Source: Rubellimicrobium mesophilum DSM 19309
Lineage (GTDB): Bacteria; Pseudomonadota; Alphaproteobacteria; Rhodobacterales; Rhodobacteraceae
NCBI RefSeq assembly: GCF_000600335.2
Contig: NZ_KK088561.1
Coordinates: forward strand, 1 to 64,000
Direction of reading: 5' to 3'
Length of the DNA: 64,000 bases
Shown here one piece after another: positions 1-64,000 of this stretch. The notes under the pieces are model-generated. The model saw only the letters and a list, made by a program, of their open reading frames with translations. It was not told the origin of the DNA and did no database searches. Every line of letters starts with the position of its first letter. The stretch's first letter is position 1. Both the position numbers and the translations under genes were made by a program.

Positions 1-171
1 CAGGGCTTCGCGCTTGACGGGGACGGGTCGTTCTCGGCGGGCGAGATCCGGCTCCGGGAGGTGCGGGCGGGGGTCCTGGTCGAGCTCAACGTCGACGACG
101 ACGCGCGGCCCGAGCTGGCGATCCTGGTCCGGGGCGGCGGCGGGCTCGACGCCGGCGACTTCGTGCTCTGA
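1..171 (+). CDS. C-terminus of an RTX-type calcium-binding/type I-secreted protein (5' end outside window)
   Basis: Only the last 56 codons are present, open from the first base to a TGA at 169-171. The fragment contains VELNVDDDARPELAILV, a glycine run, and ends in LDAGDFVL. This matches the end of serralysin/RTX C-terminal domains, in which an Asp-rich beta strand is followed by a terminal 'DF-hydrophobic' motif that serves as the uncleaved type I secretion signal. Such proteins are calcium-binding and exported. The catalytic or adhesive part lies outside the window, so the specific function cannot be named. A decayed relative lies on the other strand at 494-660. Confidence 0.6.
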   Translation, partial: QGFALDGDGSFSAGEIRLREVRAGVLVELNVDDDARPELAILVRGGGGLDAGDFVL

Positions 172-1222
172 CCGGCGGCGGGCCGGCTCGCCCAAGGGGG
201 CGGGACCGGCCCACCGCACGCCGAACTTATGCGTTGCGCTGACGACATCGGAACGCACTGTTGGATGCAAGATCGCCCAACGGAAGACTGTTGATGACCT
301 CGGCTGCCTGAGGCCCTGCGTAGCCTCGTCGAACGAGGTCGCGCTGGGACAAGCATCACGTCAGTCGCAGCCGTCTGAAGTCGGCTCAACCGGTGATGAG
401 TGTCCATTCGCGGAACGAACGTTGCGTGCTCCGCTCCCGACCTTTCGGACGACAGCGCGATTGAGGGGCATAGCCTCTCGGACCACGATAGGATCAGAAC
501 AGGAGGTGACCCGTTCCGAGAGCGTGAATGCCGTTCACCTGGATCTCGAAGCGGCCTTGGCGCCGCCGGTGACGTCGCCCTCGAGGATGATGTTGGAGGA
601 GCTGACCACCTCCCAGAGGCCGAGGGCCCTGGCGGCAGCGCCGCAGAGACTGACCACCTAATCCGAGCAATGATCCGTGAGGCGGCGCAGGGTCATCGCA
701 TGCCTAAAGCGAGACCTCGCCGTCGTTGCCCCGGAGACAGATCCAGAATGCCGCGCGACCCGGGTCTTGAATGGACCCTCTGCTCCAGATTGCTGGTTCG
801 AGGAGAGCCCTACCGGAACTCGCAAGCCATTCCTAAGTGCAGTCGAAGCTCATGGGCAGGCTTCCATGGCAGATGCACTGCCAGAGGGAGAACGCTGGGG
901 AACACCCTAGTAGCGCGTCGCCTCTGTCGGGACGGGCCCGTTGAGGAGCCTGAAAGGACCTTGCTCGCCGCCGTCAGGAGTCAGCCCCATTTGGGAACCA
1001 TCAGACCCCGATCGGCCGGTCCTTTCGCCCCGGGCTCCCAACCCTTGGTTCCAGGCCGTTACACCGCACCGTAGGGCGGTTGGCCCATTTCAGGTTCGGC
1101 GACATGGTCGACAGACCTGACGTCGCGCCTTTGGCGTTCCACCATTCGCAAGTGGCCGCCGATATGGCCGAGCCAAGCCGGAGCCGAGTAGCTCGAGCGT
1201 CACGCACCGGCCCTGGACGAGA
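172..1222. other. ~1 kb stretch without an intact gene
   Basis: GC content looks lower than in the flanks and stop codons are frequent. No open frame here has a recognisable family motif or a credible ribosome binding site. The one interpretable element is the RTX relic at 494-660 on the minus strand. The rest, including 180-480 and 660-1200, shows no recognisable genes. It looks like eroded intergenic DNA between the RTX gene and the propionyl-CoA operon. Confidence 0.55.
494..660 (-). pseudogene. Decayed RTX C-terminal domain relic
   Basis: Read on the minus strand, one frame gives SSSNIILEGDVTGGAKA. After a one-base shift the next frame gives FEIQVNGIHALGTGHLLF followed by TGA at 496-494. 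Together they match the C-terminal consensus of RTX/serralysin proteins (Asp-rich strand, 'F-x-I-x-V-x-G-hydrophobic-x-L', terminal Phe). No start, no nonapeptide repeats and no upstream domain are visible, and the frame is broken near 560. It is a remnant, probably of a duplicate of the kind of gene ending at 171. Confidence 0.5.
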
Positions 1223-2185
1223 TCAGGGCTGCGCTCCCCCCCGTCCGTCATCGAAGGGGTCCCGCAGGAGGCGCTCCATGGCATCGCGGTACTCGGCCGC
1301 CAAGCGTTGGCAAAGCTCGGCCGTCCCGGGGATGTCGTCGATGCTCCCCACCCCTTGGCCTGCCGACCAGACCGTCTTCCAGATCCGCACTTCGTCCGCC
1401 ATGTCGAGGCGGCCTCGCGAGGGCAGGGCATCTGGATCAAGGCCATTCTGCACGAGGCTCCGTCGAAGGAAGTTCGCCGCCACGCCCGAGATCGCGGGTG
1501 TATGGACGATGTCTCCGGCCAGAGCCTCCCGCACCATGTCCTTCTGTGCCTGGGGCACAAGCGCCTCGCGCGTTGCCAGGAACCGCGTACCGATAGAGAC
1601 CATGTCCGCCCCCGCTGCGCGCGCGGCGAGAACATGGGACCCCCGGCCGATCGCCCCAGCCAGGATGATCGTGCCCGCAAAGACCTGCCGGATTTCCTCG
1701 ATCATCGCGAAGGGGGAGAGCGTCCCTCCATGTCCGCCCGCACCGGCGGCCACGGCGATGATGCCGTCCACCCCGGCCGCAGCGGCCTTCTCCGCATGAC
1801 GACGCGAGATCACGTCATGAAACACGAGCCCGCCATAGGAGTGGACCTCGGCGACGATCTCGCTCACCGCCCCGAGCGAGGTGATGACCAGCGGCACCCG
1901 TCGGGCGATCACCACGTCGAGATCGGCCCTCAGACGCGGATTCGACTTGTGGACGATCAGGTTCACGCCGAATGGCGCGACGCCGGGCACGCCGGCAAGC
2001 CGCCCCTCGATTTCGTCCAACCAAGCCACGAAGCCTTCGGTGCTCCGCTGGTTCAGCGCCGGGAAGCTCCCGACGATCCCGGAGCGGCACGCTTCGACCA
2101 CCAGATCGGGTCCCGAGGTCAGGAACATCGGAGCCGCCAAGACGGGCAAACGAAGTCGCCCGGCAAACGACGCGGGCAGGGGCAT
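1223..2185 (-). CDS. Nitronate monooxygenase / 2-nitropropane dioxygenase family flavoprotein
   Basis: This 320-residue TIM-barrel protein belongs to the FMN-dependent nitronate monooxygenase/enoyl-reductase-II family. It starts LRLPVLAAPMF (11-21), carries the glycine-rich AGAGGHGGT (147-155) typical of FMN-phosphate binding, then GAIGRG (177-182) and GADMVSIGTRFL (192-203). The ATG at 2185 begins right where homology begins; codons further upstream lie inside the mutase gene. It is the last gene of the leftward pccB-pccA-scpA operon, 28 bp after the mutase. Family members oxidise alkyl nitronates such as propionate 3-nitronate. Whether this one does, or acts on another substrate, cannot be told from sequence. 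Confidence 0.85.
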   Translation of the reverse strand: MPLPASFAGRLRLPVLAAPMFLTSGPDLVVEACRSGIVGSFPALNQRSTEGFVAWLDEIEGRLAGVPGVAPFGVNLIVHKSNPRLRADLDVVIARRVPLVITSLGAVSEIVAEVHSYGGLVFHDVISRRHAEKAAAAGVDGIIAVAAGAGGHGGTLSPFAMIEEIRQVFAGTIILAGAIGRGSHVLAARAAGADMVSIGTRFLATREALVPQAQKDMVREALAGDIVHTPAISGVAANFLRRSLVQNGLDPDALPSRGRLDMADEVRIWKTVWSAGQGVGSIDDIPGTAELCQRLAAEYRDAMERLLRDPFDDGRGGAQP

Positions 2186-2213
2186 CAGGCCGCCCAGCCC
2201 AGCGCGAGCCAGA

Positions 2214-4376
<2,163 letters not shown>

Positions 4377-4417
4377 TGCCGACCTCCTTCTCCGAACGTC
4401 CTCAGCGGCCCCAACCG

Positions 4418-6418
<2,001 letters not shown>

Positions 6419-6427
6419 CGCGTCACC

Positions 6428-7955
6428 TCACAGGGGCAGGTTGTCGTGCTTGCGCCAGGGGCTTTCCAGCTCCTTGGTGCGGAGAAGGGCGAGAGCCCGG
6501 GCCACGCGCTTGCGCGTGTTGTGCGGGCGGATCACCTCGTCGATGTAGCCGCGCTCGGCGGCGACGAAGGGGGACATGAAGCGTTCCTCGTAATCCCTTG
6601 TGCGCTCGGCGATCTCCTCGGGCGACTTGCCGCGATAGATGATCTCGGCTGCGCCCTTGGCCCCCATCACGGCGATCTGCGCGGAGGGCCAGGCGTAGTT
6701 CACGTCGCCGCCGATGTGCTTGGACGCCATCACGTCGTAGGCCCCGCCGAAGGCCTTGCGGGTGATGACCGTCACCAGCGGCACCGTGCATTCGCTGTAG
6801 GCGAACAGCAGCTTCGCCCCATGCTTGATGAGGCCGCCGCCCTCCTGCGCCGTCCCCGGCAGGAACCCCGGCACGTCCACGAAGGTCACGACGGGGATGC
6901 CGAAGGCGTCGCAGAAGCGCACGAAGCGCGCCGCCTTGCGCGAGGCGTCGCTGTCCAGCACGCCCGCCAGCACCATCGGCTGGTTTGCCACCACGCCCAC
7001 CGAACGCCCCTCGATCCGCGCGAATCCCGTGACGATGTTCGCCGCGAAGCGCTCGCCCAGCTCGAAGAAGTCGCCTTCGTCCACAACCTTCAGGATCAGC
7101 TCCTTGATGTCATACGGCGAGTAGGGGTTGTCCGGGACGAGGGTGTCAAGGCTCGCCTCCGCCCGGTCGGGCGAGTCCCGCGACGGCCACTCGGGCACGC
7201 CTTCGCGGTTGTTCGCGGGCAGGAAGTCGATGAAGCGCCGCAATTGGCTCAGCGCCTCCACGTCGTCGTCCCAGGCCCCGTCCGAGATGGAGGATCGCGT
7301 CGTATGGACCGAGGCCCCGCCCAACATCCTCATGCGTGACGACCTCGTTCGTGACCGTCCGCACCACGTCCGGGCCGGTGACGTACATGTAGCTCGTGTC
7401 GCGGACCATGAAGATGAAGTCCGTGAGCGCCGGCGAATACACGTCGCCGCCCGCGCAGGGTCCCATGATGAGGCTGATCTGCGGGATCACGCCCGAGGCG
7501 ATCACGTTCTGCTTGAAGATCTCCGCGTAACCCGCGAGCGACGCGACTCCTTCCTGGATCCGCGCCCCGCCGGAATCGTAGAGCCCGACGATCGGGCAGC
7601 GGGTCCTGAGCGCGAGTTGCTGGACCTTGCGGACCTTCTCCGCATGGGCCTCGGAGAGCGACCCCCCGAACACCGTGAAGTCCTTGGCGAAGACGAAGAC
7701 CTTGCGCCCGTTCACGGTGCCCCAGCCGGTGACGACCCCGTCGCCGGGGATGCGCGTGCGGTCCATCCCGAAGGCGCTCGCCCGGTGCGTGACGAAAGTG
7801 TCGAACTCCTCGAAGCTCCCCTCGTCGAGCAGCAGCTCGATCCGCTCCCGCGCGGTCAGCTTGCCGCGCCGGTGCTGCGCCTCGATCCGCGTCTGGCCAC
7901 CGCCCAGATAAGCGGCCTCGCGCTTGCGCTCCAGCTCCTCGATCACGTCGCGCAT
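6428..7955 (-). pseudogene. pccB: Propionyl-CoA carboxylase beta subunit, apparent single-base frameshift
   Basis: The carboxyltransferase subunit transfers CO2 from biotin to propionyl-CoA. The N-terminal half (from ATG 7955, SD GGAGGA) contains [29 protein letters not shown] and [16 protein letters not shown]. The C-terminal half contains [34 protein letters not shown] and TRKAFGGAYDVM. The halves are in different frames: the reading breaks at about 7325, where one extra G in GATGTTGGG separates VVTHED from LGGASVHTT. With that base removed the product is about 508 residues, the normal PccB length, and no other damage is visible. An assembly indel is more likely than a real null allele. It is the first gene of the operon. 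Confidence 0.9.
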
Positions 7956-8053
7956 CGCCGGACTCCTCCGAAAAGCCGAAGGCCTATGCAAAGCCTTCCT
8001 GTGAACGACCCGCGTCGGGCAAAGCATGAAATCGTTGCGAAGTCTCCAACGGT

Positions 8054-8101
8054 CGTGCGAACCTGCAAAGGTGCGAAGGTCGCGAGGTCCTGATTTGCGA
8101 A
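8054..8101. promoter_or_regulatory. Octamer-pitched PccR-type operator array
   Basis: Between pccB and pccR, six consecutive octamers begin at 8054, 8062, 8070, 8078, 8086 and 8094. They read CGTGCGAA, CCTGCAAA, GGTGCGAA, GGTCGCGA, GGTCCTGA and TTTGCGAA, and four of them carry TGCGAA/TGCAAA in register. Further copies lie at 8036 (TGCGAA) and 7987 (TGCAAA). The Rhodobacter PccR site is described as two TTTGCAAA copies separated by 4 bp. The core here is alike but the pitch is 8, not 12. The location in the divergent promoter suggests joint control of pccB and pccR. This is inferred from pattern only. Confidence 0.5.
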
Positions 8102-9528
8102 AGCGGAAAGTCTTTTCCGGCGAGGCGGTGCGGGCCATGCGGCAGGGGGCGGGGCTGACCCAGGCCGACCTCGCGCGTCGCCTTCAGATTTCGCCCAGTT
8201 ACCTCAATCAGATCGAGCACAACCAGCGCGCCCTGACTGCCGGCGTCCTCCTCGAGCTCGCCCGCGTGTTCCGCGTTGACCCCCAGAGCTTCGGCGACGA
8301 CGAGCCGAACCGGCTGCTCCTCGCCCTCAGGGACTCCCTCGCGGACCCGGCGCTCGGCGGTGAGAGGTGCCGGCCACCGAGATCAGGGCCGTGGCCCAGT
8401 CCGCCCCGAACGTGGCGCGGGCTCTCCTGCGCCTGCAGGCCGACCACCGCGCGCTCCTGGACCGTTACCAATCGCTCGATGACGCACTTGCCCAGCCGCG
8501 AGGGTCCGCCTCGACTGCGCCGAACCTGCCCTACGACGAGGCTCGGGACTTCTTCCACGACATCGGCAACTACGTCGATGTGCTTGACACCTTGGCCGAA
8601 TCCCGCGCCTCGCGCCTGCCGATCTCCTCAGGCAGCCAGTCCGAGCGCCTCGCCTCTGCGCTGGAACGCGACCACGGCGTCGCGATCACCCTCGACCGCG
8701 ACCTCTCGGCCCGTCGCCCGATGCGGCAGTTCGACCCCGCAACCCGGCGGCTCCGCATAGACGCCTTCCTCGAACCGGCCTCCCAGCGGTTCGCCATGGC
8801 GCACCAGCTCGGCCTCCTCGAAGCCGGAGAGGTCATCGAGCGCGTCGTCCAGGACGCCGGCTTCGCGAGCCCCGACTCGGCGGCGATCTGCCGGATCGCT
8901 CTCACCAACTACTTCGCCGGCGCGCTCGTCCTGCCTTATGGCGCGTTCCGCGAGCTCGCCGAAACCCTCCGCCATGACGTCAGCGCTCTCGCCGCCACCT
9001 TCGGCGCGAGCCTGGAGCAGGTCTGCCACCGCCTCTCCACGCTCCAGCGGTCGGGGCAGGAGGGGCTGCCGTTCTACTTCCTCCGCGTGGACCGGGCCGG
9101 CAACATCACCAAGCGCCACAGCGCCACCCGCGTCCGCTTTGCCCGCTATGGCGGCGCCTGCCCGCTCTGGAACGTACACGAGGCCTTCGAGTCGCCCGAC
9201 CGCGTCCTCGTGCAGATGGCCGAGATGCCTGACGGCACGCGCTACCTTTCCATGGCGACCTGCGTCACCAAGGCCGCGGCGACCTACGATGCCCCGCGCC
9301 GCCGCTATGCCATCGGCTGGGGCTGCGAGCTCGCCTACGCCGACCGGCTGGTCTACGCCGACGGCCTCGACTGGCGCCGCCCGCGTCGTGCTCACGCCCA
9401 TCGGCGTGAGCTGCCGGCTCTGCGACCGCCCCGATTGCGCCCAGCGCGCCTTCCCGCCGGTGGGACGCCGCCTTTCCGTCGACCGGAACCGCCGGGACGA
9501 GGTGCCCTACGGCCTGCCGCCGCTTTAG
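8095..9528 (+). pseudogene. pccR: PccR/RamB-family transcriptional regulator (short-chain fatty acyl regulator), two apparent frameshifts
   Basis: An N-terminal XRE helix-turn-helix ([17 protein letters not shown], then ISPSYLNQIEHNQRALT) is followed by the long regulator region of the RamB/PccR family. That region includes the IrrE-like domain and a C-terminal cysteine cluster (VSCRLCDRPDCAQRAF). The frame shifts at about 8365 (one base missing after GGTGAG) and again near 9376 in a GCCGCC stretch. Joined, the protein is about 477 residues, close to family size. TTG at 8095 is chosen because CGAGG lies 7 bp upstream and family members start just before RKRKVFSG; an ATG at 8026 would run through the operator array. 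It is divergent from pccBA-scpA, which it probably regulates. Confidence 0.85.
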
Positions 9529-9631
9529 GGACCTTGCAAGCCGCCCGGCAGTTCGCCACCGTGCGGCTCGCCAAAGTCGGGGAGGACCAAGGGTTGCGCA
9601 CAACTTCCATTGCGTCGGGTGGGCGACGCTG

Positions 9632-10264
9632 ATGGCCGATTCCATTGACCTCGATGCGCTCGCCCGGCGGCTGTCCGACCTGGGCCGCGACCGTCGTGCC
9701 ATCTGCGCCGTCGCCGGGGCGCCGGGCTCGGGCAAGTCCACCCTGGCGGAACAACTCGTCGAGCGGCTCGACGAGAGCGAACCCGGGATCGCCGCGCTCC
9801 TGCCCATGGACGGGTACCACTACGACGACCTCTACCTTGTCCCCGCCGGCCTGCGCCCCCGCAAGGGCTCGCCCGAGACCTTCGACGTGGGCGGCCTGCG
9901 CCACACGATCCAGCGCCTCAAGGCCAACGACGAGGATACGGTCGCCGTCCCCGTCTTCGACCGCGACATCGAGATCGCCCGCGCCGGTGCCCGCCTGATT
10001 CCCCGTTCAGTGCGCGTGATCGTCTGCGAGGGGAACTATCTCCTTCTCCGCCGCGCGCCGTGGGACTCGCTCCTCCCGCTCTTCGACGTCACCGTCCTGA
10101 TCGACGTGCCCGAGGAGGAGCTGCGCCGCCGCCTGCGCGCCCGTTGGGAGCACTACAATCTCACCGAGGACCAGATCGCCTGGAAGCTCGACGGCAACGA
10201 CCTTCCCAATGGCCGCGTCGTCATCGATGAGAGCGCGCCCGCCCAGTACGTCGTTCGGCCCTAA
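9632..10264 (+). CDS. P-loop nucleoside/sugar kinase family protein (FrcK/YggC/uridine kinase-like)
   Basis: This 210-residue kinase has a Walker A motif GAPGSGKST at 29-37 and the substrate loop LLPMDGYHYDDLYL near 56-69. It also has a lid region with GLRPRKGSPETFDVGGL and a Walker B-like VIVCEGNYLL. This layout is that of the phosphoribulokinase/uridine kinase/pantothenate kinase fold, and closest to the FrcK/YggC group found next to fructose-type ABC importers in rhizobia and rhodobacters. The substrate is not evident from the sequence. It stands between pccR and the convergent MFS gene, and could be a single-gene unit. Confidence 0.8.
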   Translation: MADSIDLDALARRLSDLGRDRRAICAVAGAPGSGKSTLAEQLVERLDESEPGIAALLPMDGYHYDDLYLVPAGLRPRKGSPETFDVGGLRHTIQRLKANDEDTVAVPVFDRDIEIARAGARLIPRSVRVIVCEGNYLLLRRAPWDSLLPLFDVTVLIDVPEEELRRRLRARWEHYNLTEDQIAWKLDGNDLPNGRVVIDESAPAQYVVRP

Positions 10265-10288
10265 GCGCCAGCGCGTGCCCCTGAGGGG

Positions 10289-11599
10289 TCAGGCCAGCGC
10301 CTTGGCCCGCGTCTCCACGTCGACCAGCGACGCGGCGAGCGTGCCGAGGAGCAGGAGCGCCGCGAACAGCCCCACCGCCGTCGCGAAGCTCTGCGCGACG
10401 AGGAGCGCCAGCGCCGAGGGAGCCAGCAGCCCGCCGAGCCGCGCCATGGCGCTCGCCGCGCCCATGCCCGTCGCGCGGCTCTGGGTCGGGTAGAGCTCGG
10501 GCGTGAAGGCGTAGAGCGACCCCCAGGTGCCCAGGAGCGCGAAGCTCATCGCCAGGAGCGCTGCGGCGATGGTCACCGGGTCTCGCGCGATCACGAACAG
10601 CGCGCAGGCGGCCGAGCTGAGCAGCAGGAACCCGATCAGCGTCGGCTTGCGCCCCCACCGCTCGACCCCGTAGGCCGCGAGCGCATAGCCAGGCACTTGC
10701 GCCAGCGCGATCAGCACGACGAAACCATAGCCCCGCACGAAGCCGAAGCCCTCGTTGGCGAGTCGCACCGGCGTCCAGGTGAAGACTCCGTAGTAGGAGA
10801 CGGACACCAGGAACCACACCGCCAGCATGAGCAGGCTGCGCCGCCGCAGGGCAGGGGAAAAGATCCCCAACGCCGCGGGGGCGGGCGGTGCGGCGACGGT
10901 CACCCGGTCATCCAGTGGGGGATGTCCGTTCGTGGCAAGCACCCGGTCGAGCACTCCCTTGGCCTCGCCGGCCCGTCCGGTCCGCAGGAGGAACATCGGC
11001 GATTCCGGCACCCAGAAGCGGAGCCAGAAGCCGATCAGGGCCGGGACGGCGGTCAGCGCGAAGAGCCAGCGCCACGCCTCGGCCGCTCCGGCCGTGGTCG
11101 CGATCCATGCGGCAAGCGCGATGACGATGGTGCCGATGGCCCAGAACCCTTCCAGCAGCACGAGCCAGCGGCCGCGGCTTCGCGGGGGAAGGAACTCCGC
11201 CATCATCGCGTAGTCGACGGGCAGGGTGCCCCCCACCGCCGCGCCGGTCAGGAACCGCAGAGCCAGCAGCGCCCCGAAGGACGGAGCGATCACCGAAAGC
11301 AACCCGAACAGCCCATCGCAGGCCACCGTGACCAGCAGCACCCGCCGCCGCCCGATCCGGTCGGCGAGCTTGCCGAACCCGCTCGCGCCCAACAGCATCC
11401 CCAGGAAGAACAGCGTCCCGGTCTGGAGAGCCTCGGGCACCGTGAGCCCGAAGCTTTGCGCGATGGACGGCGCCGTGAACCCCACGGCGAGAACCTGCAT
11501 CGCGTCGACGGCCCAGACGAAGCCGAAGATGCCGAGCAGGCGCTTCTGAAAGGTGCCGGCTCCGGCACGGGCGAGGGTCTCTTCGACGGTGGTGGCCAT
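10289..11599 (-). CDS. MFS transporter (sugar porter / aromatic-acid symporter-like)
   Basis: This 436-residue membrane protein has about 12 predicted helices. Family motifs are GFGKLADRIGRRRVLL (loop 2-3, the G-x-L-a-D-r-x-G-r-r-x motif), a matching loop in the second half (GVERWGRKPTLIGFLL) and TPELYPTQSRATGMG near the end, which is typical of the SV2/NiaP-like branch. MATTVEETL at 11599 is taken as start; upstream codons fall in the promoter. It is divergent from the NTF2-like/amidase operon and the two share the LacI-type operator at 11695-11710. This suggests it imports or exports a compound handled by that pathway. Confidence 0.85.
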   Translation of the reverse strand: MATTVEETLARAGAGTFQKRLLGIFGFVWAVDAMQVLAVGFTAPSIAQSFGLTVPEALQTGTLFFLGMLLGASGFGKLADRIGRRRVLLVTVACDGLFGLLSVIAPSFGALLALRFLTGAAVGGTLPVDYAMMAEFLPPRSRGRWLVLLEGFWAIGTIVIALAAWIATTAGAAEAWRWLFALTAVPALIGFWLRFWVPESPMFLLRTGRAGEAKGVLDRVLATNGHPPLDDRVTVAAPPAPAALGIFSPALRRRSLLMLAVWFLVSVSYYGVFTWTPVRLANEGFGFVRGYGFVVLIALAQVPGYALAAYGVERWGRKPTLIGFLLLSSAACALFVIARDPVTIAAALLAMSFALLGTWGSLYAFTPELYPTQSRATGMGAASAMARLGGLLAPSALALLVAQSFATAVGLFAALLLLGTLAASLVDVETRAKALA

Positions 11600-11694
11600 G
11601 GTTCGAAAGCTGGATCGCCGTTCCGTGATGTCGTTGCGCTGTCCTAAGGGCAGCCTCGGCGGCGTGACAACCCGGTCATTCTCCACTACCGTGT

Positions 11695-11710
11695 TTGAAT
11701 ACGATTGCAA
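11695..11710. promoter_or_regulatory. LacI-family operator, site A
   Basis: The 16-mer TTGAATACGATTGCAA is an imperfect palindrome centred on CG. It sits in the divergent promoter between the MFS gene (start 11599, minus) and the NTF2-like gene (start 11848, plus). It aligns base for base with sites B to E (consensus TTGCATACGTTTGCAA). Binding by the LacI protein encoded at 23149-24195 is inferred. Confidence 0.65.
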
Positions 11711-11847
11711 ACCTTGGCGAGATGCGGTTCCGTGCTGCCGTGAGGCTGCTCCCTGGCAGTCGCGCGGCGATGGGCACCGGACTCGAGCCTTGCCCGCGTC
11801 CGCTGCGGCTGCATGATGGACGCGCTCCTTTGATCTGGAAGGACCCT

Positions 11848-12961
11848 ATGCCCGACGATGCCAAGCCCGCTTCCCGTGAACCCGTCCTCCAGGTGGAGCG
11901 GCGCGACTTCGCCCAGCTCGTGCCGACGGATCGGCCGCGCGTGCAGCCGATGCGGGGCTTCGATCCCCGAATACACGGACATCGTGGACTACATCGTCCG
12001 CTGCACGCACCGCATCTGGGACGAGCGCGACGTGGGCCTGATCTACACCCATTACACGCACAATTGCGTCGTCTACGGGACCATGGGAACCGTCTACAAC
12101 CGCGAGGACATGGTCCGCGATACCATCCAGCGACTCGTGAGCTTCCCCGAGCGGCGCGGCATGGCGACCCAGGTCATCTGGGGCGGCAACGAGGACGAGG
12201 GGTTCTATACCTCGCACCTCGTCACCGGGTCGGGGCGGCATACGCAGGACGGGCACCTCGGGCCGGCGACGGGCCGCACCTTCGTCTCGCGCACGGTCGC
12301 CGATTGCATGGTGCACGAGAACAAGATCTACCGCGAATGGATCGTGGCGGACACGCTGGCGATCCTCCTCCAGATCGGCGCGGACCATCACGCCTATGCC
12401 GACCGCATCGCGCGCGGGATGTTCGAGCGGGGGCAGCTCTCGCTCGACATCGGCGAGAACCGGCGGATGATCGGGCAGTACCCGCCCGAAAGCGAGCCGG
12501 ACCTCTCCATCGCGGGCACGGACTTGGAGCGCGAGACCCTGCTCTGGATGCATGACGTGTTCAACCGTCGGATGTTCGGGCGGCTCAAAGACGTGTTCGC
12601 GCCCAACTGCCAGTTCCACGGGCCGCTGATGTCCGAGCTCTACGGACAGGCGGCGGTGATCCATCAGACCCTGGGCCTGATGGGCTCGATCCCCGACGCG
12701 GGCTTCGTGCCGCAGCACATCTGCTCGGTGCCCTCCGAGGAGGGCGGGACCAAGGTCGCCGTGCGCTGGATACTGGAGGGGCACCACCTCGGCTACGGCA
12801 TCCTCAAGCATCTGGGCGAGCCGACGGGCCAGCGGCTGCAGGTCATGGGCATCAGCCACCTGCACTACAAGGACGGCAAGGTCGTGGACGAGTGGCGGCT
12901 CTACGACGAGCTGGCGCTCATGGTGCAGGTGCGGCTGGGCCAGATGCAGGCCGCGCGGTGA
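11848..12961 (+). pseudogene. Two-domain NTF2/SnoaL-like protein 1, apparent frameshift
   Basis: The joined protein is about 370 residues and has two successive NTF2-like (SnoaL-type) domains. The first runs from MRGFDP and EYTDIVDYIVRCTHRIWDE; the second from LERETLLWMHDVFNRRMFGR. A C-run at 11965-11968 has one base too many, which separates MRGFDP from EYTD. The paralogue at 16008-16977 has the continuous MKGFDPRWKDLPDYILG, and this fixes the correct reading. The start ATG 11848 has GGAAGG upstream. The stop overlaps the GTG of the next gene, so translation is likely coupled to the amidase pair. NTF2-like domains can be small-molecule isomerases, dehydratases, cyclases or binding subunits. 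No catalytic residue can be assigned here. Confidence 0.75.
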
Positions 12962-13107
12962 CCGAGGCCGAGCTCGACGAGCCGAAGCTTCGGGCGATGC
13001 TGGAGGCGCGGGGCCTTCGGCTGCGCCCGGAGGATGCAGCGGCCACGCTGGCGACGGCGAGCTTCCTCCTGCGCGCCGCCGAGCTCGTCCGAAAGGCCAG
13101 GGCATGA
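12958..13107 (+). CDS. AtzG-like (DUF4089) amidase partner subunit
   Basis: This is a 49-residue helical protein (start GTG, sequence TEAELDEPKLRAMLEARGL and onwards, ending LLRAAELVRKARA). It overlaps the NTF2-like gene before it by 4 bp (GTGA) and the amidase after it by 4 bp (ATGA). Size, position and composition fit the AtzG/HpxX (DUF4089) family. In the cyanuric acid pathway AtzG is a GatC-like small subunit that stabilises the amidase AtzE. A complex with the downstream amidase is inferred. The gene is easily missed because it is so short. Confidence 0.7.
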   Translation: MTEAELDEPKLRAMLEARGLRLRPEDAAATLATASFLLRAAELVRKARA

Positions 13108-14477
13108 GTTCCCTGCCGCTGCGCTCCATGTCCACGGCGTCGCCGGTGCCGTCCGTGGCCGAGGCGGGCGAGGCGCTCCGGTCCGGGCGCCTCGCCGCCG
13201 TCGACCTCCTTCGGCTTCACCGGGATCGGATCGCGGCGGTGGACGGACAGGTCAGGGCCTTCTGGGCCGAGGACCCGAGGGCCGAGCGGCTGGCCGCGCG
13301 GGCCGACGAGGAGCTGGCGGCGGGCCACGACCGGGGGCCGCTCCACGGCATCCCCTTCGTCGTGAAGGACATGGTGGATGTCGAGGGGCTGCCCACGACG
13401 AACGGGTCGCGGGCAATGGACCGGGTGCCGGCCGCGCGGGACGCCGAGGCGGTGCGGCGGCTGATCGAGGCGGGGGCCGTGCCTCTCGGCAAGGTCGCCA
13501 CCTACGAGTGGGGCTTCGTCGGGCCGGAACAGGGGCTCGAGTTCCCCCCGGCGGCGAACCCGTGGAACACGGCGCACATCACCGGGGGCTCGTCGTCGGG
13601 CTCGGCGGCGGCGGTCGCGGCCGGGATGGCGCGCCTCGCGGTGGGGAGCGACACCGGCGGCTCGATCCGGTCGCCCTCGGCCTATTGCGGCGTCGTCGGG
13701 CTGAAGCCCACGCGGGGGAGGGTGCCGGGCGAGGGGTTCTTCACGCTGTCCCCGAAGCTCGACCACCCGGGGCCCCTCGCGGCGACGGTGGCCGAGGCGG
13801 CGCTGATGCTCGACGTGATGGCGCCCGGGGCGGGGGCCGCCTCGCGGATCGGGGCGGGCGCGGGGGGTCTGACGCTCGGCTATGCGCGGGACTGGTTCGC
13901 GCGGGACCCGGCGCTCGATCCCCGGGTCCTGGCGGCGATGGACGAGGCGGCCTCGGCGCTCTCGCTCGCTGGGGCGCGGATCGTGGAGGTCCAGATGCCG
14001 GGCTACGACCTGCTGGAGGCCGTGGGGGCGGTGATGATCCACGCCGAAGGGTTGCGGCTGCACGAGCGAAGCCTGCGCGAGTGGGGCGACCTCTGGGGCC
14101 GGATGGCGACCCAGACCGTGCAGGCGGGCGTCGTCCTGACGGATGAGGACCTCGCGCGGGCCGAGGCGCTGGTGCCGAGGCTCTCGGCCGAGGTGGACCG
14201 GGTGCTGGACGGCTGCGACGCGATCCTGACGGCGACAACGCTCTCCCCGGCGCCACCCTTCGCGGCATTCGACAAGGGCGCGGTCTGGACGCCAATGCGG
14301 ACGCTGCCCTTCAATGTCACGGGGCATCCGGCGATGTCGGCCCCGGCGGGGTTCGCGGGCGGGCTGCCGGTGGGCCTTCAGGTCGTCGGCCGGCATGGCG
14401 ACGAGGGGATGGTCTGCCGGGTCGGGGCGGCGTTCGAGGCGGCGACGGACCACGGGGCGCAGCGGCCGGTCCTCTAG
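13104..14477 (+). CDS. AtzE-like amidase (amidase signature family)
   Basis: This 457-residue amidase-signature hydrolase has the complete Ser-cis-Ser-Lys triad. Lys88 lies in PFVVKDMVDV, Ser163 in GGSSSGS (161-167), and nucleophile Ser187 in GSDTGGSIRSPS. The 24-residue spacing between the serines is canonical. The family hydrolyses C-N amide or carbamoyl bonds. The small AtzG-like partner directly upstream places it with AtzE/HpxY-type enzymes rather than with GatA of the tRNA-dependent system. The natural substrate is unknown. Its operon is headed by the NTF2-like protein and lies under operator site A. Confidence 0.85.
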   Translation: MSSLPLRSMSTASPVPSVAEAGEALRSGRLAAVDLLRLHRDRIAAVDGQVRAFWAEDPRAERLAARADEELAAGHDRGPLHGIPFVVKDMVDVEGLPTTNGSRAMDRVPAARDAEAVRRLIEAGAVPLGKVATYEWGFVGPEQGLEFPPAANPWNTAHITGGSSSGSAAAVAAGMARLAVGSDTGGSIRSPSAYCGVVGLKPTRGRVPGEGFFTLSPKLDHPGPLAATVAEAALMLDVMAPGAGAASRIGAGAGGLTLGYARDWFARDPALDPRVLAAMDEAASALSLAGARIVEVQMPGYDLLEAVGAVMIHAEGLRLHERSLREWGDLWGRMATQTVQAGVVLTDEDLARAEALVPRLSAEVDRVLDGCDAILTATTLSPAPPFAAFDKGAVWTPMRTLPFNVTGHPAMSAPAGFAGGLPVGLQVVGRHGDEGMVCRVGAAFEAATDHGAQRPVL

Positions 14478-14633
14478 GGCGCCCGGGCGTTGGACGCAGC
14501 TTCCCCTACCCCGCCGGGCGGCGACCCGGGGACAAGGGCAACCTTGGCAGGGGAAGGTTAAGAAAGCGTTAGCGGCCGGAAGAAAAATCGCGGCGAGAGC
14601 GGCGTCGGTCCGGTCGGGGCGGGATCGCCGTCG

Positions 14634-14711
14634 GGCGGGGTTCACCCCGCCACGCAGCACGGGCCATCGGAGCGACGGCTGCCGCGGTTGCATGGCGGGG
14701 TGAACCCCGCC
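14634..14711. repeat. Pair of REP-like palindromes between convergent genes
   Basis: Two hairpins of the same family face each other. GGCGGGG-TTCA-CCCCGCC is at 14634-14651 and GGCGGGG-TGAA-CCCCGCC at 14694-14711, with 42 bp between them, so the whole unit is also an inverted repeat. It lies between the convergent amidase and hisD-like genes, where it could act as a bidirectional terminator. The form resembles dispersed REP/BIME elements. The rest of 14478-14732 holds only a weak AACCTT/AAGGTT inverted repeat at 14540-14559 and no gene. Confidence 0.6.
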
Positions 14712-14732
14712 CTACAGCCACCATTGCGGACC

Positions 14733-16005
14733 CTAGCCCTGCATCCGGTCGAGCCGGAGCTGCGCGGCCCGGCGGTGGCCTTCCAGTCCTTCCGACGCGC
14801 TCTGCCGCGCGGCCGGGGGCGCCACGGCCTTCACCCCGCGCTCGTCGAGCCATTGGTGCGTGGCGACCTTGACGTAGGACCCGACCCAAAGCCCGCCGGT
14901 GTAGCGGCCCGCCGCCATGGTCGGCAGCGTGTGGTTCGTGCCGACGCACTTGTCGGAATAGACCACGCTCGCCAGCTCTCCGACGAAGAGCGAGCCGTAG
15001 TTCCGCAGGCGCTGGGCAAAAGCGCGAGCGTCGGCGGTGTGGACCTGCAGGTGCTCGGCGGCGATGTGGTCGGAGTAGGCGACCAAGGCGGCCTCGTCCC
15101 GAGCCACCGCGATCTCGCCCACGCGCGGTCCAGGAGGGGCCGGCGACGGCGGCGGTGGAGAGGGTGGCGAGCTGGCGCTCCACCTCGGCCAGCACCGCGC
15201 GGCCGAGGTCGGCGTCGGTGGTGATGAGGCCCACGCGGGTGCGGACGTCGTGCTCGGCCTGCGCGAGGAGGTCGGTCGCGATCATCTCGGCGTCGCCGGT
15301 GCCGTCGGCGAGGATGTAGATCTCGGAAGGACCGGCGAGCTGGTCGATGCCGACGGGACCGAAGACCTGCCGCTTGGCCTCGTTCACGAAGGCGTTGCCG
15401 GGGCCCATGATCTTGTCCACCGCGGGCACCGTCTCCGTCCCGAAGGCGAGGGCCGCGATGGCCTGCGCGCCACCGATGCGGAAGATGCGGTCGGCGCCCG
15501 AGAGGTGGCAGCCCGCGACCATGGCCTGGTGCGCGTTGGGCGGCAGGCAGGCGATCACCTCGTCCACGCCTGCCACCTTGGCCGGGACGATGGTCATGAT
15601 CGGCGCCGACAAGAGCGGGAAGCGTCCGCCGGGGACGTAGCAGCCGACACGCTCCACGGGGATCACCCGGTGGCCGAGGAAGGCGCCGGGCAGGACCTCC
15701 ATCTCGAGCGGCCGGAGGCAGGCGAGCTGCGCCTCGGCGAAGCGGCGGACATTGGCGATGGCGAACTCGGTGTCGGCCCGCGTCTGCGGGTCGAGCGCGT
15801 CCACGGCGGCCTGCCGCGCCGAAGGCGTGACCTCGAAACGGTCGAGCTCGGCCTTGTCGAAGCGGCGCGCGTAGTCCGCGACCGCCGCGTCGCCCTCCGT
15901 CTTCACGCGCGCGAGCACCTCCGAGACGAGGCGCTGCACCTCGGCGGTGTCGGCGGCGGCCTCGGGGGCGGGGCGTTTGATCCAGGTGATTCCGTCGAAG
16001 TCCAT
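14733..16005 (-). pseudogene. Histidinol dehydrogenase family protein 1, apparent frameshift
   Basis: This is a HisD-fold enzyme of about 423 residues with [17 protein letters not shown], the metal-ligand segment LLAQAEHD and the catalytic Glu-His pair in IAAEHLQVHT. The C-terminal EGLEGHRRAAQLRL supplies the last metal histidine. The reading breaks at about 15123, where one extra base separates PSWTA from VGEIAVARDE. HisD enzymes oxidise a primary alcohol to a carboxylate in two NAD-dependent steps. Genes for histidine biosynthesis are absent around it, and a second copy lies at 24972-26299. A catabolic alcohol oxidation, as in HpsN-type sulfonate enzymes, is therefore more likely than histidine synthesis. 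It lies 2 bp after the NTF2-like gene. Confidence 0.82.
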
Positions 16006-16007
16006 GG

Positions 16008-16977
16008 TCAGCCTTGATGCAGGAGGATCTGTTTCCAGACGTGCACCTCGTCGAAGAGCACGTAGTCGCGACGAAGGCCCCACGGCCCCCAGTCGGAATG
16101 CGAGGCGCCGCGCAGGTGGACCTCGGCCCCGGTCGGGGGGCCGAACATCCCCCGGCCCTCGTGCTTGCCGATCAGCGACCAGCGGACGGCGCTGCGGGGC
16201 GGCATCATGGCGTCCTCGCGGCCGATGCGGTGCTCGATGACGAGCTCGGCCGAGGGGAAGGCCGCGCGGAGGGCGACCCAGAACTTGTCGGCCTCGACGA
16301 CGCCGTGCTCGGTCCGGCCGCCGGGGAGCTCTAGGTGGACGGCACGGTCGTAGATGCGGGGCAGGGCCGCGAAGTCGGCGGACATGACGTGGCGCAGCAT
16401 CTCCTCGTAACGCTGGCCCCACTCGTGGTCGTTGCCCTTGCCGGCGTAGGGGCCGGGGCGGTCATCCTTGAAGGTGAAGGGCCGCACAGCGGCTTCGGGC
16501 CCGCCCTCGGCCGCGATCTCGGCCGCAGCCGCCTCGCGCGGGGGTCAGACCGCGCTGCCGGGCCGAGGCGCCGTGGTCGTAGACGAGCCATTCGTCGGTG
16601 ATCTGGTCGGCGATGCAGTAGCAGTCGGCGATCACGCGCTCGGTGATCCGGCGACCGGTGGGGTGGCCCTCGTCGTCCAGCTCCGAGAAGATCTCCAGCA
16701 CCCGATGCGAGCTCAGGAAGCCGTCGTCCTCGTTGCCGGACCAGATCACATCCTCGCCCAGGAGCTGGATGTCCGGCGCGCCGGCGACGGACTGGTTGGT
16801 CTCGTCGATGACCGCCTGCGCGCCCACCACGATCCCGCGCGAGCCGCGCTTGATCATGTCGCGACCATAGTAATGATGAAGCGTGGCGATGCCCCGATCC
16901 TCCCAGATCTCCTTGGTGATCCCGAGGATGTAGTCGGGCAGGTCCTTCCACCTCGGGTCGAAGCCCTTCATCGGCAT
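16008..16977 (-). pseudogene. Two-domain NTF2/SnoaL-like protein 2, apparent frameshift
   Basis: This is a paralogue of the protein at 11848-12961. The first NTF2-like domain starts MPMKGFDPRWKDLPDYILG and contains VIWSGNEDDGFLSSHRVLE. The second starts near FKDDRPGPYAGKGNDHEWG and ends VWKQILLHQG. The two parts are in different frames because a five-G run at 16540-16544 (plus strand) has one G too many; the joined length is about 322 residues. ATG 16977 is chosen because it precedes the conserved GFDP motif; an ATG at 17037 would fall in the operator. It is the first gene of a leftward unit with hisD-like 1. No function can be assigned beyond small-molecule binding or isomerisation. Confidence 0.72.
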
Positions 16978-17021
16978 GATGTTCGCGCGCCCCCCTTCTC
17001 CGGCCTTGAAGGTGCCGATTT

Positions 17022-17037
17022 GTGCATACGCTTGCAA
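17022..17037. promoter_or_regulatory. LacI-family operator, site B
   Basis: GTGCATACGCTTGCAA is centred on CG and matches the shared 16-bp consensus. It lies 45 bp upstream of the minus-strand NTF2-like gene and in the same divergent promoter as site C, so two operators flank one intergenic region and looping is possible. Confidence 0.65.
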
Positions 17038-17098
17038 GCGTCTTTCACGAGGCCATCGAAGCGCTTGTCAGGTGACCGGACTTGTGCTCTGCTGCGCT

Positions 17099-17114
17099 TT
17101 GCAAACGTCTGCAA
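17099..17114. promoter_or_regulatory. LacI-family operator, site C
   Basis: TTGCAAACGTCTGCAA, close to a perfect palindrome, lies 43 bp upstream of the binding-protein gene that starts at 17157. Its centre is 77 bp from that of site B. It probably controls the importer operon. Confidence 0.7.
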
Positions 17115-17156
17115 GAGCCGGTCCACCGGCCGACCTCAACAGCGGAAGGTTTTCCC

Positions 17157-18395
17157 ATGACAGTTCAACGGACGACCCTCGTCTCCCTGCTGGCGCTCCT
17201 GGCTGCGGGGCCCGCCTTGGCCGACTGCGCCATCGACGGGTCCGGATCGGTGCGCATCCTGTCCAACGACTTCGAAGCCCTGCGCATCGTCGACGCCGGC
17301 GCCCAGGAATGCGCGAGCGACGCCGTGACGGTCACCGCCAACGCCACGACCGAGCACAAGAACATCCAGGTCCCGGCGCTGACCGCGAACCCCGCCGAGT
17401 ACACCGTTGCCATGATCGCCAACAACTCGATCGTGCCGCTGCTGGGCGATGACCTGATCCGCCCGCTCGACGACCTCGTCGCGCAATACGGTCAGCAGCT
17501 CCAGCCGAACCAGCTCATCAAGATCGACGGCAAGATCATGGCCATCGCCTTCATGGCGAACGGCCAGCATCTGGTGATGCGCAAGGACCTGCTCGACCAG
17601 GCCGGCGTCGCGGCGCCGACCTCCTGGGAAGAGGTGCTGACGGCCGCGCAGGCCCTGAAGGACCAGGGCATCCTCGAGACGCCGCTGTCCCAGCCCGACG
17701 GCGGCACCTGGGACCTCGCGGCCGAGTTCGTGAACCTCTACCTCGGCACCGGGGCGGAGTTCTTCGAGCCCGGCACCGCGAACCTCGCCATCGACAACGA
17801 CCAGGGCCGGCTCGCGCTCCAGACCATGCGCGACATGACGCAGTTCATGACGCCCGACTACGCCACGAACGACACCGACGCGACCGCGCAGCTCTACCGG
17901 GACGGCAAGGTGGCGATCGAGACCAATTGGGGCTCGCTGGCCGCTACCCTGATCGACCCGGCGCAGGCGCAGCCCGAGGTGGCCGAGAACACCGTCTTCG
18001 CCGCTGCGCCCACCATCGGCGGCGGCACGATCCCGGCGGCGGCGCTCTGGTGGGACGGCTTCGCCATTGCCAAGAACATCTCGGACGAGGACGCGGCGGC
18101 GAGCTTCCAGGCGATGATGCACGCGATCCGGCCCGAGGTGGCCACCGCGAAGGCCGAGGCGGCCGTGTGGCTGATCCAGGGTTACCAGCCCGGTCCGGCC
18201 GCGGTCGGCGTCGTGGCCAACGCCAACGGCGGCGCGCGACCCTATCCGATGGTGCCATGGATGGGCACCCTGCACGAGGTGCTGGGGACCGAGCTCGCCG
18301 ACTTCATCAAGGGCAACGAGGACGCCGACAAGGCCATCGCCGACATCACGGCCGCCTACACCGCCGCCGCGCAGCAGGCGGGCTACCTCCAATAA
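17157..18395 (+). CDS. ABC transporter substrate-binding protein (CUT1/family 1 type)
   Basis: This is a 412-residue periplasmic binding protein. The signal peptide is MTVQRTTLVSLLALLAAGPA with cleavage after ALA (near residue 22). The mature part has the family-1 extracellular solute-binding pattern: a hinge segment GKIMAIAFMANGQHLVMRKDLL, PTSWEEVLTAAQAL, and AALWWDGFAIAKN near the C-terminal lobe. The ATG has AGCGGAAGG upstream; an upstream in-frame ATG at 17082 would overlap operator C. It is followed by two permease genes but no ATPase. The family transports sugars, polyols and related compounds. Given the regulon around it, the ligand may not be a simple sugar. Confidence 0.9.
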   Translation: MTVQRTTLVSLLALLAAGPALADCAIDGSGSVRILSNDFEALRIVDAGAQECASDAVTVTANATTEHKNIQVPALTANPAEYTVAMIANNSIVPLLGDDLIRPLDDLVAQYGQQLQPNQLIKIDGKIMAIAFMANGQHLVMRKDLLDQAGVAAPTSWEEVLTAAQALKDQGILETPLSQPDGGTWDLAAEFVNLYLGTGAEFFEPGTANLAIDNDQGRLALQTMRDMTQFMTPDYATNDTDATAQLYRDGKVAIETNWGSLAATLIDPAQAQPEVAENTVFAAAPTIGGGTIPAAALWWDGFAIAKNISDEDAAASFQAMMHAIRPEVATAKAEAAVWLIQGYQPGPAAVGVVANANGGARPYPMVPWMGTLHEVLGTELADFIKGNEDADKAIADITAAYTAAAQQAGYLQ

Positions 18396-18455
18396 GGCCG
18401 AGCCGGGCCGGGGCCTCGGCGCCCGGCCCGGACCCGCGACAAGGGGGCAGGGCGC

Positions 18456-19490
18456 GTGCCGCATTCGACCTTCCTGCGATTCATGGGACCGTCGCTGATC
18501 GCGATGCTCCTGTTCATCGCCCTGCCGATCGTCTCCATCGTCGTGCAGTCGCTCTATGTCGAGCATCCGCAGGTCCTCATCACCTCCGAGACCTGCCAGC
18601 CCTTTGGCGGCTGCACCACGACGACGACGGTGGACGCCTCCGCCACCGCCCAGCTCCGCGAGGACGAGCCGCTGGGGCAGTTCAACGGGCTGGGCACCTA
18701 CTTCGACCGCAACCACCTGGCCTTTCGCGAGATCCGAGAGATCCTGCGCACGGCCGACGGGGTCGGAGACGTCGTGTCCCGCATCTACAACCTGCCGCTC
18801 TACAAGGCGCTGGCCTTCACGGTCACCTACTGCCTGCTGGTCACGCCGCTCGCCATGATCCTGGGACTGATGATCGCGCTGGCGGTGAACACGGTGCCGC
18901 AGATGCTCAAGGGTCCGGTGATCTTCTTCAGCCTCGTGCCCATGCTCATCACCCCGCTCGTGGGCGCGCTGATCCTGTTCTGGATGCTGAACAGCGAGGG
19001 CATCCTGGGGGCCGCGATCCAGAACATCTTCAACGACCCGAACCTGTCCACGCGGACCTCGGCGCCGCTGACCTGGGCCACGCTCATCGCCTACGGCACC
19101 TGGACCAACGCGCCCTTCAGCTTCATCGTCTTCTACGCGGGCCTCCAGGCGGTCCCCCGCGACACGCTGGAGGCCGCGATGATCGACGGCGCCAGCCGGC
19201 TGGAGCGCATCCGCTACGTGGTCCTCCCCTCGCTCAAGCCGCTGATCCTCTTCGTGCTCCTCGTGCAGCTCATGGACAACTTCCGGGTCTTCGAGCCGAT
19301 CATCAGCTTCAACGCCGCCGCCAACGCGACCTCGCTGAGCTTCCTGATCTACTCGAGCCTCAACACCCAGACGACGCAGCTCTTCGGCTCGGCCGCCGCG
19401 ACCAGCGTCATCACCATCGGCTTCATCGCCGTGCTGATCGTGCCCATCCTCCTCCGCATCGCGCGCGAGTTGTCGACGGGGAGGGGATAG
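18456..19490 (+). CDS. ABC transporter permease 1 (MalF-type)
   Basis: This 344-residue inner-membrane protein starts at GTG behind a G-rich ribosome site. After the first helix (MGPSLIAMLLFIALPIVSIV) there is an unusually long periplasmic loop, about residues 35-105, containing Cys-Gln-Pro-Phe-Gly-Gly-Cys and a threonine run. A large loop after helix 1 or 2 is typical of MalF-type subunits. The cytoplasmic EAA motif, which contacts the ATPase, reads EAAMIDGASRLERIRYVVLP. It pairs with permease 2, 4 bp downstream. Confidence 0.9.
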   Translation: MPHSTFLRFMGPSLIAMLLFIALPIVSIVVQSLYVEHPQVLITSETCQPFGGCTTTTTVDASATAQLREDEPLGQFNGLGTYFDRNHLAFREIREILRTADGVGDVVSRIYNLPLYKALAFTVTYCLLVTPLAMILGLMIALAVNTVPQMLKGPVIFFSLVPMLITPLVGALILFWMLNSEGILGAAIQNIFNDPNLSTRTSAPLTWATLIAYGTWTNAPFSFIVFYAGLQAVPRDTLEAAMIDGASRLERIRYVVLPSLKPLILFVLLVQLMDNFRVFEPIISFNAAANATSLSFLIYSSLNTQTTQLFGSAAATSVITIGFIAVLIVPILLRIARELSTGRG

Positions 19491-19494
19491 GAGC

Positions 19495-20376
19495 ATGGCC
19501 GATGCCGTGAACCGCCGCCCGCCGATGGTCGTCTTCGTGGCCTCGGGATTCGTGCTCCTCTGGCTGCTGATCGCGGCCTTTCCCTTCGCCTGGACGGTCT
19601 GGGGATCGTTCAAGGTGCAGGCCGACTTCTTCTCGCGCGACACCTGGTGGCACGCGATCCTCGGCACCAACACGACGCGCGTGACCGGAGATGCCTTCAC
19701 CGGCGGGGGCTACTACGGCGCCTGGGTCCTCACCGGGTTCTGGCGGGCCGCGCTGAGCACCGCCATCGTCACGGTCTTCGTGACGGTGATCTCGCTCACC
19801 TTCGGGACGCTGGGCGGCTACGCGCTGGCCCGCTCGACCCACCGCTACCGCTTCGTCATCCTCGTGGCCGCGCTGTTCTTCCGCGCCATGCCGGAGATCA
19901 CGGTCGTCTCGGGCTACCTGTATCCGTTCTTCGCCCTGAACATCTGGGGCTACCTGCCGACCGCGATCATCGTCCTCGTGGCTCTGAACCAGCCCTTCAC
20001 GCTCTGGATGATGTATTCGTTCTTCCAGGGCATCCCGCGCGACCTGGACGAGAGCGCGCTGGTGGACGGCTGCACGCGGTTCCAGGCCTTCCGGCTCGCC
20101 ATCGTGCCGGTGATGTGGCCGGGGGTCATCACCACGGGGCTGTTCTCGTTCCTGCTCGCCTACAATGACTTCACCGTCACGGGCCTCGTGCTGAACGAGA
20201 ACAACCAGACCATGGTGCCCAAGATCTCGAGCTACCTCGGGCAGATCCAGGCGCAGGGGAACGTCATGTATGCGGTTGCCGCCGTGGTCAGCGTGGCGAT
20301 CCCGATCTTCCTGCTGGTGATGTTCTTCCAGCGTTATCTGGTGTCGGGCCTCACGGCCGGGGCCGTGAAGGGCTAG
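19495..20376 (+). CDS. ABC transporter permease 2 (MalG-type)
   Basis: This 293-residue inner-membrane permease has about six helices. The EAA motif is DESALVDGCTRFQAFRLAIVP, and the final Gly-rich sequence LVSGLTAGAVKG is the usual end of MalG-type subunits. GGAG precedes the ATG. The stop codon shares CTAG with the stop of the convergent alpha/beta hydrolase gene, so there is no intergenic terminator. Its partner ATPase is probably the orphan gene at 26509-27561, which carries the same operator. Confidence 0.92.
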   Translation: MADAVNRRPPMVVFVASGFVLLWLLIAAFPFAWTVWGSFKVQADFFSRDTWWHAILGTNTTRVTGDAFTGGGYYGAWVLTGFWRAALSTAIVTVFVTVISLTFGTLGGYALARSTHRYRFVILVAALFFRAMPEITVVSGYLYPFFALNIWGYLPTAIIVLVALNQPFTLWMMYSFFQGIPRDLDESALVDGCTRFQAFRLAIVPVMWPGVITTGLFSFLLAYNDFTVTGLVLNENNQTMVPKISSYLGQIQAQGNVMYAVAAVVSVAIPIFLLVMFFQRYLVSGLTAGAVKG

Positions 20377-21065
20377 TCCGCGAGCCACGCCCGGAACGCG
20401 GCGTTGGTCGCCTCCGGCTGCTCCAGCGGGGGCAGGTGGCCCGCGCCGGGCACGATCTCCAGCCGGGCCTGGGGCATCAGCTCGGCCATCAGTCGGTGCC
20501 GGTCGAGGGGGCAGAGCCGGTCCTCCTCGCCCGTAAGGACGAGCGCAGGGCCACGATAGGCCGCGAGGGTCGCCATCTGGTCCGGCCGGTCCATCAGCGC
20601 GCGGGATTGGCTTAGGAAGACCTCGGGCCCGAGGTCGCGCGCCATGGCGAGGCAGAGGTCGAGGAGGTCCGTCCGCCTCGGCCCCGCCGCGAGGTAGTGC
20701 GGCTTCATCTCGGTCATCACCACGGCGTCGAGCAACCCACCCTCGACGCGGGCCATGCGAGCCCGGCGGTCGGCCTTCACTGCCTCGGCCTCGGGCAGGG
20801 GGTTAGTGTCGAGGAGCGCGAGCCGCTCGACCCGGTCGGGCGCCTGCCGCAGGACCTCCATGGCGAGGATGCCGCCCATGGAGAGGCCGGCGAGGGCGAA
20901 GCAGGGCGGCGCGTCCCGCAGGACCGTTTGCGCGAGCGCGGCCATGCTGTCGGCGCGCGCGACCTCGGGCAGGTGGATCGTGCGATGGTCCGAGAGGGCG
21001 GCCACTTGCGGCGCCCACATCCGGGCGTCGCACATATGGCCGGGCAGGAGGACGAGCGGGATCAT
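20373..21065 (-). CDS. Alpha/beta-fold hydrolase
   Basis: This 230-residue serine hydrolase has the nucleophile elbow GLSMGG (Ser62). An acid residue probably lies in VLTGEEDRLCP, and the catalytic His is in VPGAGHLPPLEQP. PLVLLPGHMCDARMW holds the oxyanion loop. It resembles small esterase/lactonase or MhpC-like hydrolases; the substrate is unknown. It is the last gene of the leftward hisD2-SDR-lacI-bicupin-metE-like operon and its start overlaps the stop of the preceding gene by 4 bp. Confidence 0.82.
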   Translation of the reverse strand: MIPLVLLPGHMCDARMWAPQVAALSDHRTIHLPEVARADSMAALAQTVLRDAPPCFALAGLSMGGILAMEVLRQAPDRVERLALLDTNPLPEAEAVKADRRARMARVEGGLLDAVVMTEMKPHYLAAGPRRTDLLDLCLAMARDLGPEVFLSQSRALMDRPDQMATLAAYRGPALVLTGEEDRLCPLDRHRLMAELMPQARLEIVPGAGHLPPLEQPEATNAAFRAWLAD

Positions 21066-22183
21066 CCCGCGCGCCGCGCGCCTTCCTTGAGGGTAGCGAG
21101 CTTGGCCCAGGCGATCTCCGGGTCCACGGCGCCGAAGCCAGCGAAGGTGCCAAAGCCGCAGTCCGAGCCCGCCATCACCCGCTCCTTGCCGAAGACGGTG
21201 GTGAACCGCTCCAGCCGCTGGGCCACGAGGTCGGGGTGCTCGACGAAGTTGGTGGTCGTGTCCACCACGCCGGGCACGAGGACCTTGCCCTCCGGGACCT
21301 CACCCGCCCGGTCGCGGAACACGGCCCATTCGTGCCCGTGCCGGGGGTTCGAGGTCTCGAACAGGATCTTCTGCGCCTTTACCTGCATGAGGGTCGGCAG
21401 CACCTTGGCCATGTCGATGTCGCAGACATGGGGCCCTTCGTAGTTGCCCCAGCAGATGTGGACGCGGACCTTGTCCTCGGGCAGCCCGTCCAGCGCGTGG
21501 TTCAGCGCCTCGACATGGGTCTCGGCGACCCGCACGAACTCGTCGTCGGAGAGGTGGGTGAAGAGCATGTGCCGCGACAAAGCGAGGTCGGGACAGTCCA
21601 CCTGCAGGTCGAGGCCGGCCTCCACGATGGTCCGGTATTCGTCTCGCATCGCCTCCGCGAGGGCGGCAAGGTAGGCGTCGCGCGAGGGGTAGAAGTCGTT
21701 CTGCAGGAAGAGCGAGATCACCCCTGGCGAGGCGGCGTTCATGAACCCCGCCTGCGCGCCATGGGCCGCCATTGCCGCCTTGAGGTTGGCGATGTCCTTC
21801 TGAAGCTCGCCCTGGCCCTTGGACCGCACCTCGCCCTTGCACATCGGCCGCGCGTATTGCGGCGTCCCGCCGTCGCGGGCGAGCCGTTGCAGGAAAGTCG
21901 GGAACAGCTTCAGGTCCGCCGGGGCATTCCGGGGGCTGTCCCCCTCGAAGCCCGTGTAGCGGTCCTTCACGTAGGTGGCGTAGCTGATCTTGGAGGTCTC
22001 GCCGTCGGAGACCACGTCGATCCCCGCATCGACCTGCCGCCGGACGGTCTCGGACACCGCGTCGGCCATGCAGCGGTCGAAGGCGGCGGGGTCGTAGTCC
22101 TCCCCACGCTCTCGCGCGAAGAGGAAGTCTACCACGGCCTGCGAGCGGGGCAGGGAGCCTACATGGGTCGCGAGGAGGCTCAT
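21062..22183 (-). CDS. Cobalamin-independent methionine synthase II (MetE C-domain) family protein
   Basis: This 373-residue TIM-barrel protein matches the isolated C-terminal half of MetE. It opens LLATHVGSLPRS, has VVSDGETSKISY, and carries the likely zinc ligands in VRVHICWGNYEGPH (His-x-Cys) and GSDCGFGTFAG (Cys). There is no folate-binding N-terminal MetE half, so it is not a housekeeping methionine synthase. Stand-alone members of this superfamily move methyl or alkyl groups between thiols and other acceptors. Placed between a bicupin and a hydrolase in a catabolic operon, it may remove a methyl group from the substrate. That is inference. The ATG overlaps the bicupin stop (ATGA). Confidence 0.82.
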   Translation of the reverse strand: MSLLATHVGSLPRSQAVVDFLFARERGEDYDPAAFDRCMADAVSETVRRQVDAGIDVVSDGETSKISYATYVKDRYTGFEGDSPRNAPADLKLFPTFLQRLARDGGTPQYARPMCKGEVRSKGQGELQKDIANLKAAMAAHGAQAGFMNAASPGVISLFLQNDFYPSRDAYLAALAEAMRDEYRTIVEAGLDLQVDCPDLALSRHMLFTHLSDDEFVRVAETHVEALNHALDGLPEDKVRVHICWGNYEGPHVCDIDMAKVLPTLMQVKAQKILFETSNPRHGHEWAVFRDRAGEVPEGKVLVPGVVDTTTNFVEHPDLVAQRLERFTTVFGKERVMAGSDCGFGTFAGFGAVDPEIAWAKLATLKEGARRAG

Positions 22184-23136
22184 GCGAGCCTCCGCGTCAG
22201 GCCCGCCGGGTCCGCCGTCTCGATCACGCGGTAGAGCGAGGCCTCGCCGGTCATGGAAGGCGCAAGCGCGTGACGCTCGCCGGGCTTCACCAGCGCCGTG
22301 TCGCCGGGGTTCAGCACCGTCTCCGGGCCATTGTCGTAGCGCAGGCGCCAGTGGCCGCGCATGGGCATCAGCACGACGTGGCGGTCATGGGCATGGAACT
22401 CGTCGGGAATGGAGTTGCGCGACAGCAGCTCCACCTCGAAGCCCGGGCGGTCCTTGAGGGCACCCTCCGCGCCGATCACCTTGGCGGGCTGCCTGTCGGA
22501 CAGCGCCATCAGGTCCCAGTAGCGGGCGACGAACTCGGGCACCACGTCGCGGGTCGTGGGCTCGAGGAACTGCTTCAGCTCCTCGTCGGTAAGGAGCGGC
22601 ATTGGCGGCACGTCCTCAGGCAGCGACTGGCCCTTCTTGCTGTCGTAGAGCTTGCCATTCCTGCCCAGCACGAGGCCGTGGTCCTTGGCGTCCGTGATGA
22701 CCTGCGGCGCCCAGATCACCCCGCCCCCGGCGTCGTCGCCGCCGAGGATCGCCATGATCATCCCATAGTCCGTTCCGATGTTCTCGAAGCCCCGGAAGAT
22801 GCCGGTGGGGATGTTAAAGATGTCCCCCTCCTCGAGCACCACCTCGCCCGCGTTGCCCCAGCGGCCCCAGAAGAAGCGCCACCGGCCCTTGAGGACGAAG
22901 AACACCTCGGCCGTGCGGTGCGAGTGCAGCGAGTTGCGGCACTTGGGCGGCTGGCCCGCCGCGCCGATGTTGAAGCCGGGCGTGTCGCGGATGTGAACGT
23001 GCTGGTCGGGGGACTCGCTGACCCCGCCGCCGATGATCGTGAAGTTCTCCTTCTGGTTCGACCCCGGCGTGTGGGCGTCGATGAAGGCGGTCTTGCAGGG
23101 ACGCAGGTCGCCGTAGCGGACGATGCGGGCGTCCAT
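22180..23136 (-). CDS. Bicupin protein
   Basis: This 318-residue protein has two cupin barrels. The first shows the metal-site pattern LHSHRTAEVFFVLKGRWRF and EEGDIFNIPTGIFRGFEN. The second has EFHAHDRHVVLMPMRGHWRL and NPGDTALVKPGERHAL. His-x-His...Glu ligands are clear in the first barrel and weaker in the second. Such bicupins may be dioxygenases, isomerases or non-enzymatic sugar/acid-binding proteins. It sits between lacI (12 bp upstream) and the MetE-like gene (overlapping), as part of the operon controlled from site D. Confidence 0.8.
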   Translation of the reverse strand: MDARIVRYGDLRPCKTAFIDAHTPGSNQKENFTIIGGGVSESPDQHVHIRDTPGFNIGAAGQPPKCRNSLHSHRTAEVFFVLKGRWRFFWGRWGNAGEVVLEEGDIFNIPTGIFRGFENIGTDYGMIMAILGGDDAGGGVIWAPQVITDAKDHGLVLGRNGKLYDSKKGQSLPEDVPPMPLLTDEELKQFLEPTTRDVVPEFVARYWDLMALSDRQPAKVIGAEGALKDRPGFEVELLSRNSIPDEFHAHDRHVVLMPMRGHWRLRYDNGPETVLNPGDTALVKPGERHALAPSMTGEASLYRVIETADPAGLTRRLA

Positions 23137-23148
23137 CTCCTGGGGGGA

Positions 23149-24195
23149 TCATGTCTCACCTCTTGGGAATGGGTCGGGGGAGCGTCGGGCCCCCTCGGGA
23201 AGGCAGGCCGAGCCCCGGATGACCAGGGGGGCCGGCAGTCTCACCTTGCGGGGCTCGGTCTCGCCCTCGATCCGGCGGACGAGGGCGTCCACGGTCGCCT
23301 CCACCATCGCCTCGACCGGCTGGCGGATCGTGGTCAGGTCATAGGCAGCCCAGGCCGACATGGGCACGTCGTCGTAGCCCACGACCGAGACGTCTCCGGG
23401 CACCCGCAGCCCCAGCTCGGCGTGGAGCACGTCGAGCACGGCGAAGGCCATGTGGTCGTTGCCGACGAAGATCGCGTCCGGTCGCTCGGGCCGGGCCATC
23501 AGATCGCGAGTCGCGCGCGACGCCGTCTCCCGGTCATAAAGGCCGTCGATGACCGCGAAGGGCTCCCGCCCGGCGGCGGCCAGCCCTTCCCGGAACCCCC
23601 GCGCCCGGTCGCGTCCCGTCGAGGAGCCCTGCCAGCCCGCGATGTGCGCGATACGCTGGTGTCCTCCCGCGATCAGGAACTCTGCCACGGCCCGCCCGCC
23701 GGCGACGTTGTCCGAGGTCACCTCGGACAGGCGCGGATCGTCCTGACCCCGGTTGAAGGCCACGACGGGGATGCCCGCCGCGTCGCAGCGCGCCGTCAGG
23801 TCGTTCGTCATGGCGACCGAGGCCGTGACGATCCCGTCGACCTGATAGTCAAGGAGTTCCCGCAGCACCTGCTCGGTTTTGGCCGCATCGTTGTCCGCGA
23901 GGAAGATGAGGACATGATAGCCCTCGGCCTGGAGCGCGCGGCTCAGGTGCTCCAGCGCGACGGGATAGAACTGGTTCTCGAGGTAGGCGACCACGAGCCC
24001 GATGATCCGGCTCTTGCCCGTAATCATCGCGCGGGCCAGCACGTTGGGCCGGTAGCCCAGCTTCTCGGCCGCCGCGCGGACCTTCTCGGCGGTCTTGGGC
24101 GATACCGAGGCGCCCGGCGTGAACACCCGGCTGACGGCCGACTGCGACACCCCTGCGAGCGCCGCCACCTGCGCCGATGTGACCTTCTCCGCCAT
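23149..24195 (-). CDS. LacI/GalR-family transcriptional regulator
   Basis: This 348-residue repressor has an N-terminal helix-turn-helix (TSAQVAALAGVSQSAVSRVF, residues 6-25) and a hinge helix near NVLARAMITGKS. A periplasmic-binding-protein-like effector domain follows (SRIIGLVVAYLENQFYPVAL, then DGIVTAS, FVGNDHMAFAVLDVLH and VSVVGYDDVPMS). Start 24195 is one base from the SDR stop; a start at 24219 would overlap that gene. LacI proteins bind palindromes of the form found at sites A to E, and this is the only LacI gene in the window, so it is the best candidate for their regulator. Its own operon carries site D, which implies autoregulation. Confidence 0.93.
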   Translation of the reverse strand: MAEKVTSAQVAALAGVSQSAVSRVFTPGASVSPKTAEKVRAAAEKLGYRPNVLARAMITGKSRIIGLVVAYLENQFYPVALEHLSRALQAEGYHVLIFLADNDAAKTEQVLRELLDYQVDGIVTASVAMTNDLTARCDAAGIPVVAFNRGQDDPRLSEVTSDNVAGGRAVAEFLIAGGHQRIAHIAGWQGSSTGRDRARGFREGLAAAGREPFAVIDGLYDRETASRATRDLMARPERPDAIFVGNDHMAFAVLDVLHAELGLRVPGDVSVVGYDDVPMSAWAAYDLTTIRQPVEAMVEATVDALVRRIEGETEPRKVRLPAPLVIRGSACLPEGARRSPDPFPRGET

Positions 24196-24196
24196 G

Positions 24197-24967
24197 CTAG
24201 TCCGCCGTCCATCCGCCATCGACCAGCAGCGCCGTCCCGGTGACGAGCGCGCTCGCGTCCGAGGCCAGGAACACCACCGGCCCCATCAGGTCCTCCACCT
24301 CGCCCACGCGGCCGAGCTTGATCTTGGAGAGCACCCAGGCCCGCCGCTCCGGGTCGTCCAGCGTCCGCGCGGCCAGCGGCGTGCGGATGAAGGTCGGGCA
24401 GAGTGTGTTCACCCGGATGCCGTGCGGCCCCCATTCGATGGCCATGGCCTTGGTCATGCCCTCCAGCGCGTGCTTGCTGGCGCAGTAGACCGACCGATCC
24501 GGCCCGCCGACATGGCCCATCTGGGACGAGACATTGACGAGGCTCCCCGGCTGCCCGGCCGCGATCAGCCCCTTGGCCACCTCGCGCGTCAGGAAGAACG
24601 CCGCCCGAAGGTTCAGCCCCATCGCGGCGTCGTAGTCCTCGGGCCGGGCCTCCAGCGCCGGCGAATGCCGGGCGAGCCCTGCCGCATTGAGCAGCACGTC
24701 GAAGGGCCCCTCGCGCCCGACCGTCGCGGCGGTGGCGTCGAGGTCCGTGATGTCCAGCACATGGGTCGAGGCCCGTCCCCCCGCCGCGCGGATCGCCTCG
24801 GCGACCGCCAGCAGCTCCTCCTCGCGCCGAGCGACCAGCACGACCTCCGCCCCCGCCTCGGCCAGGGCCGCCGCGCAGGCGAGCCCGATGCCCGAGGACG
24901 CGCCCGCTACAAGGGCGCGCTTGCCGTCCAGGCGGAACGAGGGGCTGCGGGGCAGGTCCAGGGCCAA
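24197..24967 (-). CDS. Short-chain dehydrogenase/reductase
   Basis: This 256-residue classical SDR has the cofactor motif GASSGIG, NNAG-equivalent LNAAGLA, catalytic Ser in VNVSSQ, YCASK (Tyr-x-x-x-Lys) and a C-terminal GTALLVDGGW. The N-terminal basic residues around VLVARRE favour NADP or NAD without distinction. No ATG fits the family start. TTG 24967, with GGCGGAG upstream inside the end of the hisD-like gene, gives the expected length and a 5-bp distance from the previous stop. It is the second gene of the operon from site D, directly after a HisD-like alcohol dehydrogenase. Confidence 0.85.
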   Translation of the reverse strand: MALDLPRSPSFRLDGKRALVAGASSGIGLACAAALAEAGAEVVLVARREEELLAVAEAIRAAGGRASTHVLDITDLDATAATVGREGPFDVLLNAAGLARHSPALEARPEDYDAAMGLNLRAAFFLTREVAKGLIAAGQPGSLVNVSSQMGHVGGPDRSVYCASKHALEGMTKAMAIEWGPHGIRVNTLCPTFIRTPLAARTLDDPERRAWVLSKIKLGRVGEVEDLMGPVVFLASDASALVTGTALLVDGGWTAD

Positions 24968-24971
24968 GGCG

Positions 24972-26299
24972 CTACTCCGCCGCGTCCCGGGCGAGGGCAG
25001 GCGCCCCGTAGGGCACGTTCCGCCCGCCGTAGCGCCGGACGCGAATGTTGCACTGCTCCGCGTGCCCCACGAACCCCTCCAGCAGGCAGAGCCGCGAGCC
25101 GTATTCCCCCACCAGCGCCGCCGCCTCATCCGTCAGGATGCGCTGGTAGGAGTGCGTCTTGAGGAACTTGCCAACCCAGAGCCCGCCGGTGTAGCGCCCC
25201 GCCTTGCGCGTGGGCAGCGTGTGGTTGGTGCCGATCACCTTGTCGCCGTTCGCGACGTTGGCGCGCGGCCCCAGGAAGAGCGCCCCGTAGCTCGTCATGT
25301 TCTCCAGGAACCAGTCGTCCCGGTCGGTCATGACTTGGACGTGCTCGTAGGCCATGTCGTTGGCGACCTGCAGCATCTCCTCGTCGGTGTCGCAGAGGAT
25401 CACGTCGCCGTAGTCGCGCCACGACACCGAGGCGGTCTCGGCGGTCGGCAGGACTCCCAGCAGCCGCTCGACCTCCGCCATGGTCCCCTCCGCCAGCCGG
25501 CGCGAGGTGGTGATGAGGCAGGCGGGCGAGTTGTACCCGTGCTCGGCCTGCCCGAGGAGGTCCGTCGCGCAAAGCTCCGCGTCCACGGTGTCGTCGGCGA
25601 TCAGCATGGTCTCGGTCGGCCCGGCGAAGAGGTCGATCCCGACGCGCCCGTAGAGCTGCCGCTTGGCCTCGGCGACGTAGGCATTGCCCGGCCCCACGAG
25701 CATATCGACCGGCTTGATCGTCTCGGTCCCCAGCGCCATGGCGCCCACCGCCTGCATCCCGCCCAGGACGTAGATCTCGTGCGCGCCGCCCAGGTGCATC
25801 GCGGCAACGATGGCCGGGTGGGGCGCCCCTTCACCGGCGGCGCAGAGGCGACGATGCGCGGCACCCCGGCCACGTTCGCCGTCAGCACGCTCATGTGCGC
25901 CGAGGCGACCATGGGGAACTTGCCGCCGGGCACGTAGCACCCCACCGACTGCACGGGGATGTTGCGGTGCCCCAGGATCACCCCCGGCAACGTCTCGACC
26001 TCGATATCGCGCATTGAGGCCCGTTGCGCCTCGGCGAAGCGCCCGATCTGCTCTTGCGCGAAGCGGATGTCGGCCATGTCGCGGGCCGAGACCTTCTGCA
26101 TCGCCGCATCGATCTCGGACGGCGAGAGCCGGAAGCTCGGCGGGTCGTAGTTGTCGAACCTCGCCGACAGTTCCCGCACCGCCGCGTCGCCCCGCGCGGC
26201 GATGTCGCCCAGCACCGTCTCGACCGTCGCGCGCACCTTGGCGTCGTCCTCGGCCCGCGCCGCCTCGGGCTTGCCGCGCTTCAGGTGCGTGATCGCCAT
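24972..26299 (-). pseudogene. Histidinol dehydrogenase family protein 2, apparent frameshift
   Basis: This is the second HisD-fold enzyme of the window, about 442 residues. It has [34 protein letters not shown], metal-site QAEHGYNS, catalytic Glu-His in YEHVQVM, and the C-terminal [19 protein letters not shown]. The C-run at 25825-25828 (plus strand) seems to lack one base, which separates PPVKG from [13 protein letters not shown] 26299 has GGGAGG six bases upstream. It is the first gene of the operon with SDR, lacI, bicupin, metE-like and hydrolase genes, and operator D lies 100 bp upstream. Sequence divergence from copy 1 suggests a different substrate or step, not recent duplication. Confidence 0.84.
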
Positions 26300-26398
26300 G
26301 ACCGCCTCCCACCTTGCGGCGCGCCCGGGCCGCCGCATTCCCAAGATCGTGCCCGGCGGAGTCGCTCGCACCGGCCCTCGCCCCAGATCCTAGCAATC

Positions 26399-26414
26399 TT
26401 GCATACGTTTTCAA
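26399..26414. promoter_or_regulatory. LacI-family operator, site D
   Basis: TTGCATACGTTTTCAA matches the shared palindrome at 14 of 16 or more positions. It lies in the 209-bp gap between the ATPase gene end (26509) and the hisD-like 2 start (26299), where the promoter for the six-gene operon including lacI must lie. Confidence 0.68.
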
Positions 26415-26508
26415 CGATCATCTGGAGAGGGGTTCCGGCAAGCGAGTTCAGTCCCTTGACCATCCCTCCCGGACGCCGCCGGACAGGACAAGCCGCGCCC
26501 CGCGCCTG

Positions 26509-27561
26509 TCAGCCCTGGCTGGCCAACCTGTCCCCCGTCTTCGCATCGAAGAGGTGGCAGATCGCCGCCGGCACGCGCATCGAGACCAGCTCGCCGATCT
26601 CGACGCGGACCTCCTTGTGCGCCTTGACCGCGACCAAGGCGCCGCCGGCCCGAACGGTGACCATGGTGGCATCGCCAAGGAGCTCGGTCGTGTAGGCCGG
26701 AGCGACGATCTCTCCCTCGGGGGCCAAGGTGGCATCCTCGGCCCGGAAGCCGAGCGTGACCGGCCCGTCCGGTGTCCTAAGGCCGGTGATCGTGACGTTC
26801 TCCCCCTCGAAGACGCCGCCGCGCAGCGTGCCGTTCAGGAGGTTCATGGCCGGGTTGCCGATGAAGCCCGCCACGAAGGTGTTCGCGGGCCGGTCGTAGA
26901 TGTCCGTCGGCGCGCCGATCTGCTGGACCACGCCACCCTTCATCACCACCACGCGGTCGGCCAGCGTCATCGCCTCCACCTGGTCGTGGGTCACGTAGAT
27001 CGTCGTGACCTGCAGCTCGTGGCTCAGGTTCTTGATCTGCGCCCGGGTGGAAACTCGCAGCTTCGCGTCGAGGTTCGACAGCGGCTCGTCCATCAGGAAG
27101 ACCGAGGGCTGCCGAACGATGGCCCGCGCGAGAGCGACCCGCTGACGCTGCCCGCCCGACAGGGCCGCCGGCTTCCGTTCGAGGAAATCCTCCAGCTCCA
27201 CCATGGCCGCCGCGCGCCGCACCCGGGCATCGTGCTCCGAGGCAGGGATGCGACGAACCTTCAGCGGGAACCGGATGTTCTCGTAGACCGACAGGTTCGG
27301 GTAGAGCGCGTAGCTCTGGAACACCATGGCGATGTCCCGGTCCTTGGGGTCGAGGTTGTTGACCCGCTTCCCCCCGATCAGGATGTCGCCCGAGCTCGCG
27401 TCCTCCAGCCCGGCGATCATCCGCATCGTCGTGGTCTTGCCGCAGCCGGAGGGGCCCAGGAGCACCAGGAACTCCCGGTCCGAGATGGTGAGGTCGAGGT
27501 CCTTCACCCCCACGAAGGCGCCCCAGCGCTTGGTCACGCCTCTCAGCTCGATCTCGGCCAT
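26509..27561 (-). CDS. ABC transporter ATP-binding protein (UgpC/MalK-type)
   Basis: This 350-residue CUT1 ATPase has Walker A GPSGCGKTT, Q-loop MVFQSYALYP, signature LSGGQRQRVALARA, Walker B VFLMDEPLSNLD and switch TIYVTHDQVEA. A C-terminal TOBE/regulatory domain covers about 240-350. No permease or binding-protein gene adjoins it. The operator upstream (site E) is shared with the binding-protein/permease operon at 17157-20376, which lacks an ATPase, so the two parts probably make one importer. UgpC/MalK-type ATPases can also serve several importers. Confidence 0.93.
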   Translation of the reverse strand: MAEIELRGVTKRWGAFVGVKDLDLTISDREFLVLLGPSGCGKTTTMRMIAGLEDASSGDILIGGKRVNNLDPKDRDIAMVFQSYALYPNLSVYENIRFPLKVRRIPASEHDARVRRAAAMVELEDFLERKPAALSGGQRQRVALARAIVRQPSVFLMDEPLSNLDAKLRVSTRAQIKNLSHELQVTTIYVTHDQVEAMTLADRVVVMKGGVVQQIGAPTDIYDRPANTFVAGFIGNPAMNLLNGTLRGGVFEGENVTITGLRTPDGPVTLGFRAEDATLAPEGEIVAPAYTTELLGDATMVTVRAGGALVAVKAHKEVRVEIGELVSMRVPAAICHLFDAKTGDRLASQG

Positions 27562-27628
27562 GAGCCTCCCCGCACCCGCTCGCGTCCCGCCAAGTCTTGC
27601 GCCACCCGCCCGGCGTGGCAAGAACTTT

Positions 27629-27644
27629 CTGCAATCGTATGCAA
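27629..27644. promoter_or_regulatory. LacI-family operator, site E
   Basis: CTGCAATCGTATGCAA is centred on CG, 68 bp upstream of the orphan ATPase start (27561) and beyond the end of the neighbouring SDR gene. It links the ATPase to the regulon of sites A to D. Confidence 0.67.
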
Positions 27645-27689
27645 ACAGGGAGGCCGGGGCCGCATCCCGTGGATGCGACCCCAGTCCGG

Positions 27690-28451
27690 TCAGCGGGTGG
27701 TGTAGCCCCCGTCGATGACGACGACGCTGCCCGTCATGTAGCTCGACGCGTCCGTGCAGAGGAGCAGCGCCGCCGTGGCGATCTCCTCCACCGTCCCGGC
27801 CCGGCGCATCGGCGTCATATCGGTCCAGACCTCCGCCCATTCCGGGATCTCGAAGCCGCCGGCCGTCATGTCGGTCATGATGTAGCCCGGCGCGATGGCG
27901 TTCACCCGGATGTTGTCCTTGGCGAGGTCGGAGGCGAGGCTCTTGGTCAGCATGTGCACGGCGGCCTTGGAGGCGTTGTAGGCCGTCTGGATCTGCGGGA
28001 CGTTGCTGATGTGGCCCGAGATCGAGCCGATGTTCAGGATCACCCCGCCGCCCTGTGCCCGCATCGGCCGGATCGCGGCCCGGCAGGCGAAGTAGACCGA
28101 ATCGAGGTTGACCGCCATCAGCCCCCGGTAGCGCTCGTCCGAGAAGTCCTCGGTCGGGCCGTGCATGGCGACGCCGGCGTTGTTCACCAGGATGTCGAGC
28201 CGTCCCCGGTCCCGCGCCACGCCCGCCACCAGGGCGTCAATGGCGCCGGGCTGGGTCACGTCGCAGGGCCTGTATTCGACCTTGTGACCCTCGGCCCTCA
28301 GCTCCTCCGTGCCGCCCGGGTCGGTCCGGGCCGAGACGATCACGTCCGCCCCCGCCTCGGCCAGCGCCCGCGCGATGCCGAGCCCGATGCCCCGCGTGCC
28401 CCCCGTCACCAGCGCTACCTTCCCGTCGGCGCGGAACCTGTCGATGATCAT
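27690..28451 (-). CDS. Short-chain dehydrogenase/reductase (polyol/sugar type)
   Basis: This 253-residue classical SDR has GGTRGIG (cofactor loop), NNAGVAM, ILNIGSIS (catalytic Ser), YNASKAA (Tyr/Lys) and VVVIDGGY at the end. It is the last gene of the leftward polyol operon, 29 bp after the zinc-dependent dehydrogenase. SDRs in this position commonly oxidise sugar alcohols or reduce keto-sugars. The substrate cannot be specified. The downstream gap (27562-27689) contains operator E of the neighbouring ATPase gene. Confidence 0.87.
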   Translation of the reverse strand: MIIDRFRADGKVALVTGGTRGIGLGIARALAEAGADVIVSARTDPGGTEELRAEGHKVEYRPCDVTQPGAIDALVAGVARDRGRLDILVNNAGVAMHGPTEDFSDERYRGLMAVNLDSVYFACRAAIRPMRAQGGGVILNIGSISGHISNVPQIQTAYNASKAAVHMLTKSLASDLAKDNIRVNAIAPGYIMTDMTAGGFEIPEWAEVWTDMTPMRRAGTVEEIATAALLLCTDASSYMTGSVVVIDGGYTTR

Positions 28452-28480
28452 CTTTCTATTCCTCTTGCGGCCGCGCCCTT

Positions 28481-29596
28481 TCAGGGCCGCAGCGTGACCT
28501 TCAGCGACGACGACCCGTCGATCACCATCTGGATGCCCAGCTCGAACTCCTCGAGCGGCAGCTTGTGGGTGATGATCTCGTCCATCGGCAGCCGCCCCTC
28601 AGCGATCATGCGGATCGCCGTCTCATAGGCGTAGGGGCTCAGGTGGACGCCCTTGATGTCGAGCTCCTTCGTGTCCCCGATGATCGACCAGTCCGCCGTC
28701 ACCGCCTCGCGGAACACCGAGAACTCGATGAAGCGCCCGCGCTTGCGGATCATGTCGAGCCCCTGCGTCACCGCGCGCGGCGCGCCCGTAGCCTCGACAT
28801 AGACATCGCAGCCGTAGCCGCCCGTCAGCTCCTTGACCTTCGCGACCGCGTCCTCCTCGCGCGGGTTGATGGTCATGTCGGCGCCGCAGCGCTTCGCGAG
28901 GTCCAGCCGGGCCGGATGCAGGTCCAGCGCGATCAGCCGCTTGGGGTTCTTCATCCGCGCCGCCGCGACCATGCCCAGGCCGAGGCTCCCGCACCCCGCG
29001 ATCACCACGGTGTCGTTGAACCGCAGCTCCGCCCGGTTGATCGTGTGGACGGCGCAGCCCAGAGGCTCCACGAAGACGCCATGCTCCGGGTCCATGCCTT
29101 CGGGCAGCTTGTAGTTCAGGGCCTTCCTCGGAAACACCATGTACTCCGCCCAGGACCCCGGCGTCCGCTGGTGGAAGCCGTAGATGTCGTGCGGCTCGCA
29201 GAGCCAGTAGAGCCCCTCCTTGCAGTAGAGGCACTCCCCGCAGGGCACGATCTGCTCCGAGCAGACATGGTCCCCGACCTTCAGCCCATCGCGCCCCTCG
29301 GCCCCCTCGCCGAACTGCACCACCTGCGCCACGAACTCGTGCCCCACGGTGATCGGCGGCTCGATGTAGCGCCCCTGGCCGTCGTTGCTCCCCCAGATCT
29401 TCGGCGCGCCGTCATAGCATTTGCCGTCCGAGGCGCAGACCCCGGCGAGGATCACCTTCACCAGCACCTCGCCCGGGCCCGGCTTCGGCACCGGCACCTG
29501 CTCCAGCCGGTAGTCGCGCGGCCCGTGGCAGACCACGGCCTTCATGGTTTCGGGGATGGCCTGAGCCAGCGTCTCGGGGTTGCTCTGGATGTTCAT
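28481..29596 (-). CDS. Zinc-dependent alcohol dehydrogenase, erythritol/L-threitol dehydrogenase-like
   Basis: This 371-residue medium-chain dehydrogenase has a catalytic zinc site with Cys54 (GVCASD) and GHE at 85-87. A structural zinc site is formed by Cys119, 122, 125 and 133, and the NAD loop reads GCGSLG. The signature stretches SEQIVPCGECLYCKEG and CEPHDIYGF resemble the erythritol/L-threitol dehydrogenase group of actinobacteria and alphaproteobacteria. It would oxidise a polyol to a ketose. It lies between the FrcA-type ATPase gene (42 bp upstream) and the SDR. Substrate assignment is by family resemblance only. Confidence 0.85.
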   Translation of the reverse strand: MNIQSNPETLAQAIPETMKAVVCHGPRDYRLEQVPVPKPGPGEVLVKVILAGVCASDGKCYDGAPKIWGSNDGQGRYIEPPITVGHEFVAQVVQFGEGAEGRDGLKVGDHVCSEQIVPCGECLYCKEGLYWLCEPHDIYGFHQRTPGSWAEYMVFPRKALNYKLPEGMDPEHGVFVEPLGCAVHTINRAELRFNDTVVIAGCGSLGLGMVAAARMKNPKRLIALDLHPARLDLAKRCGADMTINPREEDAVAKVKELTGGYGCDVYVEATGAPRAVTQGLDMIRKRGRFIEFSVFREAVTADWSIIGDTKELDIKGVHLSPYAYETAIRMIAEGRLPMDEIITHKLPLEEFELGIQMVIDGSSSLKVTLRP

Positions 29597-29638
29597 TCTG
29601 TCACCTGTTCATGGGGACGGGCGTCCCCGATATGTCCT

Positions 29639-30400
29639 TCAGCCGCCGACCATGAGCCGGACGACCTCCTCGTGCGAGGTCTCGCTGATCCGCCGCTCCC
29701 CGGCCTCGACCCCGCGCCGCAGCACGATGATCCGGTCCGCCACAGCGAAGATGTCCTGCAGGTTGTGCGAGATGAAGATCACTCCGCGCCCCTGAGCCTT
29801 GAGCTGGTGGATGAGCGCGATCACCTTGCGCTGCTCCGGCACGCCCAAGGCGGCGGTGGGCTCGTCCATGATGAGGACGCGCGCGTTCCAGTAGACCGCC
29901 CGGCCGATCGCCACCGCCTGCCGCTGCCCGCCCGAGAAGTTGCTGACCGGCGCGTCCATCCGGCTCACGTGGAAGTCGAGCCGCGCCATCGTCTCCCGCG
30001 CCGCCTCGGCCATTCGGCGGCGGTCGAGCACCGGCAGGAAGCCCAGCGCCTTCCGCATCGGCTCGCGCCCCAGGAAGATGTTGCCGCCGATGGTCAGGTT
30101 GTCCGCGAGCGCCAGGTCCTGGTAGATCGTCTCGATTCCCCGGTCCCGCGCCTCCTGCGGCGAGGCGAAGCGCACCGGCTGGCCGTCCAGCAGGATCTCG
30201 CCCCCCGAGGGCGCGTAGACCCCCGAGACCGCCTTGATAAGCGTCGTCTTGCCCGCGCCGTTGTCCCCGGCCAGCGCCACGACCTCGCCCGCGCGGATGG
30301 TCATGGAGACTTCCTTGAGCGCCTGCACCGCGCCGAAGCTCTTGGACAGGTGCCGGATCTCGAGGAGCGGCGCCGTGGGGGTCCCGCTCAGGTCATTCAC
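29639..30400 (-). CDS. Sugar ABC transporter ATP-binding protein (FrcA-like, single ATPase domain)
   Basis: This 253-residue ATPase has Walker A GDNGAGKTT (45-53), Q-loop TIYQDLALAD, signature FSGGQRQAVAIGRA, Walker B VLIMDEPTAALG and switch VIFISHNL. Unlike RbsA/XylG-type CUT2 ATPases of about 500 residues it has one nucleotide-binding domain, as in FrcA of Sinorhizobium, so a homodimer must power the importer. Its start overlaps the permease stop by 8 bp. Confidence 0.92.
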   Translation of the reverse strand: MNDLSGTPTAPLLEIRHLSKSFGAVQALKEVSMTIRAGEVVALAGDNGAGKTTLIKAVSGVYAPSGGEILLDGQPVRFASPQEARDRGIETIYQDLALADNLTIGGNIFLGREPMRKALGFLPVLDRRRMAEAARETMARLDFHVSRMDAPVSNFSGGQRQAVAIGRAVYWNARVLIMDEPTAALGVPEQRKVIALIHQLKAQGRGVIFISHNLQDIFAVADRIIVLRRGVEAGERRISETSHEEVVRLMVGG

Positions 30401-31454
30401 TTTGCCGCCCCCCCGAGAACGACCGCTGCGCTTGGTCGATCAGCACCGAGATGATGATGACCACGCCGACGGAGATGAACTGCCAGAAGGGCTTCACGTC
30501 CACGAAGACGAGCCCGTACTGGATCACCGCGATCACGAAGGCGCCCGCGACGGTGCCGAGGATCGTGCCCGAGCCTCCGAACAGCGAGGCTCCTCCGATG
30601 ACCACCGCGGCCACCGAGTCGAGCAGCAGCGGCTCGCCCGCCTGCGCCGCGCCGGCCGAGAACTGGGCCGTGTAGAGGACCCCCGCGAGCCCGGCGCAGG
30701 CCCCCGACAGGACGTAGAGGCGGAAGAGGTGCTTCCTGATGTCGATCCCCGCCCGCCGCGCCGCCTGCGGGTTGGCACCGATGGCGTAGTTGTGCTGCCC
30801 GAAGCGAGTCTGGCTCAGCACGTAGTGCATCAGCAGGATGAAAACGGCAGCGATGATGACCGTCCAAGGGATAGAGCCGAACAGCCGACTGTTCCCCAGG
30901 GCCGACAGAACCGGGTTGCTGACGGGCACCGTCGTCCCGCCCGCGAGAAGGAAGGCCACGCCGCGCGCCACGCCGAACATGCCAAGCGTGCCGATGAAGG
31001 GCGGCACCTTGAGATAGGCCACGAGGAAGCCGTTCACGGCCCCAGGGATGCAGGCGATCAGGACCCCCGCCAGAAAGCCCACGAGCACCGCAACCGGCGC
31101 GGGCATCAGCGGATTGGCCCAGACCACCACATGGGCCGCGACCACGGCAGCCAGACCCATGATGAAGCCCAGCGACAGATCAATGCCGCCCGAGATGATG
31201 ACGAAGGTCTGCCCGGTGGCGAGCAGGAGACGCGCCACCGCGAAGATTGCGATGGACTGGAGGTTGTAGGTGTTCCCGAGGAACGTGCCCCCGTAGACGA
31301 TGCGCGCCCATCCCTCGAAGAAGAGAAGGAGCGCCCCGAGAAACAGCCAGGCGCGCAGCTTCGCGATGCGTTGGAGCAGCGTCAGCCGTCCCGCGCCATG
31401 GTCCGCCGGCGGAGCGACAGGGGCAGCCCGGTCGATATGGGGATCGGAGGTCAT
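30393..31454 (-). CDS. Sugar ABC transporter permease (FrcC/RbsC-like)
   Basis: This 353-residue CUT2 permease has about ten helices. The characteristic LATGQTFVIISGGIDLSLG, GTLGMFGVARGVAFLLAGG and GGASLFGGSGTILGTVAGAF are all present. The N-terminal 30 residues are polar and cytoplasmic. It forms the importer with the binding protein upstream and the FrcA-like ATPase downstream. A terminator-like hairpin separates it from the binding-protein gene, so it is probably expressed at a lower level. Confidence 0.93.
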   Translation of the reverse strand: MTSDPHIDRAAPVAPPADHGAGRLTLLQRIAKLRAWLFLGALLLFFEGWARIVYGGTFLGNTYNLQSIAIFAVARLLLATGQTFVIISGGIDLSLGFIMGLAAVVAAHVVVWANPLMPAPVAVLVGFLAGVLIACIPGAVNGFLVAYLKVPPFIGTLGMFGVARGVAFLLAGGTTVPVSNPVLSALGNSRLFGSIPWTVIIAAVFILLMHYVLSQTRFGQHNYAIGANPQAARRAGIDIRKHLFRLYVLSGACAGLAGVLYTAQFSAGAAQAGEPLLLDSVAAVVIGGASLFGGSGTILGTVAGAFVIAVIQYGLVFVDVKPFWQFISVGVVIIISVLIDQAQRSFSGGRQSE

Positions 31455-31475
31455 GGATGGCGTCCCGGGAACAGG

Positions 31476-31501
31476 AAAAGGCCCGCCCCGGGGGACGGGC
31501 C
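31476..31501 (-). terminator. Intercistronic terminator/attenuator after the FrcB-like gene
   Basis: On the minus strand GGCCCG-TCCCCCGGGG-CGGGCC is followed by TTTT. The GC stem with U-tract lies between the binding-protein stop (31516) and the permease start (31454). It probably lets only part of the transcripts continue, giving excess binding protein. Confidence 0.75.
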
Positions 31502-31515
31502 TCGGTTAGATAGGA

Positions 31516-32502
31516 TTACTCGGAGTAGATGAACTTGGCGACCTCGGGGTCGTCCACGTTCGAGGAGTCGAGCACCGTGAAGCCCGTGCCGATGGCCACC
31601 GGGATCGACTGTCCGGTCAGGTGGGCATAGGCCGCCGCCACGCCGAACCAGCCGATCTCGGCCGGGTGCTGGGCGATGGCCATGTCCACGAGACCCGACT
31701 TGATGTTGTCCACGATGGACTGGGGCGCGTCGAAGGCCACGACCCGGATGGTGCCCGTCTGGCCGGCCTGCTGAACCCCGTTCGCCGCCCCGATGGCCGA
31801 GAAAAGGTTGGCGCCGAACACGCCCTTGAGGTTGGGGCTGCGCGCGAACACGGCCTGGAGCTGGGACGCCGCGTTGTTGGCGTCGTTGTTGTTGAACTGG
31901 GTCTCCAGAACTTCGATGTTCGGAAAGTTCTCCGACATCTCCAGCTTGAAGCCTTCCTCGCGCTGATCGGTGGTCGAGATGCCGGGGTTCACGTTCGAGA
32001 CGTAGACCGCGCCCTCGCCGCCGATGGCCTCGGCGAGCGCCCGCGCCGCCATGCGCCCGCCCAGGACGTTGTCCGAGGCGATGTAGGACAGCGGGAAGTC
32101 GGCGTCGCCCGCCCCGGTCTGGTACTTGCCGGTGCCGATGAAGGTGTCCACGGTGATGACCGGGATGCCGGCGTCCGCCGCGCGGCGCAGCGGCTCCACG
32201 AGCTGCGTGGTGTCGGTGGGGGCGATCAGGATGGCGTCCGGCTGGCGCGCGATGACGGCGTCGAGAACCGGCACCTGCTCCACCGGGTTGAAGTTCGGCG
32301 CGCCCTGGAACACGAGCTCCACCCCCAGCGCGTCGGCGGCGGCCTGCGCGCCCCGGTTCATCGTGATGTAGAAGGCGTCGGTCGTCAGGCCGGGGATCAG
32401 CGCGACGGTATACTTCGGGGCGTCCTGCGCCTTGCTGGCGCGAGGCAGCACCCCGGCGAGCGCAGCCAGTCCGGCGGCACCCAGAAGCGTGCGGCGTTCC
32501 AT
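31516..32502 (-). CDS. Sugar ABC transporter substrate-binding protein (FrcB/RbsB-like)
   Basis: This 328-residue periplasmic binding protein has the signal peptide MERRTLLGAAGLAALAGVLP, ending ASKAQDA. The mature part has the ribose-binding-protein fold: VALIPGLTTDAFYITMNRGAQ, DAILIAPTDTTQLVEPLRRA, GIPVITVDTFIG, YIASDNVLGGRMAA and VVAFDAPQSIVDNIKSG. These segments belong to the pentose/hexose-binding type 1 class. The ATG has GGGAGGACA upstream. It is the first gene after the 101-bp gap with a sigma-70-like promoter. Confidence 0.92.
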   Translation of the reverse strand: MERRTLLGAAGLAALAGVLPRASKAQDAPKYTVALIPGLTTDAFYITMNRGAQAAADALGVELVFQGAPNFNPVEQVPVLDAVIARQPDAILIAPTDTTQLVEPLRRAADAGIPVITVDTFIGTGKYQTGAGDADFPLSYIASDNVLGGRMAARALAEAIGGEGAVYVSNVNPGISTTDQREEGFKLEMSENFPNIEVLETQFNNNDANNAASQLQAVFARSPNLKGVFGANLFSAIGAANGVQQAGQTGTIRVVAFDAPQSIVDNIKSGLVDMAIAQHPAEIGWFGVAAAYAHLTGQSIPVAIGTGFTVLDSSNVDDPEVAKFIYSE

Positions 32503-32578
32503 GAGTTGTCCTCCCAAGATGGACGCAGGCGCCGATTCTGATGCGGGCGCTCCGCGTTGCCGAACTTCGGCGTGAGCG

Positions 32579-32607
32579 ATAACAGCGGCAGCGAACGATT
32601 GCGTCAA
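32579..32607 (-). promoter_or_regulatory. Putative sigma-70 promoter of the FrcBCA-type importer
   Basis: On the minus strand, TTGACG (-35, 32607-32602) is followed after 17 bp by TGTTAT (-10, 32584-32579), 77 bp before the binding-protein start. The -35 overlaps the stop of the upstream kinase gene. A separate start here would explain the only sizeable gap in the operon. Confidence 0.45.
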
Positions 32608-34028
32608 GTGCCTTGCTGACTCAAGGGAATTTCCAGCATCTCCCGCACCGACGCGACAAGCCCTCCGGAGTCGAGCGGCTTCGTCGTGTCCACGCGATGG
32701 ACCGGCGCGAGTCCCGTGGGTCCCGCCCGCCGCGCCAGCTCGACGAGCTCCGGGACGTAGTCGAGCCCCGGATGCCCGGGTCCCCGACCGGCCACGCGTT
32801 CGGCGTAGCGGCGCCCGATCTCCTCCGGCGGCGCCTCGCACCAGACCTCCGCGACGGCATCCATCCCGGCACGACCCAGCCCCTCCGACAGCATCGCGAG
32901 CGGCTGGAACCCGAACCAGGCATCCACGACGAATCCCGACCCCTCCGGCGCGTCCCGCATCAGGTCCCAGATCGCCCGGTAGCTCGCGCGCCCGAGCGTC
33001 CGGTTGAACAGCCGGTCCCCTGGCGGCAGCTCCTCCAGGAACGGCTGCTTCACCGTGTCAAGCGTCAGCCGCGGCCAGCCCAGCGCCTCTGCCAGCGCCC
33101 GCGCGACGGTGCTCTTCCCGCTGGCAGGCACCCCGTTGACGAGCACCGCCCGCTTCGTCACCCGGCCGCTCAGCGCCGCCACGGCGGCCCCGATCACTCC
33201 GGCCTCGTCCCCGAGCGCCGTCGCCCGGACCGGCACCCCGAACCATGGCGAGCCCGAGGAGGGCAGGGCACCCAGGGCCGCCACCGCCTCAGCTCCGAGA
33301 CCCCCGCCGAGGAGCACCACCTCCGGGTCAAGCGCCGCCGCCAGCGAATCGACCGCCCGGCGAAGCGGACCGGCCCAGGCGCGGAGGACGGCCCGGGCCG
33401 CCGGCTCCTCGGCCCGCGCCAGCAGGTCCCCAGCCCGCGTTCCCGCCGAAAGTCCCGCCTCCGCCACCAGCCGCCCCAGCGCCGTCCCCGAGCTGACCGT
33501 CTCCAGGCAGCCCCGCCGCCCGCAGAGGCACGACAGCCCTTCCGGCTCCATCACCAGATGCCCGAGCTGTCCCGCAGTCCTCTTCCCCCGCAGGAGCCGC
33601 CCACGCTCCAGCATCGCCCCGCCGATCCCGGTGCCGATGGTCAGCAGCACAGCATTGCCGCACCCTCGCGCCGCTCCGAATGCCTGCTCGGCCAGAAGCG
33701 CCATCGCCGCGTCGTTCTCCACGAGGACGCGCAGCCCCGTCGCTTCCTGCACGCGCTCAGCGAAGGGCATCCCCGAGAGGTCCACGTAGCCGCCCGACAG
33801 CACCTCACGCCGCTCGGCATCGACGCGCCCGGGTACGCCGATCCCCACGCCCACTGCCTCCGGGACCCGCAGCTCCGCGACCAGCGCGAGGCAGTCCGCC
33901 AGCACCGCCTCCGGCTCCCGCCGGGTCGCGACTCGCCGCTGCGCCAAGATCGTCCCCTTGGACGACACCAGCGCCGCCCGCAGATGCGTCCCGCCGATGT
34001 CGATGCCGATGGCGGCCCGGGGGCTCAT
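32604..34028 (-). CDS. Fusion of ROK-family sugar kinase and P-loop kinase
   Basis: This 474-residue protein has two kinase modules. Residues 1-287 are a ROK domain: ATP loop IDIGGTHLR (9-17), catalytic Asp106 in LVENDAAMA, and a zinc site His157...CLCGRRGC (167-174). Residues 292-474 are a shikimate/gluconate-kinase-like P-loop domain starting AVLVNGVPASGKSTVARAL (Walker A 299-307), with substrate loop GSGFVVDAWFGF. The junction has no stop and no internal start with a ribosome site, so the fusion looks genuine. Two phosphorylations by one polypeptide is an inference supported by the adjacent bisphosphate-type aldolase, whose stop overlaps this start (ATGA). Confidence 0.87.
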   Translation of the reverse strand: MSPRAAIGIDIGGTHLRAALVSSKGTILAQRRVATRREPEAVLADCLALVAELRVPEAVGVGIGVPGRVDAERREVLSGGYVDLSGMPFAERVQEATGLRVLVENDAAMALLAEQAFGAARGCGNAVLLTIGTGIGGAMLERGRLLRGKRTAGQLGHLVMEPEGLSCLCGRRGCLETVSSGTALGRLVAEAGLSAGTRAGDLLARAEEPAARAVLRAWAGPLRRAVDSLAAALDPEVVLLGGGLGAEAVAALGALPSSGSPWFGVPVRATALGDEAGVIGAAVAALSGRVTKRAVLVNGVPASGKSTVARALAEALGWPRLTLDTVKQPFLEELPPGDRLFNRTLGRASYRAIWDLMRDAPEGSGFVVDAWFGFQPLAMLSEGLGRAGMDAVAEVWCEAPPEEIGRRYAERVAGRGPGHPGLDYVPELVELARRAGPTGLAPVHRVDTTKPLDSGGLVASVREMLEIPLSQQGT

Positions 34029-34924
34029 GCCGCCCGGTGCCGCGCGATCACCGCCTTGATCTCGTTCAGCCGGGGCACCGCGACGTCGGTGAGCCGCCGC
34101 CGCGTCTCCTCCCGGTCGAGCGAGATGCAGTCCTTCCAGAGCGACCGACCTGCGATCACCCCATTGGCTCCGTTAGCCATCGCCGCCTCGACCTGCCCCA
34201 GGAAGGTCGCATGATCCACGCCCGCCGAGAGCACCGCCCAAGGCACGTCGCCCGCCATCTCGGTCACCGCCGCGCAGGCCTCCGGCGTCCCCGGATAGGG
34301 GATCTTCAGCACCTTCGCCCCGGCATCCAGACAGAGCCGAGTGCCCCCCAGGATCAGCTCGGGCACCTTCGCCTTGTGCTCCTCCGGCGTCTCCCCCTCG
34401 ACCGCATAGGTCAGGAACTCCACGACGAGCAGCAGGTCCTCGGCCGCGAAGTCCTCGACGATCCTCCGCAACGTCTCCAGGTTCTCCCGGTTCGCCTCCG
34501 GGCGGTCCGAGCGGAAATAGACCATGATCTTCCCGCCGGTCCCGCCCAGCTCCCGCACCCGCCGAGCGGTGACGCCCTCGACCAGCGTGGACACCCGGTA
34601 GCCCACGGGAGAGGTGTCCCACCCCGAGGCATCCAGCCCGATCAGCAGCCCCGTCGAGCGGTGCAGCACCCCTTGGTCCACGATCCCCGGCACCGCGCAG
34701 ACCGGGTCGAGCAGCACGCACCCCGCGTCTCGCGCGAGATACTGGGCGATGTCCATCTTCACGAGACCCAGGTCATCGTTCGAGATGCGCTTCCGCGCCT
34801 CCGGGTCGTCCGAGAGCAGCGACCTCATGCTCCCGCGCTGGTCGCAGGCCACGACCAGCATCGCGCCCTCATCGCCGCAGATCTGCTGGTAGCCCCGCCG
34901 CTCCGCCGTCGTCATCGCCGTCAT
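34025..34924 (-). CDS. LacD-like class I aldolase (tagatose-bisphosphate / YihT-type)
   Basis: This 299-residue TIM-barrel aldolase includes LVVACDQRGSMRSLL, LDPVCAVPGI, LLVVEFLTY and the probable Schiff-base lysine in AKVLKIPYPG, with VLSAGVDHATFLGQVE at the phosphate site. This is the pattern of the tagatose-1,6-bisphosphate aldolase LacD and sulfofructose-phosphate aldolase YihT group, which cleaves ketose (bis)phosphates to dihydroxyacetone phosphate and an aldehyde. It overlaps the ROK genes on both sides by 4 bp. The sugar cleaved is unknown. Confidence 0.86.
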   Translation of the reverse strand: MTAMTTAERRGYQQICGDEGAMLVVACDQRGSMRSLLSDDPEARKRISNDDLGLVKMDIAQYLARDAGCVLLDPVCAVPGIVDQGVLHRSTGLLIGLDASGWDTSPVGYRVSTLVEGVTARRVRELGGTGGKIMVYFRSDRPEANRENLETLRRIVEDFAAEDLLLVVEFLTYAVEGETPEEHKAKVPELILGGTRLCLDAGAKVLKIPYPGTPEACAAVTEMAGDVPWAVLSAGVDHATFLGQVEAAMANGANGVIAGRSLWKDCISLDREETRRRLTDVAVPRLNEIKAVIARHRAA

Positions 34925-35874
34925 CTTGGTCCCCCTTGCGAGCCGTCCAGCGCCAGCGCCGCCGCCCCGATCAGGCCCGAGTTCCCCCCGAGCCCCGCCT
35001 TCATTACCGGCACGTCCCGGAACGCCGCCATCGCGCGCGATCGGATCGTGGCGTGAATCTCCGTCTCCAGCAGGTCGAAGGCCTCGGCCACGCCGCCGCC
35101 CATCACGATCGCCTCCGGGCTGTAGAGGTGCAGGAGCCCCACGAACCCCAGCCCCAGCCACCGCGCCTCGAGGCCCAGCAGCCGCAGCGCCAGCGCGTCC
35201 CCCTCGCGCGCCGCCGCGACCACGTCCCGGGCCGTCAGGCCCTCGGGGTCGCGCCCCGACAGACGGCTTTCCGGCTGGCCCCGCACCGCCTTCCGCGCGG
35301 CGGCACCCAGCGCGCTCCCCGAGGCCAGCGCCTCGAAGCAGCCCGGCGCCCCGCAGGCGCAGGCCGGCCCGTCCACCGCCAGCGGCAGGTGCCCCACATG
35401 GCCCGCCATCCCCCGCCGCCCATGCAGGAGCCGCCCGTCCAGCACGACGCCCCCGCCGATCCCCGTGCTGACGGTCACATAGACCAGATGCCGCAACCCC
35501 CGACCGGCCCCGTGCCGCCACTCCCCGAAGGCCGCCGCGATCCCGTCGTTCTCCAGGACGACCGGCAGCCCGGTCCTCTCCGCCAGGATGCCCCTCAACG
35601 GGAGCCCGTCCCAGCCCGGCAGGGTGGGGATGTTCAGGATCGTTCCCGTCTCGCTGTCGAGCGGCCCGGGCGAGCAGATGCCGATGCCCCGCACCTCGCG
35701 CCCCTCCGGCGCGACCCGCGCGATCAGCACCGTCATCTGCCGCAGCACCGCCTCGGGTCCCCCGGCCGCGTCGGTCGGCTCGGCGGCGCGGGCGAGCAGC
35801 GTCCCGCCCTCCACCAGCGCCGCCCGGACCTGCGTCCCGCCGAGGTCGATCCCGATGGCGAGCGACTCAGCCAC
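34921..35874 (-). CDS. ROK-family sugar kinase
   Basis: This 317-residue ROK protein has IGIDLGGTQVRAAL, catalytic Asp in VLENDGIAAA, VYVTVSTGIGGGVV and zinc motif GHVGHL...CACGAPGCFEA. No helix-turn-helix precedes it, so it is a kinase rather than a NagC-type repressor. The start is a GTG at 35874, which overlaps the epimerase gene by 8 bp. It is the second ROK domain of this operon, beside the ROK/P-loop fusion. The two may act on the substrate and on a downstream intermediate. Confidence 0.86.
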   Translation of the reverse strand: MAESLAIGIDLGGTQVRAALVEGGTLLARAAEPTDAAGGPEAVLRQMTVLIARVAPEGREVRGIGICSPGPLDSETGTILNIPTLPGWDGLPLRGILAERTGLPVVLENDGIAAAFGEWRHGAGRGLRHLVYVTVSTGIGGGVVLDGRLLHGRRGMAGHVGHLPLAVDGPACACGAPGCFEALASGSALGAAARKAVRGQPESRLSGRDPEGLTARDVVAAAREGDALALRLLGLEARWLGLGFVGLLHLYSPEAIVMGGGVAEAFDLLETEIHATIRSRAMAAFRDVPVMKAGLGGNSGLIGAAALALDGSQGGPR

Positions 35875-36556
35875 GCTGCCCCCGCACCCAGGCGATCCGC
35901 CCCGCGAGGTCCGGGTCGTTGAACGCCAGCGACCCCATCACCACGGTGTCCGCCCCCGCCGCGCGCAGCCCCGGCACCGTATGCTCCCGGATGCCGCCGT
36001 CCGCGCCCAGCAGCACCTCCCGCGCGCCGATCAGCCCCTTGGCCTCCCGCAGCCGCGCCTCCGCCTCCGGGTCGAGCCCCTGGCCCTTGATCCCGATCCG
36101 AGTCCCCAGCAGCGTCAGCATCCTCACGCGCCCCAAGAACCGCTGCGCATCCGGGACAGGCGTGTGAAGCTGGAGAACGATCCCGCCCGCCAGGCCCCGC
36201 GCTTCGATCCGGTCCAGCGCCTCCTCGGCGTTCGCGTTCTCCGCATGGACGCTGACGAGGTCCGCGCCCGCCTCCGCGAACTGCTCGACCTGCGAGAGAA
36301 GCACCCCGTCGTCCACCATCAGGTGCACGTGCACCGGCTTCCGCGTCCGCTTGCGACAGGCCGCCACGAGGTCCGGAAAGAACAGCAGCGCCGGCGAGAA
36401 GTGCCCGTCCGCCACGTCCACATGGTAGAGGTCCACGAACTCGTCCACGCGCCCGATCTCGTCGGACAGCCGCCCCAGGTCCGCCGACCAGAGCGAGAAC
36501 TCGGCGAGGAGCCGGTCGCGGGGCAGGGTGCCCAGCCCACGTTCGGTCGTCGTCAT
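35867..36556 (-). CDS. Ribulose-phosphate 3-epimerase family protein
   Basis: This 229-residue TIM-barrel epimerase has YHVDVADGHFSP (metal-binding His and catalytic Asp), KPVHVHLMVDD, VSVHAEN and LGADGGIREHTVP (second catalytic Asp and phosphate site). The family interconverts ketose-phosphate C3 epimers. An AlsE-like role on a hexulose or tetrulose phosphate is possible because the operon is catabolic and has its own kinases and aldolase. Overlaps: 4 bp with the hydrolase upstream, 8 bp with ROK downstream. Confidence 0.85.
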   Translation of the reverse strand: MTTTERGLGTLPRDRLLAEFSLWSADLGRLSDEIGRVDEFVDLYHVDVADGHFSPALLFFPDLVAACRKRTRKPVHVHLMVDDGVLLSQVEQFAEAGADLVSVHAENANAEEALDRIEARGLAGGIVLQLHTPVPDAQRFLGRVRMLTLLGTRIGIKGQGLDPEAEARLREAKGLIGAREVLLGADGGIREHTVPGLRAAGADTVVMGSLAFNDPDLAGRIAWVRGQRG

Positions 36557-37359
36557 TCGGAAACCTCCGTAAGGAACTCGGCCAAGGCGGTCCGGACGTC
36601 CGCGACGTAGCGCTCGCGGCTTTCGGCCTTGGGCGTGATGCGAACGAGCCGCGCGCCCGGGATCATCCCGGCCAGCGTCTCGGCGTGGATCAGCGGATGC
36701 GCGAGGTCCCGGCCGTGCCCGACGACCAGGGTCGGCACGCGGAGGGCCCGGATGGCCTCCTCCGAGACGCCCGGATCGTCGGCTGCAAGCCGCAGGAGCA
36801 GCGCCCGCGTGACCGCGACGGGCTCGCGCGAGAAGAACCCCCGGAGCGAGGCGAGGTTGTCGGGCGCCTCCTTGGCGAGCCGGCGCGCCGTGTCGCTGGC
36901 CTCGAACGCCTCCCGCGCCAAGGCGGGATCGCAGCGCGCGAGCAGTTCCCCCACCAGCGCATAGGGCGCCATGTTCTCAGGCCGCGCCTCGCAGACCCAG
37001 GCCGGCCGCCCCAGGACCAGCCCGCTCACCAGATCCGGCCGCTCCACCGCGAGCCGCAGCGCCAGCGCCGCCCCCATCGAGATGCCGCCCACGACCACCG
37101 GGCCACCGAGCGTTTCCGCGAAGGCCGCAAGATCGCTGGCGAAGGTCCCGAACCCCAGCCGCCGGAGGGACCCCGCCTCGGACCCTCCGTGACCCCGGCA
37201 CTCGAGCGTCAGCCCCCGCCAGCCGATCCCGTCGGGAAAGACCTCCGCCGTCTGCCCTGCATCGCCGCAGAGCCCGTGCTGGAACAGCATCGTCCGCCCC
37301 TCGCCGACCTGATGGACGGCGAGCGTCACCCCATCCCGACGGAACGGCTCCAGCCTCAT
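36553..37359 (-). CDS. Alpha/beta-fold hydrolase
   Basis: This 268-residue hydrolase has the oxyanion region FQHGLCGDAGQ, LECRGHGGSE, nucleophile elbow GGISMGAAL and VPTLVVGHGRDLAHPL for the acid residue. The C-terminal catalytic His normally seen in G-x-x-H is not obvious: the end reads ITPKAESRERYVADVRTALA. The activity may therefore be altered, or a different His may serve. It overlaps the isomerase gene upstream and the epimerase gene downstream by 4 bp. A sugar-lactone or sugar-ester hydrolase would fit the operon, but this is only context. Confidence 0.78.
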   Translation of the reverse strand: MRLEPFRRDGVTLAVHQVGEGRTMLFQHGLCGDAGQTAEVFPDGIGWRGLTLECRGHGGSEAGSLRRLGFGTFASDLAAFAETLGGPVVVGGISMGAALALRLAVERPDLVSGLVLGRPAWVCEARPENMAPYALVGELLARCDPALAREAFEASDTARRLAKEAPDNLASLRGFFSREPVAVTRALLLRLAADDPGVSEEAIRALRVPTLVVGHGRDLAHPLIHAETLAGMIPGARLVRITPKAESRERYVADVRTALAEFLTEVSE

Positions 37360-38177
37360 CCGAGCTGGCCCCGCAGGAACCGCGCCACCCCCGGCGCCTC
37401 CCCGGCCGAGAGCCCGTGCGTCACCACCGCCCCGTCGAACCCCGCGCGCCGCAGCCCTCCCAGGAACCGCCCGAAGTCCACGACCCCCGATCCGGCCGCC
37501 ACGAAGCGCCTCCCGGGGTCCCGGTCCTTCGCGTGCGCCATGACGATCCGGTCCGCCAGCATCTCGACCGCCTCGTCCACCACGGCGCCATCCCGGAACC
37601 CGCCCAAGTCCTCGAACAGGTTCGCCGGATCGAGCACGATGCCGATGGGCGCCCCCGGGAACGCATCCAGCATTTCGCGCGCCCGCGCGGCGGAGCTCAC
37701 GACGTTGGCCATCTCCGGCTCCACGCCGATCACGACACCCGACCGCTCCGCCACCGGCAGGAGCAACCGCATCTCCGCCAGGAAATCCTCCCACGCCTCC
37801 CCCGAGCCGTTCTCCGGATGCGACCGCCATTGGTCCTCGGCATCCAGGCTCCCCGTGCAGACGGTCACGATCCCGGTCCCCATCCCGCGCGCCGCCCCGG
37901 CGATGGCCTCGAACGCCGCCCGCCCTGTCGCGCGGACCGACGGGTCGGGGTGGATCATGTTGTAGGTCGCCGACACAGCCGCGATGCCGATGCCTGTCGC
38001 CTCCGTCGCCGCCCGCACGGCCTCTACCGCCTCCGCAGGCACGACGCGGGGCAGGGCGCCCAGCCCCGAGCAGGCCATGTTGTACTGCACGCAGTCGAAC
38101 CCTGCCGCCTTCGCCGCAGACAGCACCTCGCCGGGCGTCTCCCCCGCAAACGTCTTGGCGAAGACCCCGAGCCGCAT
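37356..38177 (-). CDS. Sugar phosphate isomerase/epimerase (xylose isomerase-like TIM barrel)
   Basis: This 273-residue AP-endonuclease-2/xylose-isomerase-fold protein starts MRLGVFAKTFAGETPGEVLSA. Metal ligands are visible in VIGVEPEMANV (Glu), GIVLDPANLF (Asp), IVMAHAKDRD (His, Asp) and near the C-terminal THG. Such enzymes epimerise or isomerise free or phosphorylated ketoses and inositol intermediates. Its ATG overlaps the stop of the Gfo/Idh/MocA gene by 3 bp (ATGA). Confidence 0.82.
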   Translation of the reverse strand: MRLGVFAKTFAGETPGEVLSAAKAAGFDCVQYNMACSGLGALPRVVPAEAVEAVRAATEATGIGIAAVSATYNMIHPDPSVRATGRAAFEAIAGAARGMGTGIVTVCTGSLDAEDQWRSHPENGSGEAWEDFLAEMRLLLPVAERSGVVIGVEPEMANVVSSAARAREMLDAFPGAPIGIVLDPANLFEDLGGFRDGAVVDEAVEMLADRIVMAHAKDRDPGRRFVAAGSGVVDFGRFLGGLRRAGFDGAVVTHGLSAGEAPGVARFLRGQLG

Positions 38178-39247
38178 CACACCGCCCCCACCACCTCGGA
38201 CAGCCGAACCGGCTTCCCGGTCTCCGCCGAACGCGCCACCGCCACCATCCCTCGCACCGAGGCGAGCCCGTCCTCCACGAAGGCCGCCCCCGTCTCGGCG
38301 CCGTTCAGCACCCGGTCCGCGAAGGCCTCCATCTGCCGCCGGTAGAAGTGCCCGTCGGCGCCCAGCACCCGCGTCGTCGTCCCAGTCGCCTCGTGGAAGA
38401 TGTCCACGTCCGAGCTCTTGTAATACCAGGGATTGTAGGTCTTCGCGACGACCGACCCCCGCTCCCCATAGATCTGGAACCCCTCGTGCCAGTCCATCCG
38501 CACCGCGACCGTGAGGTCCAGGTGCCCCAGCGCCCCGCTCTCGAACGCCACGTCCACGAACCAGCACCAGGCCCCGAACCGCTCCAGCAGCTGCGCCTGC
38601 ACCTCCACGATCTCGCCACCGAGGAACCGCGCCGTGTCGATCAGGTGGCACCCATGCGCGAGCATGAAGTACCGCCGCTTGTCCGCCTTCGGGTCCTGTG
38701 CCGGCTTCCTCGCCTGCGCGCTCCTCACCATCAGCGGCTGCACCGCGTCGGTCATCGCGTAGCGGTGCGTCGAATCGCAGTACCAGGCCTTGAGCGCCAG
38801 CATCTGCCCCATCTCGCCTTGCACGAAGTCCCGCGCGCTCTGCACCCCGGCATCGAACCGCTTCATGTGCCCGACCTGGAGCACCAGCCCCGATCCGCGC
38901 ACCGCCTCCGCGAGTTCCTCGACCTCCTCCACGGCCACGCCCAGCGGCTTCTCGCAGAGGACGTGCTTCCCCGCCCGCAGCGCCATCAAGGACGCCTGCA
39001 CATGGAACGCATCCGCCGTCGCGATCACCACCGCGTCCAGTTCCGGGTCCGCCAGCATCGCCGCGTAATCGGTGTAGGTCCGGTCCGGCGCGTGCGTCGC
39101 CGCCATCCGCGCCAGCAGGTCCTCGGCCACATCGCAGATCGCATGGAGCCGCACGTTCCGCGCCTTGGTCGCGCTCTCGAAATGCGCCGCCTGCGCGATG
39201 GGACCGCAGCCCAGCACCCCCACCCGAAGCCGCCGCCCGTCGCCCAT
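38177..39247 (-). CDS. Gfo/Idh/MocA-family oxidoreductase
   Basis: This 356-residue NAD(P)-dependent sugar or inositol dehydrogenase has an N-terminal Rossmann domain with VGVLGCGPIAQAAH, DAVVIATADAFH and the family EKPLGV motif. The C-terminal substrate domain includes LAHGCHLIDTARFLGGE, with catalytic His-x-x-Asp in HLID. MGDGRRLRVGVLG is chosen as start, with GGGAGG upstream. It is the first gene of the long leftward operon and diverges from the sugar-importer operon at 39457. Substrate unknown. Confidence 0.88.
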   Translation of the reverse strand: MGDGRRLRVGVLGCGPIAQAAHFESATKARNVRLHAICDVAEDLLARMAATHAPDRTYTDYAAMLADPELDAVVIATADAFHVQASLMALRAGKHVLCEKPLGVAVEEVEELAEAVRGSGLVLQVGHMKRFDAGVQSARDFVQGEMGQMLALKAWYCDSTHRYAMTDAVQPLMVRSAQARKPAQDPKADKRRYFMLAHGCHLIDTARFLGGEIVEVQAQLLERFGAWCWFVDVAFESGALGHLDLTVAVRMDWHEGFQIYGERGSVVAKTYNPWYYKSSDVDIFHEATGTTTRVLGADGHFYRRQMEAFADRVLNGAETGAAFVEDGLASVRGMVAVARSAETGKPVRLSEVVGAV

Positions 39248-39348
39248 CTGCCGCCTCCCCGCGAAGGGACGGCCGGGCCGCCCGGGCCTCGTCTCCCACG
39301 GATGCGCCCCGCTCCGCAACTCCCCGCGCGAAGGCGCCGAGGTAGCTT

Positions 39349-39363
39349 TTGACTTGGCGTCAA
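39349..39363. promoter_or_regulatory. Palindromic operator-like site in divergent promoter
   Basis: TTGACTTGGCGTCAA has perfect 5-bp arms (TTGAC/GTCAA) around a 5-bp centre. It lies midway between the Gfo/Idh/MocA gene (start 39247) and the importer operon (start 39457). The form would suit a GntR- or ROK-type repressor. No regulator gene is adjacent, so the protein is unknown. The left arm could also serve as a -35 element. Confidence 0.4.
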
Positions 39364-39456
39364 TCTGCTCCTACGCTCAACCATGAGCAGCAAAGCGGCC
39401 GCGCGTGGACCTCCACGGGCCAAGGACCGCAGCGCTCCACGGGAGGAGAGAAGACT

Positions 39457-40731
39457 ATGACGTCCAGACGGAATCTGCCCCTGCTCGCAGGGGTGGGGGC
39501 GATGGCGCTCGCCCTGTCGGCCGGCTTCGCATCGGCCACGCCGCGCACCAACATGCTGCACCAGTGGGCCACCGGCTCGGATGCCGAGGCCATCGCCAAG
39601 CTCGGCGAGATGTTCACCGCCGAGGGCGGCACCTGGGAGCAGACCTCCATCGCCGGCCACACCGCGAACACGCTGGCCAAGCTCCGCGCCGACGTGGTCG
39701 CGGGCAACGCCCCGCCCGCCGTGCAGCTCAAGGGCCCCGAGATCGCCGAGTGGAACGGCACCGGCATGACCATGAACCTCGACGAGGTCGCCACTGCCGG
39801 CAACTGGGACTCGGTCGTCGCGCCCGAGCTCATCGAGGTGATGAAGCCCGCCGGCTCCTGGGTCGCGGTGCCGATGAACATCCACCGCGTCAACTGGATG
39901 TACTACAACCCGTCCGTGCTCGAGGCCGCCGGCGTCGCCGAGGCGCCCAAGACCTGGGACGAGTTCAACGCCGCCTGCGAGAAGATCGTCGCCGCCGGCA
40001 AGATCTGCGTGGCCCACGGTTCCTTCGACTGGACCGACGCCACGACCTTCGACTCTATCGTCTACGGCATGGACCGCGACCTCTACCGGTCCGCCTTCGT
40101 CGAGGGCGACACCGAGGCCATGCGCTCCCAGCCCATGATCGACGCCTTCGCCGAATACCGTCGGATCGTCGACGAGTGGATGGACCCCGGGATGCCCGGC
40201 CGCCCCTTCGAGGAGGAGGTCGCCATGATGGCCAACGGCGACGCCGCCTTCCTCTTCATGGGCGACTGGACCATCGGCACGCTCAACGCCGGCGGCTACA
40301 CCTTTGGCGAGGACTACGAATGCACGCAGGCCCCCGTGAACTGGGGCGGCGACGGCTACATCCTGAACGCCGACTCGGTGGTGTTCTTCCAGCAGGACGA
40401 CCCCGACTACCAGGAAGGCAGCGTGCTGCTCGCCAACACGATCATGTCGCCCGAGTTCCAGACGGTCTTCAACCAGGCCAAAGGCTCCATCCCCGCGCGC
40501 ATGGACGTGGACCTGAGCCAGGGCTTCAACCCCTGCCAGGTGAAGAGCCAGGAGGACCTCGCCAAGTCCATCGAGCAGGGAACCCTCGTCCGCTCCATGG
40601 CCCACAACATGACCGTGCCGCAGGCCATGCGCGGCGCCATGATGGAGGTCATCACCGAGTTCGTGAACTCCGACATGGCCCCCGAGGATGCCGCCAACGC
40701 CATGGCCGACGCCGTCGAGGCGAACATGTGA
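39457..40731 (+). CDS. Carbohydrate ABC transporter substrate-binding protein (CUT1)
   Basis: This 424-residue periplasmic binding protein has signal peptide MTSRRNLPLLAGVGAMALAL, ending GFASA. The mature protein starts TPRTNMLHQWATGSDAEAI, the typical entry of CUT1 glucose/mannose-type binding proteins. It contains VAVPMNIHRVNWMYYNPSVL, KTWDEFNAACEKI and MANGDAAFLFMGDWTIG. Overall it is like the glucose/mannose and sugar-oligomer importers of Rhizobiales. GGGAGGAG precedes the ATG. It is the first gene of a nine-gene rightward operon. Confidence 0.92.
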   Translation: MTSRRNLPLLAGVGAMALALSAGFASATPRTNMLHQWATGSDAEAIAKLGEMFTAEGGTWEQTSIAGHTANTLAKLRADVVAGNAPPAVQLKGPEIAEWNGTGMTMNLDEVATAGNWDSVVAPELIEVMKPAGSWVAVPMNIHRVNWMYYNPSVLEAAGVAEAPKTWDEFNAACEKIVAAGKICVAHGSFDWTDATTFDSIVYGMDRDLYRSAFVEGDTEAMRSQPMIDAFAEYRRIVDEWMDPGMPGRPFEEEVAMMANGDAAFLFMGDWTIGTLNAGGYTFGEDYECTQAPVNWGGDGYILNADSVVFFQQDDPDYQEGSVLLANTIMSPEFQTVFNQAKGSIPARMDVDLSQGFNPCQVKSQEDLAKSIEQGTLVRSMAHNMTVPQAMRGAMMEVITEFVNSDMAPEDAANAMADAVEANM

Positions 40732-40740
40732 GCCGATTCG

Positions 40741-40764
40741 TCCCCCGGGATGCGTCCCGGGGGA
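40741..40764 (+). terminator. Intercistronic hairpin after the binding-protein gene
   Basis: TCCCCCGGGA-TGCG-TCCCGGGGGA is a perfect 10-bp stem with a 4-nt loop, 9 bp after the binding-protein stop. It has no clear U-tract. It probably stabilises the upstream message or attenuates transcription into the permease genes. The rest of the 140-bp gap holds GGGGTGTTGCG and a CGTTAGCC element, but no gene. Confidence 0.6.
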
Positions 40765-40871
40765 CACTCCGCAAGGCGTTGCGTCGGGGGTGTTGCGACC
40801 GTTCGATCGTGTAACGGACCGTTAGCCTCCTCGGCGCATCCTGCACGGGACCTCTCCAAGGACCCTGACCC

Positions 40872-41801
40872 ATGACCCTCGCCCTCGACCATCGCAGCGA
40901 CAGCAGCCTCGCCTGGCGCAACCGGCTCGCCGCCTGGACTCCGCGCCTCGTGCTGCTGCCGACGATCCTGGCGAGCGTGCTCTACGTCCTGATCTTCACG
41001 CTTTGGACGCTCTGGATCTCGGTCTCGAATTCCACGCTGCTCCCGAACCTGACCTACGGCGGCTTCAAGCACTACGTCGCGCTCTGGAATCACCAGCGCT
41101 GGACCATCGCCTACACGAACCTCTTTGTCTTCGGCTCGCTCTACGTCCTGGGCTCGCTGATCCTCGGGACCTTCCTCGCGATTTTGATCGACCAGCGGGT
41201 GCGGGGCGAGAGCGTCTGGCGCGCGATCTACCTCTACCCCCTCGCCATCTCCTTCGTCGTCACCGGCACCTCCTGGCGCTGGATCCTCGATCCCTCCACC
41301 GGCATCGAGGCGATGCTCAGGAACATGGGCTTCGAGAACGCGAGCTTCGACTGGATCGTCAACCGCGACATGGCGATCTACTGCGTCGTCATCGCCGGGA
41401 TGTGGCAGGCCTCAGGCTTCGCCATGGCGCTGATCCTCGCGGGCCTGCGCTCGGTGGACCAGGACCTCATCAAGGCCGCGCAGATCGACGGGGCCTCCAT
41501 GGCCCGCATCTACCGGCGCGTGGTGCTGCCCTCGATCCGCCCGATCTTCGTCGCGGTGCTGGTGATCCTGCTCCAGTTCGCGATCAAGACCTTCGACCTC
41601 GTCTATGCCCTCACCGGCGGCGGCCCCGGACTCTCGACCAACGTGCCGGCCATCTACGTCTACGACCTGATGTTCCAGCGCGGCCAGATCGGGCAGGGCG
41701 CTGCGGCGGCGATCATGATCCTGCTGGCCCTCGCGGCCGTCCTCGTCCCCTACGCCCTCTACATGGCCTGGCGCCAGCGCCGGGAGGCCGCAAATGGCTG
41801 A
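40872..41801 (+). CDS. Carbohydrate ABC transporter permease (MalF-type)
   Basis: This 309-residue CUT1 permease has about six helices, starting near RLVLLPTILASVLYVLIFTL. The EAA-type motif is IKAAQIDGASMARIYRRVVLP. ALTGGGPGLSTN is the conserved gate-region sequence of these subunits. Its end overlaps the second permease gene by 8 bp. It serves with the binding protein at 39457 and the ATPase at 42705. Confidence 0.93.
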   Translation: MTLALDHRSDSSLAWRNRLAAWTPRLVLLPTILASVLYVLIFTLWTLWISVSNSTLLPNLTYGGFKHYVALWNHQRWTIAYTNLFVFGSLYVLGSLILGTFLAILIDQRVRGESVWRAIYLYPLAISFVVTGTSWRWILDPSTGIEAMLRNMGFENASFDWIVNRDMAIYCVVIAGMWQASGFAMALILAGLRSVDQDLIKAAQIDGASMARIYRRVVLPSIRPIFVAVLVILLQFAIKTFDLVYALTGGGPGLSTNVPAIYVYDLMFQRGQIGQGAAAAIMILLALAAVLVPYALYMAWRQRREAANG

Positions 41802-42696
41802 CGTCACCCTCGCCCGGGACTTCGACCCGCTCGCCACCGGAGGCCTGCGCCGCAAGGTCCGCGCCAAGACGCTCGTCTACGTCCTCCTGACCCTCTTCGC
41901 GGCCTTCTACCTCATCCCGATCCTGATCGTGCTGCTCAACTCCTTCCGCGAGCTGCCCGAGATCAATCGCACCGGCTTCTTCGCCATACCGCGAAGCTTC
42001 TCCGTCCAGCCGTGGAATGAGGCGCTCAACACTTTCTGCGTCGTCGGCACCTGCGAGGGCATCCGCCCCTTCTTCCTGAACTCCATCCTCATGGCCGTCC
42101 CCGCGACGGCCATCTCCACCGCCATCGGCCTCGTGAACGGCTACATCCTCTCCATGTGGCGCTTCCGGGGGTCCGAATGGCTCTTCGGCTTCATCACCCT
42201 CGGGGTCTTCCTCCCCGCGCAGATGACGCTGCTGCCCTGGGCCTACATCCTCGGGAACGCGGGGCTCACGAACACCATTACCGGCCTCGTACTGATCCAC
42301 ACCGTCCAGGGCCTGAGCTTCACGACGCTCTTCTGCCGCAACTACTTCGTCAACATCCCCGACGACCTCATCAAGGCCGCCCGGATCGACGGCGCAGGCT
42401 TCTGGCGCATCTTCCGCCGGATCGTCCTGCCGCTCTCGCCGCCCATCGTGATCGTCACCGTGATCTGGCAGTTCACCGGCATCTGGAACGACTTCATCTA
42501 CGGGGTGATCTTCTCCTCGGGCGACAAGCAGCCCATCACCTCGGCGCTGATCGCCCTCACCGCCGGCGCCACCTCGGTCCGCTACCACAATGTCGAGGCC
42601 GCCGCCGTGCTCATGGCGGCCGTCCCCCCGCTCCTCGTCTACCTGTTCGGCGGCAAGTACTTCATGCGCGGCCTGACGCAGGGCGCGGTCAAGTAG
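41794..42696 (+). CDS. Carbohydrate ABC transporter permease (MalG-type)
   Basis: This 300-residue CUT1 permease has an EAA motif at IKAARIDGAGFWRIFRRIVLP and the usual C-terminal KYFMRGLTQGAVK. A cytoplasmic N-terminus of about 25 residues precedes the first helix (VYVLLTLFAAFYLIPILIVL). It is translationally coupled to the MalF-type gene by overlap and followed 8 bp later by the ATPase gene. Confidence 0.93.
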   Translation: MADVTLARDFDPLATGGLRRKVRAKTLVYVLLTLFAAFYLIPILIVLLNSFRELPEINRTGFFAIPRSFSVQPWNEALNTFCVVGTCEGIRPFFLNSILMAVPATAISTAIGLVNGYILSMWRFRGSEWLFGFITLGVFLPAQMTLLPWAYILGNAGLTNTITGLVLIHTVQGLSFTTLFCRNYFVNIPDDLIKAARIDGAGFWRIFRRIVLPLSPPIVIVTVIWQFTGIWNDFIYGVIFSSGDKQPITSALIALTAGATSVRYHNVEAAAVLMAAVPPLLVYLFGGKYFMRGLTQGAVK

Positions 42697-42704
42697 GAAC
42701 CCCC

Positions 42705-43811
42705 ATGTCCAGCCTCACCATCCACGACCTCCGCAAGAGCTTCGGCGCCGTCGAGGTCCTCAAGGACATCAATCTCGAGGCCCGCCCCGGCGAGTTCATC
42801 GCCCTGGTCGGCCCCTCGGGTTGCGGAAAGTCCACGCTCCTCGCCATGATCGCCGGGCTGGAAAGCGTCTCCTCCGGCGAGATCCGAATCGACGGCCGCC
42901 TCGTCAACGACGTGGCCCCCCGCGACCGCGACATCGCCATGGTCTTCCAGAGCTACGCGCTCTACCCGACGATGACGGTCAAGGAGAACATGGCCTTCGG
43001 CATGGAGAGCCGCGGCGTCCCCAAGGCGGACCAGGAGAAGGCCATTGCCCGCGTGGCGTCACTCCTCCAGATCGAGCCGCTCCTCAGGCGCAAGCCCGCC
43101 CAGCTCTCCGGCGGGCAGCGCCAGCGCGTCGCCATGGGCCGGGCGCTGGTCCGCGACCCGAAGCTCTTCCTCTTCGACGAGCCCCTCTCCAACCTCGACG
43201 CCAAGCTCCGGGTCGAGATGCGGACCGAGATCAAGAAGCTCCACCACCGCGTCGCCAAGACCACGATCTATGTCACCCACGACCAGATCGAGGCCATGAC
43301 CCTCGCAAGCCGCATCGCCGTGATGCACAAGGGGGTGCTCCAGCAGTTCGACGAGCCCCAGGTGATCTACGAGCGTCCCGCCAACATCTTCGTCGCGGGC
43401 TTCATGGGAAGCCCCTCGATGAACTTCCTCGCCGCCCGCACGGCCTCGCTCGACGGCGCCGCCGCGGTGGCGCTGGACCTGCCCGAGGGCGAGTCCGTCC
43501 TGCCCCTCCCCACCGGCACGAAGCCCCAAAAGGCCCCCGGCCAGCCCGTCATCCTCGGCATCCGACCCGAGCACTTCACCGTCGCCCACCGCGCGCAGCC
43601 CGGGCAGACCGCGCTCGGCCGCCTCCGCCTCCCCGTCGAGGTGGTCGAGCCCACCGGCTCCGAGACCATGGTCGTCCTCCGCGCCGGCGACACCGAGATC
43701 ACCGCCCGCTACGAGCCCGCCGACGCCCCCAAGGTCGGCCAGACGGCCGATCTCCTCGTGGACATGGCCAAGGCCTGCCTCTTCGACCCGGTGACCGAAG
43801 CACGCCTATGA
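42705..43811 (+). CDS. Carbohydrate ABC transporter ATP-binding protein (UgpC/MalK-type)
   Basis: This 368-residue ATPase has Walker A GPSGCGKST, MVFQSYALYP, signature LSGGQRQRVAMGRA, Walker B LFLFDEPLSNLD and TIYVTHDQIEA. A C-terminal OB-type regulatory domain follows (from about 245, including GIRPEHFTVA). It completes the importer of this operon. Its stop overlaps the ATG of the SDR gene (ATGA). Confidence 0.94.
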   Translation: MSSLTIHDLRKSFGAVEVLKDINLEARPGEFIALVGPSGCGKSTLLAMIAGLESVSSGEIRIDGRLVNDVAPRDRDIAMVFQSYALYPTMTVKENMAFGMESRGVPKADQEKAIARVASLLQIEPLLRRKPAQLSGGQRQRVAMGRALVRDPKLFLFDEPLSNLDAKLRVEMRTEIKKLHHRVAKTTIYVTHDQIEAMTLASRIAVMHKGVLQQFDEPQVIYERPANIFVAGFMGSPSMNFLAARTASLDGAAAVALDLPEGESVLPLPTGTKPQKAPGQPVILGIRPEHFTVAHRAQPGQTALGRLRLPVEVVEPTGSETMVVLRAGDTEITARYEPADAPKVGQTADLLVDMAKACLFDPVTEARL

Positions 43812-44558
43812 CCTCCAAAGCCGTCTATCCCAGCCTCGAGGGCCGAGCGGCCCTCGTCACCGGCGGCGCGTCCGGCATCGGCGCGGCCATCACGCGCGGC
43901 CTCGTCCGCAACAAGGCCCGCGTGGCCGTCCTCGACATCGACCGCGCGGCGGGCGAGGCGCTGGCGCGAGAGACCGGGGCGCTCTTCCTCCCCTGCGACC
44001 TCACCGACATCCCCGCCCTCAAGGCCGCCGTCGCGCAGGTGGAATCGCGGCTCGGCCCCATCCGCGCCCTCGTCAACAATGCCGCCAACGACCAGCGCCA
44101 CAAGCTTGGGGAGGTGACCGAGGACGACTGGGACCTCTCCCAGAACGTGAACGTCCGCCACCAGTTCTTCGCCACGCAGGCCGTCGTGCCCGGAATGCGG
44201 GATGCGGGGGGGCGGTGCGGTCGTCAACCTGTCCTCGGTCGCCTGGATGTTCGGCTCGCCCGACATGATCCCCTACACGACCGCCAAGGCGGCCATCGTC
44301 GGCATGACCCGCTCCATGGGTGCGGCGCTCGGCCCCATGGGCATCCGCGTCAACGCCGTCGCCCCCGGCGGCGTGATGACGGAGCGCCAGATGCGCCTCT
44401 GGCACACGCCTGAGACCAAGGTGCAGATGATCGAGAGGCAGGCCCTCAAGGCCGATCTGCTGGAGGACGACATCGCCGACGCCGTCCTGTTCCTCTGCTC
44501 GGACGACTCGGACATGATCACCAAGCAATGCCTGACCGTGGACGGGGGACTGAGATGA
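43808..44558 (+). pseudogene. Short-chain dehydrogenase/reductase, apparent frameshift
   Basis: This is a classical SDR of about 249 residues when joined. The first frame has TGGASGIGAAI, LVNNAANDQRHKLGEV and NVNVRHQFF. The second has VVNLSSVAWMFGSPDMIPYTTAKAA (catalytic Ser, Tyr, Lys) and CLTVDGGL. The frames separate in the seven-G run beginning at 44206, which needs one G fewer to give DAGGGAVVN. NNAANDQRH is characteristic of SDRs acting on aldoses or aldonic acids (L-rhamnose/galactose dehydrogenase-like), but the substrate is unproven. It overlaps the ATPase gene and the isomerase gene by 4 bp each. Confidence 0.83.
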
Positions 44559-45580
44559 AGGACCACGCGACGTCGGAGGCCACCACCGGCACCCTCACCG
44601 TCGGCCTCAACCCCTACGGCCTGACCTACACGCTGGGCCTGCAAGGTGCCGGCACCCCTCGCGCGAACCCTCACGGCACCGGCCTCGACGGCTTCATCGC
44701 CATTGCCGAGGAGATCGGCGCCCGGGTCCTCGAAATCCACCAGCCCTGGCTCGCCGCCCTCGATACGAACGGCCTCGCCAAGCTCCGCGACCGCCTCCAG
44801 GCCGCCAACCTCACCCCCATCGTCAGCGCCGGCCTGTTCTGGCACCCGAACGAGGCCGCCCTCGACCAGGCCACCGCCCTTGGCGCCACGACCGTCCGCA
44901 TGGGCCTCTCGCCCATCCTCTGCGGCGACCGAAACGCCTTCGGGGCCGCCCAGTTCGCCCAGCAAGTCGCCAGCATCCGCGCCGACCTCGGCCGCCTCGC
45001 CCCCATCGCCGCCGACCGTGGCCTCACCATCGCCATCGAGAACCACCAGGACTTCGCCAGCGCCGAGCTCATGGCCTTCTGCGAGGAGGCGGGCGACAGC
45101 ATCGGCATCACGCTCGACACCGGCAACAGCTTTCCGGTGGCCGAGGCGCCGATGGACTTCGTCCGCACCGCCGCGCCGCGCATCCGCCACGTCCACCTCA
45201 AGGACTACCGCGTCCAGTTCACCGACCAAGGCTACCGCCTCGTCCGCTGCGCCATCGGTGACGGCGCGGTCCCGTTCCGCGAGATCTTCGCCCACCTCCT
45301 CGCCGACGGCCGCCACCTCACGGCCTCCCTGGAGCCCGGCGCGCTGGAGGCCCGCCACGTCCGGCTCTTCACCCCCGACTGGTGGCGCGGCTACGCCCCC
45401 AAGGACGCGCGCAGCCTCGCCGCCGCCCTGAGCGCCACCCAGGTGAACCTCCTCCCCGCGCACGAGGATTACCGCACCCCCTGGGAGGCCGAGGCCCCCG
45501 GCGAGGTCCTCCTTGCCTACGAGCGCGAGATGATGCTGAAAAGCGCCGCGAACATGCGCGCGCTGGGACTGATGGAGTAG
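44555..45580 (+). CDS. Sugar phosphate isomerase/epimerase family protein
   Basis: This 341-residue xylose-isomerase-like TIM barrel has TIAIENHQDFAS (Glu metal ligand), GITLDTGNSFPV (Asp), RIRHVHLKDYRVQF (His) and LTASLEPGALE (Glu). Spacing fits the divalent-metal epimerase group. It has a C-terminal extension of about 60 residues beyond the barrel. It lies in the sugar-acid operon between two SDR genes, overlapping the first by 4 bp and 3 bp before the second. Substrate unknown. Confidence 0.82.
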   Translation: MKDHATSEATTGTLTVGLNPYGLTYTLGLQGAGTPRANPHGTGLDGFIAIAEEIGARVLEIHQPWLAALDTNGLAKLRDRLQAANLTPIVSAGLFWHPNEAALDQATALGATTVRMGLSPILCGDRNAFGAAQFAQQVASIRADLGRLAPIAADRGLTIAIENHQDFASAELMAFCEEAGDSIGITLDTGNSFPVAEAPMDFVRTAAPRIRHVHLKDYRVQFTDQGYRLVRCAIGDGAVPFREIFAHLLADGRHLTASLEPGALEARHVRLFTPDWWRGYAPKDARSLAAALSATQVNLLPAHEDYRTPWEAEAPGEVLLAYEREMMLKSAANMRALGLME

Positions 45581-45583
45581 CCC

Positions 45584-46390
45584 ATGGACAGGCCGTTGAC
45601 CGGCAAGATCGCTTTCGTGACCGGCTCGGGCCGGGGCCTCGGCTGCGCGATGGCCGACAAGCTCGCGAGCCTCGGCGCCGACGTGGCGATCCACGATATC
45701 GACGCCACGCGCTGCCAGCAATACGGCGAGGCGCAGCACATCGAGGAGGTGGCGGCCAGGATCGCCCGCCACGGCACCCGAGTCATCTACGTCCTCGGCA
45801 ACATCGGCGACCCCGAGGCCGTGGCCGAGATGTCCCGCAGGATCACCGAGGATCTCGGCACCGTGGACATCCTGGTGAACTGCGCGGGCGGGGACATCGG
45901 CTCCAAGGGCGGCAAGCCCAACCCGAACAACGCCCTCGACATCGCCTTGGAGGACATCCAGGTCGAGACCAACAACAACCTGATCGGCACCTTCCTCGTG
46001 TCGCAGACCTTCGTCCGACCCATGCGCGACCGGGGCGAAGGGGTCGTCATCAACATCGCCTCCGCCGCCGCCCACATGGGCTGCACGCCCGAGGTGATCT
46101 ACTCGACCCTCAAGGCCGCCGTGGTCCACTACACCCGCTGCCTCGCGCTGGAGATGCGCCCCTTCGGCGTCCGCGTGAACGCCGTCAGCCCCGGCCCGTC
46201 CAAGACCGCGCGCTTCCAGGCGACCCGCGTGACCGACCCCAACAAGATGGTCACGAACAACTCCCTCGACCGCTACGCCGACCCGGAGGAGATCGCCGAC
46301 GCGGTAGCCTTCCTCGCCGGCCCGCAATCCCGCTTCATCCACGGCCAGGTCCTCCGCGTGGACGGCGGCCTCACCCTTTTCCCAGGCTGA
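45584..46390 (+). CDS. Short-chain dehydrogenase/reductase
   Basis: This 268-residue SDR has VTGSGRGLG (cofactor loop), NCAGGDIGSKGGKPN at the NNAG position, NIASAAAHMG (catalytic Ser), YSTLKAA in place of the usual Y-x-x-x-K (Tyr-Ser-Thr-Leu-Lys, so Tyr and Lys are kept) and LRVDGGL. The insertion after CAGG is typical of a sugar-acid-related subset. It comes 3 bp after the isomerase, with GGAG close to the stop. It is probably one of several redox steps on a sugar acid. Confidence 0.86.
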   Translation: MDRPLTGKIAFVTGSGRGLGCAMADKLASLGADVAIHDIDATRCQQYGEAQHIEEVAARIARHGTRVIYVLGNIGDPEAVAEMSRRITEDLGTVDILVNCAGGDIGSKGGKPNPNNALDIALEDIQVETNNNLIGTFLVSQTFVRPMRDRGEGVVINIASAAAHMGCTPEVIYSTLKAAVVHYTRCLALEMRPFGVRVNAVSPGPSKTARFQATRVTDPNKMVTNNSLDRYADPEEIADAVAFLAGPQSRFIHGQVLRVDGGLTLFPG

Positions 46391-46395
46391 ACAGA

Positions 46396-47130
46396 ATGAA
46401 CCTCCAAGGAAAGATCGCCATCGTCACCGCGGCGGGGCAGGGAATCGGCCGCGCCGTGGCCGAGCGCCTCATCGCCGAAGGGGCCGAGGTCCACGCCTCC
46501 GACCTCGACGCGGGCCTCATGGACGGCCTCGCCGCGGCCTCCGCCACCGCCGTCGACGCTACCAACCCCGAGGCCGTCGAGGCCTGGGTCTCCCGTTTCC
46601 CGCGCATCGACACGCTCGTCCACTGCGTGGGCTGGGTCCACCACGGCACCATCGAGGAATGCGGCCTGGACGACTGGCGCCGCAGCACCGCCATCACGCT
46701 GGACAGCGCCTATTACGTGATCCGCGCCGTCGTCCCCCGCATGAAGCAGCACGGCGGCAGCGTCACCGCCATCGCCTCGGTCGCCTCCTCGGTGAAGGGC
46801 TTCCCCAACCGCACCGCCTACGGCGCTCACAAGGCCGGGGTCATCGGCCTCATCAAGGCCTGCGCCGCCGACTACCTCAAGGCCGGGATCCGCTTCAACG
46901 CGGTCAACCCCGGCACCGTGGACAGCCCGTCGCTCCGGGGCCGCATGGCCGCGCTCGCGGAAAAGCTGGGTGGCATGGAGGCCGCCGAGAAGTTCTTCCT
47001 CGACCGCCAGCCCTCCGGCCGCCTCGGCGTCCCGGAGGAGATCGCCGGCCTCTGCGCCTTCCTCGCCTCCGAGGACGCGCGCTTCATGACGGGGCAGGCG
47101 CTCAACATCGACGGCGGCATCACCATCTGA
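46396..47130 (+). CDS. SDR family protein, 2-keto-3-deoxy-sugar-acid dehydrogenase-like
   Basis: This 244-residue SDR starts [28 protein letters not shown] is a cofactor loop typical of the DHRS6/2-keto-3-deoxy-L-fuconate dehydrogenase branch. It contains [22 protein letters not shown] (catalytic Ser), YGAHKAG (Tyr/Lys) and LNIDGGI. The family link would place it in a non-phosphorylated L-fucose- or L-rhamnose-like route. No matching dehydratase is present in the window. The stop is shared with the next start (TGATG). Confidence 0.84.
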
Positions 47131-47882
47131 TGCCCGGCCTCTTCGACCTCTCGGGCCGCCGCGCCCTCGTCACCGGCTCCTCCCAGGGCATCGGCCTCGC
47201 CCTCGCCAAGGGGCTGGCCGAGGCCGGCGCCCAGGTCATCCTCAACGGGCGCAACCGCGACAAGCTCGCCGAGGCGGCCGCCACGATCCCCGGCGCCGAA
47301 ACGCTCCCCTTCGACGTGGCCGACCACGAGGCCGCCCGCGCCGCCATCGACTTCGCCGAATCGACGCAGGGCCCCATCGACATCCTCGTCAACAACGCCG
47401 GCATCCAGCACCGCGCGCCCCTGGAGGACTTCCCGCCCGACGCCTTCGAGCGGCTCCTCCAGACCAACATCGCCAGCGTCTTCCACGTGGGCCAGGCCTG
47501 CGCCCGCCACATGATCGGGCGCGGCAGGGGCCGAATCGTCAACGTGGCCTCCGTCAACGCCGCTATGGCCCGCTATTCCATCGCCCCCTACACGGCCACC
47601 AAGGGCGCTGTCGTGAACCTCACCAAGGGCATGGCGACCGACTGGGCCCGCCACGGCCTCAACTGCAACGCCATCGCGCCGGGCTACATCCGCACGCCGC
47701 TCAACGCCGCGCTCTGGTCCGACCCGACCTTCAACGACTGGCTCACCAGGCGCACCCCCGCCGGCCGCTGGGCCGAGCCCGAGGAACTCGTCGGCGCATG
47801 CGTCTTCCTTGCCTCGGACGCGGCCAGCTTCGTGAACGGCCACGTCCTCTACGTCGACGGCGGCATCACCGCCTGCCTCTGA
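47130..47882 (+). CDS. SDR family protein, gluconate 5-dehydrogenase-like
   Basis: This 250-residue SDR has [44 protein letters not shown] (catalytic Ser), [20 protein letters not shown] (Tyr/Lys) and LYVDGGI. NAGIQHR and the TKGMATDWA stretch are diagnostic of the IdnO/gluconate 5-dehydrogenase group, which interconverts 5-keto- and aldonic acids. It is the last gene of the operon and is followed by a hairpin at 47934-47958. A role on gluconate itself is plausible but not certain. Confidence 0.88.
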
Positions 47883-47933
47883 CCTCGGCGTGGGCGCCTC
47901 CGGTCCGTCTTGGACAGGACCCGCGACCGCCTG

Positions 47934-47958
47934 CCGCACCCTGGACGCCGCGGTGCGG
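47934..47958 (+). terminator. Hairpin at the end of the sugar-acid operon
   Basis: CCGCACC and GGTGCGG form a 7-bp stem around an 11-nt loop, 52 bp after the last SDR stop. No U-tract follows, so termination efficiency is uncertain. It separates the operon from the nirK promoter. Confidence 0.45.
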
Positions 47959-47966
47959 CGGCAACC

Positions 47967-47980
47967 TTGTTCCAGCACAA
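47967..47980. promoter_or_regulatory. Crp/Fnr-type (NnrR/Dnr) box upstream of nirK
   Basis: TTGTTCCAGCACAA has the TTG-N8-CAA spacing of Fnr/NnrR-type boxes. Its centre is about 65 bp before the nirK ATG, suitable for class II activation from around 48015. The inner bases are not those of a strict Fnr site. NO-responsive control by the regulator at 53089 is inferred. Confidence 0.55.
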
Positions 47981-48037
47981 CGTTCACGACCCCGTGTGAT
48001 GGCAATGTCCTCTCGACACGCAACGAAGGAGAACATC

Positions 48038-49162
48038 ATGCTGTCGCGTAGAGCCGCCCTGATGGTTGGAGCAGGCCTCGCTGCCGCTCCCATGCTGGTC
48101 CGGACCGCCCAGGCCGAGACCGCGCCGATGGTGGCCGATGCCGCTCCGGTCGACCTCTCGAGCCTCCCCCGCATCCGGCGGGAGCTGGTCGCGCCGCCCT
48201 TCGTCCACGAGCACGAGCAGGTCGCGCCCGGCGGCCCCCGCGTCGTGGAGTTCACGATGGACATCCACGAGAAGGAGATCCAGGTCGCCGACGACGCCTG
48301 GCTCCAGGCGATGACCTTCAACGGCTCGGTCCCGGGCCCGATGATGGTGGTCCACCAGGGCGACTACGTGGAGCTGACGCTCCGCAACCCGCCCGCCAAC
48401 ATGCTCCAGCACAACATCGACTTCCACGCCTCGACCGGCGCCCTGGGCGGCGGCGCGCTGACCCTCATCAACCCGGGCGAGCAGACGGTGCTCCGCTTCA
48501 AGGCGACGCGGGCCGGCTGCTTCACCTACCACTGCGCGCCGGGCGGCCCGATGATCCCCTGGCACGTCACCTCGGGCATGTCGGGCACGATCATGGTCCT
48601 GCCGCGCGAAGGCCTCAAGGACCAGCACGGCCAGCCCATCGCCTATGACCGCGTGATCTACATCGGCGAGAACGACTTCTACATCCCCCGCGACGAGAAC
48701 GGCGCCTTCAAGCGCTACGCCGATGCGTCGGAGGGCTACGAAGACACCGTCAACGTGATGAACAAGCTCATCCCGAGCCACGTCGTCTTCAACGGGGCCG
48801 TCGGCGCGCTCACGGGGGACAATGCCCTGACCGCGAAGGTCGGCGAACGGGTCCTCTTCGTCCACAACCAGGCCAACCGCGACACCCGCCCGCACCTCAT
48901 CGGCGGCCACGGCGACCTCGTCTGGGAAGCGGGCAAGTTCGACAACGTCCCCGACGTGGACCTCGAGACCTGGTTCATCCGCGGCGGCAGCTCGGGCGCG
49001 GCGCTCTACAAGTTCCTGCAGCCGGGCCTCTACGCCTACGTGAACCACAACCTCATCGAGGCGGTGAACCTCGGCGCCACGGCCCACATCAAGGTCGAGG
49101 GCGAGTGGAACAACGACCTCATGGAGCAGGTGATGGCGCCGACCCCCTATACGGGCGCCTGA
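48038..49162 (+). CDS. nirK: Copper-containing nitrite reductase
   Basis: This 374-residue periplasmic enzyme reduces nitrite to NO. A Tat-type signal ([19 protein letters not shown]) precedes two cupredoxin domains. Type 1 copper ligands are His125, Cys166, His176 and Met181. Type 2 ligands are His130, His165 and the His in [10 protein letters not shown]; Asp128 is the proton relay. [12 protein letters not shown] has one residue more than the CAPPGMVPWHV of Alcaligenes-type enzymes, as in Rhodobacter NirK. AAGGAG precedes the ATG by 7 bases. The electron donor may be the pseudoazurin encoded at 52532-52990. Confidence 0.97.
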
Positions 49163-49216
49163 TCCGCCGGATGACCCCGCCGGGGCAGCCTGGACGACGG
49201 GCGGAGAGGCGGGGCA

Positions 49217-49250
49217 GGGGGCGGCCGGACGGGGCCGCCCCCACTTTCTT
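49217..49250 (+). terminator. Attenuator between nirK and nirV
   Basis: GGGGGCGGC and GCCGCCCCC form a 9-bp GC stem with an 8-nt loop, followed by ACTTTCTT. It ends 14 bp before the nirV start and would leave nirV expressed by read-through. Confidence 0.65.
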
Positions 49251-49264
49251 CCAAGGAGGCTCAC

Positions 49265-50035
49265 ATGAAGATGTCGCTTGCGGCCCTGGCGGTCCTCGCC
49301 CTCGGCGCCTCGGCGTCCCTGCATGACCGCGCGCCCACGACGGGGCCCGAGCTGGTGACGGTCTCCGCCGGTTCCTGGGACTGGCGCCCTGCGGGGACCT
49401 GGCGCCAGGACGGCCGCCAGATGGACCCGCCGATCCAGCGGCTCGACGCGACCGAGCCTCTCCAGATCATGCGTTACCAAGTGAGCCGGGCCGACTACGC
49501 CACCTGCGTCGCCGACGGGGCCTGCATCGCCGCCGATCCCGGCCCCGCGGACGAGCCCCAGACCGGCGTGAGCTGGCACGACGCCACCGCCTACGCTGCC
49601 TGGCTCTCGGACCGCACGGGCCAGACCTGGCGCCTTCCCACCGACTCCGAGTGGCAGCGCGCCGCCGCCGAGCGCTGGACCGACGACGCCCTGGGCGGCG
49701 GCGACTGGACCGACCGCTGGCTCGTCCGCTACGACCGCGAGGCGGGCTTCGAGAAGGACCCCCTCGTCCGCCCGCAGGGCGCATGGGGCGCGAACTCCCA
49801 TGGGGTCGAGGACCTCGCGGGCAACGTCTGGGAATGGACCGACGACTGCTCCACCAACGGCACGCTCGGCCCCGACGGCCGGCCCGCCGATCGCGCGGAC
49901 TACTGCGGCGCCCGCGTCGTGGAGGGCAAGCACCGCGCCGTGGTCATCGACTTCGTCCGGGACGCGAGCGCGGGCGGATGCGCCGCCGGCGTGCCGCCCG
50001 ACCACCTGGGCTTCCGCCTCGTGCGCGAGGACTGA
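49265..50035 (+). CDS. nirV: NirV, formylglycine-generating-enzyme (SUMF1) family protein
   Basis: This 256-residue secreted protein has a short signal peptide (KMSLAALAVLALGASAS). Its SUMF1-type fold contains QIMRYQVSRADYATCV, GVSWHDATAYAAWLS, WRLPTDSEWQRAAAE, GVEDLAGNVWEWTDDC and HLGFRLVRED. NirV follows nirK in Rhodobacter and related denitrifiers and is thought to assist NirK function. The cysteines needed for true sulfatase modification are not conserved as a catalytic pair. It probably acts in the periplasm in support of nitrite reductase. Confidence 0.9.
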   Translation: MKMSLAALAVLALGASASLHDRAPTTGPELVTVSAGSWDWRPAGTWRQDGRQMDPPIQRLDATEPLQIMRYQVSRADYATCVADGACIAADPGPADEPQTGVSWHDATAYAAWLSDRTGQTWRLPTDSEWQRAAAERWTDDALGGGDWTDRWLVRYDREAGFEKDPLVRPQGAWGANSHGVEDLAGNVWEWTDDCSTNGTLGPDGRPADRADYCGARVVEGKHRAVVIDFVRDASAGGCAAGVPPDHLGFRLVRED

Positions 50036-50321
50036 GCCACGCCGCTCCCTGGCCGCGACGTCCCCGAGGTCGCGCCCGGGGTCGTCCCTCCTGTCGCGCG
50101 GTCCTTTCCTTTCCTGCCGATCTCTCGTTCCATCGCCGATCCGCTCCGGCGCCATCGCCGTGGCGCATGGCAACGGCTCCGAACGCTCAACGCTCTCCTC
50201 GCTTGCGCCGCCCGGACATGGGGCGCCGGCCCTTCTCGCGGCAGCGCCGCCGGACGTGAGCGTCGTTGAAGCTGGGGCAACGGTTGCGCCGTGATGGTCG
50301 CATCGTGCAGGAAGGTCGGCG

Positions 50322-50966
50322 ATGGCCAGAGCTTCGGCGGGACCGCAACGGCGCGGGCGCGCCTTGCCTCACCTAGCCCTGTTCATCCTCGGCCTTGCCG
50401 GTCCGACCCTGATCGCGGCCAGTCCCTCCTGGGCGCAGACCCTCGATGTTCCCGTCGTGGTCATGGAAGACGACGGACAGGCAGCCGTCTGCGCCACCAG
50501 CACCGTCTCGGGCCTGGATCCCAACGGGGACAACCTCCTCGCCGTCCGGTCCGGGCCCGGCACAGCATATCCGAAGATCGACGAGCTGCACACCGGCGGA
50601 GTCGCCTTCACCTGCGACGGCCAGGGCAACTGGGTCGGGATCTACTACCCGGACCTGAACGGTCGAAGCGGCTGGATGCATGGACGCTACCTCACCCGTC
50701 TGGCAGGTTGCCTCCGGTCGCCGAGAGAGGCTCCGCGCCCCGCTCCGATCGGCCGCCACCATCGCCTTGGCCCTTGCCCTTCCCCCAGCGCCGTCCTGGC
50801 GCAGGCCTCCTGCCAGGACATCCGCTTCGCCCCCGGCGCCTCCTCGGCGACCCTCACGGGTGAGGCGGTCACCGAAGCCCCTCTGTGCTTCAGCATCGAG
50901 GTGGGCGAGGGCCAGAGGGCAGAGGCCGCCGTGGAGGGCCTGAACCCGGTCGTCATGGTCGCCTAA
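50322..50966 (+). CDS. Secreted SH3b-domain protein (3' part doubtful)
   Basis: The first 130 residues are credible. There is a signal peptide (LALFILGLAGPTLIAASPSW, then AQ) followed by a bacterial SH3 domain, with LLAVRSGPGTAYPKIDELHTGG and GNWVGIYYPDLNGRSGWMHGRYL. GGAAGG lies upstream of the ATG. After residue 130 the sequence becomes a Pro/Arg-rich stretch and then joins SCQDIRFAPGASS, which belongs to a second protein (see 50680-51104). The frame is probably disturbed, and the true SH3b gene may end near 50710. SH3b proteins usually bind cell-wall or extracellular ligands. The 286-bp gap upstream (50036-50321) shows nothing recognisable. Confidence 0.6.
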   Translation: MARASAGPQRRGRALPHLALFILGLAGPTLIAASPSWAQTLDVPVVVMEDDGQAAVCATSTVSGLDPNGDNLLAVRSGPGTAYPKIDELHTGGVAFTCDGQGNWVGIYYPDLNGRSGWMHGRYLTRLAGCLRSPREAPRPAPIGRHHRLGPCPSPSAVLAQASCQDIRFAPGASSATLTGEAVTEAPLCFSIEVGEGQRAEAAVEGLNPVVMVA

Positions 50967-51104
50967 GTCCCGGAGGTGGGCGAGGGCCAGTCCTCCTACG
51001 CCTGGACGACCCGCTCCGGCACCTGCGAGATCCGCGTGTTGACGCTGTTCCGCTTCGTCGGCCCGAGCCCCTTCCGCCTGCGCGTCGCCGTGACCTCCGG
51101 GTGA
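50680..51104 (+). pseudogene. Second small secreted protein, frameshifted and with an in-frame stop
   Basis: One frame gives RLRAPLRSAATIALALAL, which looks like a signal peptide. After a one-base shift at the C-run near 50783 it continues PSAVLAQASCQDIRFAPG, with the cleavage site VLA-Q. The following SSATLTGEAVTEAPLCFSIE...GQRAEA matches a pre-peptidase-like beta domain. A TAA at 50964-50966 interrupts it, but the same frame continues as VPEVGEGQSSYAWTTRSG and FRFVGPSPFRLRVAVTSG to TGA at 51104. Either the gene is dead or two errors occur close together. The start is unresolved; the only ATG in the first frame is at 50680. Confidence 0.45.
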
Positions 51105-51211
51105 GCGCTCCGACGGAACGCAACCCGGGACCCCCCGGCATCGGCAATTCCCGTCCTCGCATCGTGCAAGGCGCCTGGCCGGCCGATCCGGTGTCCGTTC
51201 CCTCCAAGCAG

Positions 51212-51240
51212 AAAGGCCCCGGCACGATGACCGGGGCCCT
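51212..51240 (-). terminator. Terminator of the pseudoazurin-nnrS operon
   Basis: On the minus strand GGGCCCCGG-TCATCGTG-CCGGGGCC is followed by TTTC, 16 bp after the nnrS stop (51256). The strong GC stem is also likely to stop transcription arriving from the plus strand. Confidence 0.75.
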
Positions 51241-51255
51241 CCACCTTCGCAACCC

Positions 51256-52443
51256 TCACGGGTTGGGTCGCCGCTCTCCCACGCGGGGCGCCAGCAGCCA
51301 CGGCCACACCCGCAGCGCGAAGCCCGCATAGGCCACCGTCCACAGGGTCGCCGCGACGGTCAGCCCGGGCACGCCGAGCAGGGTGACATCGGCGAGGCAG
51401 GCCCGCACGGCGGCCGCCACGACCACCAGCGCGAAGGCCCCCCCAAGGATCGGCCCGGCGGCGAGCTCCCGCCCCGTATGGCCCATCGTGGCCCGCATCA
51501 TCACCGCGAGGATCATGCCGCCCACGGCACCCACGCCCAGGAGGTGCAGACCCGTCGGGGGCGGCACCAGCCCCCACTCGGCCAGACCCGTCGCCAGGAG
51601 CCCCAGCGGCGCGAAGGCATAGGCCACGTGCAGCATCACGAGCAGCGCCGAGCTCCGCGTGGCGAGCCCCCGCCACCGCGACAGCCGGACCGCGTGCAGC
51701 GCGCCCGCCAGCACCAGCCCCGCTCCGGTCACGACGCCCGGCACCAGGCTCCAGGCGAGCAGGGCCACGCCGCCGGCCGCGAGACAGATCCCGTCGAAGC
51801 GGTTCACCGGCACGGGCAGCCTCTTGTCCCCCCGCTTCACGAGCCAGTTGCGCGTGAAGCTCGGGATGATCCGCCCGCCGATCAGGGTGACCAGGAACAC
51901 CACCACCGACAGCCCGAGCCGCCGTCCCACGTCCGCCGTGCCCGCCGTCATCGCCTCGAGATGGAAGGCGACGTTCGCGGCCCAGAGCACCGACACGGGC
52001 CCCAGCACCACGAGGTTTTTCCAGTTCCGCCCGGCGACGATCTCCTGCGCGATCATCGCCGCGACCGCGAGGAGGAAGCTCCCGTCCACGACGAGGACGC
52101 CCAGGGGCGGCAGCCCGAGGAGCCCCGCCACCGCCAGGCGCCCGAGGAGCCAGAGCCCCAGCAGCGCCGCCAGCGGCCAGCCCCGAGTCGGCATCCGGCC
52201 CGTCCAGTTCGGAACGGCGGTGAACAGGAACCCGGCGACGGCGGCGCTCGCGAATCCCCAGATCATCTCGTGGATGTGCCAGTCCGTCGGGATGAAGGGG
52301 CCGCCCAGCGTCAGCCGCCCGCCCCAGGCCAGGATCCAGACCGGGATGGCCCCCAGCGCGAACAGCGAGGCGGCGAGGAAGAAGGGACGGAACCCCATGC
52401 TCAGGATGGGGGGGCCGTCATAGGCGGCGCTGGCTTGTCTCAT
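51256..52443 (-). CDS. nnrS: NnrS family heme-copper membrane protein
   Basis: This 395-residue integral membrane protein has about 12 helices, beginning SMGFRPFFLAASLFALGAIP. It contains the conserved WHIHEMIWGFASAAVAGFLF, ARIIPSFTRN-like GGRIIPSFTRNW, and MMRATMGHTGRELA with family His residues. NnrS proteins accompany denitrification genes and help cells resist nitrosative stress. In Rhodobacter sphaeroides nnrS belongs to the nitric-oxide regulon. GGAGG precedes the ATG at 52443, which starts MRQASAAYDGPPI. It follows the pseudoazurin gene across a terminator-like hairpin. Confidence 0.93.
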   Translation of the reverse strand: MRQASAAYDGPPILSMGFRPFFLAASLFALGAIPVWILAWGGRLTLGGPFIPTDWHIHEMIWGFASAAVAGFLFTAVPNWTGRMPTRGWPLAALLGLWLLGRLAVAGLLGLPPLGVLVVDGSFLLAVAAMIAQEIVAGRNWKNLVVLGPVSVLWAANVAFHLEAMTAGTADVGRRLGLSVVVFLVTLIGGRIIPSFTRNWLVKRGDKRLPVPVNRFDGICLAAGGVALLAWSLVPGVVTGAGLVLAGALHAVRLSRWRGLATRSSALLVMLHVAYAFAPLGLLATGLAEWGLVPPPTGLHLLGVGAVGGMILAVMMRATMGHTGRELAAGPILGGAFALVVVAAAVRACLADVTLLGVPGLTVAATLWTVAYAGFALRVWPWLLAPRVGERRPNP

Positions 52444-52474
52444 CGGTCGGTCCTCCAAGGTGGGTCCGGGGAAC

Positions 52475-52505
52475 GAAGAAGGGCGGCGAGGCTCCCCCGC
52501 CGCCC
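52475..52505 (-). terminator. Attenuator between pseudoazurin and nnrS genes
   Basis: On the minus strand GGGCGGCG-GGGGAGCCT-CGCCGCCC is followed by TTCTT. The 8-bp stem lies 27 bp after the pseudoazurin stop. It is likely to give more pseudoazurin than NnrS. Confidence 0.7.
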
Positions 52506-52531
52506 TCGGTCCGGTTGCGCCGGACGACGTG

Positions 52532-52990
52532 TTACTGGGCGGAGGCGACGTCCTCGGTGACGAGCCCGAGGTCCGCCGTCATCCGCTCCTTGGCCTTGCC
52601 GCGCATGGCGTCGACGGCGGCGGCGAAGGCCTCCTGGTTGGTCGGCTGGCCCACCTGGATCAGGGCGACCATGCCCATGCCCGCATGGGGCTTGCACTCG
52701 ACGCCATAGAGGCCTTCCTCGGTCAGCGTGACCGAGATCTCCTGGCCCGCCTCGCCCACGAAGGGCTCGGCCCCTTCGGGCAGCATCCCCTCGATCGACT
52801 CGGCGTTGTGGCCGGGGTTGGTCGGCACGAAGTGGATCGTGTCGCCGGGCTGGGCCTGCACGAAGGCGGGCTCGAAGACCATGACGCCTTGCTCGCCCTT
52901 GTTGAGCATCTGCACCTCGATGGTGGCGGCCATGGCGGACCCGCCCACGAGGGCGAGGGCGGTGGCGAGGGCAACGGATTGGATACGCAT
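52532..52990 (-). CDS. Pseudoazurin (type 1 copper electron carrier)
   Basis: This 152-residue periplasmic cupredoxin has signal peptide MRIQSVALATALALVGGSAM, then AA. Copper ligands are His61 (NPGHNAES), Cys99, His102 and Met107 in VECKPHAGMGM. These match His40, Cys78, His81 and Met86 of mature pseudoazurins with a constant offset. The C-terminal helical tail KAKERMTADL is usual. It donates electrons to NirK and nitrous-oxide reductase in related denitrifiers. It is divergent from the Crp/Fnr regulator gene and shares the box at 53060-53073. Confidence 0.96.
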   Translation of the reverse strand: MRIQSVALATALALVGGSAMAATIEVQMLNKGEQGVMVFEPAFVQAQPGDTIHFVPTNPGHNAESIEGMLPEGAEPFVGEAGQEISVTLTEEGLYGVECKPHAGMGMVALIQVGQPTNQEAFAAAVDAMRGKAKERMTADLGLVTEDVASAQ

Positions 52991-53059
52991 CGGACTGTCC
53001 CTTTTCGATGATCCGGTTTGTTTCGCTGCCGCTTATGCGCTACCACCCCGGTCCAGTCC

Positions 53060-53073
53060 TTGCGCTGGATCAA
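53060..53073. promoter_or_regulatory. Crp/Fnr-type (NnrR/Dnr) box between pseudoazurin and regulator genes
   Basis: TTGCGCTGGATCAA has TTG-N8-CAA spacing. Its right half, ATCAA, is the Fnr consensus half-site. The centre is about 76 bp upstream of the pseudoazurin ATG, suitable for activation, but only about 22 bp upstream of the regulator ATG, where binding would more likely repress. This implies activation of pseudoazurin-nnrS with negative autoregulation. Confidence 0.6.
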
Positions 53074-53088
53074 ACTGGGAACAGGTCG

Positions 53089-53784
53089 ATGAACAAGCTC
53101 GACGAGAGCCTCCTGACGGGCCTTCCGCCCTTCTCGCGACTCGAGCGTCCCCAGATCCGCGAGATCCTCGACCAGGCCACGCCCAAGCGCCACGACGAGG
53201 GCGCGGAGGTCTTCCGCGAGGGGGAGGAGGCCGACCGATTCTTCCTCCTCCTCGACGGCTACGTGCGCGTGGTGCGGACGACGCCGACCGGCGACCAGAT
53301 GGTCCTGCGGCACATCGCGCCGGGCCAGCTCATCGGCATCGCCCCGGCGCTCGGCCGGACGACGTATCCCGCCACCGCCACCGCCGCCTCCGAGGCGCTG
53401 ACCCTGGCCTGGCCCACGCGCCTCTGGCCGGGCTTCGTCACCCGCTACGAGGGATTCGCCACCGAGACCTGGGCCACGCTGGGCCGCCGGATGCAGGAGC
53501 TGAACGACCACCTCGCCGAACTCGCCACCAAGGCGGTCGAGCAGCGGGTCGCCTCGGCGGTCCTCCGCATGGTCAACCAGACCGGGCGGAAGGTCGACGG
53601 CGGCATCGAGATCGCCTTCCCGGTGACCCGCGCCAACATCGCCGAGATGACGGGAACCACGCTCCACACCGTAAGCCGCCTCCTGGCCGCCTGGGAGAAG
53701 GACGGCATCGTGGAGAGCCGCCGCAAGCATATCGTGGTGACGGCGCCCCACCGGCTCGTCCTTCTCTCCGGCGCCGGCGGCTGA
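53089..53784 (+). CDS. Crp/Fnr-family regulator of the NnrR/Dnr type
   Basis: This 231-residue protein has an N-terminal cyclic-nucleotide-binding-fold domain (VFREGEEADRFFLLLDGYVRV, VLRHIAPGQLIGIAPAL). A long dimer helix follows, then a C-terminal winged helix with recognition region FPVTRANIAEMTGTTLHTVSRLL. There is no N-terminal cysteine cluster, so it is not an oxygen-sensing Fnr. The context with nirK, nnrS and pseudoazurin makes an NO-responding NnrR/Dnr role likely. ATG 53089 is chosen because the homology begins at MNKLDESLL. Confidence 0.87.
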   Translation: MNKLDESLLTGLPPFSRLERPQIREILDQATPKRHDEGAEVFREGEEADRFFLLLDGYVRVVRTTPTGDQMVLRHIAPGQLIGIAPALGRTTYPATATAASEALTLAWPTRLWPGFVTRYEGFATETWATLGRRMQELNDHLAELATKAVEQRVASAVLRMVNQTGRKVDGGIEIAFPVTRANIAEMTGTTLHTVSRLLAAWEKDGIVESRRKHIVVTAPHRLVLLSGAGG

Positions 53785-54804
53785 AGGCCCGCGCGGGCTC
53801 GCATCGACCGGGTCCCGCAACGGGCCGGCTCCGCGAATCATGGGGGCCTCACCCCGCCGCGCGATGGCGGCACCGGGCAAAGCCCGTGGCCTCGTCCGGG
53901 ACGGCGTGCTCCCGCGCCATGCGCCAACGGCACTGATTCGAGCCCTGGAAAGGCGCTGGCAAACGCAGGGCCGCGAGGGGGCGACGCAACACCTCGTCCA
54001 AGGAACTATCCCTGCCTGATCAGGGTCTTGCATCCGGGGTGTTGCGTCGCGCCACCCCCCACCGAACGCCCCGCTTACGATTCGTTAACCTCTGGCGCGC
54101 AGCATGGCCACTATCGGAGAGCCGTCCCATGGCGCCTCCCTTCGGCCCGCCCAGGACCTCAGAGCAGGAGGGCGCTTGCGTCGGAAGGAGGACGGACAGG
54201 GGACGGCGCTCCCCCGGATGCGGCTTTGGACGGCCAGCGGCACCCCGGGCTTCACAGGACCGTCCATGCCGGGGGCTCCCACGGGAGAGAGGCTTCACCG
54301 GCGAGAGCTCTTTGAACGGAAAGCGCGGGCCCCTTTCCACCTGGGAGGCATCAACCATCGCCGCGAGGCGAGGGGCACGGCCGCAAAGACCCAGCCGCCG
54401 CGCGTCGAAACGCGCCCCTCGCGTCGTGGCCGTGGCACGCCCGGCGCGACCCTCGGGCACGACGGACCGGCGCGGCGCCAACCCCGCGCCCCCGTAACGG
54501 CCCGAGACCGTTTCACATCCGAAGGAGACCCAGGCGCCCAGCCGACCCCGCGCATCCATGACTCGGACCGCCGTCCAGGGCCCCTCGACGACCGACGCTG
54601 CGGCGACCGGCCTTCTTCTGACCGCACGCAGGACGAGTCGCGCAGCGGCGAACCCGCGTCCAGCTATCGAACCAGAGCCGCCGGCTACGTGCCTCGGCGA
54701 CCGGACCGTGACTTGGCCCGAGACCAAGACCGGACCCCACGCCAGGCGCGGCCGAAGCGGGCAGGGGCCTGCATCGCCGGACCCCTCCCGGATCAGCCGT
54801 TTGC
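53785..54804. other. ~1 kb stretch without a recognisable gene
   Basis: Several open frames occur on both strands, as expected at this GC content, but none has a family motif. Their translations are rich in Arg, Pro, Gly and Ser. The visible structure is a 13-bp perfect inverted repeat at 53981-53993 and 54038-54050. A promoter-like stretch follows (TTACGATTCGTTAACC at about 54072), ahead of an ATG at 54129. The frame from there to 54497 gives an Arg/Pro/Ser-rich product without known homology, and it is not called as a gene. Confidence 0.5.
53981..54050. repeat. Long-arm inverted repeat
   Basis: GCGACGCAACACC (53981-53993) and GGTGTTGCGTCGC (54038-54050) are perfect inverted copies separated by 44 bp. 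The spacer contains the 10-bp palindrome CCTGATCAGG. The right arm, preceded by GG, resembles GGGGTGTTGCGACC near 40792. It could form a cruciform or RNA stem, but there is no U-tract and no transposase gene. Confidence 0.5.
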
Positions 54805-55320
54805 TCAGAACGGGATGTCGTCGTCCAAGTCCGATCCGCCACCCCCGCCGCTCCGGCCTCCGCCATAGCCGCCGCCCGACGATCCGCCGCTGTAGCCGCC
54901 GCGGCTACCGCCACCTCCGTAGCCGCCGCCCTGGTCGTCGAAGTCGCCGCCGCTGCCGCCCGCGTCGCCGCGTCCGCCCAGCATCGTCATCGAGCTCCGG
55001 AACGGCCGCAGCACCACCTCGGTCGAGTAGCGGTCCTGCCCGGACTGGTCCTGCCACTTCCGGGTCTCGAGCTGGCCCTCGATGTAGACCGTCGAGCCCT
55101 TCTTCAGATACTGCTCCGCCACCCGCGCGAGGTTCTCGTCGAAGATCGCGACCGAGTGCCACTCGGTCCGTTCCTTCCGCTCGCCGGTGTTGCGGTCCTT
55201 CCAGTTCTCGGACGTGGCGATCCGCAGGTTCACCACCTTACCACCGTTCTGGAAGCTCCTCACCTCCGGGTCCCGGCCGAGATTCCCGACCAGGATCACC
55301 TTGTTCACCGAGCCCGCCAT
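54805..55320 (-). CDS. ssb: Single-stranded DNA-binding protein
   Basis: This 171-residue SSB has an OB fold over about 1-110 ([58 protein letters not shown]). A Gly-rich flexible linker follows (repeats of [14 protein letters not shown]), and the acidic C-terminal tip DLDDDIPF recruits replication and repair partners. GAGAGGGG lies upstream of the ATG. It is probably a single-gene unit, divergent from the PepSY gene. Confidence 0.97.
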
Positions 55321-55548
55321 GGCCCCTCTCCTCTGACTTGTCGCACCCGTTAGACCATGCCCGGAACCGGAATGAAAGGGGAACGAAAGCAGCATCATGC
55401 GGCCTAAACCGGAGTTGTAGCCGTCCGTCCCACGCCCCAACCCGGGGCGGGGCCCCCTCCTGTCCGATTCCCCGGCGCGCCGCTCCCGTCCAACTCCGTC
55501 CCACGGCACCCGAGCACCGGGTCCCCCAACCGAGAAGGACAGACCACC

Positions 55549-55809
55549 ATGATCGCCCGCACCCTCATCGCCTCCCTTGCCCTGACGCTCGCCCTCGGCG
55601 GCGCTGCCCGCGCCGAGGACGCCGAGGCCGCCCTCGACCCCGCCAAGGAGGCCCAGGTCCGCGACACCCTCTCGCAGCAAGGCTACGACGTCCGCTCGGT
55701 CGGCATGGAGGACGGCCGGATCGAGGTCTACGCCGTCAAGGACGGAGCGATGGTCGAGATCTACCTCGCCGACGACCTCTCGATCGCCGAGGTGAAGCAG
55801 GAGGACTGA
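55549..55809 (+). CDS. PepSY-domain periplasmic protein
   Basis: This 86-residue protein has a signal peptide ([20 protein letters not shown]) and a single PepSY domain, with [30 protein letters not shown]. PepSY domains are small inhibitory or sensing modules of the periplasm. It lies 51 bp upstream of the cytochrome b561 gene, a pairing often seen with membrane cytochromes. AGAAGGAC precedes the ATG. Confidence 0.85.
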
Positions 55810-55860
55810 GGCCCCGGCGGCCCGGCCCTCCCCGGGCCGCCCCTCCCTGGGAGAGATGCC

Positions 55861-56403
55861 ATGACGACACGAACCAAGGTCTGGGACCCCGTCGTGCGGG
55901 TCTTCCACTGGACGCTGGTGACGCTCTTCGCCGCCAACGCCGTCCTGACCGACCCCGAGCACAAGATCCACCACTACGTCGGCTACGCCATCGCCGCGCT
56001 TGTCCTGCTGCGCCTCGCCTGGGGCCTCGTCGGCAGCCGCTACGCCCGCTTCGCCTCCTTCCCGCCGAACCCCCGCGCCGCGCTGGAGCAGCTGGCCGAC
56101 GTGCTGACCGGGCGCCGGCGCATCCACCTGGGGCACACGCCGCTGGGTGCGCTGATGATCTACAACCTCCTCCTCGCGCTCGCCGTCATCACCGCCTCCG
56201 GCTACGCCATGACGACCGTCGCGTTCTGGGGCGTCAAGTGGATGGAGGAACTCCACGAGGCCGCCGTGACCTGGGCCGAGATTTCCGTCCTCGTCCATGT
56301 CGCGGCCGTGATCTGGGAAAGCCGCCGGACCGGGGTGAACCTTCCCAGGGCCATGGTCACGGGCTACAAGGAAGTCCCCGAGGACGTCATGATCGCCGAA
56401 TGA
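55861..56403 (+). CDS. Cytochrome b561-type membrane protein
   Basis: This 180-residue four-helix cytochrome b has [20 protein letters not shown] (His in helix 1), [20 protein letters not shown] (helix 2), [20 protein letters not shown] and [13 protein letters not shown] (helix 4 His). The VxDPxVRxFHW start is the signature of the prokaryotic di-heme b561 group, which moves electrons between the quinone pool and periplasmic carriers. The stop overlaps the putative ATG of the LuxR-type gene (ATGA). Confidence 0.92.
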
Positions 56404-56979
56404 GTCCCTCCGCCCCACGCCCGACCCGGACCATCGTCCTGGGTCACGATCGCGGTGCAGGTCGTCTGCGCCGCGTTCTTCCTCTGGGACGCCACGGAGG
56501 ACTACATCGACCTGGGCCAGAGGTCGCTCAACTTCCACCTCTCGATCGAATCACTGGCCGTCCTGACGCTCTGCATCGCCATCGCGCTGGAGATCGGCCA
56601 GTTCGTCGGCCTCGTGCGGCGCGAGGCCCACATGGTGAGGAGCCTCACCGCCGCCGGCCGCGCCCTGCACGAGCTGATCGAGGAGTACTTCGCCGAGTGG
56701 CGGCTGACCCCGTCCGAGAGGGACGTCGCCACCTTCCTCATCAAGGGCGCCGACATCGCCGAGATCGCCCGCCTGCGCGGCAGCGCCGAGGGCACCGTCA
56801 AGGCGCATCTCAACGCCATCTACCGCAAGGCCGGCGTCTCCGGCCGGCCCGCCCTGGTCTCCCTCCTGATCGAGGACCTGATGACCGAGCCGCTGATCGG
56901 CCGCGCCGCGCCGGCCCCGACCCAGGGAGAACCGGCGTCCCGAGAGGATCGCTCTGGAAAAGATCTCACGATCGGATAG
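56400..56979 (+). pseudogene. Membrane-anchored LuxR-type regulator, apparent frameshift
   Basis: The joined protein is about 192 residues. It has an N-terminal transmembrane region (TIVL + [17 protein letters not shown]), a second hydrophobic segment (LAVLTLCIAIALEIGQFVGL), a coiled helix with LTAAGRALHELIEEYFAEW, and a C-terminal LuxR/GerE helix-turn-helix (LTPSERDVATFLIKGADIAE, EGTVKAHLNAIYRKAGVSGR). A GGG run at 56440-56442 seems to have one base too many; otherwise the start would have to be internal, near 56455. Coupling to the b561 gene suggests it senses a membrane redox or periplasmic signal. Confidence 0.78.
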
Positions 56980-57018
56980 GCTCCAACCTCACGAGTCGGT
57001 GTTCGGGACAGGTTGAGG

Positions 57019-57618
57019 ATGACCATACAGCCAACGCGTATCGGCGCGCTCCTCTGCGCGGCAGGGCTCGCTTGGGCCGGTGCGGCCACGGCCGACACGA
57101 TTTCGACGATGAACCGCACGGCGCTCTTCCGGTCGCAGGTCGCGGTTCTCGACGGGCGGGCGGCGCAGCAGTATAACAACTCGACGCGGCTCCAGCCCCC
57201 CCGGGCCGAGGTTCCGCCGCTCGCAGCCGCCGTGCCCTCCTACAGCGGCCCCGCCTCGAGCCAGTGGTTCGAGCCCGCCCGCGCCGCCGCCCGCCGCCAC
57301 GGCATCCCCGAGGACCTCTTCCTCCGCCTCGTCCGCCAGGAGTCGGGCTGGTATTCCGGCGCCCTGTCGCCCAAGGGCGCCATCGGCCTCGCCCAGCTCA
57401 TGCCCGACACGGCGCGCCTCATGGGCGTGGACCCGACCGACCCGCAGCAGAACCTCGACGGTGGCGCCCGCTACCTCAAGCGGCAGTTCGACCGTTTCGG
57501 AAGCTGGCCCCTGGCGCTCGCCGCCTACAACGCCGGCCCCGAGGCGGTGGAGCAATACGGCGGCATCCCGCCCTATGCCGAGACGCAGGGCTACGTGCAG
57601 GCGATCTGGGGCGGCTGA
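57019..57618 (+). CDS. Lytic transglycosylase (SLT domain)
   Basis: This 199-residue exported murein hydrolase has a signal peptide ([20 protein letters not shown]). The SLT domain is from about 85 to 195, with catalytic Glu in [20 protein letters not shown], then [31 protein letters not shown] and [18 protein letters not shown]. It cleaves the glycan strand of peptidoglycan. This short form is of the kind used for local cell-wall opening. ATG 57019 is preferred to TTG 57013. The 125-bp gap after it shows no gene. Confidence 0.93.
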
Positions 57619-57743
57619 CGCCCCCACCAGCGGGCCGTGAGCACCCGACACCTGCAGGGCCGCCGATGCGCGACAGCCACGGGTGGTCCGCCCCCCGTCC
57701 CCGTAGGACGCCGCGTGGCGTAGGGGAAGGAGGTCGGCTCCCT

Positions 57744-59921
57744 CTACTCCGCCGCCATCCGGATCACCGGCTGCATCGTGGCCAGCACCTCGTCCGGCAG
57801 GTGGCACTTGACCTGATGTCCCGGAACCAGCTCCCGCATCGGCGGAACCTCCACCTCGCAGAGGGTCCCCGGAGCTTCGGCGCCATCGCGGGAGGGGACG
57901 TGCCGCTTGCGTGGGCACCGCGTCTGGAAGGGGGCAGCCCGGCGGCGGGTTCATGGCCGAGGGGATCTCGCCCTCCAGCACGATGTGCGTCTTCTCCACC
58001 TTGGTGTCCGCGACGGGCACGGCCGACAGCAGCGCCTCGGTGTAGGGATGGTAGGGCGGCGCGAAGACCTGGTCCGTGGACCCGATCTCGACCACATGGC
58101 CCAGGTACATCACCAGCACCCGGTCCGAGAGGTAGCGCACGATCCCCAGGTCGTGGCTGATGAAGAGGAGCGTCGTCCGCTCCTTCCGCTGGATGTCCAT
58201 CAGCAGGTCCGTGACCGCCGCCTGCACCGACACGTCGAGCGCCGAGACCGGCTCGTCCGCGACGACCACCTTCGCCCCCCGGCGAAGGCCCGCGCGATCC
58301 CCACCCGCTGCTTCTGCCCGCCCGAGAGCTGGCGCGGCATCCGGTCCGCGAAGGCCCGGGGCAACTTCACGAGGTCGAGGAGTTCCAGCATCCGTTGGCG
58401 CCGATCGGCGTCGGAGTTGCCGACGTGGAAGACCTCCAGCGCCCGGATGATCTGCCGCCCGACGGTCATCGAGGGGTTCAGCGTGTCGAAGGGGTTCTGG
58501 AAAACCATCTGCACGGACGACACCATGTCGGTGTTGCGCTTCTCGATGGGCGTGTTCTGGATATTCTCGTCGAAGAGCATGATGTTGCCCGACGTCGCCG
58601 TCTCGAGGCCCATCAGCACCTTGGCGAAGGTGGACTTGCCGCAGCCCGATTCGCCCACGATGGCCAGAGTCTCGCCCTCGCGCGCCTCGAAGCTCAGCGT
58701 CTCGTTGGCCTTCACGACCTTGGCAGGCCCGCCGCCGAGCCCGCTGCCGCCCACCTCGTAGTACTTCCGCAGGTCCTCCATGCGAAGGACGACGCGACCC
58801 GGCTCGACCTTCTCCTTGGTCTCGCTCGCCTGCAGCGGGGCGCCCCAGTCGATCTCCTGGAAGCGCAGGCAGCGGGTGTCGTGGCGCAGGTCGCCCTCCA
58901 CGCCGAACATCGGGATCTCCTGCGCGTCGCAGCGCCCCTTCTGGAAATAGTCGCAGCGCGGCCCGAAGTTGCAGCCCGGCGGACGTTCATGCGGCAGGGG
59001 AAAGTTGCCTGGTATGCTCTTGAGCGGCCTCATGTTCTTGTCGGCGCCGGGCAGGGGGATCGAACGGAACAGCGCCTGCGTGTAGGGGTGGCGCATCTTG
59101 TCGAACACGTCCACGATGGACCCGCGCTCGACCGCCTCGCCCGAGTACATCACGCAGATGCGGTCGCAGGTCTCCAGCACCAGCCCGAGATTGTGGCTGA
59201 TGAAGAGCATCGAGGTCCCGTACTTCCGCCCGAGATCCTTGACGAGCTGCACCACCGCCGCCTCGACCGTCACGTCGAGCGCCGTCGTCGGCTCGTCGAG
59301 GATCAACAGCGACGGCCGCGCCATCAGCGCCATGGCGATGACGATCCGCTGCTGCTGCCCGCCCGAGAGCTGGTGCGGGTAGCTCCTCAGGATGCGCTCC
59401 GGGTCCGGCAGCCGCACGTCCCGCACGACCTCCAGCGCCCGGGCGCGCGCCTCCTCCGCACTGGCGCCCTGGTGGATCATCGGCACTTCCATGAGCTGCC
59501 GACCCACCGTCAGGGCCGGGTTCAAGGAGGCCATGGGCTCCTGGTAGATCATGGCGATCTCCGAGCCCCTGATCTTCCGCAGCTCCGCCGGCGTCATCTT
59601 GGCGAGGTCGCGCCCCTTGAACAGCACCCGCCCGCCGACGATCCGCCCGTTGACGCCGAGGTCCTGCATGACCCCGAGCGCCACGGTGGACTTCCCGCAG
59701 CCCGACTCCCCCACGAGGCCCACGGCCTCGCCCGGCATGACGGAGCAGGAGAAGGACATCACGGCCGGGATCTCCCGCGTCCGAGTGAAGAACGAGATGG
59801 ACAGGTCCTCGATCTCCAGGATCGGCGCGGCCGGCCGGTCGAGGAGCGCCATGGCGGATTCCATCGTCCCGATGGGCGAGGAGGCGGGCAGGGAGCTGGA
59901 GAACGGATATGCGTCGGCCAT
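57744..59921 (-). pseudogene. Peptide/nickel-type ABC transporter double ATPase (DppD-DppF fusion), two apparent frameshifts
   Basis: The joined protein is about 725 residues with two ATPase halves. The first has GESGCGKST, LSGGQQQRIVIAMAL and LLILDEPTTALD, and an oligopeptide C-terminal domain with Cys-rich GCNFGPRCDYFQKGRC. The second has GESGCGKST, LSGGQKQRVGIARAFAG, VVVADEPVSALDVS, and a C-terminal domain ending GCP(F/L)...VIRMAAE. Frames break in the six-C run at 58275-58280 and in the five-G run at 57930-57934 (both plus-strand bases). With these fixed the stop is TAG at 57744-57746. It follows the permease gene by 4 bp. Confidence 0.88.
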
Positions 59922-59925
59922 GGCG

Positions 59926-61376
59926 TCAGTCCCTCAGCGACTCTTCCCGCAGCCCGTCCGCGAGGAGGTTGAGCCCCAGGACGAGGCTCAGCAGCGCCAC
60001 GGCGGGCACGAGCGCGGGATGCGGGAACACCGACAGCAGTTGCCGGCCCGCGTTGATGGTGGAGCCCCAGTCGGGGCTGTCAGGAGGCAGGCCCAGCCCG
60101 AAGAAGCCCAGCGTGCCGAGCAGGATGGTGGTGTAGCCGATCCGCAGGCAGAAATCGACGATCAGCGGCCCCCGGGCGTTGGGCAGGATCTCCCAGAGCA
60201 TGATGTACCAGGGCCTCTCCCCCCGCGTCTGCGCCGCCGCCACGTAGTCCCGCGTCTTGATGTCCATGGTGAGCCCCCGCACGATGCGGAACACCGTGGC
60301 GAGTTCACGAAGACCACCGAGACGAAGACACGAGGAGCCCCCGACGGGATGTCGAAGAGGTCGAGCGGCCCCATGAAGGCGATCGGCGTTCCCGTCTGGC
60401 TGATGAGCGACAGGTAGAGCCAGCCCAGGACGAACAGCGAGACCGCCAGCATCGGCACGGCCTTCTGGCGCTGGGTGTGGAAGCGGCTCCAGATCAGGAC
60501 CGAGGTGAAGATCAGCGGGAATATGAACAGCCCGACGGCCATGAAGCTCGGGATGCCGGTCTGGATCATCTCCGGCGTCACGAGGAGGTAGAAGAGCAGG
60601 ATCACCGGGAAGGCGAGGATCAGGTTCGCCAGGAAGGAGATCAGGGTGTCGAGCCGCCCGCCGAAGTAGCCCGCCGGCAGCCCCAGCGTGATCCCCACCA
60701 TGAAGGCGAAGACGGTGGCGAGCGGGGCGATCTGGATCACCACCCAGGCCCCATGCACCATCCGCGAGAACACGTCGCGCGCCAGCGCGTCCCCGCCCAG
60801 CAGGTAATGCGACCCCGGCCCGAGAACCTCGGCCCCCGGCACCGGAACACCCGGCGGCTTGTTCTTGAGGCCTGAGATCGCGGTCAGCGGATCATGCGTG
60901 GCGATCAGGTCGAAGACCCCCGCCGCGATGGCGGTGAACAGCCAGAACATGACGAGGCCGAAGCCGATCATGCCGATCGTGGAGTCGAACAGCCTCCCGT
61001 AGAGCCCGAGCTTCCTCTTGTAGGCGATCGACACCGCGAAGGTCACCGCCAGGGCGATCCAGACCGGCAGGAAGCGCTTGGCGATGCAGCCGACGATTCC
61101 CGCGGCGCCCCACGGCAAGGCGATCCCGCCCACGACATAGGCGAGGAGCACGAGGCCCAGCAGGCTTCCTGCCGCCCTCAGCGCCAGGGCGGCCATGACC
61201 CTCGGCCCCATGCGGACGGCGAGCGTCCCGTCCGGGTTCACCTCGACGTCCGAGGCCGGAGCGACCAGCCCGACCAGGAGGTAGAGCACGAGCGCGACCG
61301 CGAAGGCGGCGGCCGCGACCCAGAGCACCGGGTTCAGCCACGCTCCAAGGATTCCCGTCCAGGTCAGCGGCTCCAA
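59926..61376 (-). pseudogene. Peptide-type ABC transporter permease (DppC-like), apparent frameshift
   Basis: The joined protein is about 483 residues, long for DppC. The N-terminal 150 residues contain extra helices (WVAAAAFAVALVLYLLVGLV, LLGLVLLAYVVGGIALPWGA). The conserved part has HYLLGGDALARDVFSRMVHG and the EAA region DYVAAAQTRGERPWYIMLWEILPN. A base seems to be missing at about 60300, where FVNS should continue ATVFRIVRGLT. TTG 61376 is used as start because GGAGG lies upstream and no ATG is available. It lies 10 bp after the DppB-like gene. The family imports peptides, nickel or sugars. Confidence 0.86.
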
Positions 61377-61386
61377 GCGGGCCTCC

Positions 61387-62433
61387 TCAGGAGAGCCGGA
61401 GGCGGGGGTTCAGGTAGACATACCCCACGTCCGAGATGAGTTGCGTGAGCAGCACCACGACCACCGACACGACCGAGATGCCGAGCAGCAGCTCGATGTC
61501 GTTGTTCCCGGCCGCCTCGACCAGGGTCCAGCCGAAGCCCTTGTAGTTGAAGAGCGACTCCACGATCACCACCCCGGTCAGCAGCCAGGGGATCTGGAGC
61601 ATGATGACCGTGAAGGGCGCGATCAGGGCGTTCCGCAGCGCGTGCCGCAGGACGACCTGCGGGAAGCTCACGCCCTTGAGGCGCGCCGTGCGGATGTATT
61701 GCGCCGTCATCACCTCGGTCATCGAGGCGCGCGTCATCCGGGCGACGTAGCCCATGGCATAGAGCGCCACGGTCAGCACCGGCAGCGTGAAGTTGACGAG
61801 GTTCGCGTCGTCCATGGCCGATGTCGCCGAGCCGTTGAACCACTTGAGCCCCACGGCCGAGGAGGTGAACACGGCGATGAACACGACGCCCGACACGTAC
61901 TCGGGCGTCGCCGTGATGGCGATGGAGGCCGTGGACAGGACCCGGTCCGTCCGCGACCCCTCCCGCATCCCGGCCAGGATGCCCAGGATCAGCGCCCCCG
62001 GGACCATGACCACAAGGACCCAGGCCATCAGCTTGCCGGTCAGGGCGAGACGGGTTCCGATGACGCTGGCGACGTCCTCCCGGAAGACCCGGCTGTAGCC
62101 CCAGTCGCCCTGGAGGATGCCACAGAATCGCGGCGCCTCCGCGGGGTCCTGGCCACTGGCGATGCAGCGGCCCCGGACGGCGCCGCTCTCGTCCGTGGTG
62201 GTCCAGCCGGGCAGCACGCCCAGCCATTCGCCGTAGCGGACGAGGAGAGGCTGGCCGAAGCCGTTCTTGTCCAGCCAGCTCTCCACCTCGGCATCGGTGA
62301 TCCGCGAGCCAGCCTCGGTCTTGGCGATCTTCTCGAGGTTGGGCGCCAGGTTCGTCAGCCAGAACACCAGGAAGGTCAGGCAGATGGCCGTGCCCAGCAT
62401 GGTGAGAAGGCGTCGAGCTATGAACATCAGCAT
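61387..62433 (-). CDS. Peptide-type ABC transporter permease (DppB-like)
   Basis: This 348-residue permease begins with FIARRLLTMLGTAICLTFLV, the standard start of DppB subunits. A long periplasmic loop follows (about 30-120, with two Cys in GRCIASG...RFCG). The EAA region is YIRTARLKGVSFPQVVLRHAL, then LVEAAGNNDIELLLG. It is in an operon with the binding-protein gene upstream (80-bp gap with hairpin) and the second permease downstream. Confidence 0.93.
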   Translation of the reverse strand: MLMFIARRLLTMLGTAICLTFLVFWLTNLAPNLEKIAKTEAGSRITDAEVESWLDKNGFGQPLLVRYGEWLGVLPGWTTTDESGAVRGRCIASGQDPAEAPRFCGILQGDWGYSRVFREDVASVIGTRLALTGKLMAWVLVVMVPGALILGILAGMREGSRTDRVLSTASIAITATPEYVSGVVFIAVFTSSAVGLKWFNGSATSAMDDANLVNFTLPVLTVALYAMGYVARMTRASMTEVMTAQYIRTARLKGVSFPQVVLRHALRNALIAPFTVIMLQIPWLLTGVVIVESLFNYKGFGWTLVEAAGNNDIELLLGISVVSVVVVLLTQLISDVGYVYLNPRLRLS

Positions 62434-62474
62434 CGGGGCATCCCCTTCCGGGCGACGTCAGGCCCGCGCGCGGA

Positions 62475-62492
62475 CGGCGCCACGAGGCGCCG
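62475..62492 (-). terminator. Intercistronic hairpin after the peptide-binding-protein gene
   Basis: CGGCGCC-ACGA-GGCGCCG (plus strand) is a perfect 7-bp stem with tetraloop in the 80-bp gap between the binding-protein stop and the DppB-like start. There is no U-tract. An mRNA-stabilising or attenuating role is likely. Confidence 0.55.
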
Positions 62493-62513
62493 CCCGACCG
62501 GTCACGCGACGGA

Positions 62514-64000
62514 TCAGTTCACGGGCTCCATCCACCACTTGTAGTGGTGATGCTCGAAGGTCGGATGCACGTCGGCGCCGTGGACGTTGGTCGCCGTGTG
62601 CCGGATGAGCGAGCGCCAGTAGGGCTGGATGGCGACGCCCTCGTCCAGCAGGACCTGCTCGATCTTGGCCATCACCTCGCGCCGCGCATCGGCATCGGCG
62701 ATGGAGTTGGCCTGCGCGAGGAGCGCCTCGAAGTCGGGGTTGTTGAACGAGGTCTCGTTCCACGCCGCGCCCGCCTTGTAGGCGAGGTTGAGCACCTGCA
62801 CCCCCAGGGGCCGCATGTTCCAGAGCGTGCAGGACCAGGGATACTTCGTCCAGTCGTTCCAGAAGGTCGAGCCGGGCAGCACCGTCCGCTTGACGTTGAT
62901 GCCCGCGTCGCGGCACTGGGCCGCCACGGCGTCGCAGCTCGCCGATTCGTACTGGTCATCGACCGAGATCAGCTCGAACTCGAAGTCCCCGACGCCCGCG
63001 GCGTCGAGCGCGGCCTTGGCGGCGGCGGGGTCCACCGGCGGGCGATGCACCTCGGCGTATTCCGGGTGGATCGGGCAGACATGATGGTTCTCGGCCACCA
63101 GCCCCAGGTTGTTGTAGCCGAGCTCGAGCACCACCGCGTTGTCGACCGCCTGCTGAAGCGCGCGGCGCACGTCGCGGTTGTTGTAGGGTTCGGCCGCCTG
63201 CTGGAAGCGGATCGCGACGGTGGTCGCGGTCACCGCCTCGGACTTGGCCCATCCCAACCCGTCGTAGATCTCCACGAAGTCGGGCGTGGTCCCGTAGATG
63301 GCGTCGATCTCGCCCGATTCGGCGGCGGCGAGCACGGCGGCCGGGTCGGTGCCGTAGTCGATGTACTCGATCCGGTCGAGGTAGGGGCCGCCATAGACCG
63401 CCGTGCCCCACCAGGTGTGGTCGGGGTTGCGGACGAGGACCTGCTTCACGCCGACCTCGTTCTGCTCGGGCAGCCAGGCGCCGGTGCCGATCGGGTTCGC
63501 GGCGGGGTCGCCGTTGTCGTAGCTCTGGTGGACCACGGCCGCCGGATAGTCGGCCATGTTGGTGACGATCGCGATGTCGGGCGCGCTGAGATGCAGCTTC
63601 ACGGTCGCGGGATCGACGATCTCGACCGCGCCGTCGCGCATCTGGTTGGTGCCCTCGACGTCGCGGAGCGTGTCCATGCGGCCGGCCATGGAGTTGCCCT
63701 CCACGGTGCCGTCGCACCAGCGCTTGATGTTGTTCACCACGTCCTCGGCGGTGAAGTCGTCGCCGTTGTTCCACTTGACGCCCTGGCGGACCTTCAGCGT
63801 CCACTCGGTCGCGTCCTCGTTGGCCTCCCACGACTCGAGGAGCATGGGACGGAGCGACCCGTCGGGCTCGTACTCGACCATGTAGTCGAGCCAGCCCCGA
63901 CCGAAGTTCGCGTATTCCGACCAGTCCCAGGTGCGCGGGTCCTTGGTGGGCCTGAGCTCCATGCTCATGCGCAGCGTGCCGCCCTCGACCGGCGTCATCG
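62514..64000 (-). CDS. Peptide-type ABC transporter substrate-binding protein (family 5), 5' end outside window
   Basis: At least 495 residues are visible; the start and signal peptide lie beyond the right edge. It is a family-5 extracellular solute-binding protein: GGTLRMSMELRPTKDPRTWD at the visible N-terminus, LRPMLLESWEANEDATEWTL, VKWNNGDDFTAEDVVNNIKR, NPIGTGAWLPEQNEVG and DAAGVGDFEFELIS. The class binds peptides, nickel complexes, opines or oligosaccharides. The ligand is not predictable. The long-lobe layout and the dual ATPase match the dipeptide/opine branch. Confidence 0.92.
   Translation of the reverse strand, partial: MTPVEGGTLRMSMELRPTKDPRTWDWSEYANFGRGWLDYMVEYEPDGSLRPMLLESWEANEDATEWTLKVRQGVKWNNGDDFTAEDVVNNIKRWCDGTVEGNSMAGRMDTLRDVEGTNQMRDGAVEIVDPATVKLHLSAPDIAIVTNMADYPAAVVHQSYDNGDPAANPIGTGAWLPEQNEVGVKQVLVRNPDHTWWGTAVYGGPYLDRIEYIDYGTDPAAVLAAAESGEIDAIYGTTPDFVEIYDGLGWAKSEAVTATTVAIRFQQAAEPYNNRDVRRALQQAVDNAVVLELGYNNLGLVAENHHVCPIHPEYAEVHRPPVDPAAAKAALDAAGVGDFEFELISVDDQYESASCDAVAAQCRDAGINVKRTVLPGSTFWNDWTKYPWSCTLWNMRPLGVQVLNLAYKAGAAWNETSFNNPDFEALLAQANSIADADARREVMAKIEQVLLDEGVAIQPYWRSLIRHTATNVHGADVHPTFEHHHYKWWMEPVN

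Follow-up and report, generated by a model that had tools for sequence, protein, structure and literature searches.

A ROK kinase fused in one frame to a P-loop kinase beside a LacD-like aldolase: a candidate two-step ketose kinase

Background

In the tagatose 6-phosphate pathway, a ketose 6-phosphate is converted to a bisphosphate, which then undergoes aldol cleavage, and the tagatose-6-phosphate kinase LacC is a PfkB-type enzyme. D-tagatose also appears in the altritol/galactitol pathway of Agrobacterium tumefaciens C58, which, as Wichelecki is said to have described in 2015, makes this ketose from polyols; this pathway reportedly employs a PfkB-type tagatose kinase followed by a C4 epimerase that leads to fructose 6-phosphate, and is said to involve neither a ROK-P-loop fusion nor a bisphosphate aldolase. 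For Escherichia coli, a published account gives PfkB followed by GatY/KbaY as the tagatose 6-phosphate route (PMC11907403).

Here, we describe a locus of Rubellimicrobium mesophilum DSM 19309 where two unrelated kinases are joined in a single protein encoded next to a LacD-like aldolase. The window, that is, the whole stretch of DNA that was analyzed, comprises 64,000 nucleotides (contig NZ_KK088561.1, positions 1 to 64,000), and all coordinates given without a locus label refer to it.

Results

The fusion gene (32604..34028, minus strand) is an open reading frame coding for a protein of 474 amino acids. A previous analysis made from the DNA letters alone (hereafter, the sequence-only reading) had described this protein as a combination of two unrelated kinase folds, a description that the Pfam and PDB sequence searches bear out and to which we add the strand. 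A plus-strand reading of 32604-34028 was rejected, the frames there being antisense only. The Pfam matches extend over residues 7-284 (ROK) and 295-413 (AAA_33), leaving ten residues (285-294) between them. As the sequence-only reading had held, the ATP sites of both halves look complete, the ROK half having DIGGT and GTGIGG and the P-loop half GVPASGKS. The two halves belong to PF00480 and PF13671, and neither is filed under a characterized kinase. In the records that we examined, annotated copies are named only “ROK family protein” or “AAA family ATPase”. We found no characterized ROK-P-loop enzyme in the openly licensed PMC papers searched, in line with the sequence-only reading, which knew of no enzyme of this build.

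The search for the domain pair in other genomes that the sequence-only reading had proposed yielded the same fusion at 75 of 127 related loci. The others, under the bit-score and distance thresholds that set the class assignment, comprise 8 loci with an adjacent separate ROK gene, 43 PTS loci without an adjacent ROK gene, and one unclassed locus (L035) that is cut by the contig start. These 127 loci consist of 85 of L025-L110 and 42 of L147-L188, with the window, L189 and L190 outside the count, and the 75 fused loci include two that, having contigs of equal length, are judged to be second copies, L182 (of L050) and L183 (of L068). The pattern scan of genome contigs with the P-loop half gave 133 relatives, of which the best 80 were retained, and many rhizobia are among the relatives found. 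In a profile search at E 1e-20, the P-loop half was detected in 11 of 398 genomes sampled across the phylum, counting that of R. mesophilum itself, in 37 of 198 genomes from an enteric family (f49), and in one of 101 genomes of another family (f53). Within the family of R. mesophilum, 16 of 198 genomes (again including its own) pass E 1e-3, and five others are strong matches, at 3e-36 or better; the kinases are fused in two of these (L025 and L026) and encoded by adjacent separate genes in three. The 43 PTS loci correspond to the 37 matches from f49, one additional genome of f49 (G567), one of f53 (G420), two of Erwinia, one of Pantoea and one of Sodalis. Among the 8 adjacent loci, L101, which comes from a metagenome assembly, has a ROK frame that continues into the Walker A region, which suggests a former fusion that a frame change has disrupted. 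At 80% completeness, the layout B cluster was found in none of 5426 E. coli genomes; some layout B match was present in 1318 of these genomes and, among the matches listed, all were short PTS IIC.

The ROK half (approximately residues 1-285; 33174..34028, minus strand) matches PF00480 at 177.7 bits (E 5e-52), against a gathering cutoff of 22.9, and the PDB sequence search aligned ROK glucokinases with about residues 6-285. In addition to the ATP motifs, this half contains Asp106 and CLCGRRGCLE, an instance of CxCGxxGCxE, which we take to be the zinc motif of the ROK family. Both the window and all 80 ROK halves compared (72 fused and 8 separate) have this zinc motif, and the active-site residues are invariant in 28 of 28; locus L063 begins inside the ROK half, and the Asp motif is not shown there. 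Where the Glu of ExGH, a feature of ROK glucokinases, would be expected, the window has glutamine (Gln154, within QLGH), as do 80 of 80 ROK halves. With the ROK glucokinase model TIGR00744, the score is 144.2 bits, below the cutoff of 260.35, and the Glu of ExGH is absent as well. We considered and rejected the assignment of this half as a glucokinase, NanK, allose kinase or fructokinase, every matched NCBIfam model scoring below its cutoff.

The P-loop half (residues 286-474; 32607..33173, minus strand) was identified from its Walker A motif, a predicted model, a PDB match and conservation. It matches PF13671 (AAA_33) at 39.9 bits (E 6.5e-10; gathering cutoff, 27). We take GVPASGKS to be the Walker A motif, in which Gly-Lys-Ser/Thr is presumably needed for an intact P-loop; Gly304 and Lys305 are present in all 125 rows of the alignment, and Ser306 in 122. 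This alignment includes the window as well as two rows that are second copies, and leaves out L025, L035 and L101 (by elimination; too short). In the PDB sequence search, residues 290-466 matched 2rhm, a “putative kinase”, with E 5.9e-9. The predicted model has the P-loop kinase fold (mean pLDDT 93.2), and its best solved structure match is also 2rhm (Z 19.6, rmsd 2.0, 173 residues, 24% identity), followed by O-phosphoseryl-tRNA kinase (Z 15.5) and then by adenylate, gluconate and shikimate kinases, the gluconate, shikimate and sugar-kinase structures reaching Z 12.4-13.2 against 19.6 for 2rhm. The Foldseek and VIA searches leave room for other kinase families.

In the phylogenetic tree of the P-loop half (123 distinct rows, midpoint root), the three architecture labels require two changes, compared with a mean of 42.1 after shuffling. 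Given that the separate-gene rows sit among the fused rows (99/94; midpoint root only), the separate genes may have originated by fission, or the fusion may have arisen repeatedly. In the tree of the ROK half, which took in 27 fused ROK halves, the fused and adjacent ROKs form one set (SH-aLRT 91), with the rows from the own genome being partial and long-branched; the separate ROKs are scattered in this tree (4 changes), as opposed to the single change in the P-loop tree.

In the window, the fusion is the last of seven minus-strand genes (39247 down to 32604), each of which, with the chosen starts, shares 1 to 8 bases with its neighbor. Their order is a Gfo/Idh/MocA oxidoreductase (38177..39247) and a xylose-isomerase-like TIM barrel of PF01261 (37356..38177), both identified with Pfam and NCBIfam; an alpha/beta hydrolase (36553..37359; Pfam); an Rpe/AlsE-like, that is, ribulose/allulose-phosphate 3-epimerase-like, protein (35867..36556; Pfam and NCBIfam); ROK2, a second, stand-alone ROK kinase with a GTG start (34921..35874; Pfam and the open reading frame); a LacD/YihT-like class I aldolase of 299 amino acids (34025..34924); and the fusion, the start of which overlaps the aldolase gene by 4 bases. 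The aldolase neighbor noted in the sequence-only reading is thus real. Past the fusion, after 101 bases and on the same strand, come a sugar solute-binding protein (SBP; 31516..32502) that is 75-77% identical to PDB 5DKV from Agrobacterium vitis, a sugar ABC permease (BPD_transp_2; 30393..31454; Pfam and NCBIfam), and a sugar ABC transporter ATPase (29639..30400) assigned by reading the open reading frame and its relatives. These are followed by a zinc-dependent dehydrogenase (28481..29596, minus strand), with L-threonine 3-dehydrogenase as the best solved match and ketose reductase and sorbitol dehydrogenase next, and by an SDR (27690..28451, minus strand) for which the nearest solved structures are the putative polyol dehydrogenase 3awd and, second, the galactitol dehydrogenase 2wdz.

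The 35867-39247 module is rare at the fused loci (gfo at 6, TIM at 6, hydrolase at 4 and rpe at 4 of the 75, some loci being cut), and because few fusion loci carry it, the module looks like an accessory entry route. At the 200-bit threshold, none of the 83 loci with a fused or adjacent ROK yielded a ROK2; its motif reads HVGH, and that of the fusion QLGH. A second sugar ABC importer flanks the operon (39415-42696 and 26512-27570), with a binding protein, assigned by eye and having no NCBIfam match at 1e-20, and two permeases on the plus strand, and a UgpC-type ATPase on the minus strand. Farther out, at about 24972-26371 on the minus strand, a histidinol dehydrogenase-like gene (recognized by eye) appears to be split over two frames, through decay into a pseudogene or through a slip in the assembly.

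The aldolase scores above the cutoff of PF01791 (DeoC/LacD; 74.6 against 23.8 bits). Residues D28, K132, E169, K207, S233 and R260 are invariant in 22 of 22 sequences, and K207, which aligns with the Lys of YKVEMP in YihT, presumably has a catalytic role, as do the other conserved residues. Its best NCBIfam match, tagatose 1,6-diphosphate aldolase, is below the cutoff, and so is the score with every tagatose-bisphosphate aldolase model, including 157.6 against 184 bits for the best (NF009498) and 64.7 against 432.2 bits (TIGR01232); sulfofructosephosphate aldolases are among its nearest solved relatives. The neighbor of the fusion in Rhizobium sp. L51/94 is annotated as tagatose-bisphosphate aldolase. 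In A. vitis CG78 (L080), the SBP that adjoins the fusion hardly differs from 5DKV, the ligand of which we take to be alpha-D-tagatopyranose; no paper on 5DKV was found among the openly licensed PMC papers. From this presumed ligand and the aldolase homology, we consider D-tagatose the leading substrate, with about even chances of being the right one. By analogy with the A. tumefaciens pathway, the galactitol-dehydrogenase-like SDR would fit the feeding of D-tagatose from polyols; the zinc dehydrogenase, whose best solved match is not a polyol enzyme, counts against the two-step scheme discussed below.

The neighborhoods of the kinases differ between the architecture classes. A LacD-like aldolase is encoded within 2.5 kb at 74 of the 75 fused loci, the only miss being L025, on a contig of 4,285 bases; an ABC-importer SBP at 73 of 75, with L025 and L049, both at contig ends, as the misses; and a SorC/DeoR-type sugar-binding regulator within 4 kb at 74 of 75. 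No SorC-type regulator was detected in the window at E 1e-3, and the genome of R. mesophilum, which is 91.6% complete, contains only paralogues that are 30-31% identical. At the 8 ROK-adjacent loci, the aldolase is present in 7, the SBP in 6 and the SorC-type regulator in 5, the remaining locus, L082, having a truncated aldolase gene where the contig begins. PTS IIC is encoded at none of the 75 fused loci and at all 43 loci where the P-loop kinase lacks an adjacent ROK gene; at the latter, a SorC-type regulator occurs in 14, and no SBP was detected at the 200-bit threshold. Each of these 43 loci has one kind of aldolase, LacD-like in 24 and an unrelated class II enzyme in 19, with none having both or neither; the 83 fused or ROK-adjacent loci yielded no class II aldolase. 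In the P-loop tree, ten LacD clusters of one layout are nested inside class II clusters of another, so that the aldolase type has changed at least twice (midpoint root, judged by eye). In combination with PFK-family genes, the PTS loci divide into 14 with a LacD-like aldolase and PFK, 10, including that of Erwinia sp. ErVv1, with a LacD-like aldolase and no PFK, and 19 with a class II aldolase and PFK. In the SorC-aldolase-P-loop-PTS layout, the enteric clusters end in a gene for a protein of roughly 100 residues that has no Pfam or NCBIfam match (L102:13867-14169 is an example), and a gene of similar size is found in other layouts.

Discussion

Across all these loci, the P-loop kinase and one ketose-cleaving aldolase remain constant, and the first phosphate comes from one of two sources, either ROK with ABC import or the PTS, which phosphorylates the sugar during import. 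From this exchange of partners, we infer two consecutive phosphorylations, and the fusion is probably a two-step ketose kinase in which the ROK half would act first and the P-loop half second, with the aldolase splitting the bisphosphate. The ROK half would use ATP to phosphorylate a ketohexose that is imported by the ABC system or derived from a polyol, most likely at C6, which is where ROK kinases usually act. With a second ATP, the P-loop half would then phosphorylate the opposite end of this ketose 6-phosphate, and the resulting ketose 1,6-bisphosphate would be split into two triose phosphates by the LacD-like aldolase of the overlapping gene. In the enteric relatives, the P-loop kinase would act on the sugar phosphate that the PTS has made, followed by an aldolase of either class I or class II. 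The broader proposition is that a single polypeptide converts a ketohexose, most likely D-tagatose, to the 1,6-bisphosphate, and that the P-loop half founds a new class of ketose-phosphate kinases, neither PfkA nor PfkB, that also serves enteric PTS pathways; to our minds, this proposition is evenly balanced between right and wrong. The suggestion in the sequence-only reading that a sugar bisphosphate could be generated in one polypeptide is thus upheld in its genomic context, namely the constant company of the aldolase and the replacement of ROK by the PTS; its chemical part is more conjectural and is weakened by the PFK-like genes of the PTS clusters. These genes are the main complication for a simple scheme, given that their products could themselves make the bisphosphate. 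Also against it, ROK2 and the epimerase fall outside the scheme, and the SorC-type regulator known from the other loci is absent from the window.

Several other readings have to be weighed against consecutive phosphorylation. It seems unlikely, albeit conceivable, that the P-loop half acts after the aldolase, with a monophosphate being split and the free triose (glyceraldehyde or dihydroxyacetone) then phosphorylated. Loci with one each of first kinase, aldolase and P-loop kinase fit this order too, as does the proximity of the window aldolase to the sulfofructosephosphate aldolases, which cleave a sugar bearing a single phosphate. However, the fusion partner of the P-loop half is the first kinase and not the aldolase, which fits kinase steps in succession. 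Furthermore, the class II aldolases that replace the LacD-like enzyme in 19 of the 43 PTS clusters belong to the ketose-bisphosphate kind in the two cases scanned, scoring 261.4 and 262.5 bits with TIGR00167, the NCBIfam ketose-bisphosphate aldolase model, against a cutoff of 215.6; if the first step is at C6, such an aldolase would also depend on a phosphate at C1.

We give little credence to the possibility that, where present, the PFK-like enzyme makes the bisphosphate, leaving for the P-loop half another metabolite of the pathway or a second entry sugar handled in parallel. This reading draws on the PFK-family gene found within 6 kb in 33 of the 43 PTS clusters, such as the gene for a divergent member at L102:11242-12228, and is countered by the lack of any PFK-like match within 6 kb at all 83 fused or ROK-adjacent loci and in the other 10 PTS clusters. 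Moreover, the three PFK copies that we read, with TIDND in all, GGDGS in two and GGGGS in the Pantoea copy, deviate from PfkA at what we take to be substrate positions.

A regulatory or non-catalytic, nucleotide-binding role for the P-loop half is highly improbable, even if the nearest solved relative of this half bears no more specific name than “putative kinase”: the Walker A lysine K305 and seven more charged residues (D324, K327, D369, R407, R411, R415 and H419) are invariant in 125 of 125 rows, and the P-loop kinase stands alone in all 43 PTS clusters. The sequence-only reading had allowed that one half might be inactive in all homologues; the presumed active-site residues are kept in both halves of the homologues examined. 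The other reservation expressed there, that the fusion is a local sequence or assembly error, can be dismissed with near certainty, given the one-frame fusion at 75 of the 127 loci, including those on the complete replicons NZ_CP015318.1 (L047) and NZ_CP072144.1 (L034).

If consecutive phosphorylation by the fusion is correct, an unrelated protein fold would join the enzymes that make ketose bisphosphates, one chain would hold both priming steps of a glycolysis-like route, and a family annotated in generic terms would gain a testable function.

Among the known systems, the closest solved fold to the P-loop half is the Caur_3907 putative kinase of Chloroflexus (2rhm). The N-terminal half shares the fold family and the ATP motifs with the ROK sugar kinases (glucokinase, NanK and allose kinase) and differs from them in having Gln in place of the Glu of the ExGH motif and in its scores below the NCBIfam cutoffs. 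The A. tumefaciens C58 pathway resembles the one proposed here in that D-tagatose would come from polyols, and does so in a rhizobial relative. The tagatose 6-phosphate pathway is similar in its succession of ketose 6-phosphate, bisphosphate and aldol cleavage, the aldolase here being LacD-like, but its second kinase is of the PfkB type, whereas here the corresponding step would be carried out by an unrelated P-loop fold that is fused to the first kinase.
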